In this document: positions 1 through 64,000 of the stretch, piece by piece
How positions within the stretch are numbered: position 1 is the stretch's first letter
Layout of the letters: the number at the start of each line of letters is the position of its first letter
Assembly (NCBI GenBank): GCA_902793325.1
Contig: CADBCY010000006.1
Location: forward strand, 1 to 64,000
Reading direction: 5' to 3'
DNA: 64,000 bases
Origin: an uncultured Eubacteriales bacterium
Lineage (GTDB): Bacteria > Bacillota > Clostridia > Christensenellales > Aristaeellaceae
Translations under genes and position numbers: made by a program
Notes under the pieces: generated by a model
Told to the model about the DNA's origin: nothing
Seen by the model: only the letters and a program-made list of their open reading frames with translations
Database searches by the model: none

Positions 1-30
1 CAAATCCGCAGGGCGGCCTGACGCAGCAAG

Positions 31-74
31 CGGAGATTCCCACCGCGTCAGCGGTGTCTTTCAGGGAATCTCCG
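31..74. repeat. Inverted repeat, 11-bp arms
   Basis: Arms at 31-41 and 64-74 (CGGAGATTCCC / GGGAATCTCCG) are exact complements around a 22-nt spacer that can itself form a small CGC-rich hairpin. No T-run follows. It lies between the window edge and the SipL-like gene; role unknown. Confidence 0.4.
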
Positions 75-101
75 CGGTTGCGGCCTTTATCGGCGCTCTA
101 C

Positions 102-139
102 GCGGGCGGCCTCCCCAGGGAGGCCGCCCGCTTATTATA
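102..139 (+). terminator. Intrinsic terminator-like hairpin
   Basis: A perfect 13-bp stem (102-114 with 119-131) with loop CCAG is followed on the plus strand by TTATTATAT. It would stop a plus-strand transcript entering from the left and may also mark the 3' end of the minus-strand gene that ends at 157, although the T-rich side is on the plus strand. Confidence 0.55.
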
Positions 140-156
140 TCCTATTGGATTCGCAT

Positions 157-1659
157 TCAACTCCTGACCACCAGCGGTTTGCCCGCCTCGGCTTCGCCGG
201 CCTGGTCGGCGGGAATGGCATAGCGGCGGCCCAACTGCCAGGCGGTCTCCCCCTCCTGCGGCCAGTAGATCACGATGCCCGGGCGTCGCTGCAGCGGCGC
301 GCCCTCGGTCACGTCCCGCACCAGCTCCGCGGTCTCCCGCCGGCGGGTCTCGCAGCACACCGCCAACTGCGCCTTCAGCTCCAGCCGGTCGCTCATCAGC
401 GCGCTGGCCTCGGCGGAGAGCACCTGTATGCCCACGATAGAATCCTCGTCCAGCGGCACGGGCAGCGCGATCTCGAAGGGCAGCTCCGACCGCGCCGACG
501 CCGCCAGCTCCGATCCGCCGGGCAGGTACAGCACCGCGGCCTCCAGCACGCCGCAGATCCGCCCCCGGCCGTTCTCCGCGCGGAGCTCGCCCACCACCGG
601 GTTCACGCGCGCGGCGATGACCGTGCCCACGCCCGGCGCGTTCTCGCTGATGAGCATGGCGCCGCGCACCAGCTCCGTGAACCGGTCCTGCCGGGCGGCG
701 GCGCAGAAGCTCAGCGGGCCGCGCTCCACGTCCAGGGACGCGCCGCGGGTGGCGTAGACGTCCGCCAGCGCCGTGAATTCCTCCCGCACGTTCGCGATCG
801 CCTTCAGCCGGACGTCCGCCTCGCAGGCGAGCCCCGCCTCGCTCTCCCCCTCCCGCACCGGCTCGATGCGCGTGCGCAGCCCGACGATCTCCGCCCGCAC
901 GAACACGTCCTTCGCCAGCCAGTCCGGCAGGCCGATCAACTGGTCAAAGCCGAGCGAATAGCGCACCAGCGCGGCGGGACGGCCCTGCACGCCGCTGGAG
1001 ATCAGCGTCTCCACCATGACCCTGCCCTTCACCCGCGCGCCGCCCAGGTCCGGCTCCACGCTCTCTACGGCCACCGCCGCCCAGTCCATCAGCGCGGCGC
1101 GGGCGTCCAGCGCGTCGGGCAGCGCCACCGTGTCCCGCAGGTTCGCCGTCGCCTCAGCCTCCGCCGCCAGCTTCACCGAGGTCAGCGTTTTGAAATCGGT
1201 CTGAAGCCCGTCCTGGCCCTCGATGCCGGTCACGATCTCCCTGGACGCCAGCCGGAGCAGTTGCACGTGGATGCCGCACGTGACCAGGAAGACGATGTGG
1301 CCGTTCTCGTACTTCGCCTCCACGTGCTCCACGCCGCCCCACGCGCGGCTCAGCATGCCCTCCGCCGCGCCGGGCAGCTCGATCACCTGGCTGAGGGGTG
1401 CCTGCGCGGCGATGCCCCGCAGCTCCGAGGCCTCGCCCTGACGGTACACCGCCTGGCAGGCCGCCGTGCCCTCCACCACCACGCGATCCGGCTGCAGCGT
1501 CACGCTGTCGATCACCAGCCGCGCATCCGCCAGCATGGGCTCGATCAGCTCCCGGCCCGCGCCGGGCACCAGCGTCTCCGCCCGCAGCAGCGCCTGTGCG
1601 TACTCCCGACCCACCAGTTCCTCCACTTCGACGTCACGCCGTTCCATCTCCAAAGGCAA
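157..1659 (-). CDS. SipL-like DUF3794 and LysM domain protein
   Basis: Predicted spore-envelope morphogenesis protein of 500 aa. The body contains about three DUF3794 (SPOCS) repeats, roughly residues 35-130, 170-270 and 320-430, and the last ~45 residues form a LysM-like module (IVIYWPQEGETAWQLGRR). This is the architecture of SipL, which in Clostridioides anchors the coat protein SpoIVA to the forespore. The start is a TTG at 1659: GGAGGG lies exactly 6 nt upstream, whereas the in-frame ATG four codons later is badly spaced. It stands alone downstream of the thrC terminator. A general DUF3794/LysM protein without a sporulation role is possible because partner genes are not in the window. 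Confidence 0.75.
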   Translation of the reverse strand: MPLEMERRDVEVEELVGREYAQALLRAETLVPGAGRELIEPMLADARLVIDSVTLQPDRVVVEGTAACQAVYRQGEASELRGIAAQAPLSQVIELPGAAEGMLSRAWGGVEHVEAKYENGHIVFLVTCGIHVQLLRLASREIVTGIEGQDGLQTDFKTLTSVKLAAEAEATANLRDTVALPDALDARAALMDWAAVAVESVEPDLGGARVKGRVMVETLISSGVQGRPAALVRYSLGFDQLIGLPDWLAKDVFVRAEIVGLRTRIEPVREGESEAGLACEADVRLKAIANVREEFTALADVYATRGASLDVERGPLSFCAAARQDRFTELVRGAMLISENAPGVGTVIAARVNPVVGELRAENGRGRICGVLEAAVLYLPGGSELAASARSELPFEIALPVPLDEDSIVGIQVLSAEASALMSDRLELKAQLAVCCETRRRETAELVRDVTEGAPLQRRPGIVIYWPQEGETAWQLGRRYAIPADQAGEAEAGKPLVVRS

Positions 1660-1760
1660 AAGAATCCCTCCATTCGCTCCGCATGCCAGAAATTGGCTCG
1701 GTTCATGCGTATGCGACGGAGGGCGCGGTCATGCGGGCGGGGGCGCCTTCCCCGCGGGGG

Positions 1761-1793
1761 TTTAAAACGGGGCGGCCGATCTTCGGCCGCCCC
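1761..1793 (-). terminator. thrC terminator
   Basis: An 11-bp perfect stem (1769-1779 with 1783-1793) with a 3-nt loop is followed on the minus strand by GTTTTAAA. It lies 24 bp past the thrC stop and separates it from the SipL-like gene. Confidence 0.8.
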
Positions 1794-1816
1794 GGCAATG
1801 GCGCGATGTGCTGGTC

Positions 1817-3298
1817 CTACTTGCGGATCCTGGCCTTCACGTATTCCAGCATCTCGCCCTTCTCCACGCAGTCGGTAAAGCGGGGCGCCCTGTCGCGGAG
1901 CGTGGCCAGGTTCGGCGGCACGGGCACGCCGGTCTCGGCGTTGAGGCGATCCATGGCCGCGAAGCCGGTCTCGGGCCGGGCGTCGCTGACGGCGGAGAGC
2001 ACGTCGTGGCTGAACTTGTAGGGCGACGCCGTGGACAGCAGCACGTTCTTCCAGCCGTTGTCCTCCGCGTCCTTGAACTGCTGCATCACGGCCCAGCCCA
2101 CGGCGGTGTGGGTGTCCATCAGGTAGCCGTAGTCGCGCCAGACCTCGCCGATGGCCTTCAGCGCCGCGGCGTCGTCCGCGCAGCCCGCGGAGAAGTGCGC
2201 ACGCATCTCGTCCATCATGGCTGTGGGCGCGGTGTAGACGCCGTTCTCGCTCAGCTCCCGCATCAGGCCCGCGACCGCGTCGAAGTCCCCGCCGGAGGCC
2301 AGGAACAGGTAGCGCTCCAGATTGCTGGACACCAGGATGTCCATGGAGGGGGACGCCGTCCTGTAGAATTCCCGCCGCCGGTCGTACACGCCGGTGTTGA
2401 TGAAGTCGGTCAGCACGTTGTTGGCGTTGGAGGCGCACACCAGCTTGCCCACCGGCAGGCCCATCCTGCGGGCGAATTCCCCGGCCAGGATGTCCCCGAA
2501 GTTGCCCGTGGGCACGATGAAGTTCACCGCGTCGCCCAGGCCGATCTCCGCGTTCAGCACCAGGTCGCAGTAGGCCTTGAAGTAGTAGGCCACCTGCGGC
2601 GCGAGCCGGCCAATGTTGATGGAGTTGGCGCTGGACAGCCGCGCCCCGGAGGCCGCCGCCCAGCGGTTCGCCTCGTCGTCGGCGAAGATGTTCTTCACGC
2701 CGGTCTGCGCGTCGTCGAAGTTGCCCTTCACCGCGCACACGCCCACGTTGTCGCCCGCCTGGGTGACCATCTGCGCCTTCTGCACGTCGCTGACGCCGCC
2801 GTCGGGATAGAACACGATGATCCTCGTGCCCGCCACGTCGTGGAAGCCCTCGAGCGCGGCCTTGCCGGTGTCGCCGCTGGTGGCGGTCAGTATGACGATC
2901 TCGTCCTCCACGCCCAGCTTTTCCCGCGCCGCCACGATGAGCCGGGGCAGCACGGACAGCGCCACGTCCTTGAAGGCCGACGTGGGGCCGCGGAACAGCT
3001 CCAGCACGAAGTCGTCGCCGACCTTTTTGACGGGCGTCAGGTCCGCGGTCTCGAACTTGTCCTCGTAGGCCGCCTCGATCAGCGCGCGCATTTCGTCCCG
3101 GGTGAAGTCGTTCAGGATCCTGCCGATGACCTCGGCGGAGATCTCCACGGCGCTCATCTCCAGGAGGTCGCCGACGTTGACCTGCATGGATGCGAAGTCC
3201 AGCGGCGTGTAGAGGCCGCCGTCCGGCGCGATGCCCTTCAGCACGGCCTCCATGGAATCGGCCGTGTGGTTGCGGGAACGGGTGCTGTAAAACTTCAT
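1817..3298 (-). CDS. thrC: Threonine synthase
   Basis: PLP enzyme converting O-phosphohomoserine to threonine, last step of the threonine branch. The 493-aa product has the family N-terminus (MKFYSTRSRNHT), the PLP lysine in GPTSAFKD (K110), a phosphate-binding TSGDTGKAAL segment and the NFGDILAGEFARRMG block, a full-length fungal/bacterial-type synthase. I start at 3298 because GGAGG sits 6 nt upstream; in-frame start codons further upstream would place the signal inside the gene. It is transcribed divergently from hom across a ~200-bp region carrying a promoter for each, so the pair is probably co-regulated. No threonine attenuator or riboswitch is evident in the short leader. Confidence 0.96.
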   Translation of the reverse strand: MKFYSTRSRNHTADSMEAVLKGIAPDGGLYTPLDFASMQVNVGDLLEMSAVEISAEVIGRILNDFTRDEMRALIEAAYEDKFETADLTPVKKVGDDFVLELFRGPTSAFKDVALSVLPRLIVAAREKLGVEDEIVILTATSGDTGKAALEGFHDVAGTRIIVFYPDGGVSDVQKAQMVTQAGDNVGVCAVKGNFDDAQTGVKNIFADDEANRWAAASGARLSSANSINIGRLAPQVAYYFKAYCDLVLNAEIGLGDAVNFIVPTGNFGDILAGEFARRMGLPVGKLVCASNANNVLTDFINTGVYDRRREFYRTASPSMDILVSSNLERYLFLASGGDFDAVAGLMRELSENGVYTAPTAMMDEMRAHFSAGCADDAAALKAIGEVWRDYGYLMDTHTAVGWAVMQQFKDAEDNGWKNVLLSTASPYKFSHDVLSAVSDARPETGFAAMDRLNAETGVPVPPNLATLRDRAPRFTDCVEKGEMLEYVKARIRK

Positions 3299-3332
3299 AT
3301 CCATCCTCCACGCTTGACTTTTTTCTGTTTCT

Positions 3333-3361
3333 ATGATATATCCTTTGAGGGAAAAAAGCAA
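3333..3361 (-). promoter_or_regulatory. thrC promoter
   Basis: On the minus strand TTGCTT (3356-3361) and TATCAT (3333-3338) are separated by exactly 17 nt, placing the start of transcription about 30 nt before the thrC ATG. Confidence 0.6.
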
Positions 3362-3419
3362 GCGCTCACGAAGTTTTTACCCGGATTGTTAAGACGCGGA
3401 TAAACCTTCGCACAGAGCT

Positions 3420-3448
3420 TTGACAAAGCCCGCGCATTGTGCTATATT
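3420..3448 (+). promoter_or_regulatory. hom-asd promoter
   Basis: TTGACA (3420-3425) and TATATT (3443-3448), the latter preceded by an extended -10 TGTGC, are separated by 17 nt. Transcription would start about 50 nt upstream of the hom ATG. Confidence 0.75.
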
Positions 3449-3504
3449 GTCCCTATCTGAAAAACACATGTCCTTCTACGAAAGACACGAGGGAGGAAGA
3501 GTCT

Positions 3505-4644
3505 ATGATCATCGGACTGCTCGGCCTGGGTACCATCGGCCGCGGCATCTATGAGCACCTGGAAAAGCGGGACGACATCCGCGTCAAGCGCATCTGCGAC
3601 CTGCTGCGCCATCCCGGGCTGGAGCACCTGGAGACCAGCGACTTCCGCGAGGTGCTGAACGACCCGGAGATCGACACCGTGGTGGAGCTGATCGGCGGCA
3701 TGGAGCCGGCCCATACCTTCACCGTCCAGGCGCTGAGCGCCGGGAAGAACGTGGTTTCCGCCAACAAGCTGATGTTCTCCCACCACATGGAGGAGATCCT
3801 GACGCTGGCGCGGGAGAAGGGCGTGCAGTACCGCTACGACGCCAGCGTGGGCGGCAGCATCCCCTTCCTGCACAACCTGATGCGCCACCGGAGCGCGGAT
3901 CGGCTGACGGGCGTGTCCGGCATCGTGAACGGCACCACCAACCTGATCCTGGACATCATGCAGCGCGAGGGCCGGAGCTTCGCCGACGTGCTGAAGGAGG
4001 CACAGGCGCAGGGCTACGCCGAGGCGAACCCGTCCGCGGACATCGACGGCATCGACGCCCAGTGCAAGATCGCCATCGCCAGCGCCGTGGCCTACGGGCA
4101 GTACGTGCGCCCGGAGGACGTGGACACCGCGGGCATCCGGCACATCGACGCCTCGGACATCATACGCTTCAAGGGCATGGACCGCGTGTGCCGGCTCATC
4201 GCGCGCTCGACGCGCAACGCCGACGGCAGCGTCAGCGCCTGGGTGGAGCCCACGCTGGTGCCCGCCGATTCCGCCGAGGCCGCCATCCGCCTGAACAACA
4301 ACATCATCACCGTGGAGGGCGAATACTTCGGCAGCCAGAGCTTCACCGGCCAGGGCGCGGGCAAGGACCCCACCGCATTCGCCGTGGAGCTGGGCCTGCG
4401 GGACATCCTGGAGGGCGTCGGTCCGCGCATGAATCCCCTGCCCGAGGGCTACGCCGACGTGGACAACGCCCGCGCGGAGCACCCCTACTATCTGCGCACC
4501 GCCGCGGCGCCGGGCGTGCCCGCAAAGCCGCTGGGCGACGGCGCCTGGATCACCGAGCCCATGTCCGTCCGGGACATGCACGCCCTCGCAAAGCGCCTCG
4601 CGGAGCAGGACGAAGCCACGTTCTTCGCGGGCATCTGCGGCTGA
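3505..4644 (+). CDS. hom: Homoserine dehydrogenase (no ACT domain)
   Basis: NAD(P)-dependent reduction of aspartate semialdehyde to homoserine. The 379-aa protein has the Rossmann motif GLLGLGTIGRG at residues 4-14 and the catalytic block from SGIVNGTTN to ADIDGIDAQCK around residues 140-180. Start chosen at 3505, behind GAGGGAGGAAGAG. Most Firmicute homologues of ~425 residues carry a C-terminal ACT domain for threonine feedback; this one ends after the catalytic domain, so allosteric threonine inhibition may be absent or differ. It is followed after 78 bp by asd, giving two consecutive activities of the pathway, with thrC divergent next door. Confidence 0.93.
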   Translation: MIIGLLGLGTIGRGIYEHLEKRDDIRVKRICDLLRHPGLEHLETSDFREVLNDPEIDTVVELIGGMEPAHTFTVQALSAGKNVVSANKLMFSHHMEEILTLAREKGVQYRYDASVGGSIPFLHNLMRHRSADRLTGVSGIVNGTTNLILDIMQREGRSFADVLKEAQAQGYAEANPSADIDGIDAQCKIAIASAVAYGQYVRPEDVDTAGIRHIDASDIIRFKGMDRVCRLIARSTRNADGSVSAWVEPTLVPADSAEAAIRLNNNIITVEGEYFGSQSFTGQGAGKDPTAFAVELGLRDILEGVGPRMNPLPEGYADVDNARAEHPYYLRTAAAPGVPAKPLGDGAWITEPMSVRDMHALAKRLAEQDEATFFAGICG

Positions 4645-4722
4645 TCGCCGGGCATATCGCGGCGACCGTATCCCCCAATCATCCGGCTGAAACCAAGCAG
4701 CCATCCGAAAAGAGGTCATAGC

Positions 4723-5724
4723 ATGAAAAAGGTCAACGTTGCCGTCCTGGGCGCTACGGGCGCGGTAGGGCGCGAGATGCTGAAGGTCCTGCAGGAGCGC
4801 AACTTCCCCATCGATCGGTTCAAGGCCCTCGCCAGCGCGCGCAGCGCGGGCAAGGAGCTGCCCTTCATGGGCGGCACGGTCGTCGTGGAGGAGGCTACCG
4901 ACGCCTCCTTCGAGGGCATGGACATCGTCCTCGGCGCGGCCAGCAACGAGATGGCGAAGCGCTTCGCCCCGGCCATCAAGGCCGCCGGCGCGGTGTTCGT
5001 GGACAATTCCAGCGCCTTCCGCATGGTGGACGAGGTGCCCCTGGTGGTGCCGGAGATCAACCCCGAGGACGTGAAGAAGCACAGCGGCATCATCTCCAAC
5101 CCCAACTGCTCCACCATCATCACCCTCACGGCCGTGGCGGCGCTGAACCGCATCTCCCCCATCGAGACCATGGTGGCCTCCACCTACCAGGCCGTGTCCG
5201 GCGCGGGCGCGGGCGGGCTGGCGGAGCTGGAGCAGCAGGTGGCCGACTACGCCGCGGGCATGAAGCCGGTCAGCAACGTGTTCCCCTACCAGATCGCCTT
5301 CAACGTCATCCCGCAGATCGGCAGCGACACCGGCAACGGCTACACCACCGAGGAGATGAAGATGCAGAACGAGGGCCGGAAGATCATGCACCTGCCGGCG
5401 CTGAACGTCACCTGCACCTGCGTGCGCGTGCCCGTGCTGCGCAGCCACTCCATCAGCGTGACGCTGCGCACCCGGCGCAAGATCAGCGTGGCCGAGGCCC
5501 GCGAGGCCATCGCCGCCGCCCCCGGCTGCCGCCTGGTGGACGACCTGGAGAACAAGGTCTACCCCATGCCGCTGGACACCAGCGACCAGGACATCGTGTT
5601 CGTGGGCCGCATCCGCGACGACCTGACCTCCGACAACGGCCTCAGCCTGTGGTGCTGCGGCGACCAGATCCGCAAGGGCGCGGCGACCAACGCCATCCAG
5701 ATCGCCGAGCTGCTGCTGAAGTAA
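4723..5724 (+). CDS. asd: Aspartate-semialdehyde dehydrogenase
   Basis: NADPH-dependent conversion of aspartyl phosphate to aspartate semialdehyde, the branch point for lysine, methionine and threonine. At 333 aa it is normal length. Visible features are the nucleotide-binding GATGAVGREML (9-19), the catalytic cysteine in SNPNCSTI (C129), and an active-site arginine/histidine segment VRVPVLRSHS near residue 240. The ATG at 4723 follows AAAAGAGGTC. It shares its transcript with hom, and a strong hairpin follows the stop. Confidence 0.96.
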   Translation: MKKVNVAVLGATGAVGREMLKVLQERNFPIDRFKALASARSAGKELPFMGGTVVVEEATDASFEGMDIVLGAASNEMAKRFAPAIKAAGAVFVDNSSAFRMVDEVPLVVPEINPEDVKKHSGIISNPNCSTIITLTAVAALNRISPIETMVASTYQAVSGAGAGGLAELEQQVADYAAGMKPVSNVFPYQIAFNVIPQIGSDTGNGYTTEEMKMQNEGRKIMHLPALNVTCTCVRVPVLRSHSISVTLRTRRKISVAEAREAIAAAPGCRLVDDLENKVYPMPLDTSDQDIVFVGRIRDDLTSDNGLSLWCCGDQIRKGAATNAIQIAELLLK

Positions 5725-5738
5725 GCCCCACCGTTTTC

Positions 5739-5772
5739 ATCGCCGTCCCGCGCGCCGGGGCGGCGATTTCTC
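5739..5772 (+). terminator. asd terminator
   Basis: A 12-bp stem with one G-U pair (5739-5750 with 5756-5767), loop CGCGC, followed by TTCTC, begins 15 nt after the asd stop codon. Confidence 0.65.
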
Positions 5773-5803
5773 GCCATGCGATCCGCCGCGCGGGACGGAG
5801 TTG

Positions 5804-5890
5804 GCAAGCAAGAAAATCACCGCGAGTTAGCCGCACGCACGTAGCAAGCAAGAAAATCACCGCGAGTTAACCGCCCGCCCGTGGCAAGCA
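5804..5890. repeat. Two tandem 40-bp repeats plus a 7-bp partial copy
   Basis: Units at 5804-5843 and 5844-5883 share GCAAGCAAGAAAATCACCGC and the following GAGTTA, differing at a few 3' positions; a third copy stops after GCAAGCA (5884-5890). They fill the asd/helicase intergenic region. No coding sense was seen. Confidence 0.8.
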
Positions 5891-5934
5891 GCCCCGGGAT
5901 GCCATAGAATACACATTGTATGAGAATCTACCGA

Positions 5935-5959
5935 AAGGGGCCGCGCAGCGGCGTTTTTT
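5935..5959 (+). promoter_or_regulatory. Structured leader abutting the helicase start codon
   Basis: A Shine-Dalgarno AAAGGGG (5934-5940) overlaps the small hairpin GCCGC-GCA-GCGGC (5940-5952), which is followed by G and six T residues running directly into the ATG at 5960. The linear spacing of SD to ATG is ~19 nt, too long unless the hairpin folds. The element also resembles a minimal intrinsic terminator. Confidence 0.5.
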
Positions 5960-7849
5960 ATGAGCGAAACCACCTTTGAATCCCTGAACCTCCTCCCCGA
6001 GCTGCAGCGCGCCGTGGAGGCGCTGGGCTTTGAGACGCCCACGGACATCCAGGCCCAGGCCATCCCGCTGCTTCGGAGCGGCGCGGACGTCATCGCGCGC
6101 AGCCAGACCGGCACCGGCAAGACGCTGGCCTTCGCCATCCCCGCCATCGAACTGATCGACCGCACCGAGGCCGAGCCCACCGTGCAGGCGCTGATCCTCT
6201 GCCCCACCCGCGAGCTCGCCCAGCAGAACTGCGAGGAGATCAAAAAGCTGATCCGCTTCATGCTGGACGTCTGGCCGGTGGACGTGTACGGCGGCGCGGC
6301 CATGGACCGGCAGATCGCGCGGCTGCGCCGGGCGAACCTGGTCATCGGCACGCCGGGGCGCGTAATGGACCACATGCGCCGGGGCACGCTGTCGCTGGCG
6401 AACGTGAAGCTGGTGGTGCTGGACGAGGCGGACGAGATGCTCTCCATAGGGTTCCGGGAGGACATCGAGACCATCCTGCGGGACGTCCCCGAGGCGCACC
6501 AGACGGTGCTGTTCTCCGCCACCATGCCCGACGCCATCCTCGAGCTGACGGGGCAGTTCATGACCGATCCCCAGCTGGTGGAGATCAACGCCGAGCAGGT
6601 CACGCTGGACCAGATCCGGCAGATGTCCATGGAGGTGCCCATGGGCCGCAAGCTGGACGCGCTGAACCTGCTGCTGCGCCGCTACGCCCCCGAGCGCTGC
6701 ATGATCTTCTGCAACACCAAGCTGATGGTGGACGAGGTGTCCGCCTTCCTGAACCGCAGCGGCTTTGGCTGCGAGGGCATCCACGGCGACATGAACCAGT
6801 CCCAGCGCACCCGCGTGATGGAGGGCTTCAAGTCCGCGCGCATCCCCATACTGGTGGCCACGGACGTGGCGGCGCGGGGCATCGACGTGAGCGACATCGA
6901 CTACGTCATCAACTACGACGTCCCCCAGAACAGCGAGATCTACGTACACCGCATCGGACGCACGGGCCGCGCGGGCAAGGCGGGCAACGCCATCACCCTG
7001 CTGAGCGGGCGGCGGCAGTTCTTCTACGTGCGCGACATCGCGCGCGCCGTGAAGTCGGACATCGAGCCCATCCCCATCCCCACGGTGGCGGACATCCGCG
7101 CCCGGCTGGCGGAGGTCAGCCTAGCGTCGCTGCGCGCGGCGCTGGACGGGGAGATCCCCATGGAGTTCCAGGCGATGGTCGGCAAGCTGATGGCCGAGGG
7201 CGCGGAGCCCGCCGTGATCGCCTCCGCCGCCGCGATGCTGGCCTTCCGCCGCGACGACGCCGCGCTCTCGGACATCGCCGTGGACCGCAAGGCCGACGGC
7301 GGGCGGCTGTACCGCAAGCTCATACTGTCCGTGGGCCGCAGCCGCCGCGTGGCCCCGAACCACATCGTCAGCGCCATCGCCGGGCGGGCGAACATCCGGG
7401 GCAGCGAAATCGGCAAAATCGAGATCTACGACGAGCGCACCGTCGTGGGCGTGCCGGCGGAAAAGGCCGAGGCCATCGAGGCCGCCATGCAGGGCGCGTC
7501 CATACTGGGCATCCCGGTGGAGGCAAAGCTCAGCGCCGAGCTGCCCGCCGCCCGCCCCGCGCCCGGCAGCCGCGCGCAGCGCTTCGCGCCCCGACGGGAC
7601 GGACATCCCCGCGCGGAGTCCGCGCCCGTGCGCCGGGGCAAGCTGAAGCTGTCCCGGGAGGCCAGGGCGAAGCTGCTGGACACCGGCGACCTGAGCCGCT
7701 TCGAGCTGGGTCGCGAGAAGCCCGACCGGCGCCGCCGTGACGACGATCGCCTCCGCCCCAGCAGGAGCGCCGACCGCGGCGGACGGAAGCCCCCGTCCCG
7801 CAGCGCCTCCAAGCCCCAGAACCGCGGCAAGTCGGGCCGAAAGCATTGA
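5960..7849 (+). CDS. DEAD-box ATP-dependent RNA helicase (DeaD/CshA type)
   Basis: RNA helicase of 629 aa, probably acting in ribosome assembly, mRNA turnover or cold adaptation. Motifs in order: Q motif (FETPTDIQAQAIP), SQTGTGKT Walker A, PTRELA, DEADEML Walker B, SAT, VATDVAARGID and HRIGRTGR. After the two RecA domains comes a linker and a DbpA-type RNA-binding domain around residues 455-530 (the ILSVGRSRR to VPVEAKL region), then ~90 very basic Arg/Lys-rich residues. This is the DeaD layout. The start is forced by the lack of another nearby ATG, but its ribosome binding site is oddly spaced and hairpinned. Confidence 0.93.
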   Translation: MSETTFESLNLLPELQRAVEALGFETPTDIQAQAIPLLRSGADVIARSQTGTGKTLAFAIPAIELIDRTEAEPTVQALILCPTRELAQQNCEEIKKLIRFMLDVWPVDVYGGAAMDRQIARLRRANLVIGTPGRVMDHMRRGTLSLANVKLVVLDEADEMLSIGFREDIETILRDVPEAHQTVLFSATMPDAILELTGQFMTDPQLVEINAEQVTLDQIRQMSMEVPMGRKLDALNLLLRRYAPERCMIFCNTKLMVDEVSAFLNRSGFGCEGIHGDMNQSQRTRVMEGFKSARIPILVATDVAARGIDVSDIDYVINYDVPQNSEIYVHRIGRTGRAGKAGNAITLLSGRRQFFYVRDIARAVKSDIEPIPIPTVADIRARLAEVSLASLRAALDGEIPMEFQAMVGKLMAEGAEPAVIASAAAMLAFRRDDAALSDIAVDRKADGGRLYRKLILSVGRSRRVAPNHIVSAIAGRANIRGSEIGKIEIYDERTVVGVPAEKAEAIEAAMQGASILGIPVEAKLSAELPAARPAPGSRAQRFAPRRDGHPRAESAPVRRGKLKLSREARAKLLDTGDLSRFELGREKPDRRRRDDDRLRPSRSADRGGRKPPSRSASKPQNRGKSGRKH

Positions 7850-7869
7850 ACGCCGAAAGGAGCCTCACC

Positions 7870-8394
7870 ATGATTCGCAGGGCGACGCTTGCCGATCTTC
7901 CCGCCATCGCGGATATCTACGACGCCATCCACGCCGAGGAGGAGGCCGGGCGCATGACCGTCGGCTGGGCGCGGGGCGTCTACCCCACCGCCGACACCGC
8001 CCGGGAGGCCGTCCTCGCCGGGGAGATGTTCGTGCTGGACGCGGACGGCGGGATCGCCGCCTCCGGGCGCATCAACCGGGCGCAGATGCCCGCCTACGCG
8101 GCGGTTGCCTGGAAGTACCCCGCCGACGACGACCGGGTCATGGTGCTGCACACGCTGACCGTGCACCCCGGGCTGTCCGGCAGGGGCTACGCCCGGCAGT
8201 TCCTGCGCTTCTATGAGGCATACGCGCTCGAACACGGCTGCCCCTGCCTGCGCATCGACACCAACGCACGAAACGCCGTCGCCCGCGCCATGTACGCCCG
8301 GCACGGCTACGCGGAGAGCGGCGTCATCCCCTGCGAATTCAACGGCATTCCCGGCGTGCGGCTGGTGTGCATGGAAAAATGGATCGGGGACTGA
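7870..8394 (+). CDS. GNAT family N-acetyltransferase
   Basis: Acetyl-CoA-dependent acetyltransferase of 174 aa with unknown substrate. The acetyl-CoA loop is visible as LTVHPGLSGRGYARQFLRF and is followed by the β5-α4 segment LRIDTNARNAVARAMYARHGY, typical of GNAT folds. I start at 7870 because AAAGGAG precedes it; an upstream ATG at 7846 overlaps the helicase end and lacks a signal. It lies 20 bp after the helicase and is probably co-transcribed. It converges on the minus-strand acetyltransferase at 8404 with only 9 bp between stops. Confidence 0.85.
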   Translation: MIRRATLADLPAIADIYDAIHAEEEAGRMTVGWARGVYPTADTAREAVLAGEMFVLDADGGIAASGRINRAQMPAYAAVAWKYPADDDRVMVLHTLTVHPGLSGRGYARQFLRFYEAYALEHGCPCLRIDTNARNAVARAMYARHGYAESGVIPCEFNGIPGVRLVCMEKWIGD

Positions 8395-8403
8395 GGCCGC
8401 GCC

Positions 8404-8934
8404 TCAATCCCCGTCATAGGTGATCTCATACGTCAGTTCCCGCCGCTCCTCGTCGGAGGAGCGGTTTTTGCGCCGCCCGTCCCTGTCGATGCAGCGCATG
8501 CCCAGCTTCTCCATCAGCCGGTAGGAGCCGACGTTCGCGGCGTCGCACTGGGCGATGTACCGGCGAATGCCCAGCGCCCTGCGGCCCCATTCCATCATCG
8601 CCACGACGGACTCATACGCGATGCCCTGCCGCCAGCGATCCCGGCGGATGATCCAGCCCAGCTCGGCCTCGTCCCGCGCGCCCTCCAGCATGTACAGCGT
8701 CAGCCCGCCCAGGTGTTCGCCGTCCTGCAGGACGGCGAATTCATAGTAGGCAGGCTCAGTCTTCGCCCACTCCGCCGCGGCGTCCCGCAGGAATTGCAGC
8801 GCCTCCGCGCGCGATTCCACCGGCAGGAACACCATCAGCCGCGTCGCCTCCGGGTCTGCGGCGTAGGCGCAGGTGCTCTCCAGGTATTCCGGGCCGTTGG
8901 GCCGCAGGACGAGTCGCGGGGTCGTGATCTGCAT
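8404..8934 (-). CDS. RimJ/RimL-like GNAT acetyltransferase
   Basis: A 176-aa acetyltransferase of the RimJ/RimL type, judged from the N-terminal TPRLVLRP, the central ELGWIIRRDRWRQGIAYES acetyl-CoA loop and the C-terminal NVGSYRLMEKLGMR. Such enzymes modify protein N-termini or small molecules; the substrate here is unknown. ATG at 8934 has GGGAGG six nt upstream. Upstream lies an 81-bp tandem repeat whose units each present a TATAAT on this strand, so transcription may depend on repeat copies. Confidence 0.85.
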   Translation of the reverse strand: MQITTPRLVLRPNGPEYLESTCAYAADPEATRLMVFLPVESRAEALQFLRDAAAEWAKTEPAYYEFAVLQDGEHLGGLTLYMLEGARDEAELGWIIRRDRWRQGIAYESVVAMMEWGRRALGIRRYIAQCDAANVGSYRLMEKLGMRCIDRDGRRKNRSSDEERRELTYEITYDGD

Positions 8935-9011
8935 GGTATTCCTCCCGTTTGTCACTTAAATCATGGCAGGGCGCATCTCGCTCCTGCGCTGCGGAGGCCC
9001 GACGCCAAATT

Positions 9012-9262
9012 ATTATACCATGATTGTCGCCGTACTGCCCTTTGGGAAGTCCGGCGACCCGGCCAACCGCGCTTCGCGCCGGTTGCCTAATCATTATACC
9101 ATGATTGTCGCCGTACTGCCCTTTGGGAAGTCCAGCGACCCGGCCAACCGCGCTTCGCGCCGGTTGCCTAATCATTATACCATGATTGTCGCCATACTGC
9201 CCTTTGGGAAGTCCGGCGACCCGGCCAACCGCGCTTCGCGCCGGTTGCCTAATCATTATACC
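9012..9262. repeat. 81-bp tandem repeat, three full units plus an 8-bp partial
   Basis: Units start at 9012, 9093 and 9174, and a fourth starts at 9255 but ends after ATTATACC. The three units differ at single positions only. Each holds an imperfect palindrome (AACCGCGC-TTC-GCGCCGGTT) and, on the minus strand, GGTATAAT. The period is a multiple of three, so a repetitive 27-residue reading frame exists, but it has no ribosome binding site and I treat it as non-coding. Confidence 0.92.
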
Positions 9263-9280
9263 ATACGTCGTTGCACAAGG

Positions 9281-9330
9281 AAAGGGGCTGTCCCTCGCGA
9301 TCTGTCTGAGTCGTGAGGGACAGCCCCTTT
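9281..9330. terminator. Terminator downstream of the zinc-ribbon gene
   Basis: A perfect 16-bp stem (9281-9296 with 9315-9330) around an 18-nt loop has AAA/TTT at its base on both strands. It lies ~50 bp past the stop of the minus-strand zinc-ribbon gene. Confidence 0.7.
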
Positions 9331-9379
9331 GCCGGTGGGTCGAATCCGCGCCGGTGGGCGGGGATCCTGCTCTGATCTA

Positions 9380-9682
9380 TTACCAGCGGTTGCCGCCTTC
9401 GGAACGGATGATGTCCAGGCAGGCGCGGCAGTAGACGGGCTTGCTGCCGTTGGGCTGGAAGGGAACCTGAGTGGGCTGGCCGCAGCGGGCGCAGACGACG
9501 TCGTACATGGGCCGATCGCTACGGTTGAAGCCGCCGTTCGCGGCGCGACGCTTGTCGCGGCAGGCCTTGCAGCGGCCGGGCTCGTTCTGGAAGCCCTTGT
9601 CGGCGTAGAACTGCTGCTCAGACGCGGTGAAAACGAATTCCTGACCACACTCACGGCATACCAAAGTCTTGTCTTCGAACAT
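9380..9682 (-). CDS. Small zinc-ribbon protein (zf-trcl/CxxC type)
   Basis: A 100-aa protein with four CxxC pairs: CRECGQEF (about residues 9-12), CKACRDKR (~38-41), CARCGQPT (~62-65) and CRACLDII (~84-87), consistent with two structural zinc sites. The first half (LVCRECGQEFVFTASEQQFY) matches the probable zinc-ribbon family seen widely in Firmicutes; function unknown, perhaps nucleic-acid or ribosome associated. The ATG at 9682 has GGAGGG eight nt upstream; in-frame starts further upstream fall in the leader. It is a single-gene unit with its own promoter and a ~120-nt leader. Confidence 0.85.
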   Translation of the reverse strand: MFEDKTLVCRECGQEFVFTASEQQFYADKGFQNEPGRCKACRDKRRAANGGFNRSDRPMYDVVCARCGQPTQVPFQPNGSKPVYCRACLDIIRSEGGNRW

Positions 9683-9805
9683 GGAAAAAACCCTCCTAGA
9701 ATTGTGTGCCCTAGCGATGTATAGGTCTTTGTTGCCGAGTCCTGTCATCGGTAGGGTTCCACCGGAGGGCATACGGTTTGAAAGCCTCTAATCGGGGCTA
9801 AGGGT

Positions 9806-9834
9806 ATTATAGCACAATCAAGCGGTTTTGTACA
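9806..9834 (-). promoter_or_regulatory. Promoter of the zinc-ribbon gene, long leader
   Basis: On the minus strand an extended -10 TGCTATAAT (TATAAT at 9806-9811) lies 17 nt from a weak -35 TGTACA (9829-9834). The implied leader is about 115-120 nt (9683-9800) and contains several short complementary stretches but no riboswitch class that I recognise. Confidence 0.65.
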
Positions 9835-9870
9835 GCCTTTTCCCGACGAAATCGCCACAAAATTTGATCT

Positions 9871-11151
9871 TCATTTCGGCGAATCGTCGACGGGTTGAGC
9901 CGCCGCGACCTCGGGCTTCGGCGCTTCCCGCACGGTTTCCGCGGGAACCTCCGGCTTCGCGGGCTCGGGCCGCGCGGTCGGTTCCGCCGCCGGATCGTCC
10001 TTCACGGCCTCGGCCGGGCGCTCGTCCCGGTTCCGGCCGTGCCTGCGCTCGCCGCGGCCCTCGGCCTCGCCGCCCTGGCCGGCTTCCTCGCCGCGGCCCC
10101 TGCCGCGCCGCCGCCGGTGCTCCTTCGCGCCCGCGGGGGCGGTTCCGCCGCTCTCCTTCAGCTTCTCCAGGAACTGCTCGGTGCTCAGGTTCTTGGGCGC
10201 CTTCTGGTGGGGATACTGCCTGCGCCGCGCGCTCTCGGTGTTCTCCTCCGCATCCTCCTGCGGCGCGGGCTCCTGCGCGGGGCGGGGCCTGCGCGGGCGC
10301 TTGTCGCGGGGGATCTCCCGCGCCGCCGCGCTCTCGCCGGGGCCGGGCCGGCGCACGTCGTCGATGGCGTACTCGCGCACGTCGAAGCTGTCGTCGTCCA
10401 CCTTCACGCGAACGCGCACGCGCTCCTTGATGGCGTTGATTTCGGTGATGATGCCCACGCCGTCAGGGGTGACGATGTCCTTCCCCACCCTGGGCAGGCG
10501 CTTGAGCACGGCGTCGTAGTTGTCCTGCTCGTACTTGAGGCAGCACATCAGCCGCCCGCACTGGCCGGAAATCTTCGCCGGGTTCAGGGAGAGGCCCTGC
10601 TCCTTGGCCATCTTGATGGACACGGGCTGGAAGTCCCCCAGGAACGCGCCGCAGCAGATGGGCCGCCCGCAGGCGCCCAGGCCGCCGAGCATCTTCGCCT
10701 CGTCGCGCACGCCGATCTGCCGGAGCTCGATGCGCATGCGGAACACGCCCGCGAGGTCCTTCACCAGGTCGCGGAAGTCCACGCGCCCGTTGGCGGTGAA
10801 GTAGAAGATGACCTTGCTGTTGTCGAAGGTGTACTCCACACTGACCAGCTTCATGTCCAGCTTGTGCCGGGCGATCTTCTCCTGGCAGATGGAAAAGGCC
10901 TCCTTCTCGCGGCGGTCGTTTTCCTCGGCGCGCCTGAGATCGGCCTCGTTGGCGATGCGCACCACCTTCTTCAGCGGCGACACCACCTGAGCGTCGCTGA
11001 CGGTGCGCGCGCCGGTGACCACCTCGCCGAACTCCTCCCCGCGCGCGGTCTCCACGATCACGCAGTCGCCCGGATGGGGCCACATGCCGTCAGGATCGAA
11101 ATAATACACCTTGCCCGCCTTCTTGAAGCGGACGCCGATAACGGTTGCCAT
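9871..11151 (-). CDS. ricT: PSP1 domain protein RicT (YaaT)
   Basis: Homologue of Bacillus RicT, part of the Fe-S RicAFT complex that modulates RNase Y processing and sporulation/competence phosphorelays. The 426-aa protein has the PSP1 core over residues ~1-265, including cysteine clusters GACGRPICCGAF and SGQCGRLMCCLKYEQ that correspond to the Fe-S ligands. The last ~150 residues are a low-complexity Arg/Glu/Pro/Ala-rich tail ending in an acidic Pro-Glu segment, much longer than in Bacillus. Start at 11151, with GGAGGAA about 9 nt upstream. It is downstream of holB and darA on the same strand, the conserved Firmicute neighbourhood. Confidence 0.92.
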   Translation of the reverse strand: MATVIGVRFKKAGKVYYFDPDGMWPHPGDCVIVETARGEEFGEVVTGARTVSDAQVVSPLKKVVRIANEADLRRAEENDRREKEAFSICQEKIARHKLDMKLVSVEYTFDNSKVIFYFTANGRVDFRDLVKDLAGVFRMRIELRQIGVRDEAKMLGGLGACGRPICCGAFLGDFQPVSIKMAKEQGLSLNPAKISGQCGRLMCCLKYEQDNYDAVLKRLPRVGKDIVTPDGVGIITEINAIKERVRVRVKVDDDSFDVREYAIDDVRRPGPGESAAAREIPRDKRPRRPRPAQEPAPQEDAEENTESARRRQYPHQKAPKNLSTEQFLEKLKESGGTAPAGAKEHRRRRGRGRGEEAGQGGEAEGRGERRHGRNRDERPAEAVKDDPAAEPTARPEPAKPEVPAETVREAPKPEVAAAQPVDDSPK

Positions 11152-11282
11152 GGGATCATCTTCCTCCATATGGTAAAGGATCATTGGGATCGGGCCGCCA
11201 GCGGTCGGCTGAACGGCGTTCTTTCACGGTATCGTCCCGCGCCTCCGGCGCCTGAGCCGGCGGCTGACGGCGGAGCGCGCAT

Positions 11283-12233
11283 TCACGCCCTGCCCCCGGC
11301 GATGCGGAAGTACATGTTTTCCAGCACGTTGTTCCAGGCCACGTTGGCGGCGCGCTGGCGGCGCGCGGTGAACACGGCCTTCAGCAGCGCCTCGCCGTCC
11401 ACGCGGCTTCGGCGCAGGCGGTCCAGCGCGTCCGACTGGTAGGGCGTTCCCCCGCACTGCACGGCCATCAGATCCCGCGCCCAGGCCTCCATGATCTCCA
11501 GGATCGGCCCGTCGCCGTTTTTGTCCGCCTCCAGCGGCGCGGCGGCCGTGGCCACGCTGGCCGGGTCGCTCAACGCCTCCAGCGAGGCGAGCACCTCCTC
11601 CCGGAGCCGGGCGTAGTCCTCGTCGCCGTCCAGCGCCAGCGCGCGGCCCACGGAGCCCTGCGCCATGCCCGCCAGCCGCCGCGCCTTCGCCGGCTCGACG
11701 CCCCGCCGTTCCAGCACGCCCGCGCACTCCTCCACGCTCAGGTCGCGGAAGCGCACCGCCTGGCAGCGGGATTCGATGGTGCTCAGCAGCGCGCCGGGCG
11801 CGTCGGTGACCAGGAAGAACATGGCGTCGCCCACGGGATTCTCCAGCGTCTTGAGGAGCGCGTTCTGCGCGGCGGCCGTCATGGTTTCGGCCTGTTCGAT
11901 GATGACCACGCGCCGCCCGCCCTCGTAGGTCTTCATGGACAGCTTGTCCACCAGCGCGCGGATCTCTCCCACGCCGATGGATTTCTTCTCGGGCCGCAAC
12001 AGTTCCACGTCCGGATGGGTGCCCGCCAGGAAGCGCTTGCAGGCGGGACAGACGCCGCAGGGCTTGTCCGCGCCCCGGCACAGCAGCGTCTGCGCGAACA
12101 GCCGCGCCGCGGTGCGCTTGCCGGAACCCTTCGGCCCGCTCAAAAGCAGGGCATGAACAATGCGCCCGGCTTGAACCGAACGCATCAACTGTTCCAGCTT
12201 ATCGCCGTAGCCGGCGAATTCGGATAGCTTCAA
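11283..12233 (-). CDS. holB: DNA polymerase III subunit delta'
   Basis: Clamp-loader subunit of the replicative polymerase. The 316-aa AAA+ protein has a Walker A-like GPKGSGKRT near residue 33, a four-cysteine zinc module (CRGADKPCGVCPAC), a Walker B region VVIIEQAETM and the sensor stretch ENPVGDAMFFLVTDAP. The start is TTG at 12233, chosen because AGAGG lies 6 nt before it and the protein then begins MKLSEFAGYGDKLEQL, as in other HolB proteins; the first ATG is 16 codons inside. It sits between darA (32 bp upstream) and ricT, the usual Firmicute order. Confidence 0.93.
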   Translation of the reverse strand: MKLSEFAGYGDKLEQLMRSVQAGRIVHALLLSGPKGSGKRTAARLFAQTLLCRGADKPCGVCPACKRFLAGTHPDVELLRPEKKSIGVGEIRALVDKLSMKTYEGGRRVVIIEQAETMTAAAQNALLKTLENPVGDAMFFLVTDAPGALLSTIESRCQAVRFRDLSVEECAGVLERRGVEPAKARRLAGMAQGSVGRALALDGDEDYARLREEVLASLEALSDPASVATAAAPLEADKNGDGPILEIMEAWARDLMAVQCGGTPYQSDALDRLRRSRVDGEALLKAVFTARRQRAANVAWNNVLENMYFRIAGGRA

Positions 12234-12265
12234 TGCGGACCTCTGACCCTGGGGAACGCGGATCT

Positions 12266-12595
12266 TCAGATCTTCACGAACTGCTCCACGTCCAGCACGA
12301 ATATGGTCGCCCCGCCCACGGTGACTTCCACGGGATAGGGCACGTATACGCCGGTGGTGCCGGTGATGGGCGACGGCGCCGTGGTGACCTGCTTGCGGCT
12401 CTTGCACACCTTCTCGATGACAGCCTTGGCGCTGTCCAGTTGCTCGTCCTCCACACCCACCAGCAGGGTGGTGTTGCCCGCGCGAAGAAAACCGCCGGTG
12501 GTGGCCAGCTTGGTCACGCCGTAGCCCTCGCTCATCAGGTGACTGATCAGGCGGGAAGCGTCTTCATCCTGCACGATGGCGACGATCAGCTTCAC
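12266..12595 (-). CDS. darA: Cyclic-di-AMP receptor DarA (PII-like, YaaQ)
   Basis: A 109-aa PII-fold signal protein that binds c-di-AMP. The product starts MKLIVAIVQDEDA and includes the diagnostic T-loop/ligand segments YGVTKLATTGGFLRAGNTT and TGTTGVYVPYPVEVTVGGAT. Length equals that of characterised DarA. The start is GTG at 12595 with GGGAGGG 6-7 nt upstream; an upstream ATG would add 11 unsupported residues. It heads the operon darA-holB-ricT. In Bacillus a thymidylate kinase gene commonly lies upstream; it is absent here, where guaA is divergent. Confidence 0.95.
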   Translation of the reverse strand: MKLIVAIVQDEDASRLISHLMSEGYGVTKLATTGGFLRAGNTTLLVGVEDEQLDSAKAVIEKVCKSRKQVTTAPSPITGTTGVYVPYPVEVTVGGATIFVLDVEQFVKI

Positions 12596-12859
12596 GGGAA
12601 TCCCTCCCCTGTAAACAATTCTGCGCATATATTATACATGATCGGGGGCGAATATGCAACAGTTTTCTCCGCATTTGCGCGATTGCTTTTGCGCGGAAGG
12701 CCGATCCGCGCGCCTCCCCCGCGCCGCTCGGCCGCCGCGGGCCGGCCGCGAATAACAGCTTAAACCACCACAAATAACCCCCGTTTAATGACGCGACCCG
12801 CCCTTCGATGTTACAATAAGGGCGTAAAAACCGGCATACGACGGATGAGGAGGCAGACT

Positions 12860-14167
12860 ATGCAGCAGGATATGATCGTCATACTGGACCTCGGCAGCGA
12901 GCAGAACACCCTCATCGCCCGCGACATTCGCGCGCTGGGCGTATACACGGAAATCCAGCCCCACGACCTCACCGCAGAGCAGCTCTCGGCGCTCCCGAAC
13001 GTGCGGGGCATCGTCCTCAACGGCGGCGTGAACCGCGTGGTGGACGGCGTGGCCATCGACGCCTCCGACGCCGTGTACAACAGCGGCATCCCGCTGCTGG
13101 CCGTGGATCACGCGGCGAAGAAGGCCGACCGCACCCTCCCCGCCTGGCCCCGGGACGAGGCCGCCCGCAGGGACGCGCTGCGCGAATTCGTATTCGACGT
13201 CTGCAAGGCCCAGGCCAACTGGAATATGGACAACTTCATCGCCGACCAGATCGAGCTGATCCGCCGCCAGGTGGGCGACAAGAAGGTGCTGCTGGCGCTG
13301 TCCGGCGGCGTGGATTCCTCCGTCGTGGCGGCGCTGCTGATCCGCGCCATCGGCGACCAGCTCACCTGCGTGCACGTCAACCACGGCCTGCTCAGGAAGG
13401 GCGAGCCGGAGCAGGTGGTGGAGGTGTTCCGCAACCAGCTCGGCGCGAACCTGATCTACGTGGACGCCGTGGACCGCTTCCTGGACAAGCTGGCCGGCGT
13501 GGCCGATCCCGAGCAGAAGCGCAAGATCATCGGCGCGGAATTCATCCGCGTGTTTGAGGAAGAGGCCCGCAAGCTGAACGGCATCGAGTTCCTGGGCCAG
13601 GGCACCATCTACCCCGACATCGTGGAATCCGGCACCAAGACCGCCAAGATGGTCAAGTCCCACCACAACGTGGGCGGCCTGCCCGAGGACCTGCAATTCG
13701 AGCTGGTCGAGCCGCTCAAGATGCTGTTCAAGGACGAGGTGCGCGCCTGCGGCGTGGCGCTGGGCCTGCCGGACAGCATGGTGTACCGCCAGCCCTTCCC
13801 CGGCCCCGGCCTGGGCGTGCGCTGCCTGGGCGCCATCACCCGCGACCGGCTGGAGGCCGTGCGCGAGGCCGACGCCATCCTCCGCGAGGAGTTCGACAGG
13901 GCCGGCCTGCGCGGCAAGGTATGGCAGTACTTCACCATCGTGCCGGACTTTAAGTCCACCGGCGTGCGCAACAACGCGCGCAGCTTCGAGTGGCCCGTCA
14001 TACTGCGCGCCGTCAACACCGTCGACGCCATGACCGCCACCATCGAGCAGCTCGACTGGCCCGTGCTGCTGCGGATCACCGACCGCATCCTGAACGAAGT
14101 CAAGGGCGTGAACCGCGTGCTCTACGACCTCACCCCCAAGCCCGTCGGAACGATCGAGTGGGAATAG
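12860..14167 (+). CDS. guaA: GMP synthase with eroded glutaminase domain
   Basis: ATP-dependent amination of XMP to GMP. The 435-aa protein keeps the whole synthetase: P-loop LLALSGGVDSSV (148-154), GQGTIYPD, the lid SGTKTAKMVKSHHN, and the dimerisation domain ending in the family tail KPVGTIEWE. Normal GuaA is ~510-525 aa. The N-terminal class I glutaminase is shortened: where other enzymes read GVCYGMQ this one reads LLAVDHAAK, and the stretch carrying the catalytic Cys, His and Glu is gone, with sequence rejoining at LREFVFDVCKAQANW. It therefore should not hydrolyse glutamine and would need free ammonia or a partner subunit. ATG at 12860 follows GAGGAGG. Confidence 0.9.
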   Translation: MQQDMIVILDLGSEQNTLIARDIRALGVYTEIQPHDLTAEQLSALPNVRGIVLNGGVNRVVDGVAIDASDAVYNSGIPLLAVDHAAKKADRTLPAWPRDEAARRDALREFVFDVCKAQANWNMDNFIADQIELIRRQVGDKKVLLALSGGVDSSVVAALLIRAIGDQLTCVHVNHGLLRKGEPEQVVEVFRNQLGANLIYVDAVDRFLDKLAGVADPEQKRKIIGAEFIRVFEEEARKLNGIEFLGQGTIYPDIVESGTKTAKMVKSHHNVGGLPEDLQFELVEPLKMLFKDEVRACGVALGLPDSMVYRQPFPGPGLGVRCLGAITRDRLEAVREADAILREEFDRAGLRGKVWQYFTIVPDFKSTGVRNNARSFEWPVILRAVNTVDAMTATIEQLDWPVLLRITDRILNEVKGVNRVLYDLTPKPVGTIEWE

Positions 14168-14179
14168 CAGTCAGAACGG

Positions 14180-14218
14180 CCGGAGGCCCTGAAAACACGG
14201 GGTTTTCAAGGCCTCCGG
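14180..14218 (+). terminator. guaA terminator hairpin
   Basis: A two-part stem (14180-14188 with 14210-14218, inner 14190-14196 with 14202-14208) begins 13 nt after the guaA stop. It is strong but lacks a following T-run. Confidence 0.55.
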
Positions 14219-14226
14219 GATTGCCG

Positions 14227-14245
14227 TGACAACGTTTTGACAACA
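14227..14245. repeat. Paired TGACAAC motifs (possible integrase arm site)
   Basis: TGACAAC-GTTT-TGACAACA: two direct heptamers spaced 11 bp apart, located at the junction between the core chromosome and the island. The same spacing and sequence recur at 33595-33613. Tn916-type integrases bind short direct repeats near element ends, which motivates the call. Confidence 0.4.
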
Positions 14246-14330
14246 TTTTTCGAGATTCGCATTACTCACTGAATGATCGATAGATTATTCCGATTGTCGG
14301 AGTGGCTCACAGATCATTCGGACAAATCCA

Positions 14331-14369
14331 GAGCTAACTGATTTTTGTTGAAGTCAGTTAGCTCTTTTT
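14331..14369 (+). terminator. Intrinsic terminator at island edge
   Basis: An 11-bp perfect stem (14331-14341 with 14354-14364) is followed by TTTTT on the plus strand. It lies just past the stop of the minus-strand regulator and would block transcription entering the island from guaA. Confidence 0.7.
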
Positions 14370-14381
14370 CGAGTTATTCAT

Positions 14382-14903
14382 CTACAGTTTATCTTTGAAC
14401 GCTTCGACGAGCGCGTCGCTCAGAGCCTGCGAAGGCACCTTGACGTAGTTCTGCGTTTCGTCGTGGGCGGGGTAGCTGTACCGCCAGGTATCGTAATCGT
14501 CCCGGCTCATGTCGCCGTTGCGGTACTTCGCGGAGACATCCGCCCACGCCGTCACCATATCCGCGATCCGCGCCGCGTCCTTGCCCTTTCGGGGGTCGAA
14601 GCGGAAGGCGACGGTTCCTTCCTTGTTCTCAATCGTCAGACCGTACAGGTCTTCCAGCGCGAACAGCGTGTGCATCAGTCCGAGATAGCTGTCGATGTCC
14701 GGCACGCGCAGCGCCAGCGGCGAAACGTCCAGCGCGTCGGCCAGAGATTTTGTCAAGTCGGCTTTCGGCGTGCGCGTGCCGGATTCGTATTGCGCCATGC
14801 GAATGTCAGCGGTCTTTTCGGGGAAGCCAACCAGTGTCCCCAGGTACTTCTGCGTCATCCCCCGTAGGTTTCGGATGAAGCGGATCCTCTCGCCAATCGC
14901 CAT
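14382..14903 (-). CDS. XRE-family transcriptional regulator
   Basis: A 173-aa protein with an N-terminal XRE-type helix-turn-helix (residues ~4-65, IRFIRNLRGMTQKYLGTLVG to SLADALDVSPLAL) and a ~100-residue C-terminal domain without recognised motifs. This type of regulator sits beside excisionase/integrase genes in Tn916-like elements, and the divergent arrangement with the excisionase-like gene fits a lysogeny-style switch. ATG at 14903 has GAGG 9 nt upstream. Its promoter and the divergent plus-strand promoter lie ~45 bp apart. Confidence 0.85.
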   Translation of the reverse strand: MAIGERIRFIRNLRGMTQKYLGTLVGFPEKTADIRMAQYESGTRTPKADLTKSLADALDVSPLALRVPDIDSYLGLMHTLFALEDLYGLTIENKEGTVAFRFDPRKGKDAARIADMVTAWADVSAKYRNGDMSRDDYDTWRYSYPAHDETQNYVKVPSQALSDALVEAFKDKL

Positions 14904-14936
14904 TGTCAATGACCTCGCTTTCGTACTACTGAGATT

Positions 14937-14965
14937 ATGATAGCAGATTGGCTAATATGTGTCAA
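14937..14965 (-). promoter_or_regulatory. Promoter of the XRE regulator
   Basis: On the minus strand TTGACA (14960-14965) and TATCAT (14937-14942) are separated by 17 nt. Confidence 0.75.
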
Positions 14966-15009
14966 TAGAAACAAAAGCAAATATATTTAAGAATTAACAT
15001 TATGATCGC

Positions 15010-15069
15010 TTGACAAAAGCGGATATGTTTAGTAAAATTGGATCGACAACTAAGCGAAATAGCTTAGTT
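15010..15069 (+). promoter_or_regulatory. Promoter and operator-like inverted repeat of the excision module
   Basis: TTGACA (15010-15015), 17 nt, TAAAAT (15033-15038). Just downstream is the exact inverted repeat AACTAAGC-GAAATA-GCTTAGTT (15048-15069), placed at the expected transcription start and suited to be a repressor site, perhaps for the divergent XRE protein. Confidence 0.7.
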
Positions 15070-15113
15070 GAGAATAGAGAATCAGAATGAAAAGGATATA
15101 CGGGAGGAACCAA

Positions 15114-15326
15114 ATGCAAAGAACTGCTTTTATGACTGTGGTAGAGGTCGCGCAGACTCTGGGAATCTCCAAGTCCCACGCCTACAAGATCGTCCACCGG
15201 CTCAATCAGGAGCTGAAGGACAAGGGATTCATCACCATCGCCGGGAGAATCAACCGACGGTACTTCAACGAAAAGGTCTGCTACGGCGGATCGGACGACA
15301 AGTACGAACAGAAGGAGGTGAACTGA
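15114..15326 (+). CDS. Excisionase-like helix-turn-helix protein
   Basis: A 70-aa DNA-binding protein. Residues ~7-55 (TVVEVAQTLGISKSHAYKIV, then HRLNQELKDKGF) read as an AlpA/MerR-type winged helix as found in small excisionases that direct Tn916-type integrases toward excision. ATG at 15114 follows GGGAGGAACC. Its stop abuts the integrase start, so the two are coupled. With the integrase broken, it can no longer serve an autonomous excision reaction unless a second recombinase is used. Confidence 0.75.
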   Translation: MQRTAFMTVVEVAQTLGISKSHAYKIVHRLNQELKDKGFITIAGRINRRYFNEKVCYGGSDDKYEQKEVN

Positions 15327-16371
15327 ATGTCAGTTTATAAGGAAGCCAAGACGAACACCTGGAAGGTCTACTACCGCTACACCGACTGGCAGGGCGAGCG
15401 CAAGCAGACCACCAAGCGTGGCTTTGCCACCAAGCGAGAGGCGTTGGCCTGGGAGCGCGAGCAGATGCACAAGACGCAAAGCGACATAGACATGACTTTC
15501 AAAAGCTTTGTCGAGGTCTACACTACCGACGTGAAGAGCCGCATCAAGGAGAACACCTGGCACACCAAGGAGCACATCATCCGCACGAAGCTGCTGCCGT
15601 ACTTCGGCAAGCGCAAGATTGCGGAGATTCAACCGAAGGACATCCTGGCCTGGCAGAACGAGATGCTGAACAGCAAGGACAAGAACGGGCAGCCGTATTC
15701 GCCGGTGTATCTCAAGACCGTACATACCCAGCTCAGCACGATCTTCAACCACGCCTGCAAATTCTACGGCCTGCGCGAGAACCCGGCGATGAAGGTGGGC
15801 AACATGGGCAAGACCAAGAGCCGCGAGATGCTGATCTGGACGCGGGAGGAGTACGAGAAGTTCTCCTTCGCGGTGATGGACAAGCCGCTGTCCTTTTACG
15901 CCTTCGAGATGCTGTACTGGTGCGGCATCCGCGAGGGCGAGCTGTTGGCGCTGACGCCGGCGGATTTCAACTTCGACAGGAAGGTGGTTTCCATTACGAA
16001 ATCCTATCAGCGGATTGACGGGCAGGACGTCATTACCGATCCCAAGACGCCCAAGAGCGTGCGGGACATCATCATGCCGGACTTCCTGGCGGAGGAGATG
16101 AAGGACTTTATCAGCCAGATGTACGGCATCGGGGACAATGACCGGCTGTTCCCTGTGACCAAGAGCTATCTCCAGCACGAGATGACCCGCGGCGCGGACG
16201 CGGCGGGGCCACATCAGCCTGCTGATCGACATGGGATATTCTCCAGTAGCGATTGCTGACAGGGTGGGGCACGAGAGCATCCACATCACGCTGAACTACG
16301 CGCACATGTTCCCGACGACGCAGACGGACATGGCGAGCAAGCTCAACAGTTTCAGAGGGGAGGCGATGTAA
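15327..16371 (+). pseudogene. Tn916-type tyrosine integrase, internal deletion and frameshift
   Basis: Tyrosine recombinase in two frames. The first frame (15327 to ~16204) has the AP2-like arm-binding N-terminus (YRYTDWQGERKQTTKRGF), the core-binding domain and the first catalytic arginine (MLYWCGIREGEL), reaching MTRGADAAG. It then shifts by one and resumes at HISLLIDMGYSPVAIADRVGHE, continuing through the Tyr motif LNYAHMFPTTQ to a TAA at 16369-16371. Relative to intact family members, about a dozen residues that should include the HDLRHS (HxLR) catalytic motif are missing at the join near 16205. The enzyme should be dead. The same reading frame would otherwise give ~360 aa. Confidence 0.9.
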
Positions 16372-16430
16372 ATGTCGGCCAGGAACAGAGACGATCACAA
16401 TCGCTGGCGCAGCATCACGGTGGGTTTCCG
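16372..16430 (+). pseudogene. First 20 codons of a MobC-like mobilization gene
   Basis: ATG at 16372 directly follows the integrase TAA. The first 20 codons read MSARNRDDHNRWRSITVGFR, which matches the opening of small mobilization/MobC-like proteins that commonly follow integrases in Firmicute elements. Continuity is lost at about 16430, where the sequence becomes the complement of a histidine kinase gene. This marks a recombination or deletion junction. Confidence 0.55.
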
Positions 16431-16914
16431 GGTAGCGTTCAATGCGTCCCAGGTCGGAGAGCAGACTGCGAGCCTCGGCGGTATCCTGATCCTGAAGACG
16501 CAATCGCATGGCAGCGATGGGCGTCTTGATTTGGTGAGCCCATAGGGTGTAGTAGTCCGTCATTGCCGTGAAATCTGCCTCGGCTCGTCTCTGATCTTCG
16601 TGCCGGGCGTCACACAACAGTTGGACGATTTCCCGCCAGTCTGCTGCTTCCACATCTCCGGGCTCAGGCAGCTGCTCAGGAAGACAGGACTCTAATTGTT
16701 TAAAAGCCTCCAGCGCTTTATGTCGTTTGACCATCCACAGGAAATCGACTACCCCGCAACCCGTTCCCAGCAGCAGGCACAGGCCTGCCGGGTAAAGCAC
16801 CGTCTGTAAAGGAAGCCGGTATAGTGCAAAGACAATGACAAAGATCAGAATAAAAGCAAACATCAGAGCTACGATAATCGCCCTGCTCCGAAAATACTGA
16901 TATAGCAGCTTCAT
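16431..16914 (-). pseudogene. BceS-like sensor histidine kinase, 3'-truncated
   Basis: The N-terminal ~160 residues of a peptide-antibiotic-type sensor kinase: two transmembrane segments (about residues 12-33 and 38-60) with almost no extracellular loop, then the phospho-acceptor region YYTLWAHQIKTPIAAMRLRL (His near residue 127). The reading frame is lost right after LGRIERY, where the MobC-like remnant is joined, so the rest of the dimerisation helix and the ATPase domain are missing. The ATG at 16914 overlaps the response regulator stop as ATGA. Kinases of this family sense cationic antimicrobial peptides through a BceAB transporter; no transporter is present here. Confidence 0.85.
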
Positions 16915-17594
16915 GTGCCGCACCCCACGCTGTAGCCCATGCCGATCTTCGTGGCAATGAAGTCTTTTAGTCCCACAGCATCCAGCTTTTTGCGCAGCCT
17001 GCCGACGTTGACCGTGAGGGTGTTTTCATCCACAAAGGCGTCGGTCTGCCATAAAGCCTCCATCAGTTTCTCCCGGCTGACGACTTTTCCCTTGTTCTGC
17101 ATGAGCGTCAAGAGTATGCGAAATTCGTTCTTCGTCAATTCGATCTTTTGACCGTTGAACATCAGCGCGCTGTCACCGGTGTTCAATATTGCGCCGTTGT
17201 GCTCCAGCAGCAGGGCGGCATTGCCGTAGTCATAAGTCCGACGCAACAGTGCCTGCACCTTTGCCACCAGTACGCCCGGGTCGAAGGGCTTGGCAATAAA
17301 GTCATCTCCGCCCATGTTCATGGCCATAATGATATTCATGTTCTCGGAAGCGGAGGAAATGAAGATCACCGGCACTGGCGATACCTTCCGAATCTCCGAG
17401 CACCAGTGATAGCCACTCATGAATGGGAGCGAGATGTCCATCAGCACCAAATGCGGCTGAACCCGAGCGAAATCTGCCATCACAGCGCGAAAGTCTGTTA
17501 CCATCTCCGCACTCAGACCCCATTGGGCCATGTGCGCAGCAATCGCCTCTGCAATGCTGCGGTCATCTTCAACAATCAGTATGCGGTATTCCAT
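16911..17594 (-). CDS. BceR-like OmpR-family response regulator
   Basis: A 227-aa two-component regulator: receiver domain with acidic pocket ED at 10-11, phospho-acceptor D53 (LVLMDISLP) and K near 103 (IAKPFDP), then an OmpR-type winged helix (residues ~130-225, ELTKNEFRILLTLMQNKGKVV). It appears intact, but its cognate kinase immediately downstream is truncated, so phosphorylation would need cross-talk or small-molecule donors. No BceAB-type target operon is in the window. I see no strong ribosome binding site beyond GGAGATTG before the ATG at 17594. Confidence 0.9.
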   Translation of the reverse strand: MEYRILIVEDDRSIAEAIAAHMAQWGLSAEMVTDFRAVMADFARVQPHLVLMDISLPFMSGYHWCSEIRKVSPVPVIFISSASENMNIIMAMNMGGDDFIAKPFDPGVLVAKVQALLRRTYDYGNAALLLEHNGAILNTGDSALMFNGQKIELTKNEFRILLTLMQNKGKVVSREKLMEALWQTDAFVDENTLTVNVGRLRKKLDAVGLKDFIATKIGMGYSVGCGT

Positions 17595-17644
17595 TTCAAT
17601 CTCCAGATCATTAATCAGCGATATGGGTGTTTTCTCGTAAGTGT

Positions 17645-17770
17645 CTAATGCTTTTCTGCCTTATGGTTAGCTAGAGTCGTGCCTGCTTTGCTCTTCTGAG
17701 TTTTAGAAGTCGATTTTGACGCCAGCGTCTTTGCTGCTTTGCCAACTTTTCCGCCATGATGCACCGCCAT
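17645..17770 (-). CDS. Small cationic Lys/His/Ser-rich protein (41 aa)
   Basis: The 41-residue product begins MAVHHGGKVGKAAKTLASKS and ends ANHKAEKH. It has ~11 Lys/Arg, 5 His and no hydrophobic segment. The ribosome binding site AAAGGAGG is ideal and 7 nt from the ATG, so translation is likely. It is immediately upstream of the response regulator on the same strand and may be co-transcribed. I recognise the pattern (HHGGKVGKAAKTLAS) as recurring in Firmicutes but cannot name a function. High basic charge would suit nucleic-acid or polyphosphate binding. Confidence 0.75.
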   Translation of the reverse strand: MAVHHGGKVGKAAKTLASKSTSKTQKSKAGTTLANHKAEKH

Positions 17771-17833
17771 GCTTTTCCCTCCTTTCATGGTTTTAAACAC
17801 AACCAGGATATATGGTTCATGCTACTTGCCTTA

Positions 17834-18985
17834 TTACTTCCTACTACTCTTGAGCTTCAGACTCTTGAAATCGATAATATTGGAAACGCTCAATGTGCCT
17901 TCCGGCAGATCCAACAGATACTCTACTTCTTTTGCTGATAGACTGAATCCATAGACATAAGACAATTCATCCATAAACTCTTTGGGTGTAAACACATCTT
18001 CCTCAATCAACATAGAAACTGCTGTTTTCAATAGAGAAGGTGAGGACGTCCTGAGTATATCATCAAGAGGTTCATCTTTTCTCATGCCTCTTCGCTGTAA
18101 AGTTCGAATCGTCATTTGATACTCATCCATAGAGATTATCCCCAGTTTCTGAGCACGCCTACTCATGGCCTGGATAGACACTTTCCATCTTCTCTTCAGT
18201 TCAGTATAATAGGGGATTCGAAGCAGTTGCCTTGTGGCATCTGCTCTAAAACTCTCTTCCGGAAGAAGGAAAGCAGAGGCAAACCGATTGGCTTCATCCT
18301 CTCTTTCTTTGAATTCTTTTCTGTCAAGCGCTTCAACATCCTCGCTCCACTCATGAAGGCAAATATGGCCTATTTCGTGAGCGATATCAAAGTGGATACG
18401 GGCTGCCGATGTTTTGTTGTTTGAGTATCCAATAAGGTACACCGTATCTCCATTCACATCAACCATCTGACTGAACGCATCTATATCGTCTGTCGATGTT
18501 GCGAATGAAGTAACCAGTATACCGTGTGATTCAGCGATACTGACTATATTATCAATCGGTCCTTTGCCAAGTTTCCAATGCTCCCGAAGCTTCTTCGCCG
18601 CATCCTCTGGCGTACAATCAGAGAAGTCGGGCAATTCAAGTTTCGGAAAATCAATATACTCCTGTAAAAAACAATACAGCTGAGCCAAAAACTCCATCTT
18701 CTGAATCTGTTCTGCGCGATACTTCTTGTTTGTCGTCAGCAAAGCCCTGAAATACACTGAACCGACTGTTACAGGAGCACTGTTCTCCATGAAAAACTTA
18801 GACGGAAAACCCAGTACGTCTGCCAAGCGGGTTATTGTCGTTTCATCCATTGGCTTTGTCTTGCCATTCTCATACATCGAAACAGTCTGCCTTAAGCAGC
18901 CTGCTTTTTCTGCCAATTCAGCCACGGTCAGACCGCGATAAACTCGCGCTTTTTTCAGACGCTCGCCGTTAAATGACGTAATCAT
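17834..18985 (-). CDS. XRE/ImmA-IrrE metallopeptidase regulator
   Basis: A 383-aa fusion of an N-terminal XRE helix-turn-helix (residues ~7-62) with a COG2856 zinc peptidase domain; the zinc motif is HEIGH at 203-207 with a downstream glutamate in the EDEANRFASAFLLP segment (~228-241). Such proteins (ImmA, IrrE, and HigA-like ImmA antitoxins) cleave or bind repressors and switch mobile elements or toxin genes. It lies 23 bp downstream of a DUF5986-like gene, with AGAGGTG before the ATG, so the two are a unit. Confidence 0.88.
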   Translation of the reverse strand: MITSFNGERLKKARVYRGLTVAELAEKAGCLRQTVSMYENGKTKPMDETTITRLADVLGFPSKFFMENSAPVTVGSVYFRALLTTNKKYRAEQIQKMEFLAQLYCFLQEYIDFPKLELPDFSDCTPEDAAKKLREHWKLGKGPIDNIVSIAESHGILVTSFATSTDDIDAFSQMVDVNGDTVYLIGYSNNKTSAARIHFDIAHEIGHICLHEWSEDVEALDRKEFKEREDEANRFASAFLLPEESFRADATRQLLRIPYYTELKRRWKVSIQAMSRRAQKLGIISMDEYQMTIRTLQRRGMRKDEPLDDILRTSSPSLLKTAVSMLIEEDVFTPKEFMDELSYVYGFSLSAKEVEYLLDLPEGTLSVSNIIDFKSLKLKSSRK

Positions 18986-19008
18986 AATACACCTCTTCTG
19001 AATGCGTG

Positions 19009-19770
19009 TTACATTTCGTCGGTTTTATCTGCCTTTTGTTCCCTTATGCGCAGTTTATTCTTCTTGCGCGCCGCGGCTTTGCTTGTAAGCCTAAGGCCGT
19101 GGTTGGGATCTTTAGCCGTATTTGCCACATAATCTTCCATTTCAACAATCACACTGTCAGTTGACGGAATACTGCTTGTCCAGTCTTCCTCGGCAACAAT
19201 GTCAAGGTTACTGTCAATCATAACGGCTCGGATCGAAGTCAGTTGGTAATTCCTACAGTCAAATAGTACCAACACATGTCTATCAATCACAGCGCCATCA
19301 GCCTGAAGAGCATAAAGCATTTTGCCGACCAATTCACTCAATTCATATTCATCAGCAAACTCCTTGGTAAACATATGGGTCTGCCCGATTGGTGCAAGTA
19401 AATCGCTATTGAAGTGACGCGTAAACATGTCGAGGTAGTGCATCCTGCGCCTCTTGGGGGTATCATGCCTGATTGTCGCAAACCGTGCCTCTCGCATAAA
19501 TGTGTAAATCCATTTTGTCTTTTTTTCATATATGATAACCATTTCCCAAGGCCCACGATTGACGACATAGGTCATGCAATCAGGGCTGTCCAAGCTCTCA
19601 CAGAGCGAGGTGTTTAGAAAGTCCCAGACCCGGCCAGCGTTACCATTCCGAGTTCTTAAACGATATCGACGAACATCCTCTTTGATTAAGTCGCCAACAG
19701 CATCAGATGTACTTTGAATGATGCAATTGCGGATTTGAGGGGAGACACTGAAACCGATATGATCAAGCAT
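19009..19770 (-). CDS. DUF5986-like protein paired with the ImmA regulator
   Basis: A 253-aa soluble protein. Features: an N-terminal helical segment, a central YVVNRGPWEMVIIYEKKTKWIY β-rich stretch, and a Lys/Arg-rich C-terminal tail (KAAARKKNKLRIREQK). From memory it resembles the DUF5986 family, which occurs upstream of XRE/ImmA genes, but I cannot verify this by eye. ATG at 19770 follows GGAGGTG. The arrangement (small unknown protein, then HTH-protease) is typical of toxin-antitoxin or prophage-control pairs. Catalytic residues are not evident. Confidence 0.6.
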   Translation of the reverse strand: MLDHIGFSVSPQIRNCIIQSTSDAVGDLIKEDVRRYRLRTRNGNAGRVWDFLNTSLCESLDSPDCMTYVVNRGPWEMVIIYEKKTKWIYTFMREARFATIRHDTPKRRRMHYLDMFTRHFNSDLLAPIGQTHMFTKEFADEYELSELVGKMLYALQADGAVIDRHVLVLFDCRNYQLTSIRAVMIDSNLDIVAEEDWTSSIPSTDSVIVEMEDYVANTAKDPNHGLRLTSKAAARKKNKLRIREQKADKTDEM

Positions 19771-19892
19771 AATTTCACCTCCAAAGGTTTTCTGCATATA
19801 ATTATAGGTTTATTTACATATTATGTCAATACTTATGCGTGTTATTTGTTTTATATGCAATCAAGGAGCTGTCAATCGAAAAAAATTAGCAC

Positions 19893-19939
19893 GACTAAAA
19901 ATGTGCTGTTTACAGTTCTTATCTTCTGCAACAGCACAT
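19893..19939 (-). terminator. Terminator of the papain-like operon
   Basis: A perfect 10-bp stem ATGTGCTGTT/AACAGCACAT (19901-19910 with 19930-19939) is followed on the minus strand by TTTTTAG. It lies ~180 bp past the last small gene of the minus-strand operon. The remaining sequence 19771-20115 shows no gene. Confidence 0.65.
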
Positions 19940-20115
19940 CTCTCATATTCCAATTTAATTGAAGCCTTGTCGCAACGCGACATCCGTAAGCACAAAAGGT
20001 ATATATAAAAGTCAAAAGAAAAGCAACAAGCACCGGTACCGCCAAAGCCTGACATTATAACCGAGAGCTTTCCGTACGGATTTCTCCTTAGAATAGAGAT
20101 ATCTCTTTCTCTTAT

Positions 20116-20292
20116 TCATTTCATTGTGCGAGCCGCGATCAATGAAACGGTCGCACATTGACTATCGGAGTTTTTTTGCACATCGCACCGAATCATGCGT
20201 TCAATTTCTGCTGTCTGAGCTTTCGTAAGAGTAAGCTCAGCATTCCGATCTATCTTCATGCTGTCCGTCTTAATCAAAGGTTTCTTCATCAT
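20116..20292 (-). CDS. Small unknown protein (58 aa)
   Basis: A 58-codon reading frame starting MMKKPLIKTDSMKIDRNAEL and ending IAARTMK. GAGGATG precedes the first ATG by about 10 nt. Composition is that of a short soluble helix-rich protein (LTKAQTAEIERMIRCDV). It follows the papain-like gene by ~120 bp on the same strand and precedes a good terminator, which supports it being the last gene of that operon. Unrecognised; could be a regulator or antitoxin-sized partner. Confidence 0.5.
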   Translation of the reverse strand: MMKKPLIKTDSMKIDRNAELTLTKAQTAEIERMIRCDVQKNSDSQCATVSLIAARTMK

Positions 20293-20415
20293 CGTAGATC
20301 ATCCTCGCAATCATATTCTGTCTGCCTTGTATTATATGTCCATTAGGCGTTCTTTGCAACAGCGTTTTGAATTTTTATGCGCTATTTCATAAAATTTTCA
20401 CATTGTAAAACATTA

Positions 20416-21996
20416 TCATACATATCTATGCAGATTTCTGTTCATTCCAGGAAACGGTTTCCATTCGGGAATTATCATGCTGTGAAGAAACGGAAAGACT
20501 TCCGACCATTCTTGATCTGGATATCGATATGCGATGTGACCTGGATAGTGGATTAAAATAACGCTGTCCTGCGGTGCAAAGGAGCTTGCGGTCGCATCGA
20601 TCAATATTTCTCCGCAAGCCATCTTACAATCCTTTTTTTCATATTCTGATTTTTCGTAACACTCGCAAATCCAAACAAACCTCGGAAGAGGCAGATCGAA
20701 AAGAATGGCCTTCAGATATTCGTAATCCTTTCTGGGCAGCTTCATCTTACTATCCTTATAGGTCTTTGAAGATGCCAGGAAAAGCCGAAGTACCAATGGT
20801 CGATCCTCAGTTCCGACATCGCGGTATCCCACTTCAGACATTCTGTCGATGCTGACTTCTGACTGAACAATGATGTTTTCAGCGATAGAAAAAGCATCCG
20901 AAGCCTCCAAAAACATCCTTTTATATAGGGGTACCAAGATGTTTATTTCGCTATTGCCACCGTAATTCTTAAGGGCCTTTAGCATATAGGGTGGGCAGTT
21001 GTCATCCATCATCACAAAACTGTCGTAATAGTCTGCGGCATTGAAATAAACAAAATCACGGGCACCTCTACGGATCTCAATATTCATTTCCGGTCGCGTA
21101 TTCATCTCTCCATGCCCAATACAGACCATAGAATGGCCTAATGACTTGAATCCCGTTTCGCTCCTGTGCTCAAACAGGCCAACGCCCACAGGAATACCGG
21201 ATTCAACATAAGAAAACAAGATGGATTGAAGATTATTGTAGATTGATCCTGAATACAGCCTTGGCGCGAAGCCTACTTCTGAAAGAGTCTTTGTCATGAG
21301 ACTATAGGAAAGACCATGAGCGGGAATAATGCGTTCAACAGAATTCCTTTGTAATACCCGCATTAACTCCTCCGTATAGGTATTTCGATATTCATCGTAC
21401 CGATGTCCATAGTATTCCAGCAGATTTAAAAGTGTTACTTCTGCACAGGTAGTCAATTCCACATCCTGCATTCGATAGGGAAAGGCTTGCAGAGTTAAAC
21501 GAACGCCCCGGATATCGGTTTCATATTCAGATACGCGAATACACATATCCGGGTGACCAAGATTGATTTTTCCAGGATCAATCAGTGTTCGCCCAACTTT
21601 CCCCTCGCTGGTTGGATGGATAACAACGCTACCGACATATCCCTTCTGTAATTTAGCATGTCTTGTCTCATCAATGAAATCTGTAGCTAAAACTCGCCCG
21701 TAAAAAACGGATAGTCTTTCACAGAACCGCGTCTGACAAATATGCTTGCTCGAATAGTGAATATAGTAACCTTCGCTATAAGCTCTGTCAATGTGATTAG
21801 TCTCGCGAACAATCGTAAACGAACAGGGAATCATCTTCAAAATTTCCGTCAATATATCCTCTGATCGATTGCTCAGGGGAAAACTTTCGTTCCCACTGTT
21901 GTCATCATGGAAGTACTCGGCAATAAACCTTGAAATCTGTGTGTTTCTGTGCGACTCGTCACCGTTTATATACCAGATAAATCTCGGTCCCCTCAT
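20416..21996 (-). CDS. Predicted papain-fold (C39-like) protein, 526 aa
   Basis: Large unknown protein with a plausible cysteine-protease core: DVELTTCAEVTLLNLLEYYG places a Cys (C184) at the start of a helix exactly as in C39/papain-like enzymes; KSLGHSMVCIGHG supplies a His (H288), and VMMDDN (D331/D332) a third residue. The N-terminal 170 residues and C-terminal 180 residues are unrecognised. No signal peptide or membrane segment. It is preceded within 52 bp by a 209-aa unknown gene and starts behind AGGAG. AT-rich relative to the core genome. It may be a peptidase, deamidase or peptide-transfer enzyme; the call rests on motif spacing only. Confidence 0.6.
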   Translation of the reverse strand: MRGPRFIWYINGDESHRNTQISRFIAEYFHDDNSGNESFPLSNRSEDILTEILKMIPCSFTIVRETNHIDRAYSEGYYIHYSSKHICQTRFCERLSVFYGRVLATDFIDETRHAKLQKGYVGSVVIHPTSEGKVGRTLIDPGKINLGHPDMCIRVSEYETDIRGVRLTLQAFPYRMQDVELTTCAEVTLLNLLEYYGHRYDEYRNTYTEELMRVLQRNSVERIIPAHGLSYSLMTKTLSEVGFAPRLYSGSIYNNLQSILFSYVESGIPVGVGLFEHRSETGFKSLGHSMVCIGHGEMNTRPEMNIEIRRGARDFVYFNAADYYDSFVMMDDNCPPYMLKALKNYGGNSEINILVPLYKRMFLEASDAFSIAENIIVQSEVSIDRMSEVGYRDVGTEDRPLVLRLFLASSKTYKDSKMKLPRKDYEYLKAILFDLPLPRFVWICECYEKSEYEKKDCKMACGEILIDATASSFAPQDSVILIHYPGHIAYRYPDQEWSEVFPFLHSMIIPEWKPFPGMNRNLHRYV

Positions 21997-22047
21997 GCCC
22001 TCAACTCCTATGCTCTTTTTCGTTTTATAATCCGAAGAAAGTCTGTG

Positions 22048-22677
22048 TCAAAGAATGATTCGGACAGAATCCACAGTAACCACAATTTGCCCTTGCCGCT
22101 CCAATTGATAAAGCGTATGTATGAGCTTTTCCTCGGTTAGATTACATTTCCCTTCTTTTCTTTCCTCATAGAAGCATTCATCATATTTCGGCAAATCCGT
22201 ATCGCAACTGCCGACCATGAGACTTTCCTTTACATCGGAAATAGGAAGTGTCAGTTGTCTGTGATTATAAGCCAACCTCAGCAGTTTATTGTAAATACAA
22301 TATGTTTTATTATCCAGCCTCCTGACGGCGGACGTGTAAATGCCATATCCCAGCTCGACAATATTCATAAACTTACCCTTGAATTCAGTCAACTGTGTTA
22401 GCCGGAACAACGCCTTCAAGATTTCAATCATAACTGCTGAAAGCTTGATACTGAAATATGTTCCTGGAATTAGTAGCTCAACAGCATGGTCATCGGTTTC
22501 CGTTCCTTCGCCAGAGGCATAAAGATTGTTGGAATGTTTATCCCATTGCGTAACACTGATGATGTATTCTGTAAACGCATCAATACTATCCTCATTGATG
22601 TCTTTCCCCCTGATTTCCTCCCGGTTAAGGAATTCCTTTAGGTTATTGATATCTCCTTTCAACGTATAATACAACAT
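22048..22677 (-). CDS. Unknown 209-aa protein, first gene of the papain-like operon
   Basis: A 209-residue soluble protein, start at 22677 behind GGGAGG. It has a helical central part (MIEILKALFRLTQLTEFKGK) and a C-terminal segment (EEKLIHTLYQLERQGQIVVT) that looks like a short winged-helix-type module. No catalytic motif is visible. The 51-bp gap to the papain-like gene and shared AT-rich composition suggest an operon and a joint function, but no family could be assigned. Confidence 0.65.
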   Translation of the reverse strand: MLYYTLKGDINNLKEFLNREEIRGKDINEDSIDAFTEYIISVTQWDKHSNNLYASGEGTETDDHAVELLIPGTYFSIKLSAVMIEILKALFRLTQLTEFKGKFMNIVELGYGIYTSAVRRLDNKTYCIYNKLLRLAYNHRQLTLPISDVKESLMVGSCDTDLPKYDECFYEERKEGKCNLTEEKLIHTLYQLERQGQIVVTVDSVRIIL

Positions 22678-22835
22678 ACGTTTTTCCTCCCAACTGCTTC
22701 TGTTTTTCATTTCCTAAACCCTATCATTTATTAGACAACGCATCACCGCCTAATGCAAAACACCTCGACTGTTTTTTATGTATCTATATTAATGCTTATA
22801 CCTTCATAGAATATTATTATAAATACAAAGAACAG

Positions 22836-23204
22836 ATGCGATATGTCAATACTGTATTTTCCTGTATGGTCATGCTGAACACGTGCTTGAGGCGATACGA
22901 GTTCTGCGGCAAGCTGTTCTCGCCGAAGGGCAACCACGATACAAAGTTCTGCACAAACATCCCTGATGGCTACAACAAACCCTGCCAGGTGCTCGGCTCC
23001 AACCGCGCCTACGTCGCGAAGATGCGCGGCAAAAACGCGGACGCCGAGTACCGCAAGGTCTACAAGCGCCTGCACCAGCGTAAGCAAAAGGGCGCGATGA
23101 TGGAAAAGGCATTCCGTGAATGGCAGGGCAACGCGCAGGTTTGGCTCCAGAAGTGCAGGGATGGGGAGATCACGCTCGATCAATTCAGGACGAAGATACT
23201 ATAG
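22836..23204 (+). pseudogene. C-terminal remnant of a DUF6076-like zinc-finger protein
   Basis: About 105 residues with the pattern RRYEFCGKLFSPKGNHDTKF then FCTN and PC, i.e. a Cys-rich module followed by a basic helical segment (YRKVYKRLHQRKQKG) and EITLDQF. This is the C-terminal part of DUF6076-type proteins, normally 350-400 aa. There is no ribosome binding site, and GC content rises abruptly at about 22875 from AT-rich flanking sequence, so the 5' part was probably lost. The nominal ATG at 22836 is arbitrary. Confidence 0.6.
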
Positions 23205-23343
23205 CTTTTTTCACGTTCGCTGCGTTCCTAATTCAAATATATGTATTATAATACGCATCAACTTCACCTTATCAAATCCTTATTCACAGGCATGATATGA
23301 CGCATAATATAGGCACTGGATGAAGCGTGAGAGAGGTGTCTGT

Positions 23344-23670
23344 ATGACTTATGATCGAAAAGCTGTCGGGAAAGAGATTCGCAAGCGCAGGCTCGCCATG
23401 GGATTGACGCAGGAACAGGCCGCGGAAAAGATTGATCGCGCGCTGCGTTTCTATTCGCGAATCGAATTGGGCGATGTGGGCATGTCTGTCGATACCTTGC
23501 TGGCAATCTGCGGCATGCTCAAAACAACGCCGGATGCTCTACTGATTGACAAGCCCATAGATGCTGTAGGAGCAAATCGTCAATGGATCGCAGAGGCAAT
23601 CGCGAATTGTCCCGCTGAAAAGCAGCAAACGGCTATCGACCTGTTGAAGGTATATCTGAAATCAATATAG
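23344..23670 (+). CDS. XRE-family HTH regulator (108 aa)
   Basis: Small DNA-binding protein: helix-turn-helix at residues ~9-65 (VGKEIRKRRLAMGLTQEQAA) followed by a short C-terminal helix (CPAEKQQTAIDLLKVYL). ATG at 23344 has GAGAGG nine nt upstream. It precedes the sigma factor cassette by ~80 bp on the same strand and could regulate it. Typical of Firmicute mobile elements. Confidence 0.85.
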   Translation: MTYDRKAVGKEIRKRRLAMGLTQEQAAEKIDRALRFYSRIELGDVGMSVDTLLAICGMLKTTPDALLIDKPIDAVGANRQWIAEAIANCPAEKQQTAIDLLKVYLKSI

Positions 23671-23751
23671 CGAACAAAAGATTGACGTCGATCTTGTTCG
23701 CTGACATGCCAGACCACAAAAGACTGCCTGTGCTCAAGAGGTGCAATCGAT

Positions 23752-24345
23752 ATGTTTTTCCCGAAATCGCTGCTCTTTACCATACCAATCGTCATCCTGC
23801 GCATGGAGGACGAGGACGATCGGCAATTCGTGACCGAGCTGTACCAGAAGTACAAGCTGAATATGTATTATATGGCGCTTCGGATCGTGAAGGATCCCCA
23901 CATCGCGGAGGACATGGTGCAGGAGAGCTGCGTCAAGATTATCCAGAAGCTCGACAAAATCAAAGCTGTGGAGATTTGCAAACGGCGCTCCTACATTGTC
24001 TCTCTGGTCAGGAACACTTCCGTCAACTACGTCGTGAAGAACAAACGGCAGAGCAAGTACTGCTTTAACGCCGATGACGAGGTGCTGGCGCAACAGCCCG
24101 ACCTGGACAGCGACATCGAGGAACAACTGCTGCGCGACTGCGATGTATCCATCGTCAAGAAGGGGCTGATGAAGCTTTCCGAGAAGGATCGGACGATTCT
24201 TCGGATGCGTTATTTCGACGACCTCCGTGACGGGGACATCGCTAAATATCTCGACATCAGGGCAAACAGCGTGCGCTATTATCTGACGCTCGCGCGCAGG
24301 CGGCTCTGCGCCTGCATACAGGAATTGAACGGAGATCAGTTATAA
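23752..24345 (+). CDS. Sigma-70 family (ECF-like) RNA polymerase sigma factor
   Basis: A 197-aa alternative sigma factor. Region 2 lies at about residues 25-95 (FVTELYQKYKLNMYYMALRI with AEDMVQESCVKI), region 4 at ~135-190 (GLMKLSEKDRTILRMRYFDD with a final HTH). AGAGGTG precedes the ATG. The stop codon overlaps the start of the downstream DUF4367 gene (TAATG), a typical sigma/anti-sigma coupling, and a secreted protein gene follows. Targets are unknown; the cassette could be autoregulated. Confidence 0.9.
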   Translation: MFFPKSLLFTIPIVILRMEDEDDRQFVTELYQKYKLNMYYMALRIVKDPHIAEDMVQESCVKIIQKLDKIKAVEICKRRSYIVSLVRNTSVNYVVKNKRQSKYCFNADDEVLAQQPDLDSDIEEQLLRDCDVSIVKKGLMKLSEKDRTILRMRYFDDLRDGDIAKYLDIRANSVRYYLTLARRRLCACIQELNGDQL

Positions 24346-25103
24346 TGGATCAGCAAAACCATGAAAACCGCGAAATGAGCCGCGCGCTCTATGAGGAGCT
24401 GGCGGCTCTGAAAATTCGCATCGCCTTTGCCGAGATCGACGAGGACGAGCTCGCCGAGTTCGACCGGGACTTGTCGTCCGTGTCAGAAGGCGATTATTCT
24501 GAGGCCGCGCAGAAGCGGACCTTGAAGCTGATCGAGCGCAAGTTGAACAAGCAGCTTCGCAAGCGGTTTATACGAAAGACATTGCCTCATACGATTCAAG
24601 TCGTTGCAATTACATTGCTCCTGTTCTTCATCGGGCTGACCTCCGCCGTCGCGACGGTGCGCCCGGTTCGGTTGAGGGTGCTGGATTTCATTGCGAAGAT
24701 TGAGGAGAACTATTCAGAAATCAGCCTTGTCAATGACATAGATTATGGCATTGTACCACCAGAATGGAATGGCGAATACTATCCTTCCTATATTCCCGAG
24801 TCTTTTAGGTTTTCTCACATTGATGATTTTTTCAACTCAGTTTATTATATCACAGTAGATAATCGAACGCTGGAATTCTGCGAGTTCGAGGATGCGGATT
24901 ATTCAAACATTGATATCGATGAAGAAAACGCTTTCAATATCACCATCAATGGAAGCGTAGGAATCGCCATGTCAAATGGGAAAGAAACTAAAATCACATG
25001 GTGTATTGACGGAACATATCTCTATCTGTATTTAAATGGTGATTTTGATGAAGCGAAGCGAATCGCCGAAAGCGTCCGATTGATTAATCCATCAAAGATG
25101 TAA
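24345..25103 (+). CDS. DUF4367-type membrane protein, putative anti-sigma factor
   Basis: A 252-aa single-pass protein: ~85 cytoplasmic residues rich in Glu/Lys, one transmembrane helix (about 87-105, TIQVVAITLLLFFIGLTSAV), then an extracellular DUF4367-like domain (DYGIVPPEWNGEYYPSYIPE). Translational coupling to the sigma factor argues for anti-sigma function. Base composition changes within the gene: the 5' half is GC-rich like the sigma gene, the 3' half from ~24720 is clearly AT-richer, which suggests a mosaic origin of the sensor domain. Confidence 0.8.
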   Translation: MDQQNHENREMSRALYEELAALKIRIAFAEIDEDELAEFDRDLSSVSEGDYSEAAQKRTLKLIERKLNKQLRKRFIRKTLPHTIQVVAITLLLFFIGLTSAVATVRPVRLRVLDFIAKIEENYSEISLVNDIDYGIVPPEWNGEYYPSYIPESFRFSHIDDFFNSVYYITVDNRTLEFCEFEDADYSNIDIDEENAFNITINGSVGIAMSNGKETKITWCIDGTYLYLYLNGDFDEAKRIAESVRLINPSKM

Positions 25104-25169
25104 TTTTGTAGGTATATATTCCTCCTTCGTATCATAGAATATGATATCAACATTAAGGAGGGAATTACC

Positions 25170-25589
25170 ATGAAAAAACTGATCTACGCTCTCTTGTCTG
25201 TCCTGTTCATTGTCACCGTCATGGCGCCGGGATTCTGTTTCGCCATCGGGGAATACTCCGATGACTCGCCAGAGAATCCAATGAGGTACAGTTTGACCTC
25301 AAGCATTACCGCTTCCCTGTCGATCAGCGGGGGCACCGCACATGTAGCTGGCAGAGTCAGCTCAAAATACGCCAATGCGAACTGCTCGATCAAAGTGCAG
25401 CTTCAGAAGAAGATCAACGGCACTTGGTACGGCGTGAAGAGCTGGACCAATTCGGGCACGTGGAGCACCTCCGCCGGCGGGGATTATTCCGTTTCCTCCG
25501 GCTCCTATCGCACCTGCGTGACCGCCACCGTGACCTATAACGGTGATTCCGAACATCCGTATAAGTACTCCGGCACCAAGACCTGCTGA
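25170..25589 (+). CDS. Small secreted protein
   Basis: A 139-aa protein with a clear signal peptide (KKLIYALLSVLFIVTVMAPG, cleavage probably after CFA near residue 25). The mature part is a Ser/Thr/Gly-rich β-type domain (LTSSITASLSISGGTAHVAG) with three cysteines, ending in KTC. Preceded by an excellent AAGGAGGG. It is third in the sigma/anti-sigma cassette, so it may be the exported product or the signal of that pathway. No family assigned. Confidence 0.75.
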   Translation: MKKLIYALLSVLFIVTVMAPGFCFAIGEYSDDSPENPMRYSLTSSITASLSISGGTAHVAGRVSSKYANANCSIKVQLQKKINGTWYGVKSWTNSGTWSTSAGGDYSVSSGSYRTCVTATVTYNGDSEHPYKYSGTKTC

Positions 25590-25604
25590 CCCTTCACCGC
25601 AAAC

Positions 25605-25640
25605 GAGCGTTCCCGAAACTGCCCAGCTTCGGGAGCGCTC
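25605..25640 (+). terminator. Hairpin after the secreted-protein gene
   Basis: A 13-bp stem with one G-U pair (25605-25617 with 25628-25640) begins 16 nt after the stop; no T-run follows, so efficiency is uncertain. Confidence 0.5.
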
Positions 25641-25719
25641 CGCTTGCCGCCCGGAACAACAGAACGCATGCACGGGTTTCAATGCTCCTCGCATGCGTTT
25701 TGTCCACCTATTTATTCCA

Positions 25720-27150
25720 TCAAGCAGAGAAAAAACCGAATAATCTTGCCATGACTATTACCAAAACAATCCACAATGCACCGACCGCAATGGAAAGCCA
25801 TAGAAGCCTCTTCTTCGCCGCTGCATTAGCATTAGCTTTATCGTTAGCAAATGCTAGTTTGATGTCTTCCTTGTCCAATATGTCCTCGTAATTGCCCTTC
25901 AATCTCTCATATGAATCCTGCACCCAACCCCATTTGACCCATGTGGCGACCAATGCAACCACGCAATAGATCCCGGACAAGACTGTAATCCCCGAGCCGA
26001 CAAGTCGTACGCTTTGGGGCATTTCCAGTTTTTGTAAACTGTCAATGTCGATTTTATCGGTAAGGATCGTCGAGATGATAAACACGACAACCGCAATGAA
26101 GTTATTTCTGATTCCGTCTGCCAAGTCTTTTGATAATTCCAGCACCTGTTTCGATGATTCAACGATATAGTCGGAAATCTCATTCTTCATCCTGATATAC
26201 TTCTTGGCTTGCTTCTTTCGATAGATCACAAGATTGGATTTGATTGACGCGATCACGCTTTGACTGATATTCAGGATATCATTTTTGCTTTTGCAACGCA
26301 AGCTGATGACGCTTCGCGCTATTGCCGCCTTGTCCGCGCTATCCTCACCCGAAAACACCAGTTTATAGATATCGAATGCGGTATCGCATTTGCTCAATTC
26401 TTCAAACGAGTATGCCTCGCTTCGCGCAGTTGGATCGAATTGCAGCAAGATACGATTCTCCTTTATGCTGGCGCAATTGGCGATGTAGATATAGGACAAT
26501 ATGTTCCGGAGGCTCTGGAAAACGGTCGATATCTGCTCATCCGCGGGCGTCTGTGTAATGGAAAAATCTTCAGGAATAATCGGATAGGAATCCCTTTCTA
26601 GGAATACACCGGCTTCTATGCATTTTTGTCGTTGATTCTCACGGTTCCAGGTTTCATACGGGTTATTCAGATTATTTATATAGATAGAGTTCGAGTGTGC
26701 CAAGGCAAATGGCGATTCAAGGATCAACCGCTTCTTATCCTTCAACAATTCAGAAAACCCCTTGAGCAGGTCTTTCAGTTCCGCCGAACAAAGGAATTCC
26801 TTGAAGGCGACTGCAGAATAAACGCTGACCCTGTCTTCCCTTTCTGTCTTTTCAATTTGAAGCGTTACGCTGATCTCGTCCTCATCTTCCAGTTCCTTCA
26901 GGAAATCCGTATAAGATTGCTCCCATTTGTCTCCATCTGTTGAATGAATACTGCACTCCAAGCCTGATTCCAGTTCAAGAGTCATCTTGTCCCCTTCCGG
27001 GACAGAGCTTATGAGCTTCTTTATCTGCTGCTCGGCACCAATAATACCCCTTTTGACAGTATTGTACCGTGCGGTCAGCTCTCCAAACACTTCGCGGCAT
27101 GATTCGGGAGTTCCAAACAACTCCTGTGCCAAATCCATAAAGTCCGTCAT
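25720..27150 (-). CDS. Unknown membrane protein, second gene of a two-gene cassette
   Basis: A 476-aa protein: ~345 soluble residues with acidic, coiled character, then three C-terminal transmembrane helices (approx. 350-367 NNFIAVVVFIISTILT; 382-405 GSGITVLSGIYCVVALVA; 450-470 LLWLSIAVGALWIVLVIVMA) with a Lys-rich amphipathic region between the second and third. ATG at 27150 follows GGGAG. It is 27 bp downstream of the 355-aa gene on the same strand. A soluble sensor with a membrane tail next to a soluble partner is a frequent layout of abortive-infection systems, but no named system was matched. Confidence 0.7.
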   Translation of the reverse strand: MTDFMDLAQELFGTPESCREVFGELTARYNTVKRGIIGAEQQIKKLISSVPEGDKMTLELESGLECSIHSTDGDKWEQSYTDFLKELEDEDEISVTLQIEKTEREDRVSVYSAVAFKEFLCSAELKDLLKGFSELLKDKKRLILESPFALAHSNSIYINNLNNPYETWNRENQRQKCIEAGVFLERDSYPIIPEDFSITQTPADEQISTVFQSLRNILSYIYIANCASIKENRILLQFDPTARSEAYSFEELSKCDTAFDIYKLVFSGEDSADKAAIARSVISLRCKSKNDILNISQSVIASIKSNLVIYRKKQAKKYIRMKNEISDYIVESSKQVLELSKDLADGIRNNFIAVVVFIISTILTDKIDIDSLQKLEMPQSVRLVGSGITVLSGIYCVVALVATWVKWGWVQDSYERLKGNYEDILDKEDIKLAFANDKANANAAAKKRLLWLSIAVGALWIVLVIVMARLFGFFSA

Positions 27151-27177
27151 GGTTCCACTCCCGATCAGTGTTGGTCT

Positions 27178-28245
27178 TTATTGCCGTTTTGCAAATACAT
27201 TGTAGGTTTCCTGATCAACACATCTAATCTGGAGATATCTCTTCCCTACAGAATTCGTGTATGCAGTAATATCGTCCATAAAGTCCGTTTCATCGCCGGT
27301 GATCCTGAGCTCAATACCCTCCTTAACCCGGAAAGCAAGCCTCCGCTTTTTCTTCAGTACTTCGGGGACCGTATTGAACTGCCGGTCAAATTTCTTTTTG
27401 TCAGGAAGATTCAGAAGCCTCTGCTTTATGGATTGAAGCTTGGAAGTCAATCCGTCTTCTTCAGGCTGATAGCCCGTGAATATCCGGCCAATCACATCGT
27501 CGTAATTAAATAGCTGGCGTGTTTTCATGGTCGACAGCATAGAATCGCGCAATATATAAAAATCCCTTCGGAAATGCTTTTTCATCGAGCGCTTTAGCTC
27601 CAATTCTACAGCCTCGAAGGCTCTCGACGTATTGCTCTCGTCCGAATTGGCTTCCTCCAATTCCAGGAATTGCTCTGCCCAGTATTTCGCCACATTGTCC
27701 GTATACACTCGGATTATTCCGAAATCAATCGTTCCTTCTTCATCAATTTTGATCGGTATTACCGCAGACTTCCATACATTTTTACTTTTGCTCGGAAAGC
27801 CGAAAGTCTTTCTCAAGCTTTCACCATCGTACCACTCAGAGTGCTCAACCTTGGCGATGATATACCGGATGTTATCACGATTCGTACCTATCAAAGCCTG
27901 CACAAGGCTGCCTCGCTTGATTTCTATGCCAAGGTTGGCAACTGTTTCCTGTGCATTGATCTCTTCCCGCAGCAGCTTGTTTGCAATGCTATCGGCATAG
28001 CTGTCCAGCGCAGCCGTATCCAAATCCAGCCATTCCCGGCCTTCACACTGACTGATAATGGAATCTACGCAATGAACCACAGTCGTGTTTGGGTCGCAAA
28101 CCTTGTAATCCTTTGTGGATTTGTTCTCTTCCGTGGCAAATCTGATGTACTCCTCTATAAAGGAGTTGAAATCGGCGGGGATGACCTTCCGCCCGATCTG
28201 GTTTGTAGCAACATCAACATTGTGCAACGATCTGTAGTAAATCAT
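27178..28245 (-). CDS. Unknown 355-aa soluble protein, first gene of the cassette
   Basis: Start at 28245 behind CGGAGGATTTT; in-frame start codons upstream lack such a signal. Segments of note are KRGSLVQALIGTNRDNIRYI followed by IAKVEHSEWYD, and a C-terminal β-rich region KKKRRLAFRVKEGIELRITG. The latter recalls the end of nucleoid-associated (NdpA-like) or DUF4868 (KwaB-like) proteins, yet similarity is too weak for a call. The gene precedes the membrane protein gene by 27 bp and is AT-rich like its partner. A TATTAT box and AT-rich region 28246-28330 probably hold the promoter; 28330-28560 shows no gene. Confidence 0.65.
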   Translation of the reverse strand: MIYYRSLHNVDVATNQIGRKVIPADFNSFIEEYIRFATEENKSTKDYKVCDPNTTVVHCVDSIISQCEGREWLDLDTAALDSYADSIANKLLREEINAQETVANLGIEIKRGSLVQALIGTNRDNIRYIIAKVEHSEWYDGESLRKTFGFPSKSKNVWKSAVIPIKIDEEGTIDFGIIRVYTDNVAKYWAEQFLELEEANSDESNTSRAFEAVELELKRSMKKHFRRDFYILRDSMLSTMKTRQLFNYDDVIGRIFTGYQPEEDGLTSKLQSIKQRLLNLPDKKKFDRQFNTVPEVLKKKRRLAFRVKEGIELRITGDETDFMDDITAYTNSVGKRYLQIRCVDQETYNVFAKRQ

Positions 28246-28605
28246 AAAATCCTCCGTATATTCCATTGTTCTTATCAGTTTCGAAAGGCCTATAATAATA
28301 TGACAATACGAAGCGTTGATATGCAAATTTATACTGGCCATGCTGTATGTATACTCGTTGTCGCATCGCTTGTGAACAGAATAGCATTGATTTGCATTAA
28401 CGACATGAGCATTGTCTGTAATATGACGGGGTTTCATGAAGCAAGGGGAAAGAAAGCTCTGTCGATCAATGGGATGTGTGAAATATTAGGCTTATGCACA
28501 AATCGAGGAAGGAGGGATAGTCCGTTCCATCATCTGGTTCAACAAGAGAATTCGATCTTCTAAACACCATCGTCCAACATCAAAGTGAAAAAGGAGGAAA
28601 AACAG

Positions 28606-28746
28606 ATGCATTCAACTGGAGAAAAGCCCGGAAAAGGCATCTATATGTGCACAAAGTGCGGTCAGTATGTCCGATTGGATGACGATACGGATACGCTTCC
28701 GCCGTGCCCCAAGTGTGAGAATACGACTTACTATAAAGTAGGGTAA
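28606..28746 (+). CDS. Small zinc-ribbon protein (46 aa)
   Basis: A 46-aa protein with GIYMCTKCGQYV (CxxC) and PPCPKCENTTYYKV (CxxC), i.e. a single rubredoxin-like zinc ribbon. The Shine-Dalgarno AAAGGAGG is perfect and a terminator follows at once, so this is a monocistronic unit. Such mini zinc ribbons are frequent in Firmicutes; function unknown. Confidence 0.85.
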   Translation: MHSTGEKPGKGIYMCTKCGQYVRLDDDTDTLPPCPKCENTTYYKVG

Positions 28747-28757
28747 AGGACACGTTT

Positions 28758-28794
28758 CCCCCGTCCGGAGCAGAGGCTCGGGCGGGGGTTTTGC
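28758..28794 (+). terminator. Terminator of the small zinc-ribbon gene
   Basis: Stem CCCCCGTCC (28758-28766) pairs with GGGCGGGGG (28780-28788), with one U-G pair and an inner GAG/CTC extension, followed by TTTTG. Confidence 0.8.
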
Positions 28795-28832
28795 TTATCT
28801 CAAGCTTTTGTGAACTGCAACAGCCAAACCAT

Positions 28833-29648
28833 TTACCCTTTCTTCCGTTGTACCACCTCGTTTCTGAGGAACAGTTTGTGCTTGCTCTCCGTGTGTATGG
28901 GATGCAGTTTGTTTCTCCTGACGAGATCGTCGATGTTCTGCCGCGAGCAATCCAGCAGTTGGCACGCTTCCGTTGCGTTGATGACCCGAACCTGCACGAA
29001 TCGGCAGATATCCCGAAGCGAAAGGGGGATATCAACGCCCGCCGAATACAGATTGCGATCTGAGATAACGGCCTGTTCGCTCCACCTTACGCCATAGCCG
29101 TCCGGCTGGACCTCGACTTGATTGAATCGGGCTTCATTGCCGATGTACGCCGCGCACGCGGGTGCCTTTTCCAGCAATTCATGCGTGTCCACGATCTTCA
29201 CTTTGCCGTCCCGGAAGAATGTCAGCAACCGCGCATTATTCAGCGGAACGACATCCTCGACCTTGTAATTCCAGCGCTGCTTCAGCATCTCCGGCAACGC
29301 ATCGGCAGGCAGTTCCTCCAGATAGCATTGATCCTGCGCACATCTGCCCTGCGAAAGCATGAGGAGCGAAAACTCGTCGTACTCGTCAAGGCCGTTCTCC
29401 TTCAGAACCTGACCGATGTTTTGCCTGTCCTGAGGGATGATCCTCTGTTCGACCCATATCCTGCTCCAGTAGCTGCCCACGCTTTTTTCGCCGCGCTTGA
29501 CGAAGGAATCCAGCAGTAGCGGTGTGTGCCAGGGGTCGGCATTCTCCGGCAGTTCGATATAGAAAGCTTTGGCATTCTCGTAATAGATGAGAAAGCCAAG
29601 AATCAGAGACGGGGACAGGCTCTCATCCTTGATCGCAAATACTCTCAT
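28833..29648 (-). CDS. HipS-like/DUF2442/HTH protein, partner of a HipA-type kinase
   Basis: A 271-aa three-part protein. Residues ~1-120 resemble the N-terminal subdomain of HipA (GFLIYYENAKAFYIELPENA, DEFSLLMLSQGRCAQD), which in HipBST systems is the separate protein HipS. Residues ~128-205 have the DUF2442 pattern (LLTFFRDGKVKIVDTHELLE, FNQVEVQPDGYGVRW). Residues ~217-262 form an excisionase/MerR-like helix-turn-helix (NATEACQLLDCSRQNIDDLV). It starts at 29648 behind GGAGGTG, overlapping the kinase gene by 26 bp. The fused kinase-blocking and DNA-binding parts suggest an antitoxin; this is inference. Confidence 0.7.
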   Translation of the reverse strand: MRVFAIKDESLSPSLILGFLIYYENAKAFYIELPENADPWHTPLLLDSFVKRGEKSVGSYWSRIWVEQRIIPQDRQNIGQVLKENGLDEYDEFSLLMLSQGRCAQDQCYLEELPADALPEMLKQRWNYKVEDVVPLNNARLLTFFRDGKVKIVDTHELLEKAPACAAYIGNEARFNQVEVQPDGYGVRWSEQAVISDRNLYSAGVDIPLSLRDICRFVQVRVINATEACQLLDCSRQNIDDLVRRNKLHPIHTESKHKLFLRNEVVQRKKG

Positions 29649-30444
29649 AGCTCTGCCACCTCCTCCATATCATCTCCCATATGCGCTCCAGCCAGCGCCG
29701 GTCGAGCGCGTCATCCAAGCCGTCCAACAGGATGTTCTTATCGGCCTCCATCAGCGGATTGAGCCGAGGCAGCTTATCACGAGGTATCAGCTTCAGGTTT
29801 TCCCACGCGGAGCGCGATCCCACAAAGCATTGCACAGGTTTGTCAGCCATAACGTCTTCCCGTCCCATGGCAGTCTCATCGGCGCATCTGCTCAAAAGGG
29901 AAACGCCATGATCAAACAGAGGTGCCAGTCGAACGGTCTTCTGATAGCGATTCCGAAGAACCTCCATATTGGCGCCGTGCCGGTCCCGGTTTAGGATCAG
30001 ATAGTCCACGACCAACATCTCATAGATTTCCTTTTCCCAGCCGCAGCGGATGCAGAAGTCCATCGGGGTTTCACCCGCCAGTCGTTCGGCCTGGTAGTAC
30101 GCATCCAGAGCAACCTTACTCTCTCCACGTCGTTTGAAATCGCGCGACGCGCAGAGCCAGGTTTCGATCGGCTTGTCGTCGATCATAATCTTTGCGTGGA
30201 TCAGCTGGTAAGAGAGGTGCTCTATGCCCAGAATGGAGAGCAGCCGATCCGCGATGATCTCATTGACGCATTCGTGCCCAACGACCCCGTAAAAGGCGTC
30301 GTAATTGGACAGCTTGTAGTATATCTTATCTCCCGACACGTCCTCATATGCTTTAAGGAAAGAACCGGCCGTACCGGACGAATTGCGTACCTTTGTCCAA
30401 CTCAGGTACGTCATGTCCCGCAATTCACGAATGATGTCAGCCAT
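29623..30444 (-). CDS. HipA/HipT-like serine/threonine kinase
   Basis: A 273-aa kinase related to the HipA C-terminal domain. Visible: Gly/Ser-rich loop NSSGTAGSFLKAYE (21-34), ATP lysine in YYKLS (K44), catalytic loop NRDRHGAN (152-159: D154, H156, N159), and metal-binding LFDHG (D178). The separate HipA N-subdomain is missing here, as in HipT. HipA kinases phosphorylate aminoacyl-tRNA synthetases and arrest growth. The serines of the Gly-rich loop are candidates for autophosphorylation. Start at 30444 with GGAGGTG; transcribed from the palindromic promoter at 30467-30510. Confidence 0.85.
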   Translation of the reverse strand: MADIIRELRDMTYLSWTKVRNSSGTAGSFLKAYEDVSGDKIYYKLSNYDAFYGVVGHECVNEIIADRLLSILGIEHLSYQLIHAKIMIDDKPIETWLCASRDFKRRGESKVALDAYYQAERLAGETPMDFCIRCGWEKEIYEMLVVDYLILNRDRHGANMEVLRNRYQKTVRLAPLFDHGVSLLSRCADETAMGREDVMADKPVQCFVGSRSAWENLKLIPRDKLPRLNPLMEADKNILLDGLDDALDRRWLERIWEMIWRRWQSYESICDQG

Positions 30445-30466
30445 CCGAATGCACCTCCATGAATTA

Positions 30467-30510
30467 AGGATACACCACTACTTGATAAATGTCAAGTAGT
30501 GGTGTATCCT
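30467..30510 (-). promoter_or_regulatory. Palindromic promoter-operator of the HipA-type operon
   Basis: A perfect 19-bp inverted repeat (30467-30485 with 30492-30510) around a 6-nt centre. Read on the minus strand it contains TTGACA, 17 nt, TATCCT (-10 at 30467-30472), so the palindrome spans the complete promoter. Transcription would start ~15 nt before the kinase ATG. This is a classical layout for toxin-antitoxin autoregulation. On the plus strand the same repeat is followed by CCTCGTTTTTTT and could act as a terminator. Confidence 0.85.
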
Positions 30511-30628
30511 CCTCGTTTTTTTGCCTGGATATTTATCTTTTTGCAGAGCTACATAATAGATTGTCTTATATATAGCGTTATAGAATATAACCAATTATCA
30601 TAACAATGGATTTGGGGGTATAGTAATC

Positions 30629-31642
30629 ATGTCAGAACAGAGTAAAAAGCTTGCAAGTCCGTTACCTGCATATCGTGTGTTTGTCTCTTCAACATATTCG
30701 GATATGGTTCGCTATAGAGATTCTATGCGGGATGCGATAAACAATGCAAATTGTTTATCATATGGAATGGAAAGATTTGGTGCAAACAGTATACCGCCAC
30801 TCGAAAAATGCTATGAGGAGTTAATGGACTGTCAAATCTATGTTTGTGCTATTGGTATGCGATATGGAAGCATTGATGAGCAGACACAGAAGTCATATAC
30901 TCAATTGGAGTATGAGAAAGCAGAATCATTGGGAATACCTATCTTAGCTTTTCTGATTGATGAATCGAAGACTCGCTTTAGCATAGACGAAATTGATTTG
31001 GGCGATTCTGCCGTCAAGTTGGCGGCATTTAAGAACAAAATCAAAAGTTCAAAGACTGTAACTTGTGATTTTTTTGAATCTGGACCTGATTTGAAGGGGA
31101 AAGTATACCGTGCTATTATAAATGAAATCGAAAGACAAAAAGCAAGGGAAGAAGATAAAAAAGGGACATTAGATGCGTACATCGAGGGTGCTAAGTTATT
31201 CAAAAAGTTCGTAAAGAGACCAGCACAATATAGAAATCAGGAAGCGATTTTGAGAGTTCGATTTGATGGCAAGTACGGCGGATGGCGGCTTAAGGAACAA
31301 CTGTTCTATGCATTCGGATTTCGACCAGGATATGCGCTGTATTTAAATGATCTTTATACACTTGGTACGAGTCCCGATGTATCTGAGAGTATATGGAGTG
31401 TCGACTGTTTTGCTGATGGAAAAGCAGCAGATTGGTTAGATGATAATGATGTTAATCAGGGAACGATTATTGAAGGTAGATTCAAACTAGCCTATGAATT
31501 AGTCAGAGATATTAAAGAAGGCAATCAATTATTAAGATCAAACCATGCAAACGATATATATATGGCTTGCCTGGTTCTACTTGAGGGCCTTCATGTGATT
31601 AGCAGGGATGTACCTATTAACCCAACTCAGTCGAACGAATAA
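30629..31642 (+). CDS. DUF4062 domain protein
   Basis: A 337-aa protein; residues ~14-105 carry the DUF4062 fold (YRVFVSSTYSDMVRYRDSMR, then MERFGANSIPP and CQIYVCAIGMRYG), a Rossmann-like TIR/SIR2-related module often joined to NTPase defence proteins. Here it is followed by a ~215-residue unrecognised C-terminal domain with no NTPase motif. Strongly AT-rich, monocistronic, with GGGGG about 10 nt before the ATG. Likely a defence or conflict effector/sensor; the partner, if any, is not obvious. Confidence 0.75.
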   Translation: MSEQSKKLASPLPAYRVFVSSTYSDMVRYRDSMRDAINNANCLSYGMERFGANSIPPLEKCYEELMDCQIYVCAIGMRYGSIDEQTQKSYTQLEYEKAESLGIPILAFLIDESKTRFSIDEIDLGDSAVKLAAFKNKIKSSKTVTCDFFESGPDLKGKVYRAIINEIERQKAREEDKKGTLDAYIEGAKLFKKFVKRPAQYRNQEAILRVRFDGKYGGWRLKEQLFYAFGFRPGYALYLNDLYTLGTSPDVSESIWSVDCFADGKAADWLDDNDVNQGTIIEGRFKLAYELVRDIKEGNQLLRSNHANDIYMACLVLLEGLHVISRDVPINPTQSNE

Positions 31643-31796
31643 ACTCGTTTTTTGAGAGGAAGCGAGAATAGAAGTGCTTTCTGATCAACGGCTATATGCT
31701 TAATACAATTTGGAAAATGAGATGTCCCGTTTGCTGTGCCAGACACGAATACTGTGTAAACATATAGTGATAGGTATCCGAACTGCCGTATAAAAT

Positions 31797-31823
31797 ATGG
31801 GCCTCCATTTTCTGAAGGCCCAT
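31797..31823 (-). terminator. Terminator of the small membrane operon
   Basis: Stem ATGGGCC/GGCCCAT (31797-31803 with 31817-31823), on the minus strand followed by ATTTTATA, 6 nt past the stop of the 50-aa gene. Sequence 31643-31796 holds nothing else recognisable. Confidence 0.6.
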
Positions 31824-31828
31824 GATGA

Positions 31829-31981
31829 TCATAATAAGTCGGAGCGGTACAATAGTTTTAGTATTTTTATTCTTTTGGTTATAAGCCAGTGGCAGAGCCT
31901 CATCCTCGTAGCGATTATCCAAGTGACGGATCGATGCCAGAATAACAAAGCGCTGAGGATAATCAAGATTAGAAGAATCAC
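31829..31981 (-). CDS. Small single-pass membrane protein (50 aa), GTG start
   Basis: The frame starts with GTG overlapping the TGA of the upstream gene (GTGA), giving MILLILIILSALLFW as an N-terminal transmembrane helix and then a basic tail (RMRLCHWLITKRIKILKLLY). Coupling by overlap, the hydrophobic helix followed by positive charge, and the terminator directly behind support a real gene that is below usual size limits. It resembles small toxin or holin-like peptides; no family assigned. Confidence 0.5.
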   Translation of the reverse strand: MILLILIILSALLFWHRSVTWIIATRMRLCHWLITKRIKILKLLYRSDLL

Positions 31982-32334
31982 CTGTAACCACCGGGCCTTG
32001 TCAGATAGGCGAAATCACTCATACAGTTGCTGTAGGCCTTGGCTTCGCGTTGAAGTGATTCCAGGAGCATATCACCAATTGGAGTGTTGAGGTCTTCCTC
32101 AATGTCACGGTAAGTATCAATCAAGAATGAACGTGCGCTGCTTTCGAGCTTATGTACAGCGGCTATGCGATCTGCTTGTATTGCAGCTTGAATAGCAACA
32201 TTCAATCTTTCCAACTGAGCAGAGGTTATCATTCTGTTTTGTCTTCTGATACCTATTAGCTGTGTTGCAATGTCGAATACATTTTTCAACCCAGTGGATA
32301 CAGAGACAATTGTGGACGGCAGGTTTGGATTCAT
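31978..32334 (-). CDS. Unknown 118-aa helical protein
   Basis: Mostly helical soluble protein (LKNVFDIATQLIGIRRQNRM, then AQLERLNVAIQAAIQADRIA). ATG at 32334 follows GGAGGTAC at good spacing. It is coupled to the 50-aa membrane protein by a GTGA overlap. The upstream region 32335-32633 shows no supported gene. The pair could be a two-component membrane toxin or immunity unit; function unknown. Confidence 0.6.
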   Translation of the reverse strand: MNPNLPSTIVSVSTGLKNVFDIATQLIGIRRQNRMITSAQLERLNVAIQAAIQADRIAAVHKLESSARSFLIDTYRDIEEDLNTPIGDMLLESLQREAKAYSNCMSDFAYLTRPGGYR

Positions 32335-32633
32335 TTCTTTGTACCTCCATCTCGCATTATTGACGCACGAGTTGGATTTACACCTGGTTCAACTTCTGGC
32401 ACACCTGTGGTGAATCAGAAGAAGTCGTGCACAACCAGGGATAAAGCATTGGTGTTTGTCCACCGGTGTGTTCACCTCCGTCTGGTGGAGTCGGTTCTGC
32501 ATGTATTCCCTTACATGTGATATTATATGATTTTGGAATCAAGTTGTCATCCGTTAATTTCTTGACCGTTATTGAATAGCTACGATGAACATGAAAAGGC
32601 ACACATAAATGATATTAGGAAGGTGAATGATTG

Positions 32634-33491
32634 ATGGCAGACAAGATATTACCTGTTTTTGATGATGAAGGAATCAAGAAGCAGGGAAAAGTAATAGGGC
32701 TGCATTTGAGAAAAATGAGATTACGGTCTCTTTATACTCAGGATGCAGTGACTAACGATGAACTTGATACAAAACACGGCTTTCCCAGTTTATCAACATA
32801 TAAGAGTATGGAAAATGGGGATACCAAGAGTAGCTTTACTTTTTATTTACAATTGTTTCACCTTTTTCATGGTACTGATAGAGATGCTGCAATACTTTTC
32901 GGGAATCGGGACTCTGAAACATTTGTTGATGAGAGCCATGATGATTCACAAGCCCATATTGCGCGGCTCAAGAAGTTTGCCTATCAGAAATACACGATTT
33001 ATTTGGTGGATGAAATGGATGCCATAAAGGAAATGAAATTGTCCTTTGGCAATATAATTAATTACAGCTATGTTCAAGGGAATGCAAAAATCGGGAGGAA
33101 ATACACATATGATTGTAAACTGGTCAGCCCGGTGAATAGTCCGTATGTGTTTATATATTTTACTTCCACGACAAGTATGGTTGATCGAGCTCTTTTCATC
33201 CTTCCTGAAATCGAATGGATTATTGGAAAATTCAAAAGAGGATTGGGACTCATGATATCTATATCAACAGATCATCAACGATGCCCAACTATACAGATGT
33301 TTGTTATGCTTCACGCATTATATAAAAAACCTGATCTTGAAGAAATAAAGAAATACATTGTACTGAGGGATTCTCAGGTTTCAACATATATGATGCGAGT
33401 GCAAGATCTGAAATCAAGGAATATCAAGTTTGATCAGGAAATGATATTGGAGCGAAAGCATTATGATGTTGAGAAAAAGAACGTGTTGTGA
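32634..33491 (+). CDS. XRE-like regulator with unknown C-terminal domain
   Basis: A 285-aa protein. Residues ~18-80 (VIGLHLRKMRLRSLYTQDAV, SLSTYKSMENGDTKSSF) read as a divergent XRE helix-turn-helix. The rest (~110-285) is a β-rich domain (YTYDCKLVSPVNSPYVFIYF) followed by helices, unrecognised. Start ATG at 32634 behind AGGAAGGTG. AT-rich. It stands alone between the small membrane operon and the left side of the Tn7-like region. Confidence 0.65.
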   Translation: MADKILPVFDDEGIKKQGKVIGLHLRKMRLRSLYTQDAVTNDELDTKHGFPSLSTYKSMENGDTKSSFTFYLQLFHLFHGTDRDAAILFGNRDSETFVDESHDDSQAHIARLKKFAYQKYTIYLVDEMDAIKEMKLSFGNIINYSYVQGNAKIGRKYTYDCKLVSPVNSPYVFIYFTSTTSMVDRALFILPEIEWIIGKFKRGLGLMISISTDHQRCPTIQMFVMLHALYKKPDLEEIKKYIVLRDSQVSTYMMRVQDLKSRNIKFDQEMILERKHYDVEKKNVL

Positions 33492-33594
33492 ACAGCAGTT
33501 AATTTGAGAAATACAGCTCAATGCAGAGCTGCTGTTGACATATATCTTGTTGTATACTATAATGAAAACAAAAGAGGGTAGAACAAAGCTGATT

Positions 33595-33613
33595 TGACAA
33601 CACAATGACAACA
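33595..33613. repeat. Paired TGACAAC motifs (second copy)
   Basis: TGACAAC-ACAA-TGACAACA, the same heptamer pair with the same 11-bp spacing and orientation as at 14227-14245. The two copies bracket the AT-rich cargo segment, 19.4 kb apart. Confidence 0.4.
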
Positions 33614-33731
33614 AAAATCACGATAGCCAATGCTTTGAGAATAATACGAATGATATGAATACCACGAGCTAAAGGACCTAAGCAGAATCGTTTAGAAACG
33701 ATCTGATGGGAGCGAGTGGGAATGATCTCCG

Positions 33732-33785
33732 TGTCAAGGGGCGACCCCGTTTTCCCTGTTTGGGGCAAAAAAGTTTTCCCTTTGC
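33732..33785. repeat. Left terminal double repeat of the 588-bp segment (putative transposase sites)
   Basis: Begins TGTCA (33732-33736) followed by two 19-mers at 33738-33756 and 33762-33780 of consensus GGGGC-N8-TTTTCCC, spaced 24 bp. The same arrangement occurs inverted at 34271-34319. TGT termini with repeated ~20-bp sites are typical of Tn7/Mu-family ends. Confidence 0.65.
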
Positions 33786-33811
33786 TCGTATGAAAACCGA
33801 ACAGAAAACCA

Positions 33812-33851
33812 GCTCCGGAAACCGTGCTCAGACACAGCTTCCGGAGCCTTT
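33812..33851 (+). terminator. Intrinsic terminator inside the 588-bp segment
   Basis: Stem GCTCCGGAA/TTCCGGAGC (33812-33820 with 33839-33847), followed by CTTTTATT. It would insulate sequence to its right from upstream transcription. Confidence 0.7.
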
Positions 33852-33871
33852 TATTCCCAAAAACAAAGCCC

Positions 33872-33971
33872 GGGAACCGTATGGAAACCATGCGGGAGCA
33901 ATTTGGGAAGCATCGCGGGAACCTTTTTAGGGAGTAGTATCAGCCCCATCGTGGGAACCCATATTGGAACC
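33872..33971. repeat. GGGAAC iterons, first cluster (about 11-bp period)
   Basis: GGGAACC or close variants start at 33872, 33883, 33894, 33905, 33917, 33953 and 33965, i.e. at 11-12-bp steps apart from one gap. One helical turn per unit suggests protein binding to one DNA face, or decay of a coding tetrapeptide repeat. Confidence 0.65.
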
Positions 33972-34083
33972 TCCTTCGATGTCCACGGAGCAACCTCATA
34001 CAGCCTCAAGATACCGTAATACCAGGGGTTCCAGCCCATTGGAGTGGGTTCAGAAAGAGAGAATCACAGCAGGTAATAGGGCT

Positions 34084-34131
34084 GGGAACAGTCATGGGAA
34101 CAGCATCGGGAACCATGATGGAACCACGATG
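34084..34131. repeat. GGGAAC iterons, second cluster (12-bp period)
   Basis: GGGAACAGTCAT, GGGAACAGCATC, GGGAACCATGAT and a fourth GGAACC start at 34084, 34096, 34108 and 34120, exactly 12 bp apart. In one frame this spells repeated Gly-Asn-x-x. Confidence 0.7.
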
Positions 34132-34270
34132 ATTCCCGCGGTGTATCCACGAGGGTTCCCAAATCGGGAACCGGGTGGGGGTTGGGGGTTGCAGGGGGAA
34201 GGGGGAGGGAAATGGAGGAGCATAGAGGGTGAAAAATTGGACTTGAAACAGGGCTTAAAATGAGGCAAAA

Positions 34271-34319
34271 GGGAAAGCGACTTTGCCCCTAACAGGGAAA
34301 GTGACCTTGCCCCATGACA
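34271..34319. repeat. Right terminal double repeat of the 588-bp segment
   Basis: Two direct 19-mers, GGGAAAGCGACTTTGCCCC (34271-34289) and GGGAAAGTGACCTTGCCCC (34295-34313), 24 bp apart, ending in TGACA at 34315-34319. As a whole it is the inverted counterpart of 33732-33780. No 5-bp target duplication flanks the pair (CTCCG at left, TAGTA at right). Confidence 0.65.
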
Positions 34320-34499
34320 TAGTATTTTTTCAAAATGGCGTTTTTGGGAGATTGTTGCAATGTACTGAAAACGTCGTAATATCAGGCATTTTGGCCATTA
34401 TGCGGGGTTCCCATAAACACGTTTTTGGGGCCCCATTTTTATGCTGGGATTTTCGTAACAATTTGTTTTTTGGGAAATAAAGTACGGGAGATGATGCAG

Positions 34500-34865
34500 A
34501 TGCGCAAGAAGAATTATAAGGGACGATGCGAGAAACGTCAGGTTTCAAAATGTGAAGATGTATGCAGAACCTACGACGCTATCCAACGTGCATATCTGGA
34601 CAGGCTGGAAGCGAATAGGAATATCAAGTCTATCAGATGCAATGTCCCGCTGAAAGGCCCTACAGTGGAAGAATATACGACAGACTTTGTCTGTATTCGA
34701 GCGGATGGGGAGATGATGGTACGGGAATGTGTATTCCGACGTTTCCTTACCAAGCCATTGACGTTGAAGCTGCTGGATATGTCGCGTGAATACTGGACAA
34801 AACTGGGCGTGACAGATTGGGGGATTGTAATCGATGCAGAAGAACAGCCTGTGGAAACGGGATGA
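34500..34865 (+). CDS. tnsA: Tn7-like transposase endonuclease subunit TnsA
   Basis: A 121-aa short TnsA. In Tn7 this restriction-like nuclease cuts the non-transferred strands so that transposition is cut-and-paste. Visible are an early glutamate in AYLDRLEANRNIKSI, the aspartate in VEEYTTDFVCIRADGE, and MMVRECVFRR where the nuclease PD-(D/E)xK core should lie; the Lys of a canonical ExK is replaced here by Cys/Arg at the obvious position. Several ATGs are possible (34491, 34494, 34500); 34500 gives the best spacing to GGGAG. It overlaps tnsB by 32 bp and heads the operon. Confidence 0.75.
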   Translation: MRKKNYKGRCEKRQVSKCEDVCRTYDAIQRAYLDRLEANRNIKSIRCNVPLKGPTVEEYTTDFVCIRADGEMMVRECVFRRFLTKPLTLKLLDMSREYWTKLGVTDWGIVIDAEEQPVETG

Positions 34866-36663
34866 CAGCGTCCTGCGTGTGTTGGATGAGCGTGAGAACG
34901 AAATGCTGGTGATTGACTGTATCCATCCGGTAATGCCAACGTGGGTCCGGAAAGATGAACTGTTGCATTATACACAAATCGAAGAATCTGAATTGTGGCC
35001 TGCTTCCAATGGTATATCACGCGAAGATGATATTCCTGTGGATGCCCAGAGAATCATGAGGGAACGCTTTACCATCATTACGGGTGTGATTCCCTATATC
35101 ATGGACAAGGGCAAACGAAGCCAAATGATCGCGCAAGCTGCTGCGGAGCACGGTGTATGTCGGAAGACTGTGCGTCATTATTTCTGTCTTTACCTCGCTT
35201 ATCAGGATGTCGCTGTACTTGCGCCCCAAAGCGGTGCTGTGGAGAAGGCACTCACGGAATACGAGAAGAACATCCGATGGGCGCTGAACAAGTTCTACTA
35301 CACGAAGAACCGAAACAGCCTGCGGACAGCGTACACCCTGATGCTGAAAGAGCGGTATTGCGATGAGGGCGGGAACCTGTTGCCCGAATACCCCTCCTTC
35401 CACCAGTTCCGGTATTTCTATCGCAAGCACAAGAGCCTGCAGGACTACTACATTTCTCGGGAGGGCATGAGGCAGTATCAGCGGAACCACCGTCCGCTTC
35501 TGGGCGATGGCGTGCAGGAGTACGCGTCTCACGTCGGCGTGGCGATGCTGGACTCCACCATCTGTGATATCTACCTGGTCAACGAAGCCGGCGGACTGGT
35601 GGGTCGTCCCATCCTCACGGCCTGCATCGACGCCTACAGCGGACTGTGCTGTGGCTATACGCTCTCCTGGGAGGGCGGGACGTACAGCCTGAGAGGGCTC
35701 ATGCTGAGCGTTATCGAGGACAAGGCGGCGTACTGCAAGCGGTTTGGCATTACGATCGTTGAAGGCCAATGGAACTGTGCAGGCATGCTTCCAGGCACAC
35801 TGGTCACGGACATGGGTTCAGAATACGCTTCCCAGAATTTCGAGCAGATCGCGGAACTGGGTGTCACGGTGGTCAATCTGCCCGCCTACAGGCCGGAATT
35901 GAAGGGCGTGGTGGAGAAGTTCTTCGATCTCATCCAGAGCGCGTTCAAGCCTCACCTGAAGGGCAAGGGCGTCATCGAGCCGGACTACCAGGAGCGCGGG
36001 GCGCACGACTACAGGAAGGATGCCTGCCTGACCATGGAGCAGTTTGAGAAGGTTGTGCTGAACTGCATCCTGTACTACAACGACAAGCGGATCATCGAGA
36101 ACTACCCCTACACCGACGATATGCTTGCGCAGGGGGTTCAGCCTTACGCAGCCACGATCTGGAACTATGGGCGGAAGCAGCCGTCCGCCGACCTGATCCC
36201 CGTTTCCCGTGAACAGCTCATCCTCACGCTGCTGCCGCGAACCACCGGCAGATTCTCCCGCTCCGGGCTGAAGGTCAACCAGATGCGCTACAGGCATGAC
36301 GACTACACCGAACAGTACCTCCAGGGTGGAGAAGCCGTGGTGGCCTACAATCCCGATGATGTTGGCTGCGTGTGGTTGTTGGATAAGGGCGAATATGTGC
36401 GCTTCGACCTCATTGAAGGCAGGTACGCCGGGAAGGACCTGAACGGTGTGCAGCAGGCACAGGAGAGCCGAAAGCGGCTGGTCAGGGAGGCGCAGGAGGA
36501 AAGCCTCCAGGCACGAATCGACCTGGCGGACCACATCGAAACCATCGCGGGAACCGTGAAGAGGACCGGCGACACCAAGCTGAAGAACATCCGCGGGAAC
36601 CGCAGCCGGGAGCAGCTTCGGAAGCACAGGGATTATATGAAGGGAGGCACGAAGGATGATTGA
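34834..36663 (+). CDS. tnsB: Tn7-like DDE transposase TnsB
   Basis: A 609-aa DDE recombinase that recognises transposon ends and joins 3' ends to target DNA. The catalytic triad is D240 (VAMLDSTICD), D326 (VTDMGSEY) and E361 (KGVVEKFFD). N-terminal residues ~70-200 form helix-turn-helix DNA-binding domains, C-terminal ~450-520 a β-barrel, and the Lys/Arg-rich tail ends just inside tnsC. It overlaps both tnsA and tnsC, as in other Tn7-like operons. GC content and length look intact, so the transposase is probably functional. Confidence 0.92.
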   Translation: MQKNSLWKRDDSVLRVLDERENEMLVIDCIHPVMPTWVRKDELLHYTQIEESELWPASNGISREDDIPVDAQRIMRERFTIITGVIPYIMDKGKRSQMIAQAAAEHGVCRKTVRHYFCLYLAYQDVAVLAPQSGAVEKALTEYEKNIRWALNKFYYTKNRNSLRTAYTLMLKERYCDEGGNLLPEYPSFHQFRYFYRKHKSLQDYYISREGMRQYQRNHRPLLGDGVQEYASHVGVAMLDSTICDIYLVNEAGGLVGRPILTACIDAYSGLCCGYTLSWEGGTYSLRGLMLSVIEDKAAYCKRFGITIVEGQWNCAGMLPGTLVTDMGSEYASQNFEQIAELGVTVVNLPAYRPELKGVVEKFFDLIQSAFKPHLKGKGVIEPDYQERGAHDYRKDACLTMEQFEKVVLNCILYYNDKRIIENYPYTDDMLAQGVQPYAATIWNYGRKQPSADLIPVSREQLILTLLPRTTGRFSRSGLKVNQMRYRHDDYTEQYLQGGEAVVAYNPDDVGCVWLLDKGEYVRFDLIEGRYAGKDLNGVQQAQESRKRLVREAQEESLQARIDLADHIETIAGTVKRTGDTKLKNIRGNRSREQLRKHRDYMKGGTKDD

Positions 36664-37891
36664 TGCCAACGCGCTCATCGGGGCGCTTCCCCGGATGCTG
36701 TCCGGGGATGAACTGATGCGGGCGCTGAAGGTGATGCCGGAGTACGACCCCAGCGTGTGTGACCGGGATGAGGCCATGCGCCTGATGAAGCTGTCGGACC
36801 TCTACGACATCTACCTGCCCTCCGCGATGAGCGTGGAGGTTTACAGCAAGCTGTACCTTGCGCTCATCCGCAGCCTCCAGAAGAAGGGCTCCAGGCTGGC
36901 TGTCAGGCAGTACGCCGAGAACTACAAGGCGGTGAGACAGAGGGATTACAGCGGCATCCTGGGCGGCTCAGACAGCTTCACGATCATCGGCACCTCCGGC
37001 ATCGGCAAGAGCAGCGCCATCTCCAAGGCGATCCGGCTGATCTCCGAAAACAGGATCATCGAGCTGAAACAGCCATGCGCGAAGATCGTGCCCTGTGTGG
37101 TGGTGCAATGCCCGTTCGACAGCTCCGTGAAGGGGCTCCTGCTGGAGATCCTGCGACAGGTGGACGAGGAACTGGACACCAGGTATTACGACAATGCCGT
37201 GAGGGCGAGAGCGACCACGGATATGCTCATCGGCTCCGTGAGTCAGGTGGCGCTGAACCACATCGGGCTGCTGGTCGTGGATGAGATCCAGCATGTCGTC
37301 AACAGCAAAAATGGCAAGGCACTGGTGGGCTCCCTGACCCAGCTCATCAACTGCTCCGGCATTTCCATCTGCATGGTCGGAACGCCCGAAAGTTGCCAGT
37401 TCTTCGAGCAGGCCATGCAGCTCGCCCGCCGCTCGCTCGGCCTTCACTACAGTGAATTGCCCTACGACAGGTACTTCCGGGAGTTCTGCGGGACGCTGTT
37501 CGGCTACCAGTATGTTCGCAACCGGACGGATATTACGGAGGCCATCATCGAGTGGCTGTACGAACACAGCGCCGGGGTCATCTCCATCTTGGTTTCCCTG
37601 ATCCACGACGCCCAGGAGATCGCCATTCTGAATGGAAGGGAGACGCTGGATATCGTGGCGCTGAACGAAGCCTACCAGCGGATGCAGATGATCCACCGCT
37701 ATGTGAAGCCGGCGAAGCTCCGCGTCAATCAGGTGTCGAAGCCGAAGAAAGTGGTTTCTGTGGCAGAAACAGAGAGGAATGCCATCAGCAGTATTTCCAT
37801 CGTGGGAATCATAACTGAAGCAAAGAGCGGGAACTTCAGCGTTGTCGATGCGCTTCGGGAGCATTTCAGGATCGAGGAGGTGGCGGTGTGA
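36656..37891 (+). CDS. tnsC: Tn7-like AAA+ regulator TnsC
   Basis: A 411-aa ATPase that links target selector and transposase. Walker A is GTSGIGKS (112-119) and Walker B LLVVDEIQ (205-212), followed by a sensor-1 segment SICMVGTPESCQF. The N-terminal ~100 residues probably contact TnsB/TnsA, the C-terminal ~80 are linker-like. It overlaps the tnsB stop by 8 bp and is coupled to tniQ by GTGA. Confidence 0.92.
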   Translation: MIDANALIGALPRMLSGDELMRALKVMPEYDPSVCDRDEAMRLMKLSDLYDIYLPSAMSVEVYSKLYLALIRSLQKKGSRLAVRQYAENYKAVRQRDYSGILGGSDSFTIIGTSGIGKSSAISKAIRLISENRIIELKQPCAKIVPCVVVQCPFDSSVKGLLLEILRQVDEELDTRYYDNAVRARATTDMLIGSVSQVALNHIGLLVVDEIQHVVNSKNGKALVGSLTQLINCSGISICMVGTPESCQFFEQAMQLARRSLGLHYSELPYDRYFREFCGTLFGYQYVRNRTDITEAIIEWLYEHSAGVISILVSLIHDAQEIAILNGRETLDIVALNEAYQRMQMIHRYVKPAKLRVNQVSKPKKVVSVAETERNAISSISIVGIITEAKSGNFSVVDALREHFRIEEVAV

Positions 37892-39027
37892 TTGGATTCA
37901 TGCCGGAATTCTACCCGGACGAACTGGTGTACAGCCTGCTGGCACGATATTACCAGCGCAGCGGGTATCTGGCATACATTCACGCCGCCAGGGATCTCTA
38001 TGCGGTTCCTTCGATCCGCCCGGACATGTATTTCATCAATCCCATGCGTGATGAAGCGTGGGAGCTGATCACCAGGGAGACAGGCACGGACGCAGTGATC
38101 CTGGAGCACACCATGGTTCCGGCCTATGCACGTTTCCTGCCGGTGGAGGCTCGCCAGGAGACGCTTCAGCAGATGAGCCGCATGGAGGGAAGACCCTATA
38201 TGATGCTGAAGGTAACCCACAGGCGGCAGGACAGGACGCGCTATCTGAGATACTGCCCGGAGTGCGCTGAACGGGACAGGGAACTGTATGGAGAGGCATA
38301 CTGGCACAGGTCTGCGCAGATCCAGGGAATCGACGTGTGCCCGGAACATGGCTGCTATCTGTGCGACAGTGAATTGGTTGTCAGCGCCAATACGCCGCCG
38401 ATGCTCGTGACGGCAGAAGAGTTAATCCCGCAGGCTTCCGGGGTGGTGAAGTGTGAGAACGAGATGCAAAACAGGCTGGCGGAATATGTGTTGGAGCTCT
38501 TCAATTCTGAACTGGAGGTCGATAATCCGGTGACGGTTGGAGAGTTTCTGCACAGTCGCCTCCATGGAACGAAGTACGTATCCCTGCGAGGTGAGCAGAG
38601 GAACATAACGCTCCTGCAAAGGGACTTTGCAAACTTCTATGAGACACTTCCGGGAAATACGTTTACCCGAAAGCAGCAGTCGGAAGATCGTTTCGATACC
38701 ATCTCTGGCACGAACGGTCTGCTGGGTGCTGCGGACGGCGCATTCCTGCTGACAAAGGCGAAGCGCACCGCCAATGACGCCATGTTGGACATCGCCGGGC
38801 GGGACCAGCAGGATCAGCGGCTGCACCTGGTGAGGAACACCAAGACGCTGCTTTGGGAAATGGAAAGCGCCGAGACGGAACTGTGGGAGGAAGAGCCTGA
38901 CCCACTTCTGGAAGAAGTGGCAAGGGTAGCACTTCACTCCGAACAAAAAAAGCAAAAACCAATCCGTTTGAACTGGTTTTTGCCTGCCGCTCATTGCCTT
39001 GGGATAGGCCCAGCACCTGCACAGTGA
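37888..39027 (+). CDS. tniQ: TniQ/TnsD-family target-site selector
   Basis: A 379-aa TniQ protein: N-terminal FMPEFYPDELVYSLLARYY, a zinc finger with C123, C126, C151 and H154 (YCPECAERD and DVCPEHGCYLC), then a helical C-terminal region. It starts with GTG at 37888 in a GTGA overlap with tnsC, behind GGAGGTGG. It is the only target selector seen; there are no Cas genes, so it would be a sequence-specific TnsD-type or a simple TniQ. The extreme C-terminus (LNWFLPAAHCLGIGPAPAQ) is encoded across a terminator-like hairpin and may be read-through rather than native. Confidence 0.87.
   Translation: MIGFMPEFYPDELVYSLLARYYQRSGYLAYIHAARDLYAVPSIRPDMYFINPMRDEAWELITRETGTDAVILEHTMVPAYARFLPVEARQETLQQMSRMEGRPYMMLKVTHRRQDRTRYLRYCPECAERDRELYGEAYWHRSAQIQGIDVCPEHGCYLCDSELVVSANTPPMLVTAEELIPQASGVVKCENEMQNRLAEYVLELFNSELEVDNPVTVGEFLHSRLHGTKYVSLRGEQRNITLLQRDFANFYETLPGNTFTRKQQSEDRFDTISGTNGLLGAADGAFLLTKAKRTANDAMLDIAGRDQQDQRLHLVRNTKTLLWEMESAETELWEEEPDPLLEEVARVALHSEQKKQKPIRLNWFLPAAHCLGIGPAPAQ
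38953..38982 (+). terminator. Terminator-like inverted repeat in the tniQ 3' end
   Basis: CAAAAACCA/TGGTTTTTG (38953-38961 with 38974-38982) with a 12-nt loop falls inside the last codons of tniQ. It has T-rich arms and would be in a better place if tniQ originally ended earlier. Confidence 0.4.
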
Positions 39028-39056
39028 GCTGGAAACGAGCGGCTATTTCCGTCACT

Positions 39057-39101
39057 GCCGGGAGGCTTTCTATCCCTTTCAATTATAACACTCCTCCCGG
39101 C
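39057..39101. repeat. Inverted repeat, 9-bp arms, after tniQ
   Basis: GCCGGGAGG/CCTCCCGGC (39057-39065 with 39093-39101) around an AT-rich 27-nt loop containing AATTATAAC. Possible terminator, promoter operator or transposon-end relic; it does not match the double repeats upstream of tnsA. Confidence 0.4.
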
Positions 39102-39181
39102 GTTTCGTCAATGACTACCGCGACAGGCTCCGACGTTTCATAACCCCGTTGGTGCCTTTCGCAGAAAGGCTGTGTATAATC

Positions 39182-39721
39182 ATGAAGAATTACATTATTG
39201 GTATCGCGTTGGCACTGGCTCTGGTAATGGGTGTTGTGGCGTTCGCTGAGACAGCGGAACCAGCGACGGATCCCGTTCCCGCTGTGACGGAAGAAGCTCC
39301 CACTGAAGAGGCGGCTCCCGAGGCTCCCGCTGATGAGGCGGCGAAAGCCGACGACAACGCGACGCTCCAGGAGGCTCTGGAAGCCTGGCGCAGTGCGCGG
39401 GAATCCAAGCGCGTGGACGATCTGACTGAAGAGCTGAACGGCTATGTGGAAGCCGGTATGATGACGCAGGAACAGGCTGATCTGATTCTGAACAGCGTGA
39501 AAGAACGCCTGGCTGCCAAGAATGGCGAATGCCCGAACTGCGGTTACCAGTTCCAGAACAACGCTCCCCGGATGGGCGGCCAGAAGGGCCAGCGCGGTGG
39601 CTGCATGATGCAGGGTGGTCAGATGCCCGGCAATCAGGCACAGCCCAACGGCCCGATGAACGGCCAGCAGCAGGCTCCCCGGCGGCAAGCCCATATTGAG
39701 CAAGAAGCATTGACACACTGA
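39182..39721 (+). CDS. Secreted acidic protein with a C-terminal CxxC
   Basis: A 179-aa protein with a signal peptide (KNYIIGIALALALVMGVVAF, cleavage near residue 23), an Ala/Glu/Pro-rich linker (~25-60), a helical segment with the pattern ELNGYVEAGMMTQEQADLIL similar to DUF2680-type modules, a CPNCGYQF zinc-ribbon half, and a Gly/Gln/Met-rich tail. The ribosome binding site (AGAAAGG) is ~12 nt from the ATG. The tail (RRQAHIEQEALTH) is unusual and may be the result of a frameshift or fusion. Function unknown. Confidence 0.65.
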   Translation: MKNYIIGIALALALVMGVVAFAETAEPATDPVPAVTEEAPTEEAAPEAPADEAAKADDNATLQEALEAWRSARESKRVDDLTEELNGYVEAGMMTQEQADLILNSVKERLAAKNGECPNCGYQFQNNAPRMGGQKGQRGGCMMQGGQMPGNQAQPNGPMNGQQQAPRRQAHIEQEALTH

Positions 39722-39811
39722 ACCCCGACGACCATGTTGCCTGGCAAGCGGCATGGCTGGCGGGGTTCAGACAATTATTGAACGCACCTCCCTTGTTTGG
39801 AAGGTGCGTTC
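39720..39811 (+). terminator. Two successive hairpins after the secreted-protein gene
   Basis: First: GAACCCCG/CGGGGTTC (39720-39727 with 39761-39768) with an inner CCATG/CATGG stem. Second: GAACGCACCT/AGGTGCGTTC (39780-39789 with 39802-39811). Together they separate this gene from the convergent DUF4317 gene. Confidence 0.55.
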
Positions 39812-39821
39812 GAAGCATATA

Positions 39822-40928
39822 TCAGGGGATATTGATCTCTACTCCATTGACGGCGGCCTCGCCCTCGACAGCGATCAGGATGTAACGTTTCCCGTCGATC
39901 CGCCGGGTCTCGACCAGGTCGGTGCGAGTGGGATCTACCTGGATGGTCACGTTCTCAGTCGTCACCTCGAACTTCTTAGGTTCGGCAATCGTTGCCGCCT
40001 GCATGCCAACTGCGCCGAACTGCTCCAGATATTCGTTATCGAAGGCTGCCAGCTCTTTCTCCGGCACGTCACAGGTGCCCAGCATCGAGGCGATCTCCTT
40101 CCGGCTGACCTCCAGCGGAGCGGCAGCCTTTTTGCGGTCGGTGAGCTGCTGGACGATGTTCTCGTGAAGCGTCTGTACGACGTCAAAGGTCACGCCATCT
40201 TCCAGGGTATCGGCAAGAACACTGTAGAAGGCCTGACGCCGATCGGAAGCGCTGTCGGGGGCGGCGGTATGGAACATACCATCAATGAAGTCGGCGTGGA
40301 TGTCAGAGGCATCCTTGGTGTAATAGAGCGCGGCGTTGATATCCGCGCCGCCGTCGCTGAATACGGGATACATGAATCCCAACGCCGGGCCGCCCACAGC
40401 CAGATCGGGTTCGACGGTATGGAAATCCCGATCGTCAGAGAAGAAGGTCAGCAGGGGCTTCGTCAGTTTGACGGGGCAGATGCTCACCATGATATAGTTG
40501 AATACCGTATCCGAGAAATCTGGGCGATCAGTGTGCTCGTCAGCCTTGCGATAAGGGACGCTGTAGGCATCGTGCATGACCAGGATGAGATAAGAACCTT
40601 CGAACTCCATCTTCTCCCGGATGGTGTTGAAGAGCTGATCGACAGCCGCTTCATCCTTCAATTCACTGGTTTGAAGTTGACGGAGGAGACTGCCAGCTTC
40701 ATCCTGAACGGGGATGGTAAACTGGTTGTGGCCCGGCGCACCTCCCAGCGTCTTTTTGAATGCAGACAGGTAGTGCTCGGCTTCGCTCTCCGGGAGGGAC
40801 AGCGGAGACTTTGAAAATGTGGAAACGATCTCCCGCTTCTCGTTTACGAAGCAGCCGCGGATAACGGAGATGTCATTCTTCTCCGGGGAGAAGCGGCGGC
40901 GGAGCGTTGCAAGGTCTTTTTTGTTCAT
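39822..40928 (-). CDS. DUF4317 family protein
   Basis: A 368-aa soluble protein with the family opening MNKKDLATLRRRFSPEKNDI and the internal YLILVMHDAYSVPYR and NYIMVSICPVKLTKP blocks. The role of DUF4317 is unknown; it is nearly restricted to Clostridia and is usually encoded singly on the chromosome. ATG at 40928 has AAAAGGA seven nt upstream. Full length, no sign of decay. Confidence 0.85.
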   Translation of the reverse strand: MNKKDLATLRRRFSPEKNDISVIRGCFVNEKREIVSTFSKSPLSLPESEAEHYLSAFKKTLGGAPGHNQFTIPVQDEAGSLLRQLQTSELKDEAAVDQLFNTIREKMEFEGSYLILVMHDAYSVPYRKADEHTDRPDFSDTVFNYIMVSICPVKLTKPLLTFFSDDRDFHTVEPDLAVGGPALGFMYPVFSDGGADINAALYYTKDASDIHADFIDGMFHTAAPDSASDRRQAFYSVLADTLEDGVTFDVVQTLHENIVQQLTDRKKAAAPLEVSRKEIASMLGTCDVPEKELAAFDNEYLEQFGAVGMQAATIAEPKKFEVTTENVTIQVDPTRTDLVETRRIDGKRYILIAVEGEAAVNGVEINIP

Positions 40929-41003
40929 GTTGGTTCCTTTTCTGGGCAGCGTTGCCCTGTCTTTTTCTCGGGGAGAGTATACCATAACAATATGACATGA
41001 GTA

Positions 41004-41426
41004 TTATGAGCCCCGCCCTCTTCGATCGCCGGCGTTCTTCCTCTTCGCTATGATCCAGAACAATAACAGACATGCTGGCCCCATCGTAGCAGCACACACC
41101 ATCAGTCTATAAGCGCTTCTCGTCCTGTACTCTACGATCCTGCCAAAAAATCCACGCGTGACAACCACAGTTTCCCCAGTCTTTAGAGGTTGCCAGGAAT
41201 TATCATGGACGGTGACTTCATGTTCCTTACCATCCAACTCCACCTTGACCGTTGCATATTCCACCGTACTCCGATGCGACGAGCGCTGGCCAATCTTCTC
41301 CTGCCGCGTAAAGGTGTCCATGACCTCAACGATTGGCACATGGTATTGTGGTCGCATGAGCAAGATGAGGCCGAGCAGAAAGATGAGCATGAAGGGGATC
41401 ATCATCCAGAGCGCTTTTTTGAACAT
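41004..41426 (-). CDS. Two-TM protein, DUF3592-like
   Basis: A 140-aa membrane protein: helix 1 at ~6-25 (LWMMIPFMLIFLLGLILLM), a β-rich extracytoplasmic loop of ~75 residues (YATVKVELDGKEHEVTVHDN), helix 2 at ~108-125 (LMVCAATMGPACLLLFWIIA), basic tail. This is the DUF3592 layout. It is 35 bp downstream of a second DUF3592-like gene on the same strand. Function unknown, possibly envelope-associated. Confidence 0.65.
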   Translation of the reverse strand: MFKKALWMMIPFMLIFLLGLILLMRPQYHVPIVEVMDTFTRQEKIGQRSSHRSTVEYATVKVELDGKEHEVTVHDNSWQPLKTGETVVVTRGFFGRIVEYRTRSAYRLMVCAATMGPACLLLFWIIAKRKNAGDRRGRGS

Positions 41427-41460
41427 AGATAATCCTTTCAGGTAGGTTTGTCCAGACAGT

Positions 41461-41913
41461 TCAATTCTGAGATGGATTAATGACGGACCTTAGAGGCGCA
41501 ATGGCGTTGTACAGCATGCGCTCCAGCTGTATCCTCAGCTCGGGATTGACGCTCAACAGCACAGCGATGGTGGCCACGGCAATGGTCAACCACACCAGCG
41601 CGAAGATGATTGTGCCCCGCGTGGAACGTTCCTCCATGTCGCCCCGATCCAGGTGGAAGTGGCTAGGATTGTTGGGGTCGTACAGCAGATCCACTGACAG
41701 GCCCACCGGAAATTTATCCCGGGGGACGATACCGGTGCTCTTTAACTTATATTCTACACCGTCGACCTGAAAGCGCACGATGGGATAGTAAAGCATGATG
41801 TCAGGGAAATCGTAAACGATGTAATTCCCGTTAGCGGTGTACATGATATGATAATCGTATGTGTCGAACGTGTGTATCGACACGAACCTGCAGAGGGATG
41901 TTGCAGTTGCTCA
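41461..41913 (-). pseudogene. DUF3592-like membrane gene with in-frame TGA
   Basis: The longest open segment (41461-41883, GTG start, 140 aa) holds the DUF3592 loop (VRFQVDGVEYKLKSTGIVPR, then VDLLYDPNNP) and one transmembrane helix (IIFALVWLTIAVATIAVLL) but lacks the expected N-terminal helix. Nine codons upstream of the GTG a TGA (41911-41913) interrupts the same frame, and an open frame continues beyond it to 42153 with a short hydrophobic stretch (MPAMTIAVIAGIG). I therefore think the 5' part was lost to a nonsense change. A genuine short gene from the GTG cannot be excluded, although it has no clear ribosome binding site. Confidence 0.45.
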
Positions 41914-42098
41914 GCATTCCAACGATGACTGGGGAAGCTGGTTACCATTCTGACGGTCCAGCTCATGTTTGCATCTTCCAATGCCGGCTATGACCGCAAT
42001 CGTCATCGCCGGCATTGTCGTTCTCGGAAAAACGATCCGGGCAAAACTGAATACGTTAAATATCTCGATTGCCTTCCACAAAGGAGGTTGACAACCCA

Positions 42099-43145
42099 AT
42101 GAAACATGGTACAATGGGAGCGATAGACAGAGCCAATCGCTGTGCAGCCGCAAGTCTCTGGAGGGACAGCGCCATGAATGAAGCTATCGCACGCAGCATT
42201 GGTATCTCGCTGAACACAACGCTCAAAGACGGAATGGAGGTATGGTTATATCGGTTTAAGAAGAATGGCGTCAAGCAGGCAACCTTTGAACGACTCACCG
42301 TTTCTTACCGGCTCACTCTTCAGTACAGCATCGCATGTATGCGGATCATGGAGTTGACCACCATCGATGTCCAGGACTACATCAACGCCCTTCAGCGCGA
42401 CAGCTACTCGTACTCCACCATTCGTAAGCAGTACAACCTGATCAGCGCATTTGTCAAATTTCTGATCGGCGAGGGCTTGGCTGTGCGTCCGTCATACATC
42501 AACGTCACCCTGCCCATTGAAGAAAACACCGGATACTCGAAACGCGACGTCGTCACCTACGACAAAATGGAGCAAATGAAGCTGGTCCCGGTTGCAGAGC
42601 GCAGCAACAAGCCGGGCGCGAAGGCCGCGATCCTGATGCTCGAAAGCGGAATGCGCACAGGCGAAGCGCTGGCGCTCAGCTGGGGAGACGTCCTATGGGA
42701 CAGGCGGGCAATCCGCATCCACAAAACGCTCGTCCACCCCGCAAGCACCAGGCGCGGCTTCATCCAGGACAGCCCGAAGTCCCGAACGAGCGACCGAACA
42801 GTCCCCTTAAGCAGGCGCGCATACGCCATGCTCGAAGAATGGTTCGAGCGCGCTCCATCCAAAGGCAAAGACGCCCTCGTCTTCTGCCGCCCGGATGACC
42901 CCAACAAGTCCATCGGGTATAACGCGCTTCGGAATCACGTGATGGAAATCTGCGCAGAAGCCGGCCTGGACTACCGCGGAATGCACGTCTTCCGCCGCAC
43001 ATTTGCAACAAATTGTTATTACAAAGGTTGCGAAATCAAAAAACTTTCGAAATTACTCGGTCATGCAAGTGTAACGATAACTTATAATACCTACATCCAC
43101 CTGTACGGCGACGCGCTGGAGGAATTGCGAAGTATCATCGATTAA
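42099..43145 (+). CDS. Tyrosine recombinase/integrase (intact)
   Basis: A 348-aa site-specific recombinase: SAM-like core-binding domain (~45-130) and catalytic domain with R186 (LESGMRTGEAL), H296/R299 (HVFRRTFATN), H322 (LLGHASVTIT) and nucleophile Y332 (YNTYIHLY). All key residues are present, in contrast to the broken integrase at 15.3-16.4 kb. ATG at 42099 follows AAAGGAGG. The gene ends 67 bp from the 3' end of tRNA-Cys and points toward it, the standard placement for an integrase of an element inserted in a tRNA gene. No second tRNA-Cys 3' end was seen in the window. Confidence 0.9.
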   Translation: MKHGTMGAIDRANRCAAASLWRDSAMNEAIARSIGISLNTTLKDGMEVWLYRFKKNGVKQATFERLTVSYRLTLQYSIACMRIMELTTIDVQDYINALQRDSYSYSTIRKQYNLISAFVKFLIGEGLAVRPSYINVTLPIEENTGYSKRDVVTYDKMEQMKLVPVAERSNKPGAKAAILMLESGMRTGEALALSWGDVLWDRRAIRIHKTLVHPASTRRGFIQDSPKSRTSDRTVPLSRRAYAMLEEWFERAPSKGKDALVFCRPDDPNKSIGYNALRNHVMEICAEAGLDYRGMHVFRRTFATNCYYKGCEIKKLSKLLGHASVTITYNTYIHLYGDALEELRSIID

Positions 43146-43170
43146 TCGTTACACACTTGGGCACATCACA

Positions 43171-43203
43171 CAAAAATAGACGCCCTGCCCTCAGCAGAAC
43201 GTC
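43171..43203 (-). terminator. Terminator of the tRNA operon
   Basis: GACGCCCTG/CAGAACGTC (43179-43187 with 43195-43203, two G-U pairs); on the minus strand the hairpin is followed by TATTTTTG. It lies 10 nt beyond the tRNA-Cys 3' end. Confidence 0.7.
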
Positions 43204-43212
43204 CATATAATT

Positions 43213-43287
43213 TGGAGGTGCCACCCGGATTCGGACCGGGGAATGAAGGTTTTGCAGACCTTTGCCTTACCACTTGGCTATGGCACC
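43213..43287 (-). tRNA. tRNA-Cys (GCA)
   Basis: 75 nt including encoded CCA. Acceptor GGTGCCA/TGGCACC, anticodon loop TCTGCAAAA, T-arm with GGTCCGAATCC. It is the last tRNA of the cluster and the likely attachment gene for the adjacent integrase. Confidence 0.95.
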
Positions 43288-43297
43288 AAAAAGAGAA

Positions 43298-43373
43298 TGG
43301 AGCGGTAGACGAGACTCGGACTCGCGACCTCCACCTTGGCAAGGTGGCGCTCTACCAACTGAGCTACTACCGC
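43298..43373 (-). tRNA. tRNA-Gly (GCC)
   Basis: 76 nt with encoded CCA; acceptor GCGGTAG/CTACCGC, anticodon loop CTTGCCAAG, D-arm AGCTCAGTTGGTAGAGC. Confidence 0.95.
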
Positions 43374-43376
43374 ACA

Positions 43377-43452
43377 TGGTGCCCAGGGACGGAATCGAAC
43401 CATCGACACGTAGATTTTCAGTCTACTGCTCTACCGACTGAGCTACCTGGGC
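43377..43452 (-). tRNA. tRNA-Phe (GAA)
   Basis: 76 nt with encoded CCA; acceptor GCCCAGG/CCTGGGC, anticodon loop ACTGAAAAT, D-arm AGCTCAGTCGGTAGAGC. Confidence 0.95.
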
Positions 43453-43455
43453 GAA

Positions 43456-43532
43456 TGGCGACGCGGAAGGGGCTCGAACCCTCGACCTCCAGCGTGACAG
43501 GCTGGCATTCTAACCAACTGAACTACCGCGCC
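43456..43532 (-). tRNA. tRNA-Asp (GTC)
   Basis: 77 nt with encoded CCA; anticodon loop CCTGTCACG, D-arm AGTTCAGTTGGTTAGAAT, T-arm GAGGGTTCGAGCCCCTT. Confidence 0.95.
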
Positions 43533-43538
43533 ATGTGA

Positions 43539-43615
43539 TGGTGGGAACAACAGGGCTCGAACCTGTGACCCTTTGCTTGTAAGGCAAATGCTCTCCCAGC
43601 TGAGCTATGCTCCCC
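43539..43615 (-). tRNA. tRNA-Val (TAC)
   Basis: 77 nt with encoded CCA; anticodon loop CCTTACAAG, D-arm AGCTCAGCTGGGAGAGC. First tRNA behind the promoter. Confidence 0.95.
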
Positions 43616-43644
43616 AACCCGGCCGTCTCGCGACGACATGAAAT

Positions 43645-43673
43645 ATAATACAACAACGGCCGGGGTTTGTCAA
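43645..43673 (-). promoter_or_regulatory. tRNA operon promoter
   Basis: On the minus strand TTGACA (43668-43673), 17 nt, TATTAT (43645-43650): a near-consensus housekeeping promoter ~25 nt before tRNA-Val, driving Val-Asp-Phe-Gly-Cys. Confidence 0.85.
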
Positions 43674-43727
43674 TACCCTGTTACACATTTTCATCGATTT
43701 AACCCGTATTTCAGGCCCTATCCGCCC

Positions 43728-43756
43728 TTGCGCGGCGCGACGATCTATAGTATACT
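43728..43756 (+). promoter_or_regulatory. Promoter of the gene at 43804
   Basis: TTGCGC (43728-43733), 17 nt, TATACT (43751-43756), ~40 nt before the ATG. Confidence 0.55.
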
Positions 43757-43803
43757 TAATGTAATCTCGGCGCGCGACGCGCCCCCGGACGGGAGGTTGG
43801 CTC

Positions 43804-44118
43804 ATGTTCCCCATCGCGGATTTCATCGCCCGATTTCAGGAGATCCTGGACGAGCTGGACGCCCTCGCGGCGGCGGCCGGGGAAGAGGCGCTGGACGATC
43901 TGAACGCGGAATTCGAGGACATGCTGCTGGCACTGGAGGAGATCCGTCCCCGCGGCGAGGGCTGGCGGGACGAGCTGCGGGACGTCGCGGACGACCTGGA
44001 CGCCGTCGCCGACGACTACGCCGCCCTGGCCGGGCGCCCGGGCATGCCCGACCTCGCCGGCCCCGTCGACCGCCTGCGCCGCGCCGTCGCGCTGCTGCGC
44101 AACGGCCCGGAGGACTAG
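43804..44118 (+). CDS. Small acidic helical protein
   Basis: A 104-aa protein made almost entirely of Ala/Leu/Asp/Glu helices (FIARFQEILDELDALAAAAG), probably a coiled coil. GGGAGG lies 7 nt from the ATG. It resembles no family that I can name. Its stop is 8 bp before the stop of the convergent 50-aa zinc-ribbon gene. Confidence 0.6.
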   Translation: MFPIADFIARFQEILDELDALAAAAGEEALDDLNAEFEDMLLALEEIRPRGEGWRDELRDVADDLDAVADDYAALAGRPGMPDLAGPVDRLRRAVALLRNGPED

Positions 44119-44126
44119 CGCGCCCG

Positions 44127-44279
44127 TCACCGGTCTTCGTCCCGGTCCCCGCAATCGAAGCACAGGTTCCTGCTGCGGTTGGCGCAGTCGTCGCACAGCG
44201 GCGCGCCGCAGTCGACGCAGCAGCGAAAGCGCCTGGCGTCGGCGACGCGGTGGCAGTTTCGGCATTCCATCATGGCCAT
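44127..44279 (-). CDS. Small zinc-ribbon protein (50 aa)
   Basis: The 50-residue product has paired cysteines CRNCHRV, CCVDCGAPLCDDC and CFDCGDRD, i.e. at least two zinc sites, and an acidic end. It starts with MAMMECRNCHRV behind GGGAGGC. Too short for normal gene callers but well supported by Cys spacing and ribosome binding site. Function unknown. Confidence 0.7.
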   Translation of the reverse strand: MAMMECRNCHRVADARRFRCCVDCGAPLCDDCANRSRNLCFDCGDRDEDR

Positions 44280-44433
44280 GGTTCCGCCTCCCTTCCATAT
44301 AGACAGGATGTCCCGCGCGGGCGCTTCGCATGCGGAAAATTTTCGCGGCGGCGCGGCGGATGCAGGGAATCCCGCCGGGCGGGACGAATGGGATAAAGAT
44401 TGTTTACAGCATACATCATCGGAGGCGTTTCAA

Positions 44434-44688
44434 TTGAACGATAACAAGACCGGCGCGGCCCGGAAGCTCCGCGCCGCCGCGAGCCTGATCCTGATCGGGC
44501 TGTACGCCGCGGGACTCGTGTGCATGTTCGCCAATGCCTTCCAGACGGGGCTGATCCTGTGGGTCATCTCCACGCTGGGCGGCATCGGCCTGCTGTACTG
44601 GATTCGCACCATGGAGCGGCGCGCCGAGGACGCGGCGAAGCGCGAGCTGGCCGCGAAGGCGCGCGCGGAGGGCGACGGCGAAGCATGA
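44434..44688 (+). CDS. Small two-TM membrane protein
   Basis: An 84-aa protein with helices at ~14-34 (AASLILIGLYAAGLVCMFAN) and ~38-58 (TGLILWVISTLGGIGLLYWI), then an Arg/Glu/Ala-rich cytoplasmic tail. The start is TTG at 44434 because GGAGG is 8 nt upstream. Its stop overlaps the trmB start (ATGA), so it is co-transcribed with that gene. Unknown function. Confidence 0.65.
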   Translation: MNDNKTGAARKLRAAASLILIGLYAAGLVCMFANAFQTGLILWVISTLGGIGLLYWIRTMERRAEDAAKRELAAKARAEGDGEA

Positions 44689-46460
44689 GGATGCGCAGGA
44701 AGCCCTGGACCGAGCCGCTGCTGGACAACTGTCCCTACGTGATCGACCGCCCCTCCACGCACCGCGGGCAATGGCGGGCGTTCTTCCCGGTCGAGCAGCC
44801 CGTACACCTGGAGATCGGCTGCGGCAAGGGCGTGTCCACCGTGAAGATGGCCCATGATAACCCGGGCATCAACTACATCGCCATCGACGAAGTGCGCCAC
44901 GTGCTGGCGGTGACCGTGAAGAACGCGCGCGCGACGTTCGACGGAGAGCCGACCAACCTGATCCTCTCCGCCGTGGACGCCATGATGATCCACGACACCT
45001 TCGCCCCGGAGGACGGCATCGAGCGCATCTACATCAGCTTTCCCAATCCCTGGGACGAGCGCGCCAAGCACCACAAGCGCCGCCTGACCCATACGCGCCA
45101 GCTGGAGCAGTACCGCGGCTTCCTGAAGCCCGGCGGCGAGATCTGGTTCAAGACCGACGACGACGCGCTGTTCACGGCGTCGAAGCGCTACCTGCGGGAG
45201 AGCGGGTTCGAGGTCGTCTACCTGACCGACGACCTGCACGCCTCGGGCTTCTCCCCCAATTACGTCAGCGAGCACGAGCAGTTGTACCTGGGACAGGGCA
45301 AGGCCATTCACTTCCTGATTGCGAGAATGGCGCCGCGCGGCGCCGAAACCAACGACCATGAAAGGGGTATTCATTCCATGAGCAGCTTCTTTGACGCCAA
45401 CCGGGACCGCCTGGAAAACTTCACCCGCATCTCCACCGCCGTCGGCGCGCGGGCGGACTACGTGCAGGGCGGCGGCGGCAACACCTCCGCCAAGCTGGAG
45501 GGCGGGCTGATGGCCATCAAGGCCTCCGGTTACTGTCTGAAGGATATCCGCCCGGACAAGGCCTACGCCGTGCTGGACTACGAGGCGCTGCGCCGGTTCT
45601 ACTACGGCACCGAGCCCGCGGACCACGAGGACGTGGAGAAGGCGGGCAGCGCCGAGGCCAGGGCCAACACGCGGGTCATCGAGGGCCTGGACGCGCTGCG
45701 CCCCTCGGTGGAGGCGGGCTTCCACTCGCTGCTGGACACCTACGTGGCCCACAGCCACAGCGTGTACGCCAACCTGGCCGCGTGCAGCGAGGAGCTGGAG
45801 GCCATCGCGGAGAAGGCGCTCGCCGGCGCGGACTACACCTGGGGCTGGGTGCCCTACGTCGATCCCGGCGCGCGGCTGACCTTCTCCATCCGCGACGAGC
45901 TCAGGCGCGTCGAGGCCAGGACGGGCAAGCGCCCCGCGGCCATCTTCATGCAGAACCACGGCCTCATCGCCCACAGCGACGACCCCGAGGCGTGCGTGCG
46001 CATCCACACCGACGTGAACGACCGCATCGCCGCCGCCTTCGGCATCCGCAACGGCGACTTCCCGGCGGTATCGGTCCGCGAGATCGGCGGCGGGCTGGTG
46101 GAGGCCGTGTGCCCCACCCTCACCGAGCAGCTCGGCAGCGGCGATTTCAGCGAGAAGTTCCTGCTGGAGTCCCCCCTGTACCCCGACCAGCTGGTGTTCC
46201 TGACCGGCACGTTCGCCTTCGGCGAGGGCGCGCCGGAGGAGGGGCAGGCGCTGTACAGCCCCGCCACCGGCAGGCTGACCTTCAACATGCCCGCCGCCAG
46301 GGCGCAGGTGATCGCCGAAACCCTGACCGCCGTGGTGTTCATCTGCCGCACCGTCCGCGAAGCCGGCTACACCCTCTCCACCATGGGCGAGGCCGCCAAG
46401 GCGTTCATCGCCAACTGGGAGAGCGAGAAGTACCGCAAGTCCCTGGCGGGAAAGAAATAA
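44685..46460 (+). CDS. trmB: TrmB fused in frame to a class II aldolase
   Basis: One 591-codon frame encodes two unrelated enzymes. Residues ~1-215 are tRNA (guanine-N7)-methyltransferase: SAM site HLEIGCGKG and signature ISFPNPWDERAKHHKRRLTH. Residues 232-591 are a class II aldolase/adducin domain: GGGGNTSAKLEGG, a His-rich metal site HSLLDTYVAHSHSVY, and MQNHGLIAHSDDPE, as in fuculose- or ribulose-phosphate aldolases. The joint (MAPRGAETNDHERGIHS) has no stop. Just before Met232 (45378-45380) there is an AAAGGGG ribosome binding site, so the aldolase may also be made separately. Sequencing error at an original trmB stop is the main alternative. Confidence 0.85.
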   Translation: MRMRRKPWTEPLLDNCPYVIDRPSTHRGQWRAFFPVEQPVHLEIGCGKGVSTVKMAHDNPGINYIAIDEVRHVLAVTVKNARATFDGEPTNLILSAVDAMMIHDTFAPEDGIERIYISFPNPWDERAKHHKRRLTHTRQLEQYRGFLKPGGEIWFKTDDDALFTASKRYLRESGFEVVYLTDDLHASGFSPNYVSEHEQLYLGQGKAIHFLIARMAPRGAETNDHERGIHSMSSFFDANRDRLENFTRISTAVGARADYVQGGGGNTSAKLEGGLMAIKASGYCLKDIRPDKAYAVLDYEALRRFYYGTEPADHEDVEKAGSAEARANTRVIEGLDALRPSVEAGFHSLLDTYVAHSHSVYANLAACSEELEAIAEKALAGADYTWGWVPYVDPGARLTFSIRDELRRVEARTGKRPAAIFMQNHGLIAHSDDPEACVRIHTDVNDRIAAAFGIRNGDFPAVSVREIGGGLVEAVCPTLTEQLGSGDFSEKFLLESPLYPDQLVFLTGTFAFGEGAPEEGQALYSPATGRLTFNMPAARAQVIAETLTAVVFICRTVREAGYTLSTMGEAAKAFIANWESEKYRKSLAGKK

Positions 46461-46493
46461 ACGGAATTCTACCAAAGCATCGAGGTGACCGCC

Positions 46494-46973
46494 ATGCGCC
46501 GCAGGACGCGGTTTCGCCTGCTGTTCAACGCCGCGCTGTCGGCGTGCCTGGTGCTGATCGTATACGCGACCTCCGGGCTCACGCAGGGGGAGATCGTGGC
46601 AATGCACGCCCTCTCCCACCTGGAGGCGCCCTACGTCTACGGCAAGGCCGGGCCGGACAGCTTTGATTGCAGCGGGCTGGTGATCCACTGTTTAAAGCCG
46701 GAGGACATCCGGCTGCCCCGCTCCGCGCTGGAGATCGGCGCCGACGGGCGCTTCCGAAAGATCGACGACCCCGGCCGCCTGATGGTGGGCGACGTGCTGT
46801 GCTTCGACACCGTGCGCGACAGCGACCCCAGCGACCACGTGGGCTTCTACCTGGGCGGGGGGCAGTTCGTGCACGCCTCCTCGGCCAAGGGCAAGGTGGT
46901 CGTCAGCGACCTCGCGGACTTCTATCTCGACAAATTTACCGGCGCGCGCCGCGTGGCGCAGGTCTGGTTCTGA
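46494..46973 (+). CDS. NlpC/P60 cell-wall peptidase
   Basis: A 159-aa secreted or membrane-anchored γ-D-glutamyl peptidase: N-terminal hydrophobic helix (LLFNAALSACLVLIVYA), then the NlpC/P60 domain with catalytic Cys in DSFDCSGLVIHC, His in DHVGFYLGGGQFVHA. It appears to be only the catalytic domain with no binding repeats. Start ATG 46494 behind GAGGTGACC. It lies 33 bp after the trmB/aldolase fusion and 9 bp before cobT. Confidence 0.88.
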   Translation: MRRRTRFRLLFNAALSACLVLIVYATSGLTQGEIVAMHALSHLEAPYVYGKAGPDSFDCSGLVIHCLKPEDIRLPRSALEIGADGRFRKIDDPGRLMVGDVLCFDTVRDSDPSDHVGFYLGGGQFVHASSAKGKVVVSDLADFYLDKFTGARRVAQVWF

Positions 46974-46982
46974 GGACGACAC

Positions 46983-48080
46983 ATGGAAAGCGAACTCAAG
47001 CAAATCCTGGGCGCCATACTGCCCCCCGACGAGGCCGCCATGGCGGCCGCCCGCGCGCGGCAGGAGCAGCTGGCCAAGCCGCCCCACAGCCTGGGGCGGC
47101 TGGAGGACATCTCCGTGAAAATGGCGGGCATCACGGGCCGGATCGGCACGGCGGTGGACAGGCGCCGCGTGGTGATCTTCGCCGCGGACAACGGCATCGC
47201 GAAGGAAGGCGTGTCCAGTTGCCCGCAGAGCGTCACGCTGGCGCAGACCATCAACTTCACCCGCGGGCTGACCGGCGTGGCGGTGCTGGCGAAGCACTTC
47301 CGCACCGAGCTGGACGTGGTGGACGTGGGCATCGACGCCGAGTTCAACCAGCCCGGCGTGCGCAACCGCAAGCTCGCCATGGGCACGCGCGACTTCGCCG
47401 TGGAGCACGCCATGACGCGGGCGCAGGCCGTGGAGGCGCTGCGGATCGGCGCGGAGGCCGCGCAGCGCGCGAAGGACGACGGCGTGGAGATCCTCGGCGT
47501 GGGCGAAATGGGCATCGGCAACACCACCACCTCCAGCGCCGTGCTGTCCTGCCTGCTCGGCCTGCCCGCCGCGGACACCGTGAGCCGCGGCGCTGGCATC
47601 AACGACGAATCCTACCGGCGCAAGATCGCGCTCATCGACGAGGCCCTCGCGCGCTGGCAGCCCGACCCCGCCGACCCGGTGGATGCCCTGGCAAAGGTGG
47701 GCGGCTTCGACCTGGCCGCCATGTGCGGCGCGTTCCTGGGCGCGGCCGCGCTGCGCCTGCCGGCGGTGATCGACGGCTTCATCAGCGCCGTGGCCGCGCT
47801 GTGCGCCCATCGGCTGAACCCGCTGTGCGCGGCGTACATGCTGCCCTCCCACGCCTCGATGGAGAGGGGCTATCACCTCGCCATGGAGGCCATGGGGCTG
47901 GAGCCGATGCTGAATCTCAACATGCGCCTGGGCGAGGGCAGCGGCTGCCCCATCGCCTTTGAGATCGTCGCCGCGGCGCAGACCGTCATCCGCGACATGG
48001 CCACCTTCGAGGAGGCCGCCATCGACGACGGCTACCTGGCGGAGATCCGCGGCAACCGGGTCTATCAGGGGGAAGCGTGA
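46983..48080 (+). CDS. cobT: Nicotinate-nucleotide:dimethylbenzimidazole phosphoribosyltransferase
   Basis: CobT activates the lower-ligand base (to α-ribazole phosphate) for cobalamin assembly. The 365-aa protein has RARQEQLAKPPHSLGRLE at the N-terminus, FAADNGIAKEGVS, the GEMGIGNTTTSSAVL motif, SRGAGI, and the SHASMERGY/GEGSGCPIAF region. Full length. GAGGACG precedes the ATG. It is first in an overlapping operon of late cobalamin genes (GTGA overlap with cobU). Confidence 0.95.
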   Translation: MESELKQILGAILPPDEAAMAAARARQEQLAKPPHSLGRLEDISVKMAGITGRIGTAVDRRRVVIFAADNGIAKEGVSSCPQSVTLAQTINFTRGLTGVAVLAKHFRTELDVVDVGIDAEFNQPGVRNRKLAMGTRDFAVEHAMTRAQAVEALRIGAEAAQRAKDDGVEILGVGEMGIGNTTTSSAVLSCLLGLPAADTVSRGAGINDESYRRKIALIDEALARWQPDPADPVDALAKVGGFDLAAMCGAFLGAAALRLPAVIDGFISAVAALCAHRLNPLCAAYMLPSHASMERGYHLAMEAMGLEPMLNLNMRLGEGSGCPIAFEIVAAAQTVIRDMATFEEAAIDDGYLAEIRGNRVYQGEA

Positions 48081-48607
48081 GCACGTTCATCTCCGGCGGC
48101 GCGAAGAACGGCAAGTCCTTCTACGCGCAGCGCATCGCCAAGGCGGCCGGGACGCCGCTGTACTACGTGGCCACCATGATCCCCCACGACGCCGAGGACG
48201 ACGCCCGCGTGCTGCGACACCGGGCCGAGCGGGCGGGCTGGGGGTTCGAAACGCTGGAGTGCGGCCGGGACATACTGTCCTGCCTGGAGCGTGCCGACGC
48301 CGGCGGTTCCTTCCTGCTGGACAGCGTCACCGCGCTGCTCTCCAACGAGATGTTCGCGCCGGACGGCATCCACGCGGACGCGCACCTGCGGCTGGCGGAC
48401 GAGCTGGAAACCTTCGTGCGCCGCGCGCCGAACACCGTGCTGGTGTCCGACTTCATCTATTCCGACGCCGCGCTGTACGACGACCTCACCGAGGCCTACC
48501 GCGCGGCGCTGGCCCACGTCGATCGCCGCCTGGCCCGCTGCTGCGACAACGTGCTGGAGGTCGTCGCGGGCCGGGTCGTGGTGCACAAGGGGGTGCTTCC
48601 GCTGTGA
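48077..48607 (+). CDS. cobU: Adenosylcobinamide kinase/guanylyltransferase
   Basis: CobU phosphorylates adenosylcobinamide and converts it to GDP-cobinamide. In 176 aa: P-loop GGAKNGKS (7-14), YYVATMIPHDAEDDARVLRH and a GxFLLDSVTALLSNEMF block with the DSVT Walker B-like site. The P-loop has Asn where most have Ser (GGARSGKS). The C-terminus is less typical than usual, and a second CobU-like gene occurs further down the operon. Start GTG in a GTGA overlap with cobT. Confidence 0.88.
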   Translation: MSTFISGGAKNGKSFYAQRIAKAAGTPLYYVATMIPHDAEDDARVLRHRAERAGWGFETLECGRDILSCLERADAGGSFLLDSVTALLSNEMFAPDGIHADAHLRLADELETFVRRAPNTVLVSDFIYSDAALYDDLTEAYRAALAHVDRRLARCCDNVLEVVAGRVVVHKGVLPL

Positions 48608-49338
48608 ATCTGCTGGTTGCCTTCTGCATGGGGCTGGGCATGTTCACCGCCCTGCCCATCCCGTGGCGGCCGTGGGACGAATCCGCCCGGGGGCTGATGC
48701 TGACCACGCTGCCCCTCGTCGGCGCGGTGGTGGGCCTGCTGTGGGCGGGCATATCGCTGCTGGGACGCGCGCTCTTGCCCGGGCCGCTGGCGGCGGCGGT
48801 GGTCGCGGCGCTGCCCTTCCTGCTCACGGGCTTTATCCACCTGGACGGCTTCATGGACACCTCCGACGCGCTGCTCTCCTGGCGGCCGCTGGAGGAGCGA
48901 ATGCGCATCCTGAAGGACCCGCACACCGGCTCCTTCGCCGTGGTGAGCGTCGCGCTGCTGATGCTGTTCCAGTACGCCGCCGCGCGGAGCCTGCCCGCCG
49001 ATCGCCTGCGGGCGCTGGCGCTGATCCCGGCGGTGTCCCGCTGCGGGTCGGCCTGGTGCGTCGCCGCGCTGCCGCCGCTGGGGCACAGCGAGTACAACGG
49101 CCTGAACGGCGCGCCCGGCCATCGCCGCGCGGTGGCCTGCATGGCGGCCTTCTGCCTGCTGGCGGCGGGGCTGTGGCAGGGCCGGGCGACGGTGATCGCG
49201 CTCGTGACGGAGCTCGCGGCCTACGCGCTGTCCATGCTGTGGGCCGTGCGGACGCTGAAGGGCGTCTCCGGCGATGTCGCGGGGTTCTCGCTGACGGTGG
49301 CGGAGGCCGCGGCGCTGATCGCGCTGGCGGCGGTCTGA
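48604..49338 (+). CDS. cobS: Adenosylcobinamide-GDP ribazoletransferase (cobalamin synthase)
   Basis: Integral membrane enzyme joining GDP-cobinamide and α-ribazole. The 244-aa protein has the family start (CMGLGMFTALPIP), the signature LTGFIHLDGFMDTSDALLSW, a catalytic RILKDPHTGSFAV block and about six hydrophobic helices. GTG start at 48604 overlaps the cobU stop (GTGA). Confidence 0.93.
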   Translation: MNLLVAFCMGLGMFTALPIPWRPWDESARGLMLTTLPLVGAVVGLLWAGISLLGRALLPGPLAAAVVAALPFLLTGFIHLDGFMDTSDALLSWRPLEERMRILKDPHTGSFAVVSVALLMLFQYAAARSLPADRLRALALIPAVSRCGSAWCVAALPPLGHSEYNGLNGAPGHRRAVACMAAFCLLAAGLWQGRATVIALVTELAAYALSMLWAVRTLKGVSGDVAGFSLTVAEAAALIALAAV

Positions 49339-49392
49339 CCGTCCGGCGGGCGGCACGGGCACAATCGCAATCGCGCTTTGGGGAGAGAGGTT

Positions 49393-49773
49393 ATGGTTTT
49401 CATACTGGGCGGAAGCCATCAGGGCAAGCTGGAATTCGCGCGGGCGCGCTATGCGCTGACGGACGCGGACGTGTTCCTGTGCGCCGAGGATACGGCGGAG
49501 ATCAACCTCTCCCGGCGCTGCGTCGCGGGGCTGGAGCGCTTCGCGCTGAACCGCGTGCGCGCGGGGGCGGAGCCCGCGGATGCGCTGTGCGAACGCCTCG
49601 GGGCGCTCCGGGACAGCGTGCTCATCGCCACGGACATCTCCTGCGGCGTGGTGCCCGTCGATCCGCTGATGCGCGCCTGGCGCGAGGCGTGCGGGCGGAT
49701 GAACAACCTGCTGGCCGAGGAGGCCGACGAGGTGTGGCGGCTGTTCTGTGGGCTGCCGCAGCGGCTGAAATGA
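49393..49773 (+). CDS. Second CobU-like protein (short)
   Basis: A 126-aa CobU paralogue: GGSHQGKLEFAR is a P-loop with Leu instead of Ser/Thr after GK, and the C-terminus DISCGVVPVDPLMRAWREAC, then NNLLAEEADEVWRLF with GLP, matches the CobU end better than does the upstream gene. The middle, with the His that accepts GMP in CobU, is shortened. It may complement the first CobU as a split enzyme, or be a separate nucleotide-binding regulator. Start at 49393 behind GAGAGAGG; the stop overlaps cobC. Confidence 0.75.
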   Translation: MVFILGGSHQGKLEFARARYALTDADVFLCAEDTAEINLSRRCVAGLERFALNRVRAGAEPADALCERLGALRDSVLIATDISCGVVPVDPLMRAWREACGRMNNLLAEEADEVWRLFCGLPQRLK

Positions 49774-50345
49774 GGGCGCTGTACCTGCTGCGCCACAGCC
49801 TGACGGAGGCGAACGAGCGCCGCCTGTACTGCGGCTGGGCCGACCCGCCGCTCTCCCCCGCCGGCCGGGCGCTGGCGGAGCGGCTGCGGGAGGAGCGCCC
49901 CCTGCCCGGCTGCGAGCTCTACGCCTCCAGCGGGCTCCGGCGCGCCGACGAGACGCTGGCGCTGCTGACCGGGCGGGAGGCCGGGCTGACCCTGCCCGAC
50001 CTGCGCGAGATGTCCTTCGGGGCCTTCGAGCTCCACAGCTACGAGGAACTGAAGGGCGACGCGGCCTACCTCGCCTGGATCGCCGACGAGAGCGGCGCGG
50101 TCGCCTGCCCCGGCGGGGAGAGCCGCGCGCAGTTTGAAGCGCGGGTGCTCCGCGGCGGCGCGGCGCTGCTTGCGCGTCCCTGGGATCGCGCGCTGGCGGT
50201 GCTGCACGGCGGCGTCGTGGTGCGGCTGATGCAGGCGTGGTTCCCCGGCGAGGCGCGGGGCTTCTACGACTGGCAGCCCGCCGCGTGCCATGGCTATCGC
50301 GTGGCGTTCGAGGGCGAAACGCCCCGGGCGTTCCGGGAAATCTGA
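49770..50345 (+). CDS. cobC: Histidine phosphatase, probable α-ribazole phosphatase
   Basis: A 191-aa phosphoglycerate-mutase-like protein: catalytic RHG-type motif appears as YLLRHSLTEAN (the Gly replaced by Ser), the second Arg in SSGLRRADETL, Glu in REMSFGAFE, and the second His in AVLHGGVVVRL. In this operon it most likely dephosphorylates α-ribazole 5'-phosphate or adenosylcobalamin phosphate. ATG in ATGA overlap with the preceding gene. Confidence 0.85.
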   Translation: MRALYLLRHSLTEANERRLYCGWADPPLSPAGRALAERLREERPLPGCELYASSGLRRADETLALLTGREAGLTLPDLREMSFGAFELHSYEELKGDAAYLAWIADESGAVACPGGESRAQFEARVLRGGAALLARPWDRALAVLHGGVVVRLMQAWFPGEARGFYDWQPAACHGYRVAFEGETPRAFREI

Positions 50346-50362
50346 TACGGGAGGGTGCTTGC

Positions 50363-50887
50363 ATGAAGCTCGGACAATTCCAGGTGTACACCGGCAATGG
50401 CAAGGGCAAGACCACCGCGGCGCTGGGTCTGGCGCTGCGGGCGTCGGGCGCGGGCTACCGGGTGTACTTCTGCCAGTTCATCAAGGAGGGCGAGTTCAGC
50501 GAGATCAAGTCGCTGCGGCGGCTGCCCAACGTGACGGTGGAGCAGTTCGGCTCGGGGCTGGGGCTGCTCGTTCGCCGCGACGCCGAGGCCACCGACCTGG
50601 ACTGCGCTCGCGAGGGCTACGCGCGGCTGTCCCGCGCGCTGACCTCCGGGGAGTACGACGTGGTCATCGCCGACGAGATCAACTGCGCGCAGACCTGCGG
50701 CCTGCTCGCCGAGGATGACCTGCTGCGGCTGATCGACCAGCGGCCCGAGGGCACGGAGCTGGTGTTCACCGGTCGCGGCGCGACCGACGCCGTGCTGGCG
50801 AAGGCCGACCTCGCCACGGAGATGCACCTCATCCGGCACTACTTTCAGGACAAGAGACTGCCCGCCCGCAAGGGCATCGAAATGTAG
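50363..50887 (+). CDS. cobO: Corrinoid adenosyltransferase (CobO/BtuR type)
   Basis: A 174-aa ATP:cob(I)alamin adenosyltransferase: P-loop VYTGNGKGKTTAALGLALRA (8-27), YRVYFCQFIKEGEFSEI, and Walker B-like YDVVIADEINCA followed by ELVFTGR. It installs the upper adenosyl ligand. ATG at 50363 behind GGGAGGG. It is last of the cob operon; no upstream cobalamin riboswitch was seen anywhere in front of this operon. Confidence 0.93.
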   Translation: MKLGQFQVYTGNGKGKTTAALGLALRASGAGYRVYFCQFIKEGEFSEIKSLRRLPNVTVEQFGSGLGLLVRRDAEATDLDCAREGYARLSRALTSGEYDVVIADEINCAQTCGLLAEDDLLRLIDQRPEGTELVFTGRGATDAVLAKADLATEMHLIRHYFQDKRLPARKGIEM

Positions 50888-50925
50888 GCAAATCCACTTC
50901 AGACAAGAAAGCAGGAGGTATTTCC

Positions 50926-51882
50926 ATGATTGACGTCACCGCCCTGGGCGAGCTGCTCATCGACTTCGCCCCCAAGTCCAAGGATGAATCCGGTTACCCG
51001 ACCCTCGCCGCCAACCCCGGCGGCGCGCCCGGCAACTTCCTCGCTGCGCTGAACCGGTACGGCTGCTCCGTGGCCATGCTCGGCAAGGTGGGCGACGACA
51101 TGTTCGGCCGCCTGCTGGTGAACACGCTGAAACAGGCGGGCATCGAGACCCGCGGCGTGATCGTGGACCCCAGGCAGTTCACCACGCTGGCCTTCGTGTC
51201 GCTGGACGCCAGCGGCAACCGGGACTTCAGCTTCGCCCGCAAGCCCGGCGCGGACACCTGCCTGTGCGCGGAGGAGCTCGACACCGACCTGCTGCTGAAC
51301 AGCCGCGTGTTCCACTTCGGCACGCTGTCGCTGACGGACGAGCCCGCGCGCTCGGCCACCAGAAAGGCCATCGAGCTGGCCAAGGCCCACGGCATACTCG
51401 TCAGCCTGGACCCCAACCTGAGAAAGCCCCTCTGGCCCGACGAGGACGCCGCGAAGGAGGCCATCGAATGGAGCCTCCGCCAGGCGGACATCGTGAAGAT
51501 CAGCGACGAGGAGATCGAGTTCATGTGGGGCTTGTCCCCGGAGGAGGGCGCGCAGAAGCTGCTCCGCGAATACGGCGCGTCGCTGGTCTACGCCACGCTC
51601 GGGCCGAAGGGCTGCCACGCCGCCACGAAGAACGCGCGCGTCACCGTCGCCTCCCCCACCGGCATCCACGTGGTGGACACCACCGGCGCGGGCGACATCT
51701 TCGGCGGCAGCGCCATGAGCCGCTTCCTGAAGCTGGGCAAGGCGCCCGAGGCGCTGACCGAGGCGGAGCTTTGCGACATCGTGCGCTTCGCCTGCACCGC
51801 CGCCAGCCTGTCCACGCAGAAGCACGGCGGCATCTCCAGCGTGCCCGCCCCCGAGGAGGTCGAGGCGAAGCTGGCGGAATAA
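50926..51882 (+). CDS. PfkB-family sugar kinase (fructokinase-like)
   Basis: A 318-aa carbohydrate kinase: GELLIDFAP at the start, NPGGAPGNFLAALNRYG, SLDPNLRKPLW, and the C-terminal PfkB signature VDTTGAGDIFGGSAM with catalytic Asp. The pattern is closest to fructokinase. AGGAGG precedes the ATG. It is followed by a bidirectional terminator and convergent glycogen synthase; supply of hexose phosphate for glucan synthesis would fit. Confidence 0.9.
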   Translation: MIDVTALGELLIDFAPKSKDESGYPTLAANPGGAPGNFLAALNRYGCSVAMLGKVGDDMFGRLLVNTLKQAGIETRGVIVDPRQFTTLAFVSLDASGNRDFSFARKPGADTCLCAEELDTDLLLNSRVFHFGTLSLTDEPARSATRKAIELAKAHGILVSLDPNLRKPLWPDEDAAKEAIEWSLRQADIVKISDEEIEFMWGLSPEEGAQKLLREYGASLVYATLGPKGCHAATKNARVTVASPTGIHVVDTTGAGDIFGGSAMSRFLKLGKAPEALTEAELCDIVRFACTAASLSTQKHGGISSVPAPEEVEAKLAE

Positions 51883-51899
51883 CCGCGCCCGCGACGCAA

Positions 51900-51932
51900 A
51901 AGGCGCTCCCGATGGATAATCGGGAGCGCCTT
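51900..51932. terminator. Bidirectional terminator between pfkB-type gene and glgA
   Basis: Perfect 14-bp stem AAGGCGCTCCCGAT (51900-51913) with its complement at 51919-51932, 5-nt loop. A/T at the base on both strands and converging genes on both sides. Confidence 0.85.
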
Positions 51933-51956
51933 CCTATGCATGTTACCTGCCATGCC

Positions 51957-54020
51957 TTACGGCTTCATCTCCATGTACAGGTTCCTGTACTGCCAGGCGG
52001 AGTTGTCCCAGGACACGTCCTTGTCCATGTCGCGCTGTACCATCTCGTCCCAGCACCAGCGGTTGGTGAAGTAGAGGGTCTTGGCGCGGTTCACGGCGTC
52101 CAGCAGCATGCCGGAATCGTAGCGGTTGAAGGTAAAGCCGTTGCCGTCGTTGGCGTAGCTGTTGTAGGGCTGCACGGTGTCCTTCAGGCCGCCGGTCTCG
52201 CGCACGATCGGGATTGTGCCGTAGCGCATGGCGATGAGCTGCGTCAGCCCGCAGGGCTCGAACAGCGACGGCACCAGCAGCGCGTCCGCGCCGGCGTAGA
52301 TCATGTGGGCGCGACCCTCGTCGTACATGATGTTGGAGCACACGCTGCCGCGGTAGGTGTTCTCGTAGTAGCGGAAGGAATTCTCGTAGCGCGGGTCGCC
52401 GGTGCCCAGCACCACCACCTGGGTGTGGCCGTCGATCATCAGCGGCAGTATGGCGTTCACCAGGTCCAGGCCCTTCTGGTCGGTCAGGCGGGAGATGAGG
52501 CCGACGACGAACACGTGGTCGTCCTGCCACAGGCCGAGGGACTCCTGGAGCGCGCGCTTGTTCTGGCGCTTCTTCTCCAGCACGTTCCCGAGGTCGTACT
52601 TCACGGCCAGCTTGTCGTCGGTGGCGGTGTTCCACAGGTCCACGTCGATGCCGTTCACGATGCCGCGCAGCTTGCCGGAATGGAAGCGCAGGTGGGCGTC
52701 CAGCCCCTCGCCGAAGAACGAGGTCTGGATCTCCCCGGCGTAGGTGTTGCTGACGGTGGTGATCATGTCGCAGTAGGTCAGGCCGCCCTTGAGCATGTTG
52801 GCGTTCACCCAGTCCTGGGTCAGGGCGTCCTTGTTGAACACGTAGTCCGGCAGGCCCGTCCAGTACTTGATGGTGGGGATGTTGTAGATGCCCTGGAAGC
52901 GCAGGTTGTGGATGGTGAGCATGGTCTTAGCGTCGCCGATGGGCGTGCCGCGGAACAGCGTGCGCAGGAACACCGGCACCAGCGCCGCCTGCCAGTCGTG
53001 GCAGTGGATGATATCCGGCACCCAGTTCATGTAATTCAGCGCCGCCAGCGCCGCCTTGGCAAAGAAGCAGAACTTCGGGATGTCGTCCACGAGGTTCGTG
53101 TAGGGATTGCCGGTGGTGAAGAAGTCCTCGTTGTCGATGAAATCGTACACCACGCCGTCCCACACGTACTCCATGATGCCCACGTAGAACGAGCGTCCGT
53201 CGGCGCACAGGTCCATGTGGAAGGAGCCGCGATAGACCATCTTCTCCTGGTACTTCCACGGGATGCACTTGTAGCGCGGCAGGATGACCTTCACGTCGCA
53301 GTTCTGGCGGATGAGCGCCTTCGGCAGCGCGTACATGACGTCGCCCAGGCCGCCGGTCTTGACGAAGGGATAGCACTCCGACCCGATGAACGCCACGCTG
53401 CGGCGCGGTTCGGGCATCGGGAACGCCGGCGCGGGCTCGGGTTGCGGTTCGGGTTCAGGCGCGGGTTCGGGCTCAGGCTGCGGTTCGGGTTCCGGTTCGG
53501 GTTCGGGCTCAGGCTGCGGTTCGGGTTCCGGTTCGGGTTCGGGCGCGGGCTCCGGTTCGGGCTGCGGTTCCGGCTCGGGCGCGGGTTCAGGCTCGACCAC
53601 TGCTTCGACAACGGGCTCTGCGACCGCTTCGACGACCGGCTCGACGACGGGCTCCGCGACCGCTTCGACGATGGGCTCCGCGACCGCTTCGACGACCGGC
53701 TCGACGACGGGCTCCGCGACCGCTTCGACGATGGGCTCAACCACCGGCTCGACGGCGGGAGCGGCTTCCTCCGCGGGCTTTTCCGGCTCGGCGGGCTTTG
53801 CTTCGGCCTTGGCCTTCTTCGGCTTCGCGGCGGGCTTTTTCGCGGTGGTCGCCTTCTTCGCGGGGGCGGCCTTCTTTGCCGCCGCCTTCTTCGCGGGCTT
53901 CTCCGCCGCAACGGCTTCTTCCGGCGCGGGTTCGGTCACGTTCGCCACGGGTTCCACGGCCTGTTCGACCTTGACGATCTCCTTCTTCGCTTTCGCGGGG
54001 GTTGTCTTCTTCGCAGGCAT
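51957..54020 (-). CDS. glgA: Glycogen synthase with long low-complexity N-terminus
   Basis: GT5 ADP-glucose-type starch/glycogen synthase. Residues ~205-687 are the enzyme: [20 protein letters not shown] with the KTGGL ADP-glucose motif, [13 protein letters not shown], and the C-terminal acceptor/nucleotide block [20 protein letters not shown]. In front are ~205 extra residues: Ala/Lys-rich histone-like sequence (~1-75), repeats of [12 protein letters not shown] (~90-140), and a Pro-Glu-Ala/Gln tract (~143-200). Normal GlgA is ~480 aa. The start is the second Met (54020), 7 nt after GGAG. Downstream of a GH13 gene on the same strand. Confidence 0.92.
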
Positions 54021-54195
54021 ATTCATTCTCCTTTAAATCAATAATGTCCGTTCGTCTTTCAGAGCCGGGATCGTCCCCGGATCGCCCCGGGCCATGCTTC
54101 CCTCTCCATTATACCCAATCGCACCGGGAGAATCAAGAACCATTTTAAATTCGATACACAGGCGTCGCGCCGCGTTTACGCGCCGGTAACGCCGC

Positions 54196-55773
54196 CTAGC
54201 GGAAACTCTTCACCCAGTTCAGCAGCGAGCCGCGGTGGGTGTTCTCCCGCACCTCGCGCTGCATGCGGTCGGTCAGCGGGCCGTTGGCCGCCATCTTCGC
54301 GAGGATCGCCGCCTGCAGCTCCTCCACGCTCATCTCGTCGAAGGGCTTGTCGGGCACCGCCACCGCGGGCGCGCCCTGCGCGGCCTCGGCCGGCTTCGGC
54401 GCGGGCTTCGGCACCTCGATCTTCTGCCGGACGGGTTCGTAGCGCGGGCGCCCGTCGCCCTGGGGAATCCAGATCTCGCCGCTGTCGCCGGGGATCTCGA
54501 GGCGCAGCCTGCCGTTCTCCGCCGTCGCCGTCGCGCCGGTGAGCGCGCCGGTGTAGCTGCCCTCGCCGGCGACGTCGAACGCGGCGGGGTTTCCGTCGTT
54601 GTTCACGGTGACGATCAGGTCGCCCCGCGCGAAGGCGTACTTCGTGGTGGTGAGCTGCAGCTCGCGGTAATCGCCGTACCACAGCGCGGACTCGCGATTG
54701 TACACCCTGCCCAGCGCGGTCACGATCTCGAGGCACGGGTTGGGCGCGGCCTTCAGCGCCTCAAGGTCCAGGCAGGGCCGCAGGGAGGCGTCGGAGCCGC
54801 GCTCCTTCCGGCCCTCGATGCCGAACTCGGAGCCGTAATAGATCGAGGGCACGCCGGGCAGCGTGAACAGCAGCACGTGCACGGGCAGGTAGTGGGCCTT
54901 GTTGTTCAGCTTGGTGGCGATGCGCTCCACGTCGTGGTTGTCCACGAAGCTGTACAGCCGCACGCCCCGGCCGATGCCCAGGTCCATCTGGCGCTTCACG
55001 GTGTGGGCGATCTCGAAGTAGTTGTGGTCGTTGTGCGCGCTGTACAGGGCCTTGTGCAGGTGGTAGTTGGTCACGGAGTGCAGCGTGTTTTCGTTGGCCC
55101 AGCGGGCGTAATCGCCGTGGATCACCTCGCCCATCAGCCAGAACTCCGGCTTGACCTCGCCCGCCAGCGCCCGCAGGCTGCGCATGAAGTCGAAGTCCAG
55201 CACGTCCGCGGTGTCCAGGCGCAGGCCGTCGATGTCGAACGCCTTCACCCAGAAGCGGATGGTGTCCAGCAGGTAGTCGCGCACCTCCGGGTTGCGCAGG
55301 TTCAGCCGCACCAGCAGGTTGTAGCCGCCCCAGTTGTCGTAGCAGAAGCCGTCGTTGTACTCGTTGTTGCCGCCGAAGTTGACGTTGCAGTACCAGTTCA
55401 GGTAGCGGCTGTTCTGGCGGTATTGCTGTATGTCCCTGAAGGCGAAGAAGTCGCGCCCGGTGTGGTTGAACACGCCGTCCAGGATCACGCGGATGCCCGC
55501 CGCGTGGCACTTTTCCACGAAGCGGCGCAAATCGTCGTTGGTGCCCAGGCGGGAATCCACCCTGCGGTAGTCGGTGGTCTCGTAGCCGTGGCCCACGGAC
55601 TCGAACAGCGGGCCGATGTAAAGCCCCGTGCAGCCGATGGATTTGATGTGGTCGATCCAGGGGAGCAGCCTGTCCAGCCGGTGGACCGGCTCCGCGTAGG
55701 GATTCTGCGCGGGCGCGCCGGTGAGCCCCAGGGGGTAGATGTGATAGAATACCGCCTTTTCGTACCAAGCCAT
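54196..55773 (-). CDS. GH13 α-amylase family glycosidase
   Basis: A 525-aa intracellular α-glucan hydrolase or cyclomaltodextrinase-like enzyme without signal peptide. Conserved GH13 regions: GVFNHTG (100-106), GLRLDTADVLD with nucleophile D187, LMGEVIHG with acid/base E215, and FVDNHD with D281. A β-sandwich C-domain follows, then an unusual ~85-residue tail: Pro/Ala-rich linker and a helical domain (FDEMSVEELQAAILAKMAAN). The ATG at 55773 is ~13 nt from AGGAG, longer than usual. It precedes glgA on the same strand, consistent with glycogen turnover. Confidence 0.9.
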   Translation of the reverse strand: MAWYEKAVFYHIYPLGLTGAPAQNPYAEPVHRLDRLLPWIDHIKSIGCTGLYIGPLFESVGHGYETTDYRRVDSRLGTNDDLRRFVEKCHAAGIRVILDGVFNHTGRDFFAFRDIQQYRQNSRYLNWYCNVNFGGNNEYNDGFCYDNWGGYNLLVRLNLRNPEVRDYLLDTIRFWVKAFDIDGLRLDTADVLDFDFMRSLRALAGEVKPEFWLMGEVIHGDYARWANENTLHSVTNYHLHKALYSAHNDHNYFEIAHTVKRQMDLGIGRGVRLYSFVDNHDVERIATKLNNKAHYLPVHVLLFTLPGVPSIYYGSEFGIEGRKERGSDASLRPCLDLEALKAAPNPCLEIVTALGRVYNRESALWYGDYRELQLTTTKYAFARGDLIVTVNNDGNPAAFDVAGEGSYTGALTGATATAENGRLRLEIPGDSGEIWIPQGDGRPRYEPVRQKIEVPKPAPKPAEAAQGAPAVAVPDKPFDEMSVEELQAAILAKMAANGPLTDRMQREVRENTHRGSLLNWVKSFR

Positions 55774-55894
55774 GGTCGTATATCATCTCCTCTTGCCGCC
55801 GCGCGCACGACGCCCGCGGCCCTTCATCTCCCTATTATAGCAAAAAATCAGGCGTTCGCCAACACCTGATTCGCTTTTCCGCCCAAACAGCCTA

Positions 55895-55923
55895 TGGACA
55901 TCGCGCGCGCGGGGCATTATAAT
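55895..55923 (+). promoter_or_regulatory. msrA promoter
   Basis: TGGACA (55895-55900), 17 nt, TATAAT (55918-55923); the ATG follows 35 nt later. Confidence 0.7.
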
Positions 55924-55958
55924 GGGGGTATCATCGTTCCGTCACGGAGGGAAAACAC

Positions 55959-56435
55959 ATGCGCAACAGCACCATCTATCTCGCGGGCGGCTGCTTCTGG
56001 GGCTGCCAGAAGTACTTCGACCTCCTCCCCGGCGTCGTCGAGACCGAGGTCGGCTACGCCAACGGGCCCACGGCGAACCCCAGCTACGAGGAAGTCAAGC
56101 GCCACTCCGGGCACGCCGAGACGGTGCGCGTGGTCTACGACCCCGACGCGCTGCCGCTCCCGGCGCTGCTGGACGCCTACTTCCGCATCATCGACCCCAC
56201 CGCCGTGAACCGCCAGGGCGGGGACGTGGGCGTGCAGTACCGCACGGGCATCTACTATGCGGACGCGGCCGACCTGCCCGTGATCGAGGCGCGGCTGGAA
56301 AACCTGGCCCGGCAATACGACAGGCCGCTGGCGGTGGAGGTCCGGCCGCTGGAGAACTTCTACAGCGCCGAGGAATACCACCAGAAGTACCTGGAGAAGA
56401 ACCCCGGCGGCTACTGCCACATCCGCTTCGACTGA
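55959..56435 (+). CDS. msrA: Peptide-methionine (S)-S-oxide reductase
   Basis: MsrA repairs oxidised methionine. The 158-aa protein carries GGCFWGCQKYF with catalytic C12, ETEVGYANGPTANPSYEEV, and the late NFYSAEEYHQKYLEKNP block. Compact single-domain form; recycling cysteines beyond C15 are few. ATG at 55959 behind GGAGGG. Monocistronic, ended by a perfect hairpin. Confidence 0.95.
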   Translation: MRNSTIYLAGGCFWGCQKYFDLLPGVVETEVGYANGPTANPSYEEVKRHSGHAETVRVVYDPDALPLPALLDAYFRIIDPTAVNRQGGDVGVQYRTGIYYADAADLPVIEARLENLARQYDRPLAVEVRPLENFYSAEEYHQKYLEKNPGGYCHIRFD

Positions 56436-56467
56436 CGGGCGGAAACGCGCCCATCCAAAGCTCAGTT

Positions 56468-56502
56468 AATCGCCGCGCTCCGAAGACCGGAGCGCGGCGA
56501 TT
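56468..56502. terminator. Bidirectional terminator between msrA and the helicase
   Basis: Perfect 15-bp stem AATCGCCGCGCTCCG (56468-56482) with its complement at 56488-56502, loop AAGAC. It serves converging msrA and the minus-strand helicase. Confidence 0.85.
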
Positions 56503-56518
56503 GTCATATGGGAACGCT

Positions 56519-58779
<2,261 letters not shown>

Positions 58780-58783
<4 letters not shown>

Positions 58784-59295
58784 ATCGTTCTCCTGCGGCC
58801 GCAGGGCGGCGAAGCGCGCCCTGCCCCCGCGTCTTCCAGCGACATCACGTAGATCTGGCACGGATTGAGCGAATTCCAGAAGCCGGGCATGACTTCGAAT
58901 TCCTTGAATCCGAGGCTGCGGTAGAAAAGGTTGGTCCGGTCGTATTCCTCGTAGCATCCCATGCGGACGGTCTTGACCTGCATGAAGGAATAGCCCTCCT
59001 CCACGGCGACGCGCCTGGCGGCTTCAAAGAGGCTCCTGCCCACGCCCCGGCGGTGGTACGCCTTCAGCACGCCCATCAGCTTGAGCTACACCGTATCCTT
59101 TCCGGTTTCCTTCAGGCACAGGAAGCCGACGGGGCGGCCGTCCTCCCAGGAGGCGACCATGGTTTCGCCGGCGCTGTCCGCGATGTGGCGCTCCCTCGAC
59201 TCCGGGACCTCGAACCACTCCGTCAGCGATTCGAGAATCGCCCGGGCGATCTCCCGCCTCTCCCGCGCGTCGTTCACGACGGCGATCACGGCCAT
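58780..59295 (-). pseudogene. GNAT acetyltransferase interrupted by an in-frame TAG
   Basis: Two open parts in the same frame, 59295 to 59089 (MAVIAVVNDARERREIARAI to ETGKDTV) and 59085 to 58780 (LKLMGVLKAYHRRGVGRSLF to the end), are separated only by a TAG at 59086-59088. The position corresponds to the β4 strand just before the acetyl-CoA loop, where a Glu codon (GAG) would restore a normal ~171-residue GNAT. The start could be the GTG at 59289, which has better spacing to GGGAGG. Its final TGA overlaps the helicase ATG. Either a recent nonsense mutation, a sequencing error, or amber read-through. Confidence 0.8.
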
Positions 59296-59413
59296 CCCCT
59301 CCCTTCAAAGCGCCGCTTCCGGCGGAAAACGAAGCCCTCCGGCACAGGTCCCGGGCCGCGCCCGCGCCATCCCCCGCCGAAGGGCATCGCGGTCCATCCG
59401 CGGGCGCTCCCCG

Positions 59414-60574
59414 TCACTCCACGTCCTCCGGCCCGAGGATGACCACCTCGGTGTTCGCCACGGCCTCGTCCACCAGCGCGTCCACGTCCAGCTTGCTCTC
59501 GACCTTCGGCATGGTCTCCAGCTTCGGTTTGGTGACCGGGTGGCGGGGCGTGAACACGGTGCAGCAGTCCTCGTAGGGCAGGATCGAGGTTTCGAAGGTG
59601 TCGATCTTCACGGCGATGTCGGTGACCTCGTTCTTGTCCATGCCGATCAGCGGGCGGAACACGGGCATGTTCACCACCGCGTCGGTGCAGACGAGCGCCT
59701 CCATGGTCTGGCTCGCCACCTGGCCCAGGCTCTCGCCGGTGATCAGCGCCTGCGCGCCGAAGTCCCGCGCCAGCTTCTCCGCAATGCGCATCATGAAGCG
59801 GCGCGTGATCAGCGTGCCCAGCTCCTCCGGGCACTTCTCGTGGATCTCGAGCTGGCACTTCGTGAACGGCACCAGGTACACCCGCATGCCGCCCATGTAC
59901 CAGGCCAGCTTCTTCGCCAGTTGCATCACCTTGTCCTTCGCCAGCTCGCCGGTGTAGGGCGGGCTCTGGAAGTGGATGGCGCACAGCTTCGCGCCGCGCT
60001 TCATCAGCTGGTAGCCGGCGACGGGCGAATCAATGCCGCCGGAGAGCAGCAGCGCGGCCTTGCCGCCGGAGCCCATGGGCAGGCCGCCCACGGCCTTGAT
60101 CTCCTCCACGCAGAGGTAGGCCATGTCGCGGATCTCCACCATCAGCCGGTGTTGGGGATGGTGCACGTCCACCTTCAGGTTGGGGTTGGCCTCGAGCACG
60201 CGGTGGCCCACCTCCATGCCGATCTCCATGGAGTTCATCGGGAAGTGCTTGTCGCTGCGCTTGCCGAAGACCTTGAACGTGCCGGAATAGGGCTGCATCA
60301 GCTTCACGCACTCCGCGGCGATGACCTCGAAGTCCTTCTCCACCTCGACGGCGGGGCTGACGGAGTACACGCCGAACACGCGGCGCACGCGGTCGATGCA
60401 CGCCTGCATGTCCTCCGCGCCGGAGACGTACACGCGGGAATCGGACAGCCACACGTGGCCGCCCAGGGGCTTCACCACGCGCTTGACGTTGTCGGTCAGT
60501 ACCTTCAGAAAATGCGGGCGGTTCGCGCCCTTCAAGAAAACCTCGCCGTAGCGGACGAGCAATACCTGTCGCAT
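59414..60574 (-). CDS. thiI: tRNA 4-thiouridine sulfurtransferase ThiI
   Basis: ThiI makes s4U8 in tRNA and can donate sulfur for thiamine. The 386-aa protein has the N-terminal ferredoxin-like and THUMP domains (LLVRYGEVFLKGANRPHF; RVYVSGAEDM) and the PP-loop ALLLSGGIDSPVAGYQLM, with a later LITGESLGQVASQTMEAL. The rhodanese domain found in E. coli is missing, as usual for Firmicutes, so a dedicated cysteine desulfurase supplies sulfur. That gene lies 43 bp upstream on the same strand. ATG behind AAAGGAG. Confidence 0.95.
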   Translation of the reverse strand: MRQVLLVRYGEVFLKGANRPHFLKVLTDNVKRVVKPLGGHVWLSDSRVYVSGAEDMQACIDRVRRVFGVYSVSPAVEVEKDFEVIAAECVKLMQPYSGTFKVFGKRSDKHFPMNSMEIGMEVGHRVLEANPNLKVDVHHPQHRLMVEIRDMAYLCVEEIKAVGGLPMGSGGKAALLLSGGIDSPVAGYQLMKRGAKLCAIHFQSPPYTGELAKDKVMQLAKKLAWYMGGMRVYLVPFTKCQLEIHEKCPEELGTLITRRFMMRIAEKLARDFGAQALITGESLGQVASQTMEALVCTDAVVNMPVFRPLIGMDKNEVTDIAVKIDTFETSILPYEDCCTVFTPRHPVTKPKLETMPKVESKLDVDALVDEAVANTEVVILGPEDVE

Positions 60575-60617
60575 GGTTACTCCTTTGGCCGTCGGCTTCC
60601 AGCCGTTCGCCGTTCGC

Positions 60618-61757
60618 TTATCTTCTAACGTATCGCTTCAGCAGGTCGTAGTGCGCCGCGATGCGCCCGGCGGCGTAGTCGATCTCATCGTCGGTGGTGT
60701 AGGGGCTCAGGCTGAAGCGGACGGCCCACTCCGCCGTCGCCGGGGCGATGCCCATGGCCGTGAGCACGGCGCTGACCTTCAGCTTCTTCGACGAGCACGC
60801 CGAGCCGGTGGAGACGTATACGCCGTCCCCCTCCAGCGCGTGGAGCATCACCTCGCCGCGCACGTTCGGGAAGCCCAGGTTCAGGATGTGCGGCGCGCCG
60901 TCCTCGGGCGCGGGGCCGTTGACGATCACCTCGGGAATCCGCTCCCGCACGAGCCGCGCGAGCCGCAGCTTCTTCTCCATCAGCGCCCGCGGCATGTCCG
61001 GCCCGAGCCCGGCCATCCGCAGCACCGCGGCGCGCAGCCCGGCAATGCCCGGGGTGTTCTCCGTGCCGGAGCGCAGGCCGCCCTCCTGCCCGCCGCCCAG
61101 CTGCCTGGGGTTGAGCAGCACGCCCTTGCGCGCGATCAGCGCGCCGACGCCCTTCGGCGCGTGGATCTTGTGCCCGCTCAGCGTGTAGAGGTCGGCATGC
61201 TTCATGTCGAAGGGCACGCGCATGAAGCCCTGCACGCCGTCCACGTGGACGAGCGCCCGGCCGTTCACGGTATCGTGGAGCCGCTTCGCGTCCAGCACCG
61301 CGCCGGTTTCGTTGTTCACCTGCATGCAGCTGACGAAGGAGGCCCCGTCGTCCAGGGCCTTCTCCAGCGCGGGCCAGTCGAGCTGCCCGGCCGCGTCCAC
61401 GCCGATGACGCGCACCTCGTGGCCCAGGCGCTCCAGCTCCTCGAACGCCGCCCGCACCGAGGGGTGCTCCACCGCGGACGCGGCGACGATCTGCCGGCCG
61501 CGCATGCGGGTCACCGCGCCGAGCACGGCGAGGTTGTTGCCCTCGGTGCCGCCGGAGGTGAAGATCAGCTGGCAGCCCGCGCCGTTCACCTGGCGGAGGA
61601 TGTCCTCGCGCGCCTCGCGCAGGCGGCGGAACGCATCCACCGCCGGGCGATACACCGCGGAGGGATTGTAATAGCCCTCGGCGAGGGCCTCGGTGACCGC
61701 CGCCACCGCCGCCGGGCAGGGCCGGGTGGTGGCGCTGTTGTCAAGATATGCCTGCAT
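60618..61757 (-). CDS. Cysteine desulfurase (NifS/IscS-like)
   Basis: PLP enzyme that mobilises sulfur from cysteine, here most likely for ThiI. The 379-aa protein shows AYLDNSATTRP, SGGTEGNN, the cofactor lysine SGHKIHAPKG (K197), RSGTENTPGIAG, and the active-site cysteine STGSACSSKK (C321), with a short loop as in NifZ-type partners of ThiI. ATG at 61757 lies inside the end of the upstream membrane gene (17-bp overlap), so the three minus-strand genes form an operon. Confidence 0.94.
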   Translation of the reverse strand: MQAYLDNSATTRPCPAAVAAVTEALAEGYYNPSAVYRPAVDAFRRLREAREDILRQVNGAGCQLIFTSGGTEGNNLAVLGAVTRMRGRQIVAASAVEHPSVRAAFEELERLGHEVRVIGVDAAGQLDWPALEKALDDGASFVSCMQVNNETGAVLDAKRLHDTVNGRALVHVDGVQGFMRVPFDMKHADLYTLSGHKIHAPKGVGALIARKGVLLNPRQLGGGQEGGLRSGTENTPGIAGLRAAVLRMAGLGPDMPRALMEKKLRLARLVRERIPEVIVNGPAPEDGAPHILNLGFPNVRGEVMLHALEGDGVYVSTGSACSSKKLKVSAVLTAMGIAPATAEWAVRFSLSPYTTDDEIDYAAGRIAAHYDLLKRYVRR

Positions 61758-62340
61758 ATTTCTGCGTGCCGTCCGCGTCGTACCAAGCGTCGCGCGGCAG
61801 GTAGGTGCTCTTGCTGCGAATCACGTCGATCATCTCCCGGTTCAGCTCCAGGACGATGACGTGCTTAGCTTCCTTGCGTTTGAAATAGAAGAAGTACAGG
61901 TTGGCCTCCCGGTTCACGAACCAGTTGTGCACCTTTATGCCGGGCTCGTTGAGGGTCTTCTGGAAGGCCGGGCCGGTCGCGGGGCCGCAGCGGATCACGT
62001 CCTTCATCTGGAGCGCGGTCAGGTAGCGCCGCCGCCGGTTGTTCAGCACGCGGGAGACGTCCAGGTTGCCGTTGGTGAAGGTGTAGTCGTACTCCACGCG
62101 GCAGTTGTCCGAGGCGCGCCAGAGCAGGAAGGCCAGCCCGCCGAACACCGCCACGATGGGCAGGTTCAGCCAGCGGATGACCAGCCCGCCGGTCTCCGGG
62201 TTCGTGCCCATCGCGCCGCCCAGGAAGATGAGCGCGATCAGCACGCACACCGCCAGCGCCGCCCAGCACAGGTAGTACAGCAGTGTAAAGGCGCCCTGTT
62301 TGCGGCGCACCGCCGTCTGTTCAAGGAAATCGTCTGTCAT
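61741..62340 (-). CDS. Two-TM protein (DUF6106-like)
   Basis: A 199-aa membrane protein: helices at ~17-43 (LLYYLCWAALAVCVLIALIF) and ~58-75 (LPIVAVFGGLAFLLWRA), then a cytoplasmic β-rich domain (EYDYTFTNGNLDVSRVLNNR) similar to PH-like folds. From memory it matches DUF6106, common in Clostridia and frequently encoded before a ThiI-associated desulfurase. Start ATG 62340 behind GGAGGATTG; upstream Arg-rich codons are not part of the gene. Function unknown. Confidence 0.7.
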   Translation of the reverse strand: MTDDFLEQTAVRRKQGAFTLLYYLCWAALAVCVLIALIFLGGAMGTNPETGGLVIRWLNLPIVAVFGGLAFLLWRASDNCRVEYDYTFTNGNLDVSRVLNNRRRRYLTALQMKDVIRCGPATGPAFQKTLNEPGIKVHNWFVNREANLYFFYFKRKEAKHVIVLELNREMIDVIRSKSTYLPRDAWYDADGTQKYAGIS

Positions 62341-62473
62341 GTCCAATCCTCCAAATGGGTTCGCAGGCCGGCGACGCCGTCGCCGTTCCATGGCGTCGTC
62401 GCATCGCGCCCGCGTCGTTTGCTCCGCGCGTCCGGCAGGGTGCGCGGCCGCCCCTCGGGACGGTTCGCTCGTT

Positions 62474-62503
62474 ATTATATCACATCATTTCACCGAATGT
62501 CGA
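62474..62503 (-). promoter_or_regulatory. Promoter of the DUF6106-nifS-thiI operon
   Basis: On the minus strand TCGACA (62498-62503), 18 nt, TATAAT (62474-62479). This leaves a ~130-nt GC-rich leader before the first ATG. Confidence 0.6.
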
Positions 62504-62535
62504 TACTAAAAACACGAAATTGCCCAAACATTTCT

Positions 62536-62564
62536 TTGTACAACGGGAAAAGATGTGCTATAAT
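62536..62564 (+). promoter_or_regulatory. Promoter of the zinc-ribbon/TM gene
   Basis: TTGTAC (62536-62541), 17 nt, TATAAT (62559-62564) with an extended TGC. It is back to back with the promoter of the divergent operon. Confidence 0.75.
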
Positions 62565-62642
62565 GGAAAGAGATATGTGTCCCGGAACCACCGGAAAAAC
62601 GCCCCGGCGCCCCGCGCCGATCGAACCCGAGGAGGTCAACCC

Positions 62643-64000
62643 TTGAAGTGTCCCTACTGCGGCAGCGTGTGCGCCGACGACGCGCAGTACTGCCCGAGCT
62701 GCAAACAGCCGCTGAATCCCGCCCCCGGGCCGCGCGACGACGCGGAGCCCGAAAAGCGCCCGCATTCCCGCTGGCGCACCGCGGCCGCCGCCCTGTTCGG
62801 CGTGGTCTGCGTGCTGGCGCTGTTCGTCGGCGTCTACAAGCTGGTGATGTGGGTGCAGAACTACCAGCTCAACCGCCTGTACACCCGCGGGGCCTACACC
62901 CCCACCGTCAACACCGTGGAGATGGACGACCTGCGCCAGGGCCACGCCATCGTGTTCTACGGCAAGGACGGCGACCAGGTGTACCTGCCCGAGCTGGAGC
63001 GCTCGCTGACCATATCCGGCGGCGTGGCGCGCATCGTCGTGCCGGATTCCGACTGGTTCAACCAGAGCGTCGCCGGCATCGACCACGCGAACATCACCCT
63101 CACCCCCACCCTGGTGGCGGAGACGGGCCACAAGACCAAGCTGCCCGCCTTCAACTTCGACATCGCCGTGCCGGAGTCCCCGCTGGTCATCACCACGCCG
63201 GAGCGCGACCGCACCACCGTCATTACCAGCGTGTACCCGCTGGTGCTCAACGTGGTGCCGGGCAGCACGGTGTTCATCAACAGCGAGGACGTGACGGACA
63301 AGGTGGACCGCGCGGGCCTGCTGTCCACGCACGTGAGCGTGCAGCCCATTGGCGACAACGTAATCACCATCATCGTGCGCACGCCCCGGCACAAGGAGTA
63401 TCGCAAGGACATCGTCATCTACCGCGAGCACTACGACATCAACCTGGAGCTGGACACCACCGTGTCGAACTTCTCCAGCGCGCGCACCATCGCCATCACC
63501 GGCACCGCCGAGCCCGGCGCCATGATCGCCGTGGACACCGAGTACATCCCCGAGAGCCTGGCCGTCGACATCTCCACGGGCCGCTTCTCCTTCATCGCCA
63601 AGCTCAGCCATTACGGCGACAACATCGTGCGCTTCCGCGCCATGATGGACGGCCGCAAGGACGCCTCGCTGAGCTTCACCGTGCGCTACAAGCCCACGCT
63701 GGCCGACTACTCCGCCAAGGCGTGGAAGATGGACTACAAGCAGTTGAGCCAGTTGTACGAACAGTGGCGCGAGCGCGTGTTCCTGTGCAAGGGCGAACTG
63801 CTGGACATCATCTACGACGAGAACGACGGCAACACCTACTGGGTGATGGACGTGGGCACCGAGGGCGAGCGCCAGCTCGTGGTGCTGCAGAACCAGAGCA
63901 ACGTCAAGAACGTCACCATGGGCCGCCGCTACCTGGCCTACGCGCACGTGAGCGGCCAGTACATGTACATGGCCGAGCGCTACCCGATGCTGACCTGCCT
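62643..64000 (+). CDS. Zinc-ribbon, single-TM, Ig-like surface protein (runs off window)
   Basis: Open frame with no stop to the window end (452 codons seen). The start is TTG at 62643 with GAGGAGG 7 nt upstream. Domain order: N-terminal zinc ribbon (MKCPYCGSVCADDAQYCPSC), a basic linker, one transmembrane helix (~47-70, TAAAALFGVVCVLALFVGVY), then extracellular β-rich segments that look like bacterial Ig-type repeats (DINLELDTTVSNFSSARTIA; GTAEPGAMIAVD) and an SH3-like stretch near the edge. This zinc-ribbon plus membrane-anchor layout is common in Firmicute envelope sensors. C-terminus unknown. Confidence 0.75.
   Translation, partial: MKCPYCGSVCADDAQYCPSCKQPLNPAPGPRDDAEPEKRPHSRWRTAAAALFGVVCVLALFVGVYKLVMWVQNYQLNRLYTRGAYTPTVNTVEMDDLRQGHAIVFYGKDGDQVYLPELERSLTISGGVARIVVPDSDWFNQSVAGIDHANITLTPTLVAETGHKTKLPAFNFDIAVPESPLVITTPERDRTTVITSVYPLVLNVVPGSTVFINSEDVTDKVDRAGLLSTHVSVQPIGDNVITIIVRTPRHKEYRKDIVIYREHYDINLELDTTVSNFSSARTIAITGTAEPGAMIAVDTEYIPESLAVDISTGRFSFIAKLSHYGDNIVRFRAMMDGRKDASLSFTVRYKPTLADYSAKAWKMDYKQLSQLYEQWRERVFLCKGELLDIIYDENDGNTYWVMDVGTEGERQLVVLQNQSNVKNVTMGRRYLAYAHVSGQYMYMAERYPMLTC

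What the first reader, a model, noticed from the sequence alone, without database searches (positions are those of the whole stretch)
33732..34319. 588-bp segment with inverted, doubled Tn7-type ends directly upstream of tnsABC-tniQ
Both borders carry TGTCA/TGACA and two 19-bp sites spaced exactly 24 bp (GGGAAA-N6-T-(T/C)GCCCC consensus), in inverted orientation. Orientation implies that the inside of the element is the 588 bp, so the transposase genes at 34500+ would lie outside. That could be a non-autonomous mini-element parked beside its own transposase, or two element ends left face to face after a deletion. There is no 5-bp target duplication, which favours rearrangement.
Basis: partly seen in the sequence, partly recalled or inferred. 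Interest (0 to 1): 0.72.

Follow-up and report, generated by a model that had tools for sequence, protein, structure and literature searches.

The report
LTR-like double-ended Tn7-type repeat
The 588-base segment is a short repeat carrying both ends of a Tn7-type transposon; in relatives a copy sits on each side of inserted islands and phages, which points to an unfamiliar way of inserting whole circular elements at a fixed chromosomal site.

Summary
In detail: two inverted, doubled TnsB-type ends (E1 33732-33783, E2 34268-34319) bound 588 bp, with tnsA-tnsB-tnsC-tniQ outside them. It is not a local accident: E2 was placed upstream of tnsA in 25 tns-linked loci, with end sequences that differ between families. 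The missing partner is a second, directly repeated copy of the whole E1-E2 unit beyond tns and cargo. Pseudobutyrivibrio ruminis AD2017 reads guaA-TATTA|unit|tns + cargo, 20.6 kb|unit|TATTA (left side joined by inference across a contig break). A 122.8-kb contig bounded by the unit at both ends is a tailed phage. Solo units with 5-bp duplications also occur. I infer that the unit lies on a circular phage or island, and that TnsB/TnsC/TniQ inserts the whole circle at guaA or ppdK 3' ends by replicative (cointegrate) transposition, which duplicates the unit like an LTR. In 32 of 32 aligned TnsA proteins the position of Tn7's catalytic lysine is not lysine, which fits. The window copy is the left unit of a broken element: tniQ is truncated and the right unit was not found. 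Architecture well supported; mechanism inferred. No report of this was found in 10 library searches.

The parts
33732..34319 (+). E1-E2 unit (LTR-like, 588 bp)
   Evidence: Inverted TGT..ACA arms (40/52, 0 of 1000 shuffles). Matches elsewhere in 10 of 28 genus genomes, full length or partial.
33732..33783 (+). End E1: TGTCA and two TnsB-type sites (33738-33757, 33762-33781)
34268..34319 (-). End E2: TGTCA (read on -) and two sites (34270-34289, 34294-34313)
33808..33856 (+). Terminator-like hairpin just inside E1
   Evidence: Hairpin -19.5 kcal/mol followed by a T run; such a hairpin found in 21 of 21 units tested, and in 19 of 200 shuffled units
34320..34331 (+). Inner flank of E2, left edge of the tns-bearing body (TAGTATTTTTTC)
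   Evidence: First three bases after inner E2: TAG 20, TGG 4, TAT 1 of 25 loci
34500..34865 (+). tnsA (short form; start inferred from the conserved MRKK)
   Evidence: AlphaFold2 model pLDDT 90 matches Tn7 TnsA 1t0f, E 1e-6; position 81 is V, not K
34834..36663 (+). tnsB, DDE transposase, 609 aa
   Evidence: PF09299; D240, D326, E361 invariant in 4 relatives
36656..37891 (+). tnsC, AAA+ regulator, 411 aa
   Evidence: PF05621 TniB
37888..38665 (+). tniQ fragment (target selector), truncated
   Evidence: PF06527; homologous to G172 tniQ only to 38666, and 38664-38927 matches an unrelated ATPase ORF in L144
12788..14167 (+). guaA paralogue whose 3' end is the attachment site
   Evidence: 53% identical to GuaA of contig C45 over residues 198-529; core CGAGTGGGAAT at 14155-14165
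33713..33723 (+). Second copy of the guaA-end core CGAGTGGGAAT, read as attR of the 14168-33712 island
   Evidence: E1 begins 6 bp after the core-borne stop, as at real guaA genes

Best explanation
The 588-bp unit is the left copy of a long terminal direct repeat of a Tn7-type integrating element. Each repeat holds both transposon ends (E1 and E2, facing each other) plus a transcription terminator. Shown in relatives: body (tnsABC-tniQ and cargo, up to a whole phage genome) lying between two direct copies of the unit, inserted 6-7 bp past the guaA stop with a 5-bp target duplication outside the two units; solo units with the same kind of duplication. Inferred: in the free state the element is a circle with one unit between the two ends of the body. 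TnsB joins the 3' ends of the unit to the target chosen by TniQ/TnsC; because the 5' strands are not cut by the altered TnsA, replication across the unit fuses the entire circle to the chromosome and copies the unit. Recombination between the two copies can release the circle again and leaves a solo unit. So a tiny double-ended transposon serves as the attachment site and TnsABC-TniQ as the integrase. In the window the right part was lost later (tniQ truncated near 38665), and an integrase-type island lies between guaA and the left unit.
For: (1) E2 placed directly upstream of tnsA in 25 tns-linked loci; next bases TAG/TGG/TAT in 20/4/1; ends differ between families together with the transposase. 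(2) No second E2-like array within the DNA held for 19 loci or in 38 kb of Butyricicoccus. (3) P. ruminis AD2017: E2 at the start of contig C9, a complete 296-bp unit 20.7 kb on, identical over 93 of 93 bp at the E2 side; the E1 side ends contig C2 behind guaA and is identical over its 93 bp; outer flanks TATTA and TATTA. (4) 122.8-kb and 35.0-kb contigs start in E2 and end in E1 preceded by ATACTA; the former is a tailed phage (portal, terminase, tape measure, DNA polymerase). (5) Nine right-hand E1 copies preceded by TACTA or TACCA. (6) L198: unit uninterrupted between phage lysis genes and tnsA, as expected for a free circle or a tandem. (7) Units with 5-bp duplications: L063 AAAAC (one contig), G210 CGTTC (two contigs). 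(8) TnsA position 81, aligned near Tn7 QVK, is V/I/L/A/C in 32 of 32; a TnsA active-site mutant of a CRISPR-Tn gives over 95% cointegrates (PMC8188705, passages).
Against: The mechanism is not observed: no circle was sequenced as such, and tandem copies would also explain L198. The left and right parts in P. ruminis and G210 are joined across contig breaks inside the repeat. Of 8 contig tails examined only G222 and G221 end in E1 with the expected flank; G210 ends in E1 with a guaA-core flank; five do not end in the unit (in P. ruminis it lies inside the contig). In Butyricicoccus the far copy, 28.5 kb away, has a guaA-core flank and lacks E2. One of four evaluable units, L005, lacks an exact duplication (TTCCG vs TCTGA). 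TnsA keeps D65 and E79 invariant, as well as K15 and K20, so some nuclease activity is not excluded. Several TnsB relatives (L166, L167, L168, L172, L174) showed no such unit near tnsA.
Confidence: 0.7

Rival explanations
1. Composite cut-and-paste transposon: the two units behave like flanking insertion sequences, and TnsA/TnsB excise everything between the outer E1 and the outer E2. No circle or replication is needed.
For: Outer flanks carry the 5-bp duplication; TnsA fold and D/E residues are kept.
Against: Inner ends and their TAG/TACTA flanks are conserved although this model does not use them; the two units are near-identical (P. ruminis 0 differences in 186 compared bp; G210 1 of 106 and 2 of 145); the TnsA lysine position is not lysine.
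Confidence: 0.17
2. Ordinary Tn7-like element with E1 as one end and a distal end that my searches missed; E2 is an operator for tnsA.
For: tnsABC-tniQ next to the end at the target gene resembles Tn7 (recalled). Held downstream DNA was often short.
Against: E2 keeps the terminal TGT..ACA, which an operator would not need; no E2-like array in 19 loci; the 5-bp duplication in P. ruminis lies outside the second unit.
Confidence: 0.07
3. Non-autonomous mini-element (MITE) that by chance sits beside its transposase.
For: Solo units with duplications exist in genomes or contigs without tns genes (L063, L005).
Against: Same neighbourhood in 25 tns-linked loci; second unit at the far side of tns plus cargo.
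Confidence: 0.04
4. Relic of a deletion or rearrangement of two elements.
For: No duplication in the window; tniQ is truncated.
Against: Intact relatives such as G172 have the same order with full-length tniQ.
Confidence: 0.02

Closest known systems
Tn7 and Tn7-like transposons (TnsABC + TniQ/TnsD)
   Same: TnsB-type DDE transposase, AAA+ TnsC, TniQ, TnsA fold, TGT..ACA ends with repeated sites, insertion at the 3' side of a conserved gene, 5-bp duplication.
   Different: Both ends lie in one short unit with tns outside it; the unit is repeated directly on both sides of the body; TnsA is about 120 aa and lacks lysine at the Tn7 K132 position; bodies include tailed phages.
TnsA-less replicative relatives (Tn5053, type V-K CAST)
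   Same: Expected product is a cointegrate with a duplicated element (PMC11406308 and PMC8649781, passages and section 11).
   Different: There the genes lie inside the duplicated element and a resolvase separates the cointegrate; here the fused donor appears to be the cargo that stays.
LTR retrotransposons and their solo LTRs (comparison recalled)
   Same: Direct terminal repeats with TG..CA-type ends, short target duplication, solo repeats.
   Different: No reverse transcriptase step is proposed; DNA transposase of Tn7 type.
Mu-like transposable phages and DDE-transposase ICEs such as TnGBS (recalled; listing only)
   Same: A phage or conjugative element uses a DDE transposase to integrate.
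   Different: Site-specific through TniQ; ends are one unit that becomes duplicated, not the two outermost ends of the genome.

Membership tests
Tn7-like transposon | TnsB DDE transposase | tested here: met
   PF09299; D240, D326, E361 invariant in A1; triad assignment from sequence context, recalled
Tn7-like transposon | TnsC AAA+ protein and TniQ | tested here: met
   PF05621 and PF06527; tniQ truncated in the window, 488 aa in G172
Tn7-like transposon | TnsA endonuclease with intact catalytic residues | tested here: inconclusive
   Fold met (1t0f); D65 and E79 invariant but position 81 not K in 32 of 32
Tn7-like transposon | Repeated TnsB sites at TGT..ACA ends | tested here: met
Tn7-like transposon | 5-bp target-site duplication | tested here: met
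   In relatives: L063, G210, G218 exact; L005 not exact, i.e. 3 of 4 evaluable. Not met around the single unit in the window.
Tn7-like transposon | Transposase genes between one left and one right end | tested here: not met
   tns lies outside E1-E2; it lies between two whole units
MITE | Short, gene-free unit with inverted ends and duplication | tested here: met
   Solo unit L063
MITE | Moved in trans, not part of an autonomous element | tested here: not met
   Unit adjoins tnsA in 25 loci
Composite (IS-flanked) transposon | Flanking elements each encode the transposase | tested here: not met
   No tns gene inside the units; tns lies between them
LTR retrotransposon | Reverse transcriptase / integrase body | tested here: not met
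   Body carries tnsABC-tniQ
Transposable (Mu-like) phage | Phage growth by repeated replicative transposition | not testable with these tools
   Phage genes found, life cycle not observable

The most novel reading that the evidence does not exclude
A site-specific integration system of a new kind: a 0.2-0.8-kb double-ended Tn7 unit acts as the attachment site of circular phages and islands, and nuclease-altered TnsABC-TniQ integrates the entire circle by replicative transposition, leaving LTR-like repeats and, after loss, solo repeats.
Probability: 0.6. Interest if true: 0.92.

Novelty: new variant of a known kind. Interest (0 to 1): 0.85.

Why it matters
It would show cointegrate formation, usually treated as a by-product or an intermediate, used as the integration step itself, and would give tailed phages a Tn7-type integrase. 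A 2021 survey of Tn7-like transposons states that no Tn7-like transposase homologues were identified in available virus genomes (PMC8649781, passage). It also explains scattered solo units at guaA, and it suggests that boundary-finding methods that pair a left end with a right end around tns would misplace such elements. The idea is directly testable with one cultured strain.

Tried and rejected
A third, distal TnsB-type end: looked for with motif, arm and end-profile scans and not found in the DNA held. Chance pairs: other arm pairs of 30-32 of 50 in AT-rich loci were ignored as background, and the TACTA|TGT hit at L202 2188 was rejected because it reads as coding sequence. I first read the guaA-end core in front of E1 as part of the transposon; comparison of attL and attR made a tyrosine-integrase island the better reading. 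DUF2680/DUF4317 genes right of tniQ were considered as cargo; G210 contig C21 shows the DUF2680 gene beside an hsp20-like gene, so they look native. Phage records (INPHARED): only 4 weak matches, 23.7% identity. Plasmids: 3030 records match, best place of each under 60% identity; the 20 rows listed are enterobacterial plasmids with TnsA/TnsB annotations.

Rows dropped or missing: of 47 loci, E2 was placed in 20 of those counted (L153 is the G210 locus, counted as L066); partly by eye, with L160 and L169 the least certain. The rest begin too late, are degenerate, or showed no unit (L166, L167, L168, L172, L174; the distant L184-L187 and L189 were not searched by eye). Of 42 TnsA rows, L171 gave no readable frame; 32 were aligned, and the 9 left out also show V at that position.

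Full report
OBSERVATION. The 52-nt arms pair at 40 positions; 1000 dinucleotide shuffles of the surrounding 1.3 kb reach at most 29. The site pattern occurs twice in 64 kb against none in 100 shuffles. tnsA, tnsB, tnsC and tniQ follow E2 outside the unit. The flanks CTCCG and TAGTA are not a duplication.

SETTING. A guaA paralogue ends at 14167. A tyrosine-integrase island begins behind it; a second copy of the guaA-end core CGAGTGGGAAT stands at 33713-33723, and E1 starts 6 bp after the stop borne by that core. I read 33713-33723 as attR of the island: Tn7-type unit and integrase islands share the guaA 3' end as a site. tniQ matches the intact 488-aa tniQ of G172 only to 38666 and then a fragment (38664-38927) that in G211 belongs to an ATPase ORF. 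From about 39165 the sequence is homologous to a G210 locus with an hsp20-like gene in front. So the right part of this element is gone in the window. G210 has the length and matching range of contig RUG11052_asm_13, a metagenome-assembled uncultured Clostridiales.

THE UNIT IN THE GENUS. DNA matches to the unit occur in 10 of 28 genus genomes, tnsC in 4 of 28; four of the ten (G201, G086, G207, G192) have no tnsC there and no tnsA or tnsB in the stretches fetched. In eight loci (L005, L022, L060, L063, L064, L068, L069, L072) E1 stands 6 bp (L064: 7 bp) behind the stop of a real guaA gene. Outside the genus L155, L159, L165 and P. ruminis have 7 bp; G018 (L026) has 8, and L179 has 28. Six loci have ppdK in front instead (L156, L158, L176, L178, L188, L199). 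Duplications: L063 AAAAC on both sides of a 603-bp solo unit in one contig; G210 CGTTC left (contig C19, guaA) and right (C22) of units at contig ends; L005 not exact (TTCCG against TCTGA). The right flank of the second L056 unit, GTACA-ATCCGCG, equals an unoccupied guaA site in L095. With P. ruminis below, 3 of 4 evaluable cases are exact.

CONSERVED ORDER. TnsB relatives: 37 loci in genome contigs and 10 in viral contigs. An ungapped 50-nt arm search over the window and these 47 loci put the top pair directly upstream of tnsA in 11 of 48 (window, L154, L156-L159, L162, L165, L178, L179, L199). Reading the upstream sequence of others let me place E2 in 25 tns-linked loci in all; the next three bases are TAG in 20, TGG in 4, TAT in 1. 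End sequences differ between families but E1 and E2 of one locus resemble each other (e.g. TGTCGTAGGGCAC in both ends of L199; GGAGC/GTTCC type in L157). Not placed: loci that start too late, and L166, L167, L168, L172 and L174, which show no unit near tnsA. A scan with each locus's own E2 found no second copy in 19 loci within the DNA then held; in 38 kb of Butyricicoccus there was none either, only a second guaA-core plus E1 28.5 kb on.

THE SECOND UNIT. In contig tails the 122,814-bp record G222 begins inside E2|TAGTATTT-tnsA and ends ...AAAAATACTA|E1; the 35,044-bp record G221 begins inside E2 and ends ...GGATACTA|E1. G210 C13 (37 kb) begins inside E2-tnsA and ends in E1 behind a guaA-end core. 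G223, G220, G219, G225 and the far end of P. ruminis C9 do not end in the unit. P. ruminis AD2017 gave the full picture: E2 lies at C9:1-93, and again, 93 of 93 identical, at C9:20918-21010, where it closes a complete 296-bp unit preceded by GATACTA and followed by TATTATTAG. The E1 side of the left unit ends contig C2, 7 bp behind guaA, flank AATATTA, 93 unit bases identical. Thus guaA-TATTA|unit|body 20.6 kb|unit|TATTA, joined by inference between C2 and C9. In L158 a truncated body of 3.8 kb ends TTTGATACTA|E1. In the window's genus five right-hand E1 copies follow CAGTACCA (L056 twice, L057, L062, L073). The body therefore starts TAGTA.. and ends ..TACTA/TACCA next to the units in nine right ends seen (G222, G221, P. 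ruminis, L158 and these five). G210's two unit copies differ at 1 of 106 (E1 side) and 2 of 145 (E2 side) positions.

FREE FORM. L198, a 12.1-kb virus contig, has an uninterrupted 214-bp unit between ...ACAAGGTTTATTCTA and TAGAGATTT-tnsA-tnsB; left of it are phage lysis genes (phage tail lysozyme PF18013; endolysin PHROG 2e-56) and a reverse transcriptase gene. A circle with one unit, or head-to-tail copies, would look like this. L192 shows a degenerate version with a serine resolvase gene (PF00239, 2e-42) next to the junction.

BODIES. G222: PHROG matches for DNA polymerase (4e-245), DNA ligase, anaerobic NrdD, portal (1e-77), terminase (2e-17), tape measure (6e-29) and tail proteins among the 10 proteins scanned. 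G223 (starts in E2, other end not reached): portal 3e-80, tape measure 2e-37, terminase 7e-16. G231 (tnsB at its end): terminase 2e-228, tail sheath, major head protein. P. ruminis: AAA, Hsp70, DnaJ, ArdC, YqaJ domains. L056: a conjugation coupling protein gene (T4SS-DNA_transf 6e-36) lies just left of a right-hand unit. So phages and other islands use the same arrangement.

TNSA. The predicted structure (32-sequence alignment, mean pLDDT 90) finds Tn7 TnsA first (1t0f, E 1e-6; 1f1z, 2e-5). D65 and E79 are invariant; position 81, two after E79, corresponds to the lysine of Tn7's QVK by the order of motifs in the profile match (E only 0.12, so the register is an inference) and is never lysine in 32 aligned sequences, nor in 9 further translations. 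TnsB keeps its DDE residues. A TnsA D90A mutant of the V. cholerae CRISPR-transposon gives over 95% cointegrates, the whole donor plasmid flanked by duplicated mini-transposons (PMC8188705, passages). K15 and K20 are invariant here, so another lysine could serve; this point is open.

TERMINATOR. A strong hairpin followed by a T run lies just inside E1 in 21 of 21 units tested; 19 of 200 shuffled units pass the same test. It may end guaA transcription after insertion, or shield tns from it (inference).

MECHANISM AND NOVELTY. Shown: unit-body-unit architecture with outer 5-bp duplication (one isolate fully, others in part), solo units, conserved inner flanks, phage bodies. Inferred: circular donor, replicative strand transfer from both ends of the unit, whole-circle integration, recombination to solo unit. 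The composite cut-and-paste rival explains the outer duplication but not the conserved inner ends and flanks. Ten library searches listed nothing that describes this; passages of PMC10293859, PMC8649781, PMC11406308 and PMC8188705 were seen, none read in full. The library lacks most subscription papers, so prior description is not excluded.

Noticed in passing
window 14168-33712: Tyrosine-integrase island between guaA and the unit, with the 11-bp core CGAGTGGGAAT at both edges; its integrase ORF (15327-16259) is 310 aa against 360 aa in G211.
   Followed up: partly
window 38665-38927: tniQ reading frame continues into a fragment of an ATPase ORF that in G211 (L144 2805-3959) is a separate 384-aa gene.
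   Followed up: yes
window 42069-43145 and 43213-43614: Second tyrosine integrase gene next to a tRNA-Cys/Gly/Phe/Asp/Val cluster.
   Followed up: no
window 33860-34180: Many GGGAACC-like motifs inside the 588-bp unit; function unknown.
   Followed up: no
L057 18938-18944: E2 of one unit and E1 of another separated by exactly 5 bp (GGAGT), as expected for repeated insertion at one site.
   Followed up: partly
L192 2073-2633: Serine resolvase gene at the right end of the body, a candidate for separating the two units.
   Followed up: partly
L198 3024-4202: Phage reverse transcriptase gene (RVT_1), possibly of a diversity-generating retroelement.
   Followed up: no
L203/L202 (Butyricicoccus pullicaecorum DSM 23266): Second guaA-end core plus E1 28.5 kb from the first, without E2: nested insertions at one site.
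   Followed up: partly
L156, L158, L176, L178, L188, L199: ppdK 3' end used in place of guaA as the neighbour of the unit or tns operon; implies another TniQ specificity.
   Followed up: partly
L184, L186, L187, L189: Distant Bacillaceae-type TnsB relatives (about 27-30% identity) with large near-identical shared blocks; ends not examined.
   Followed up: no
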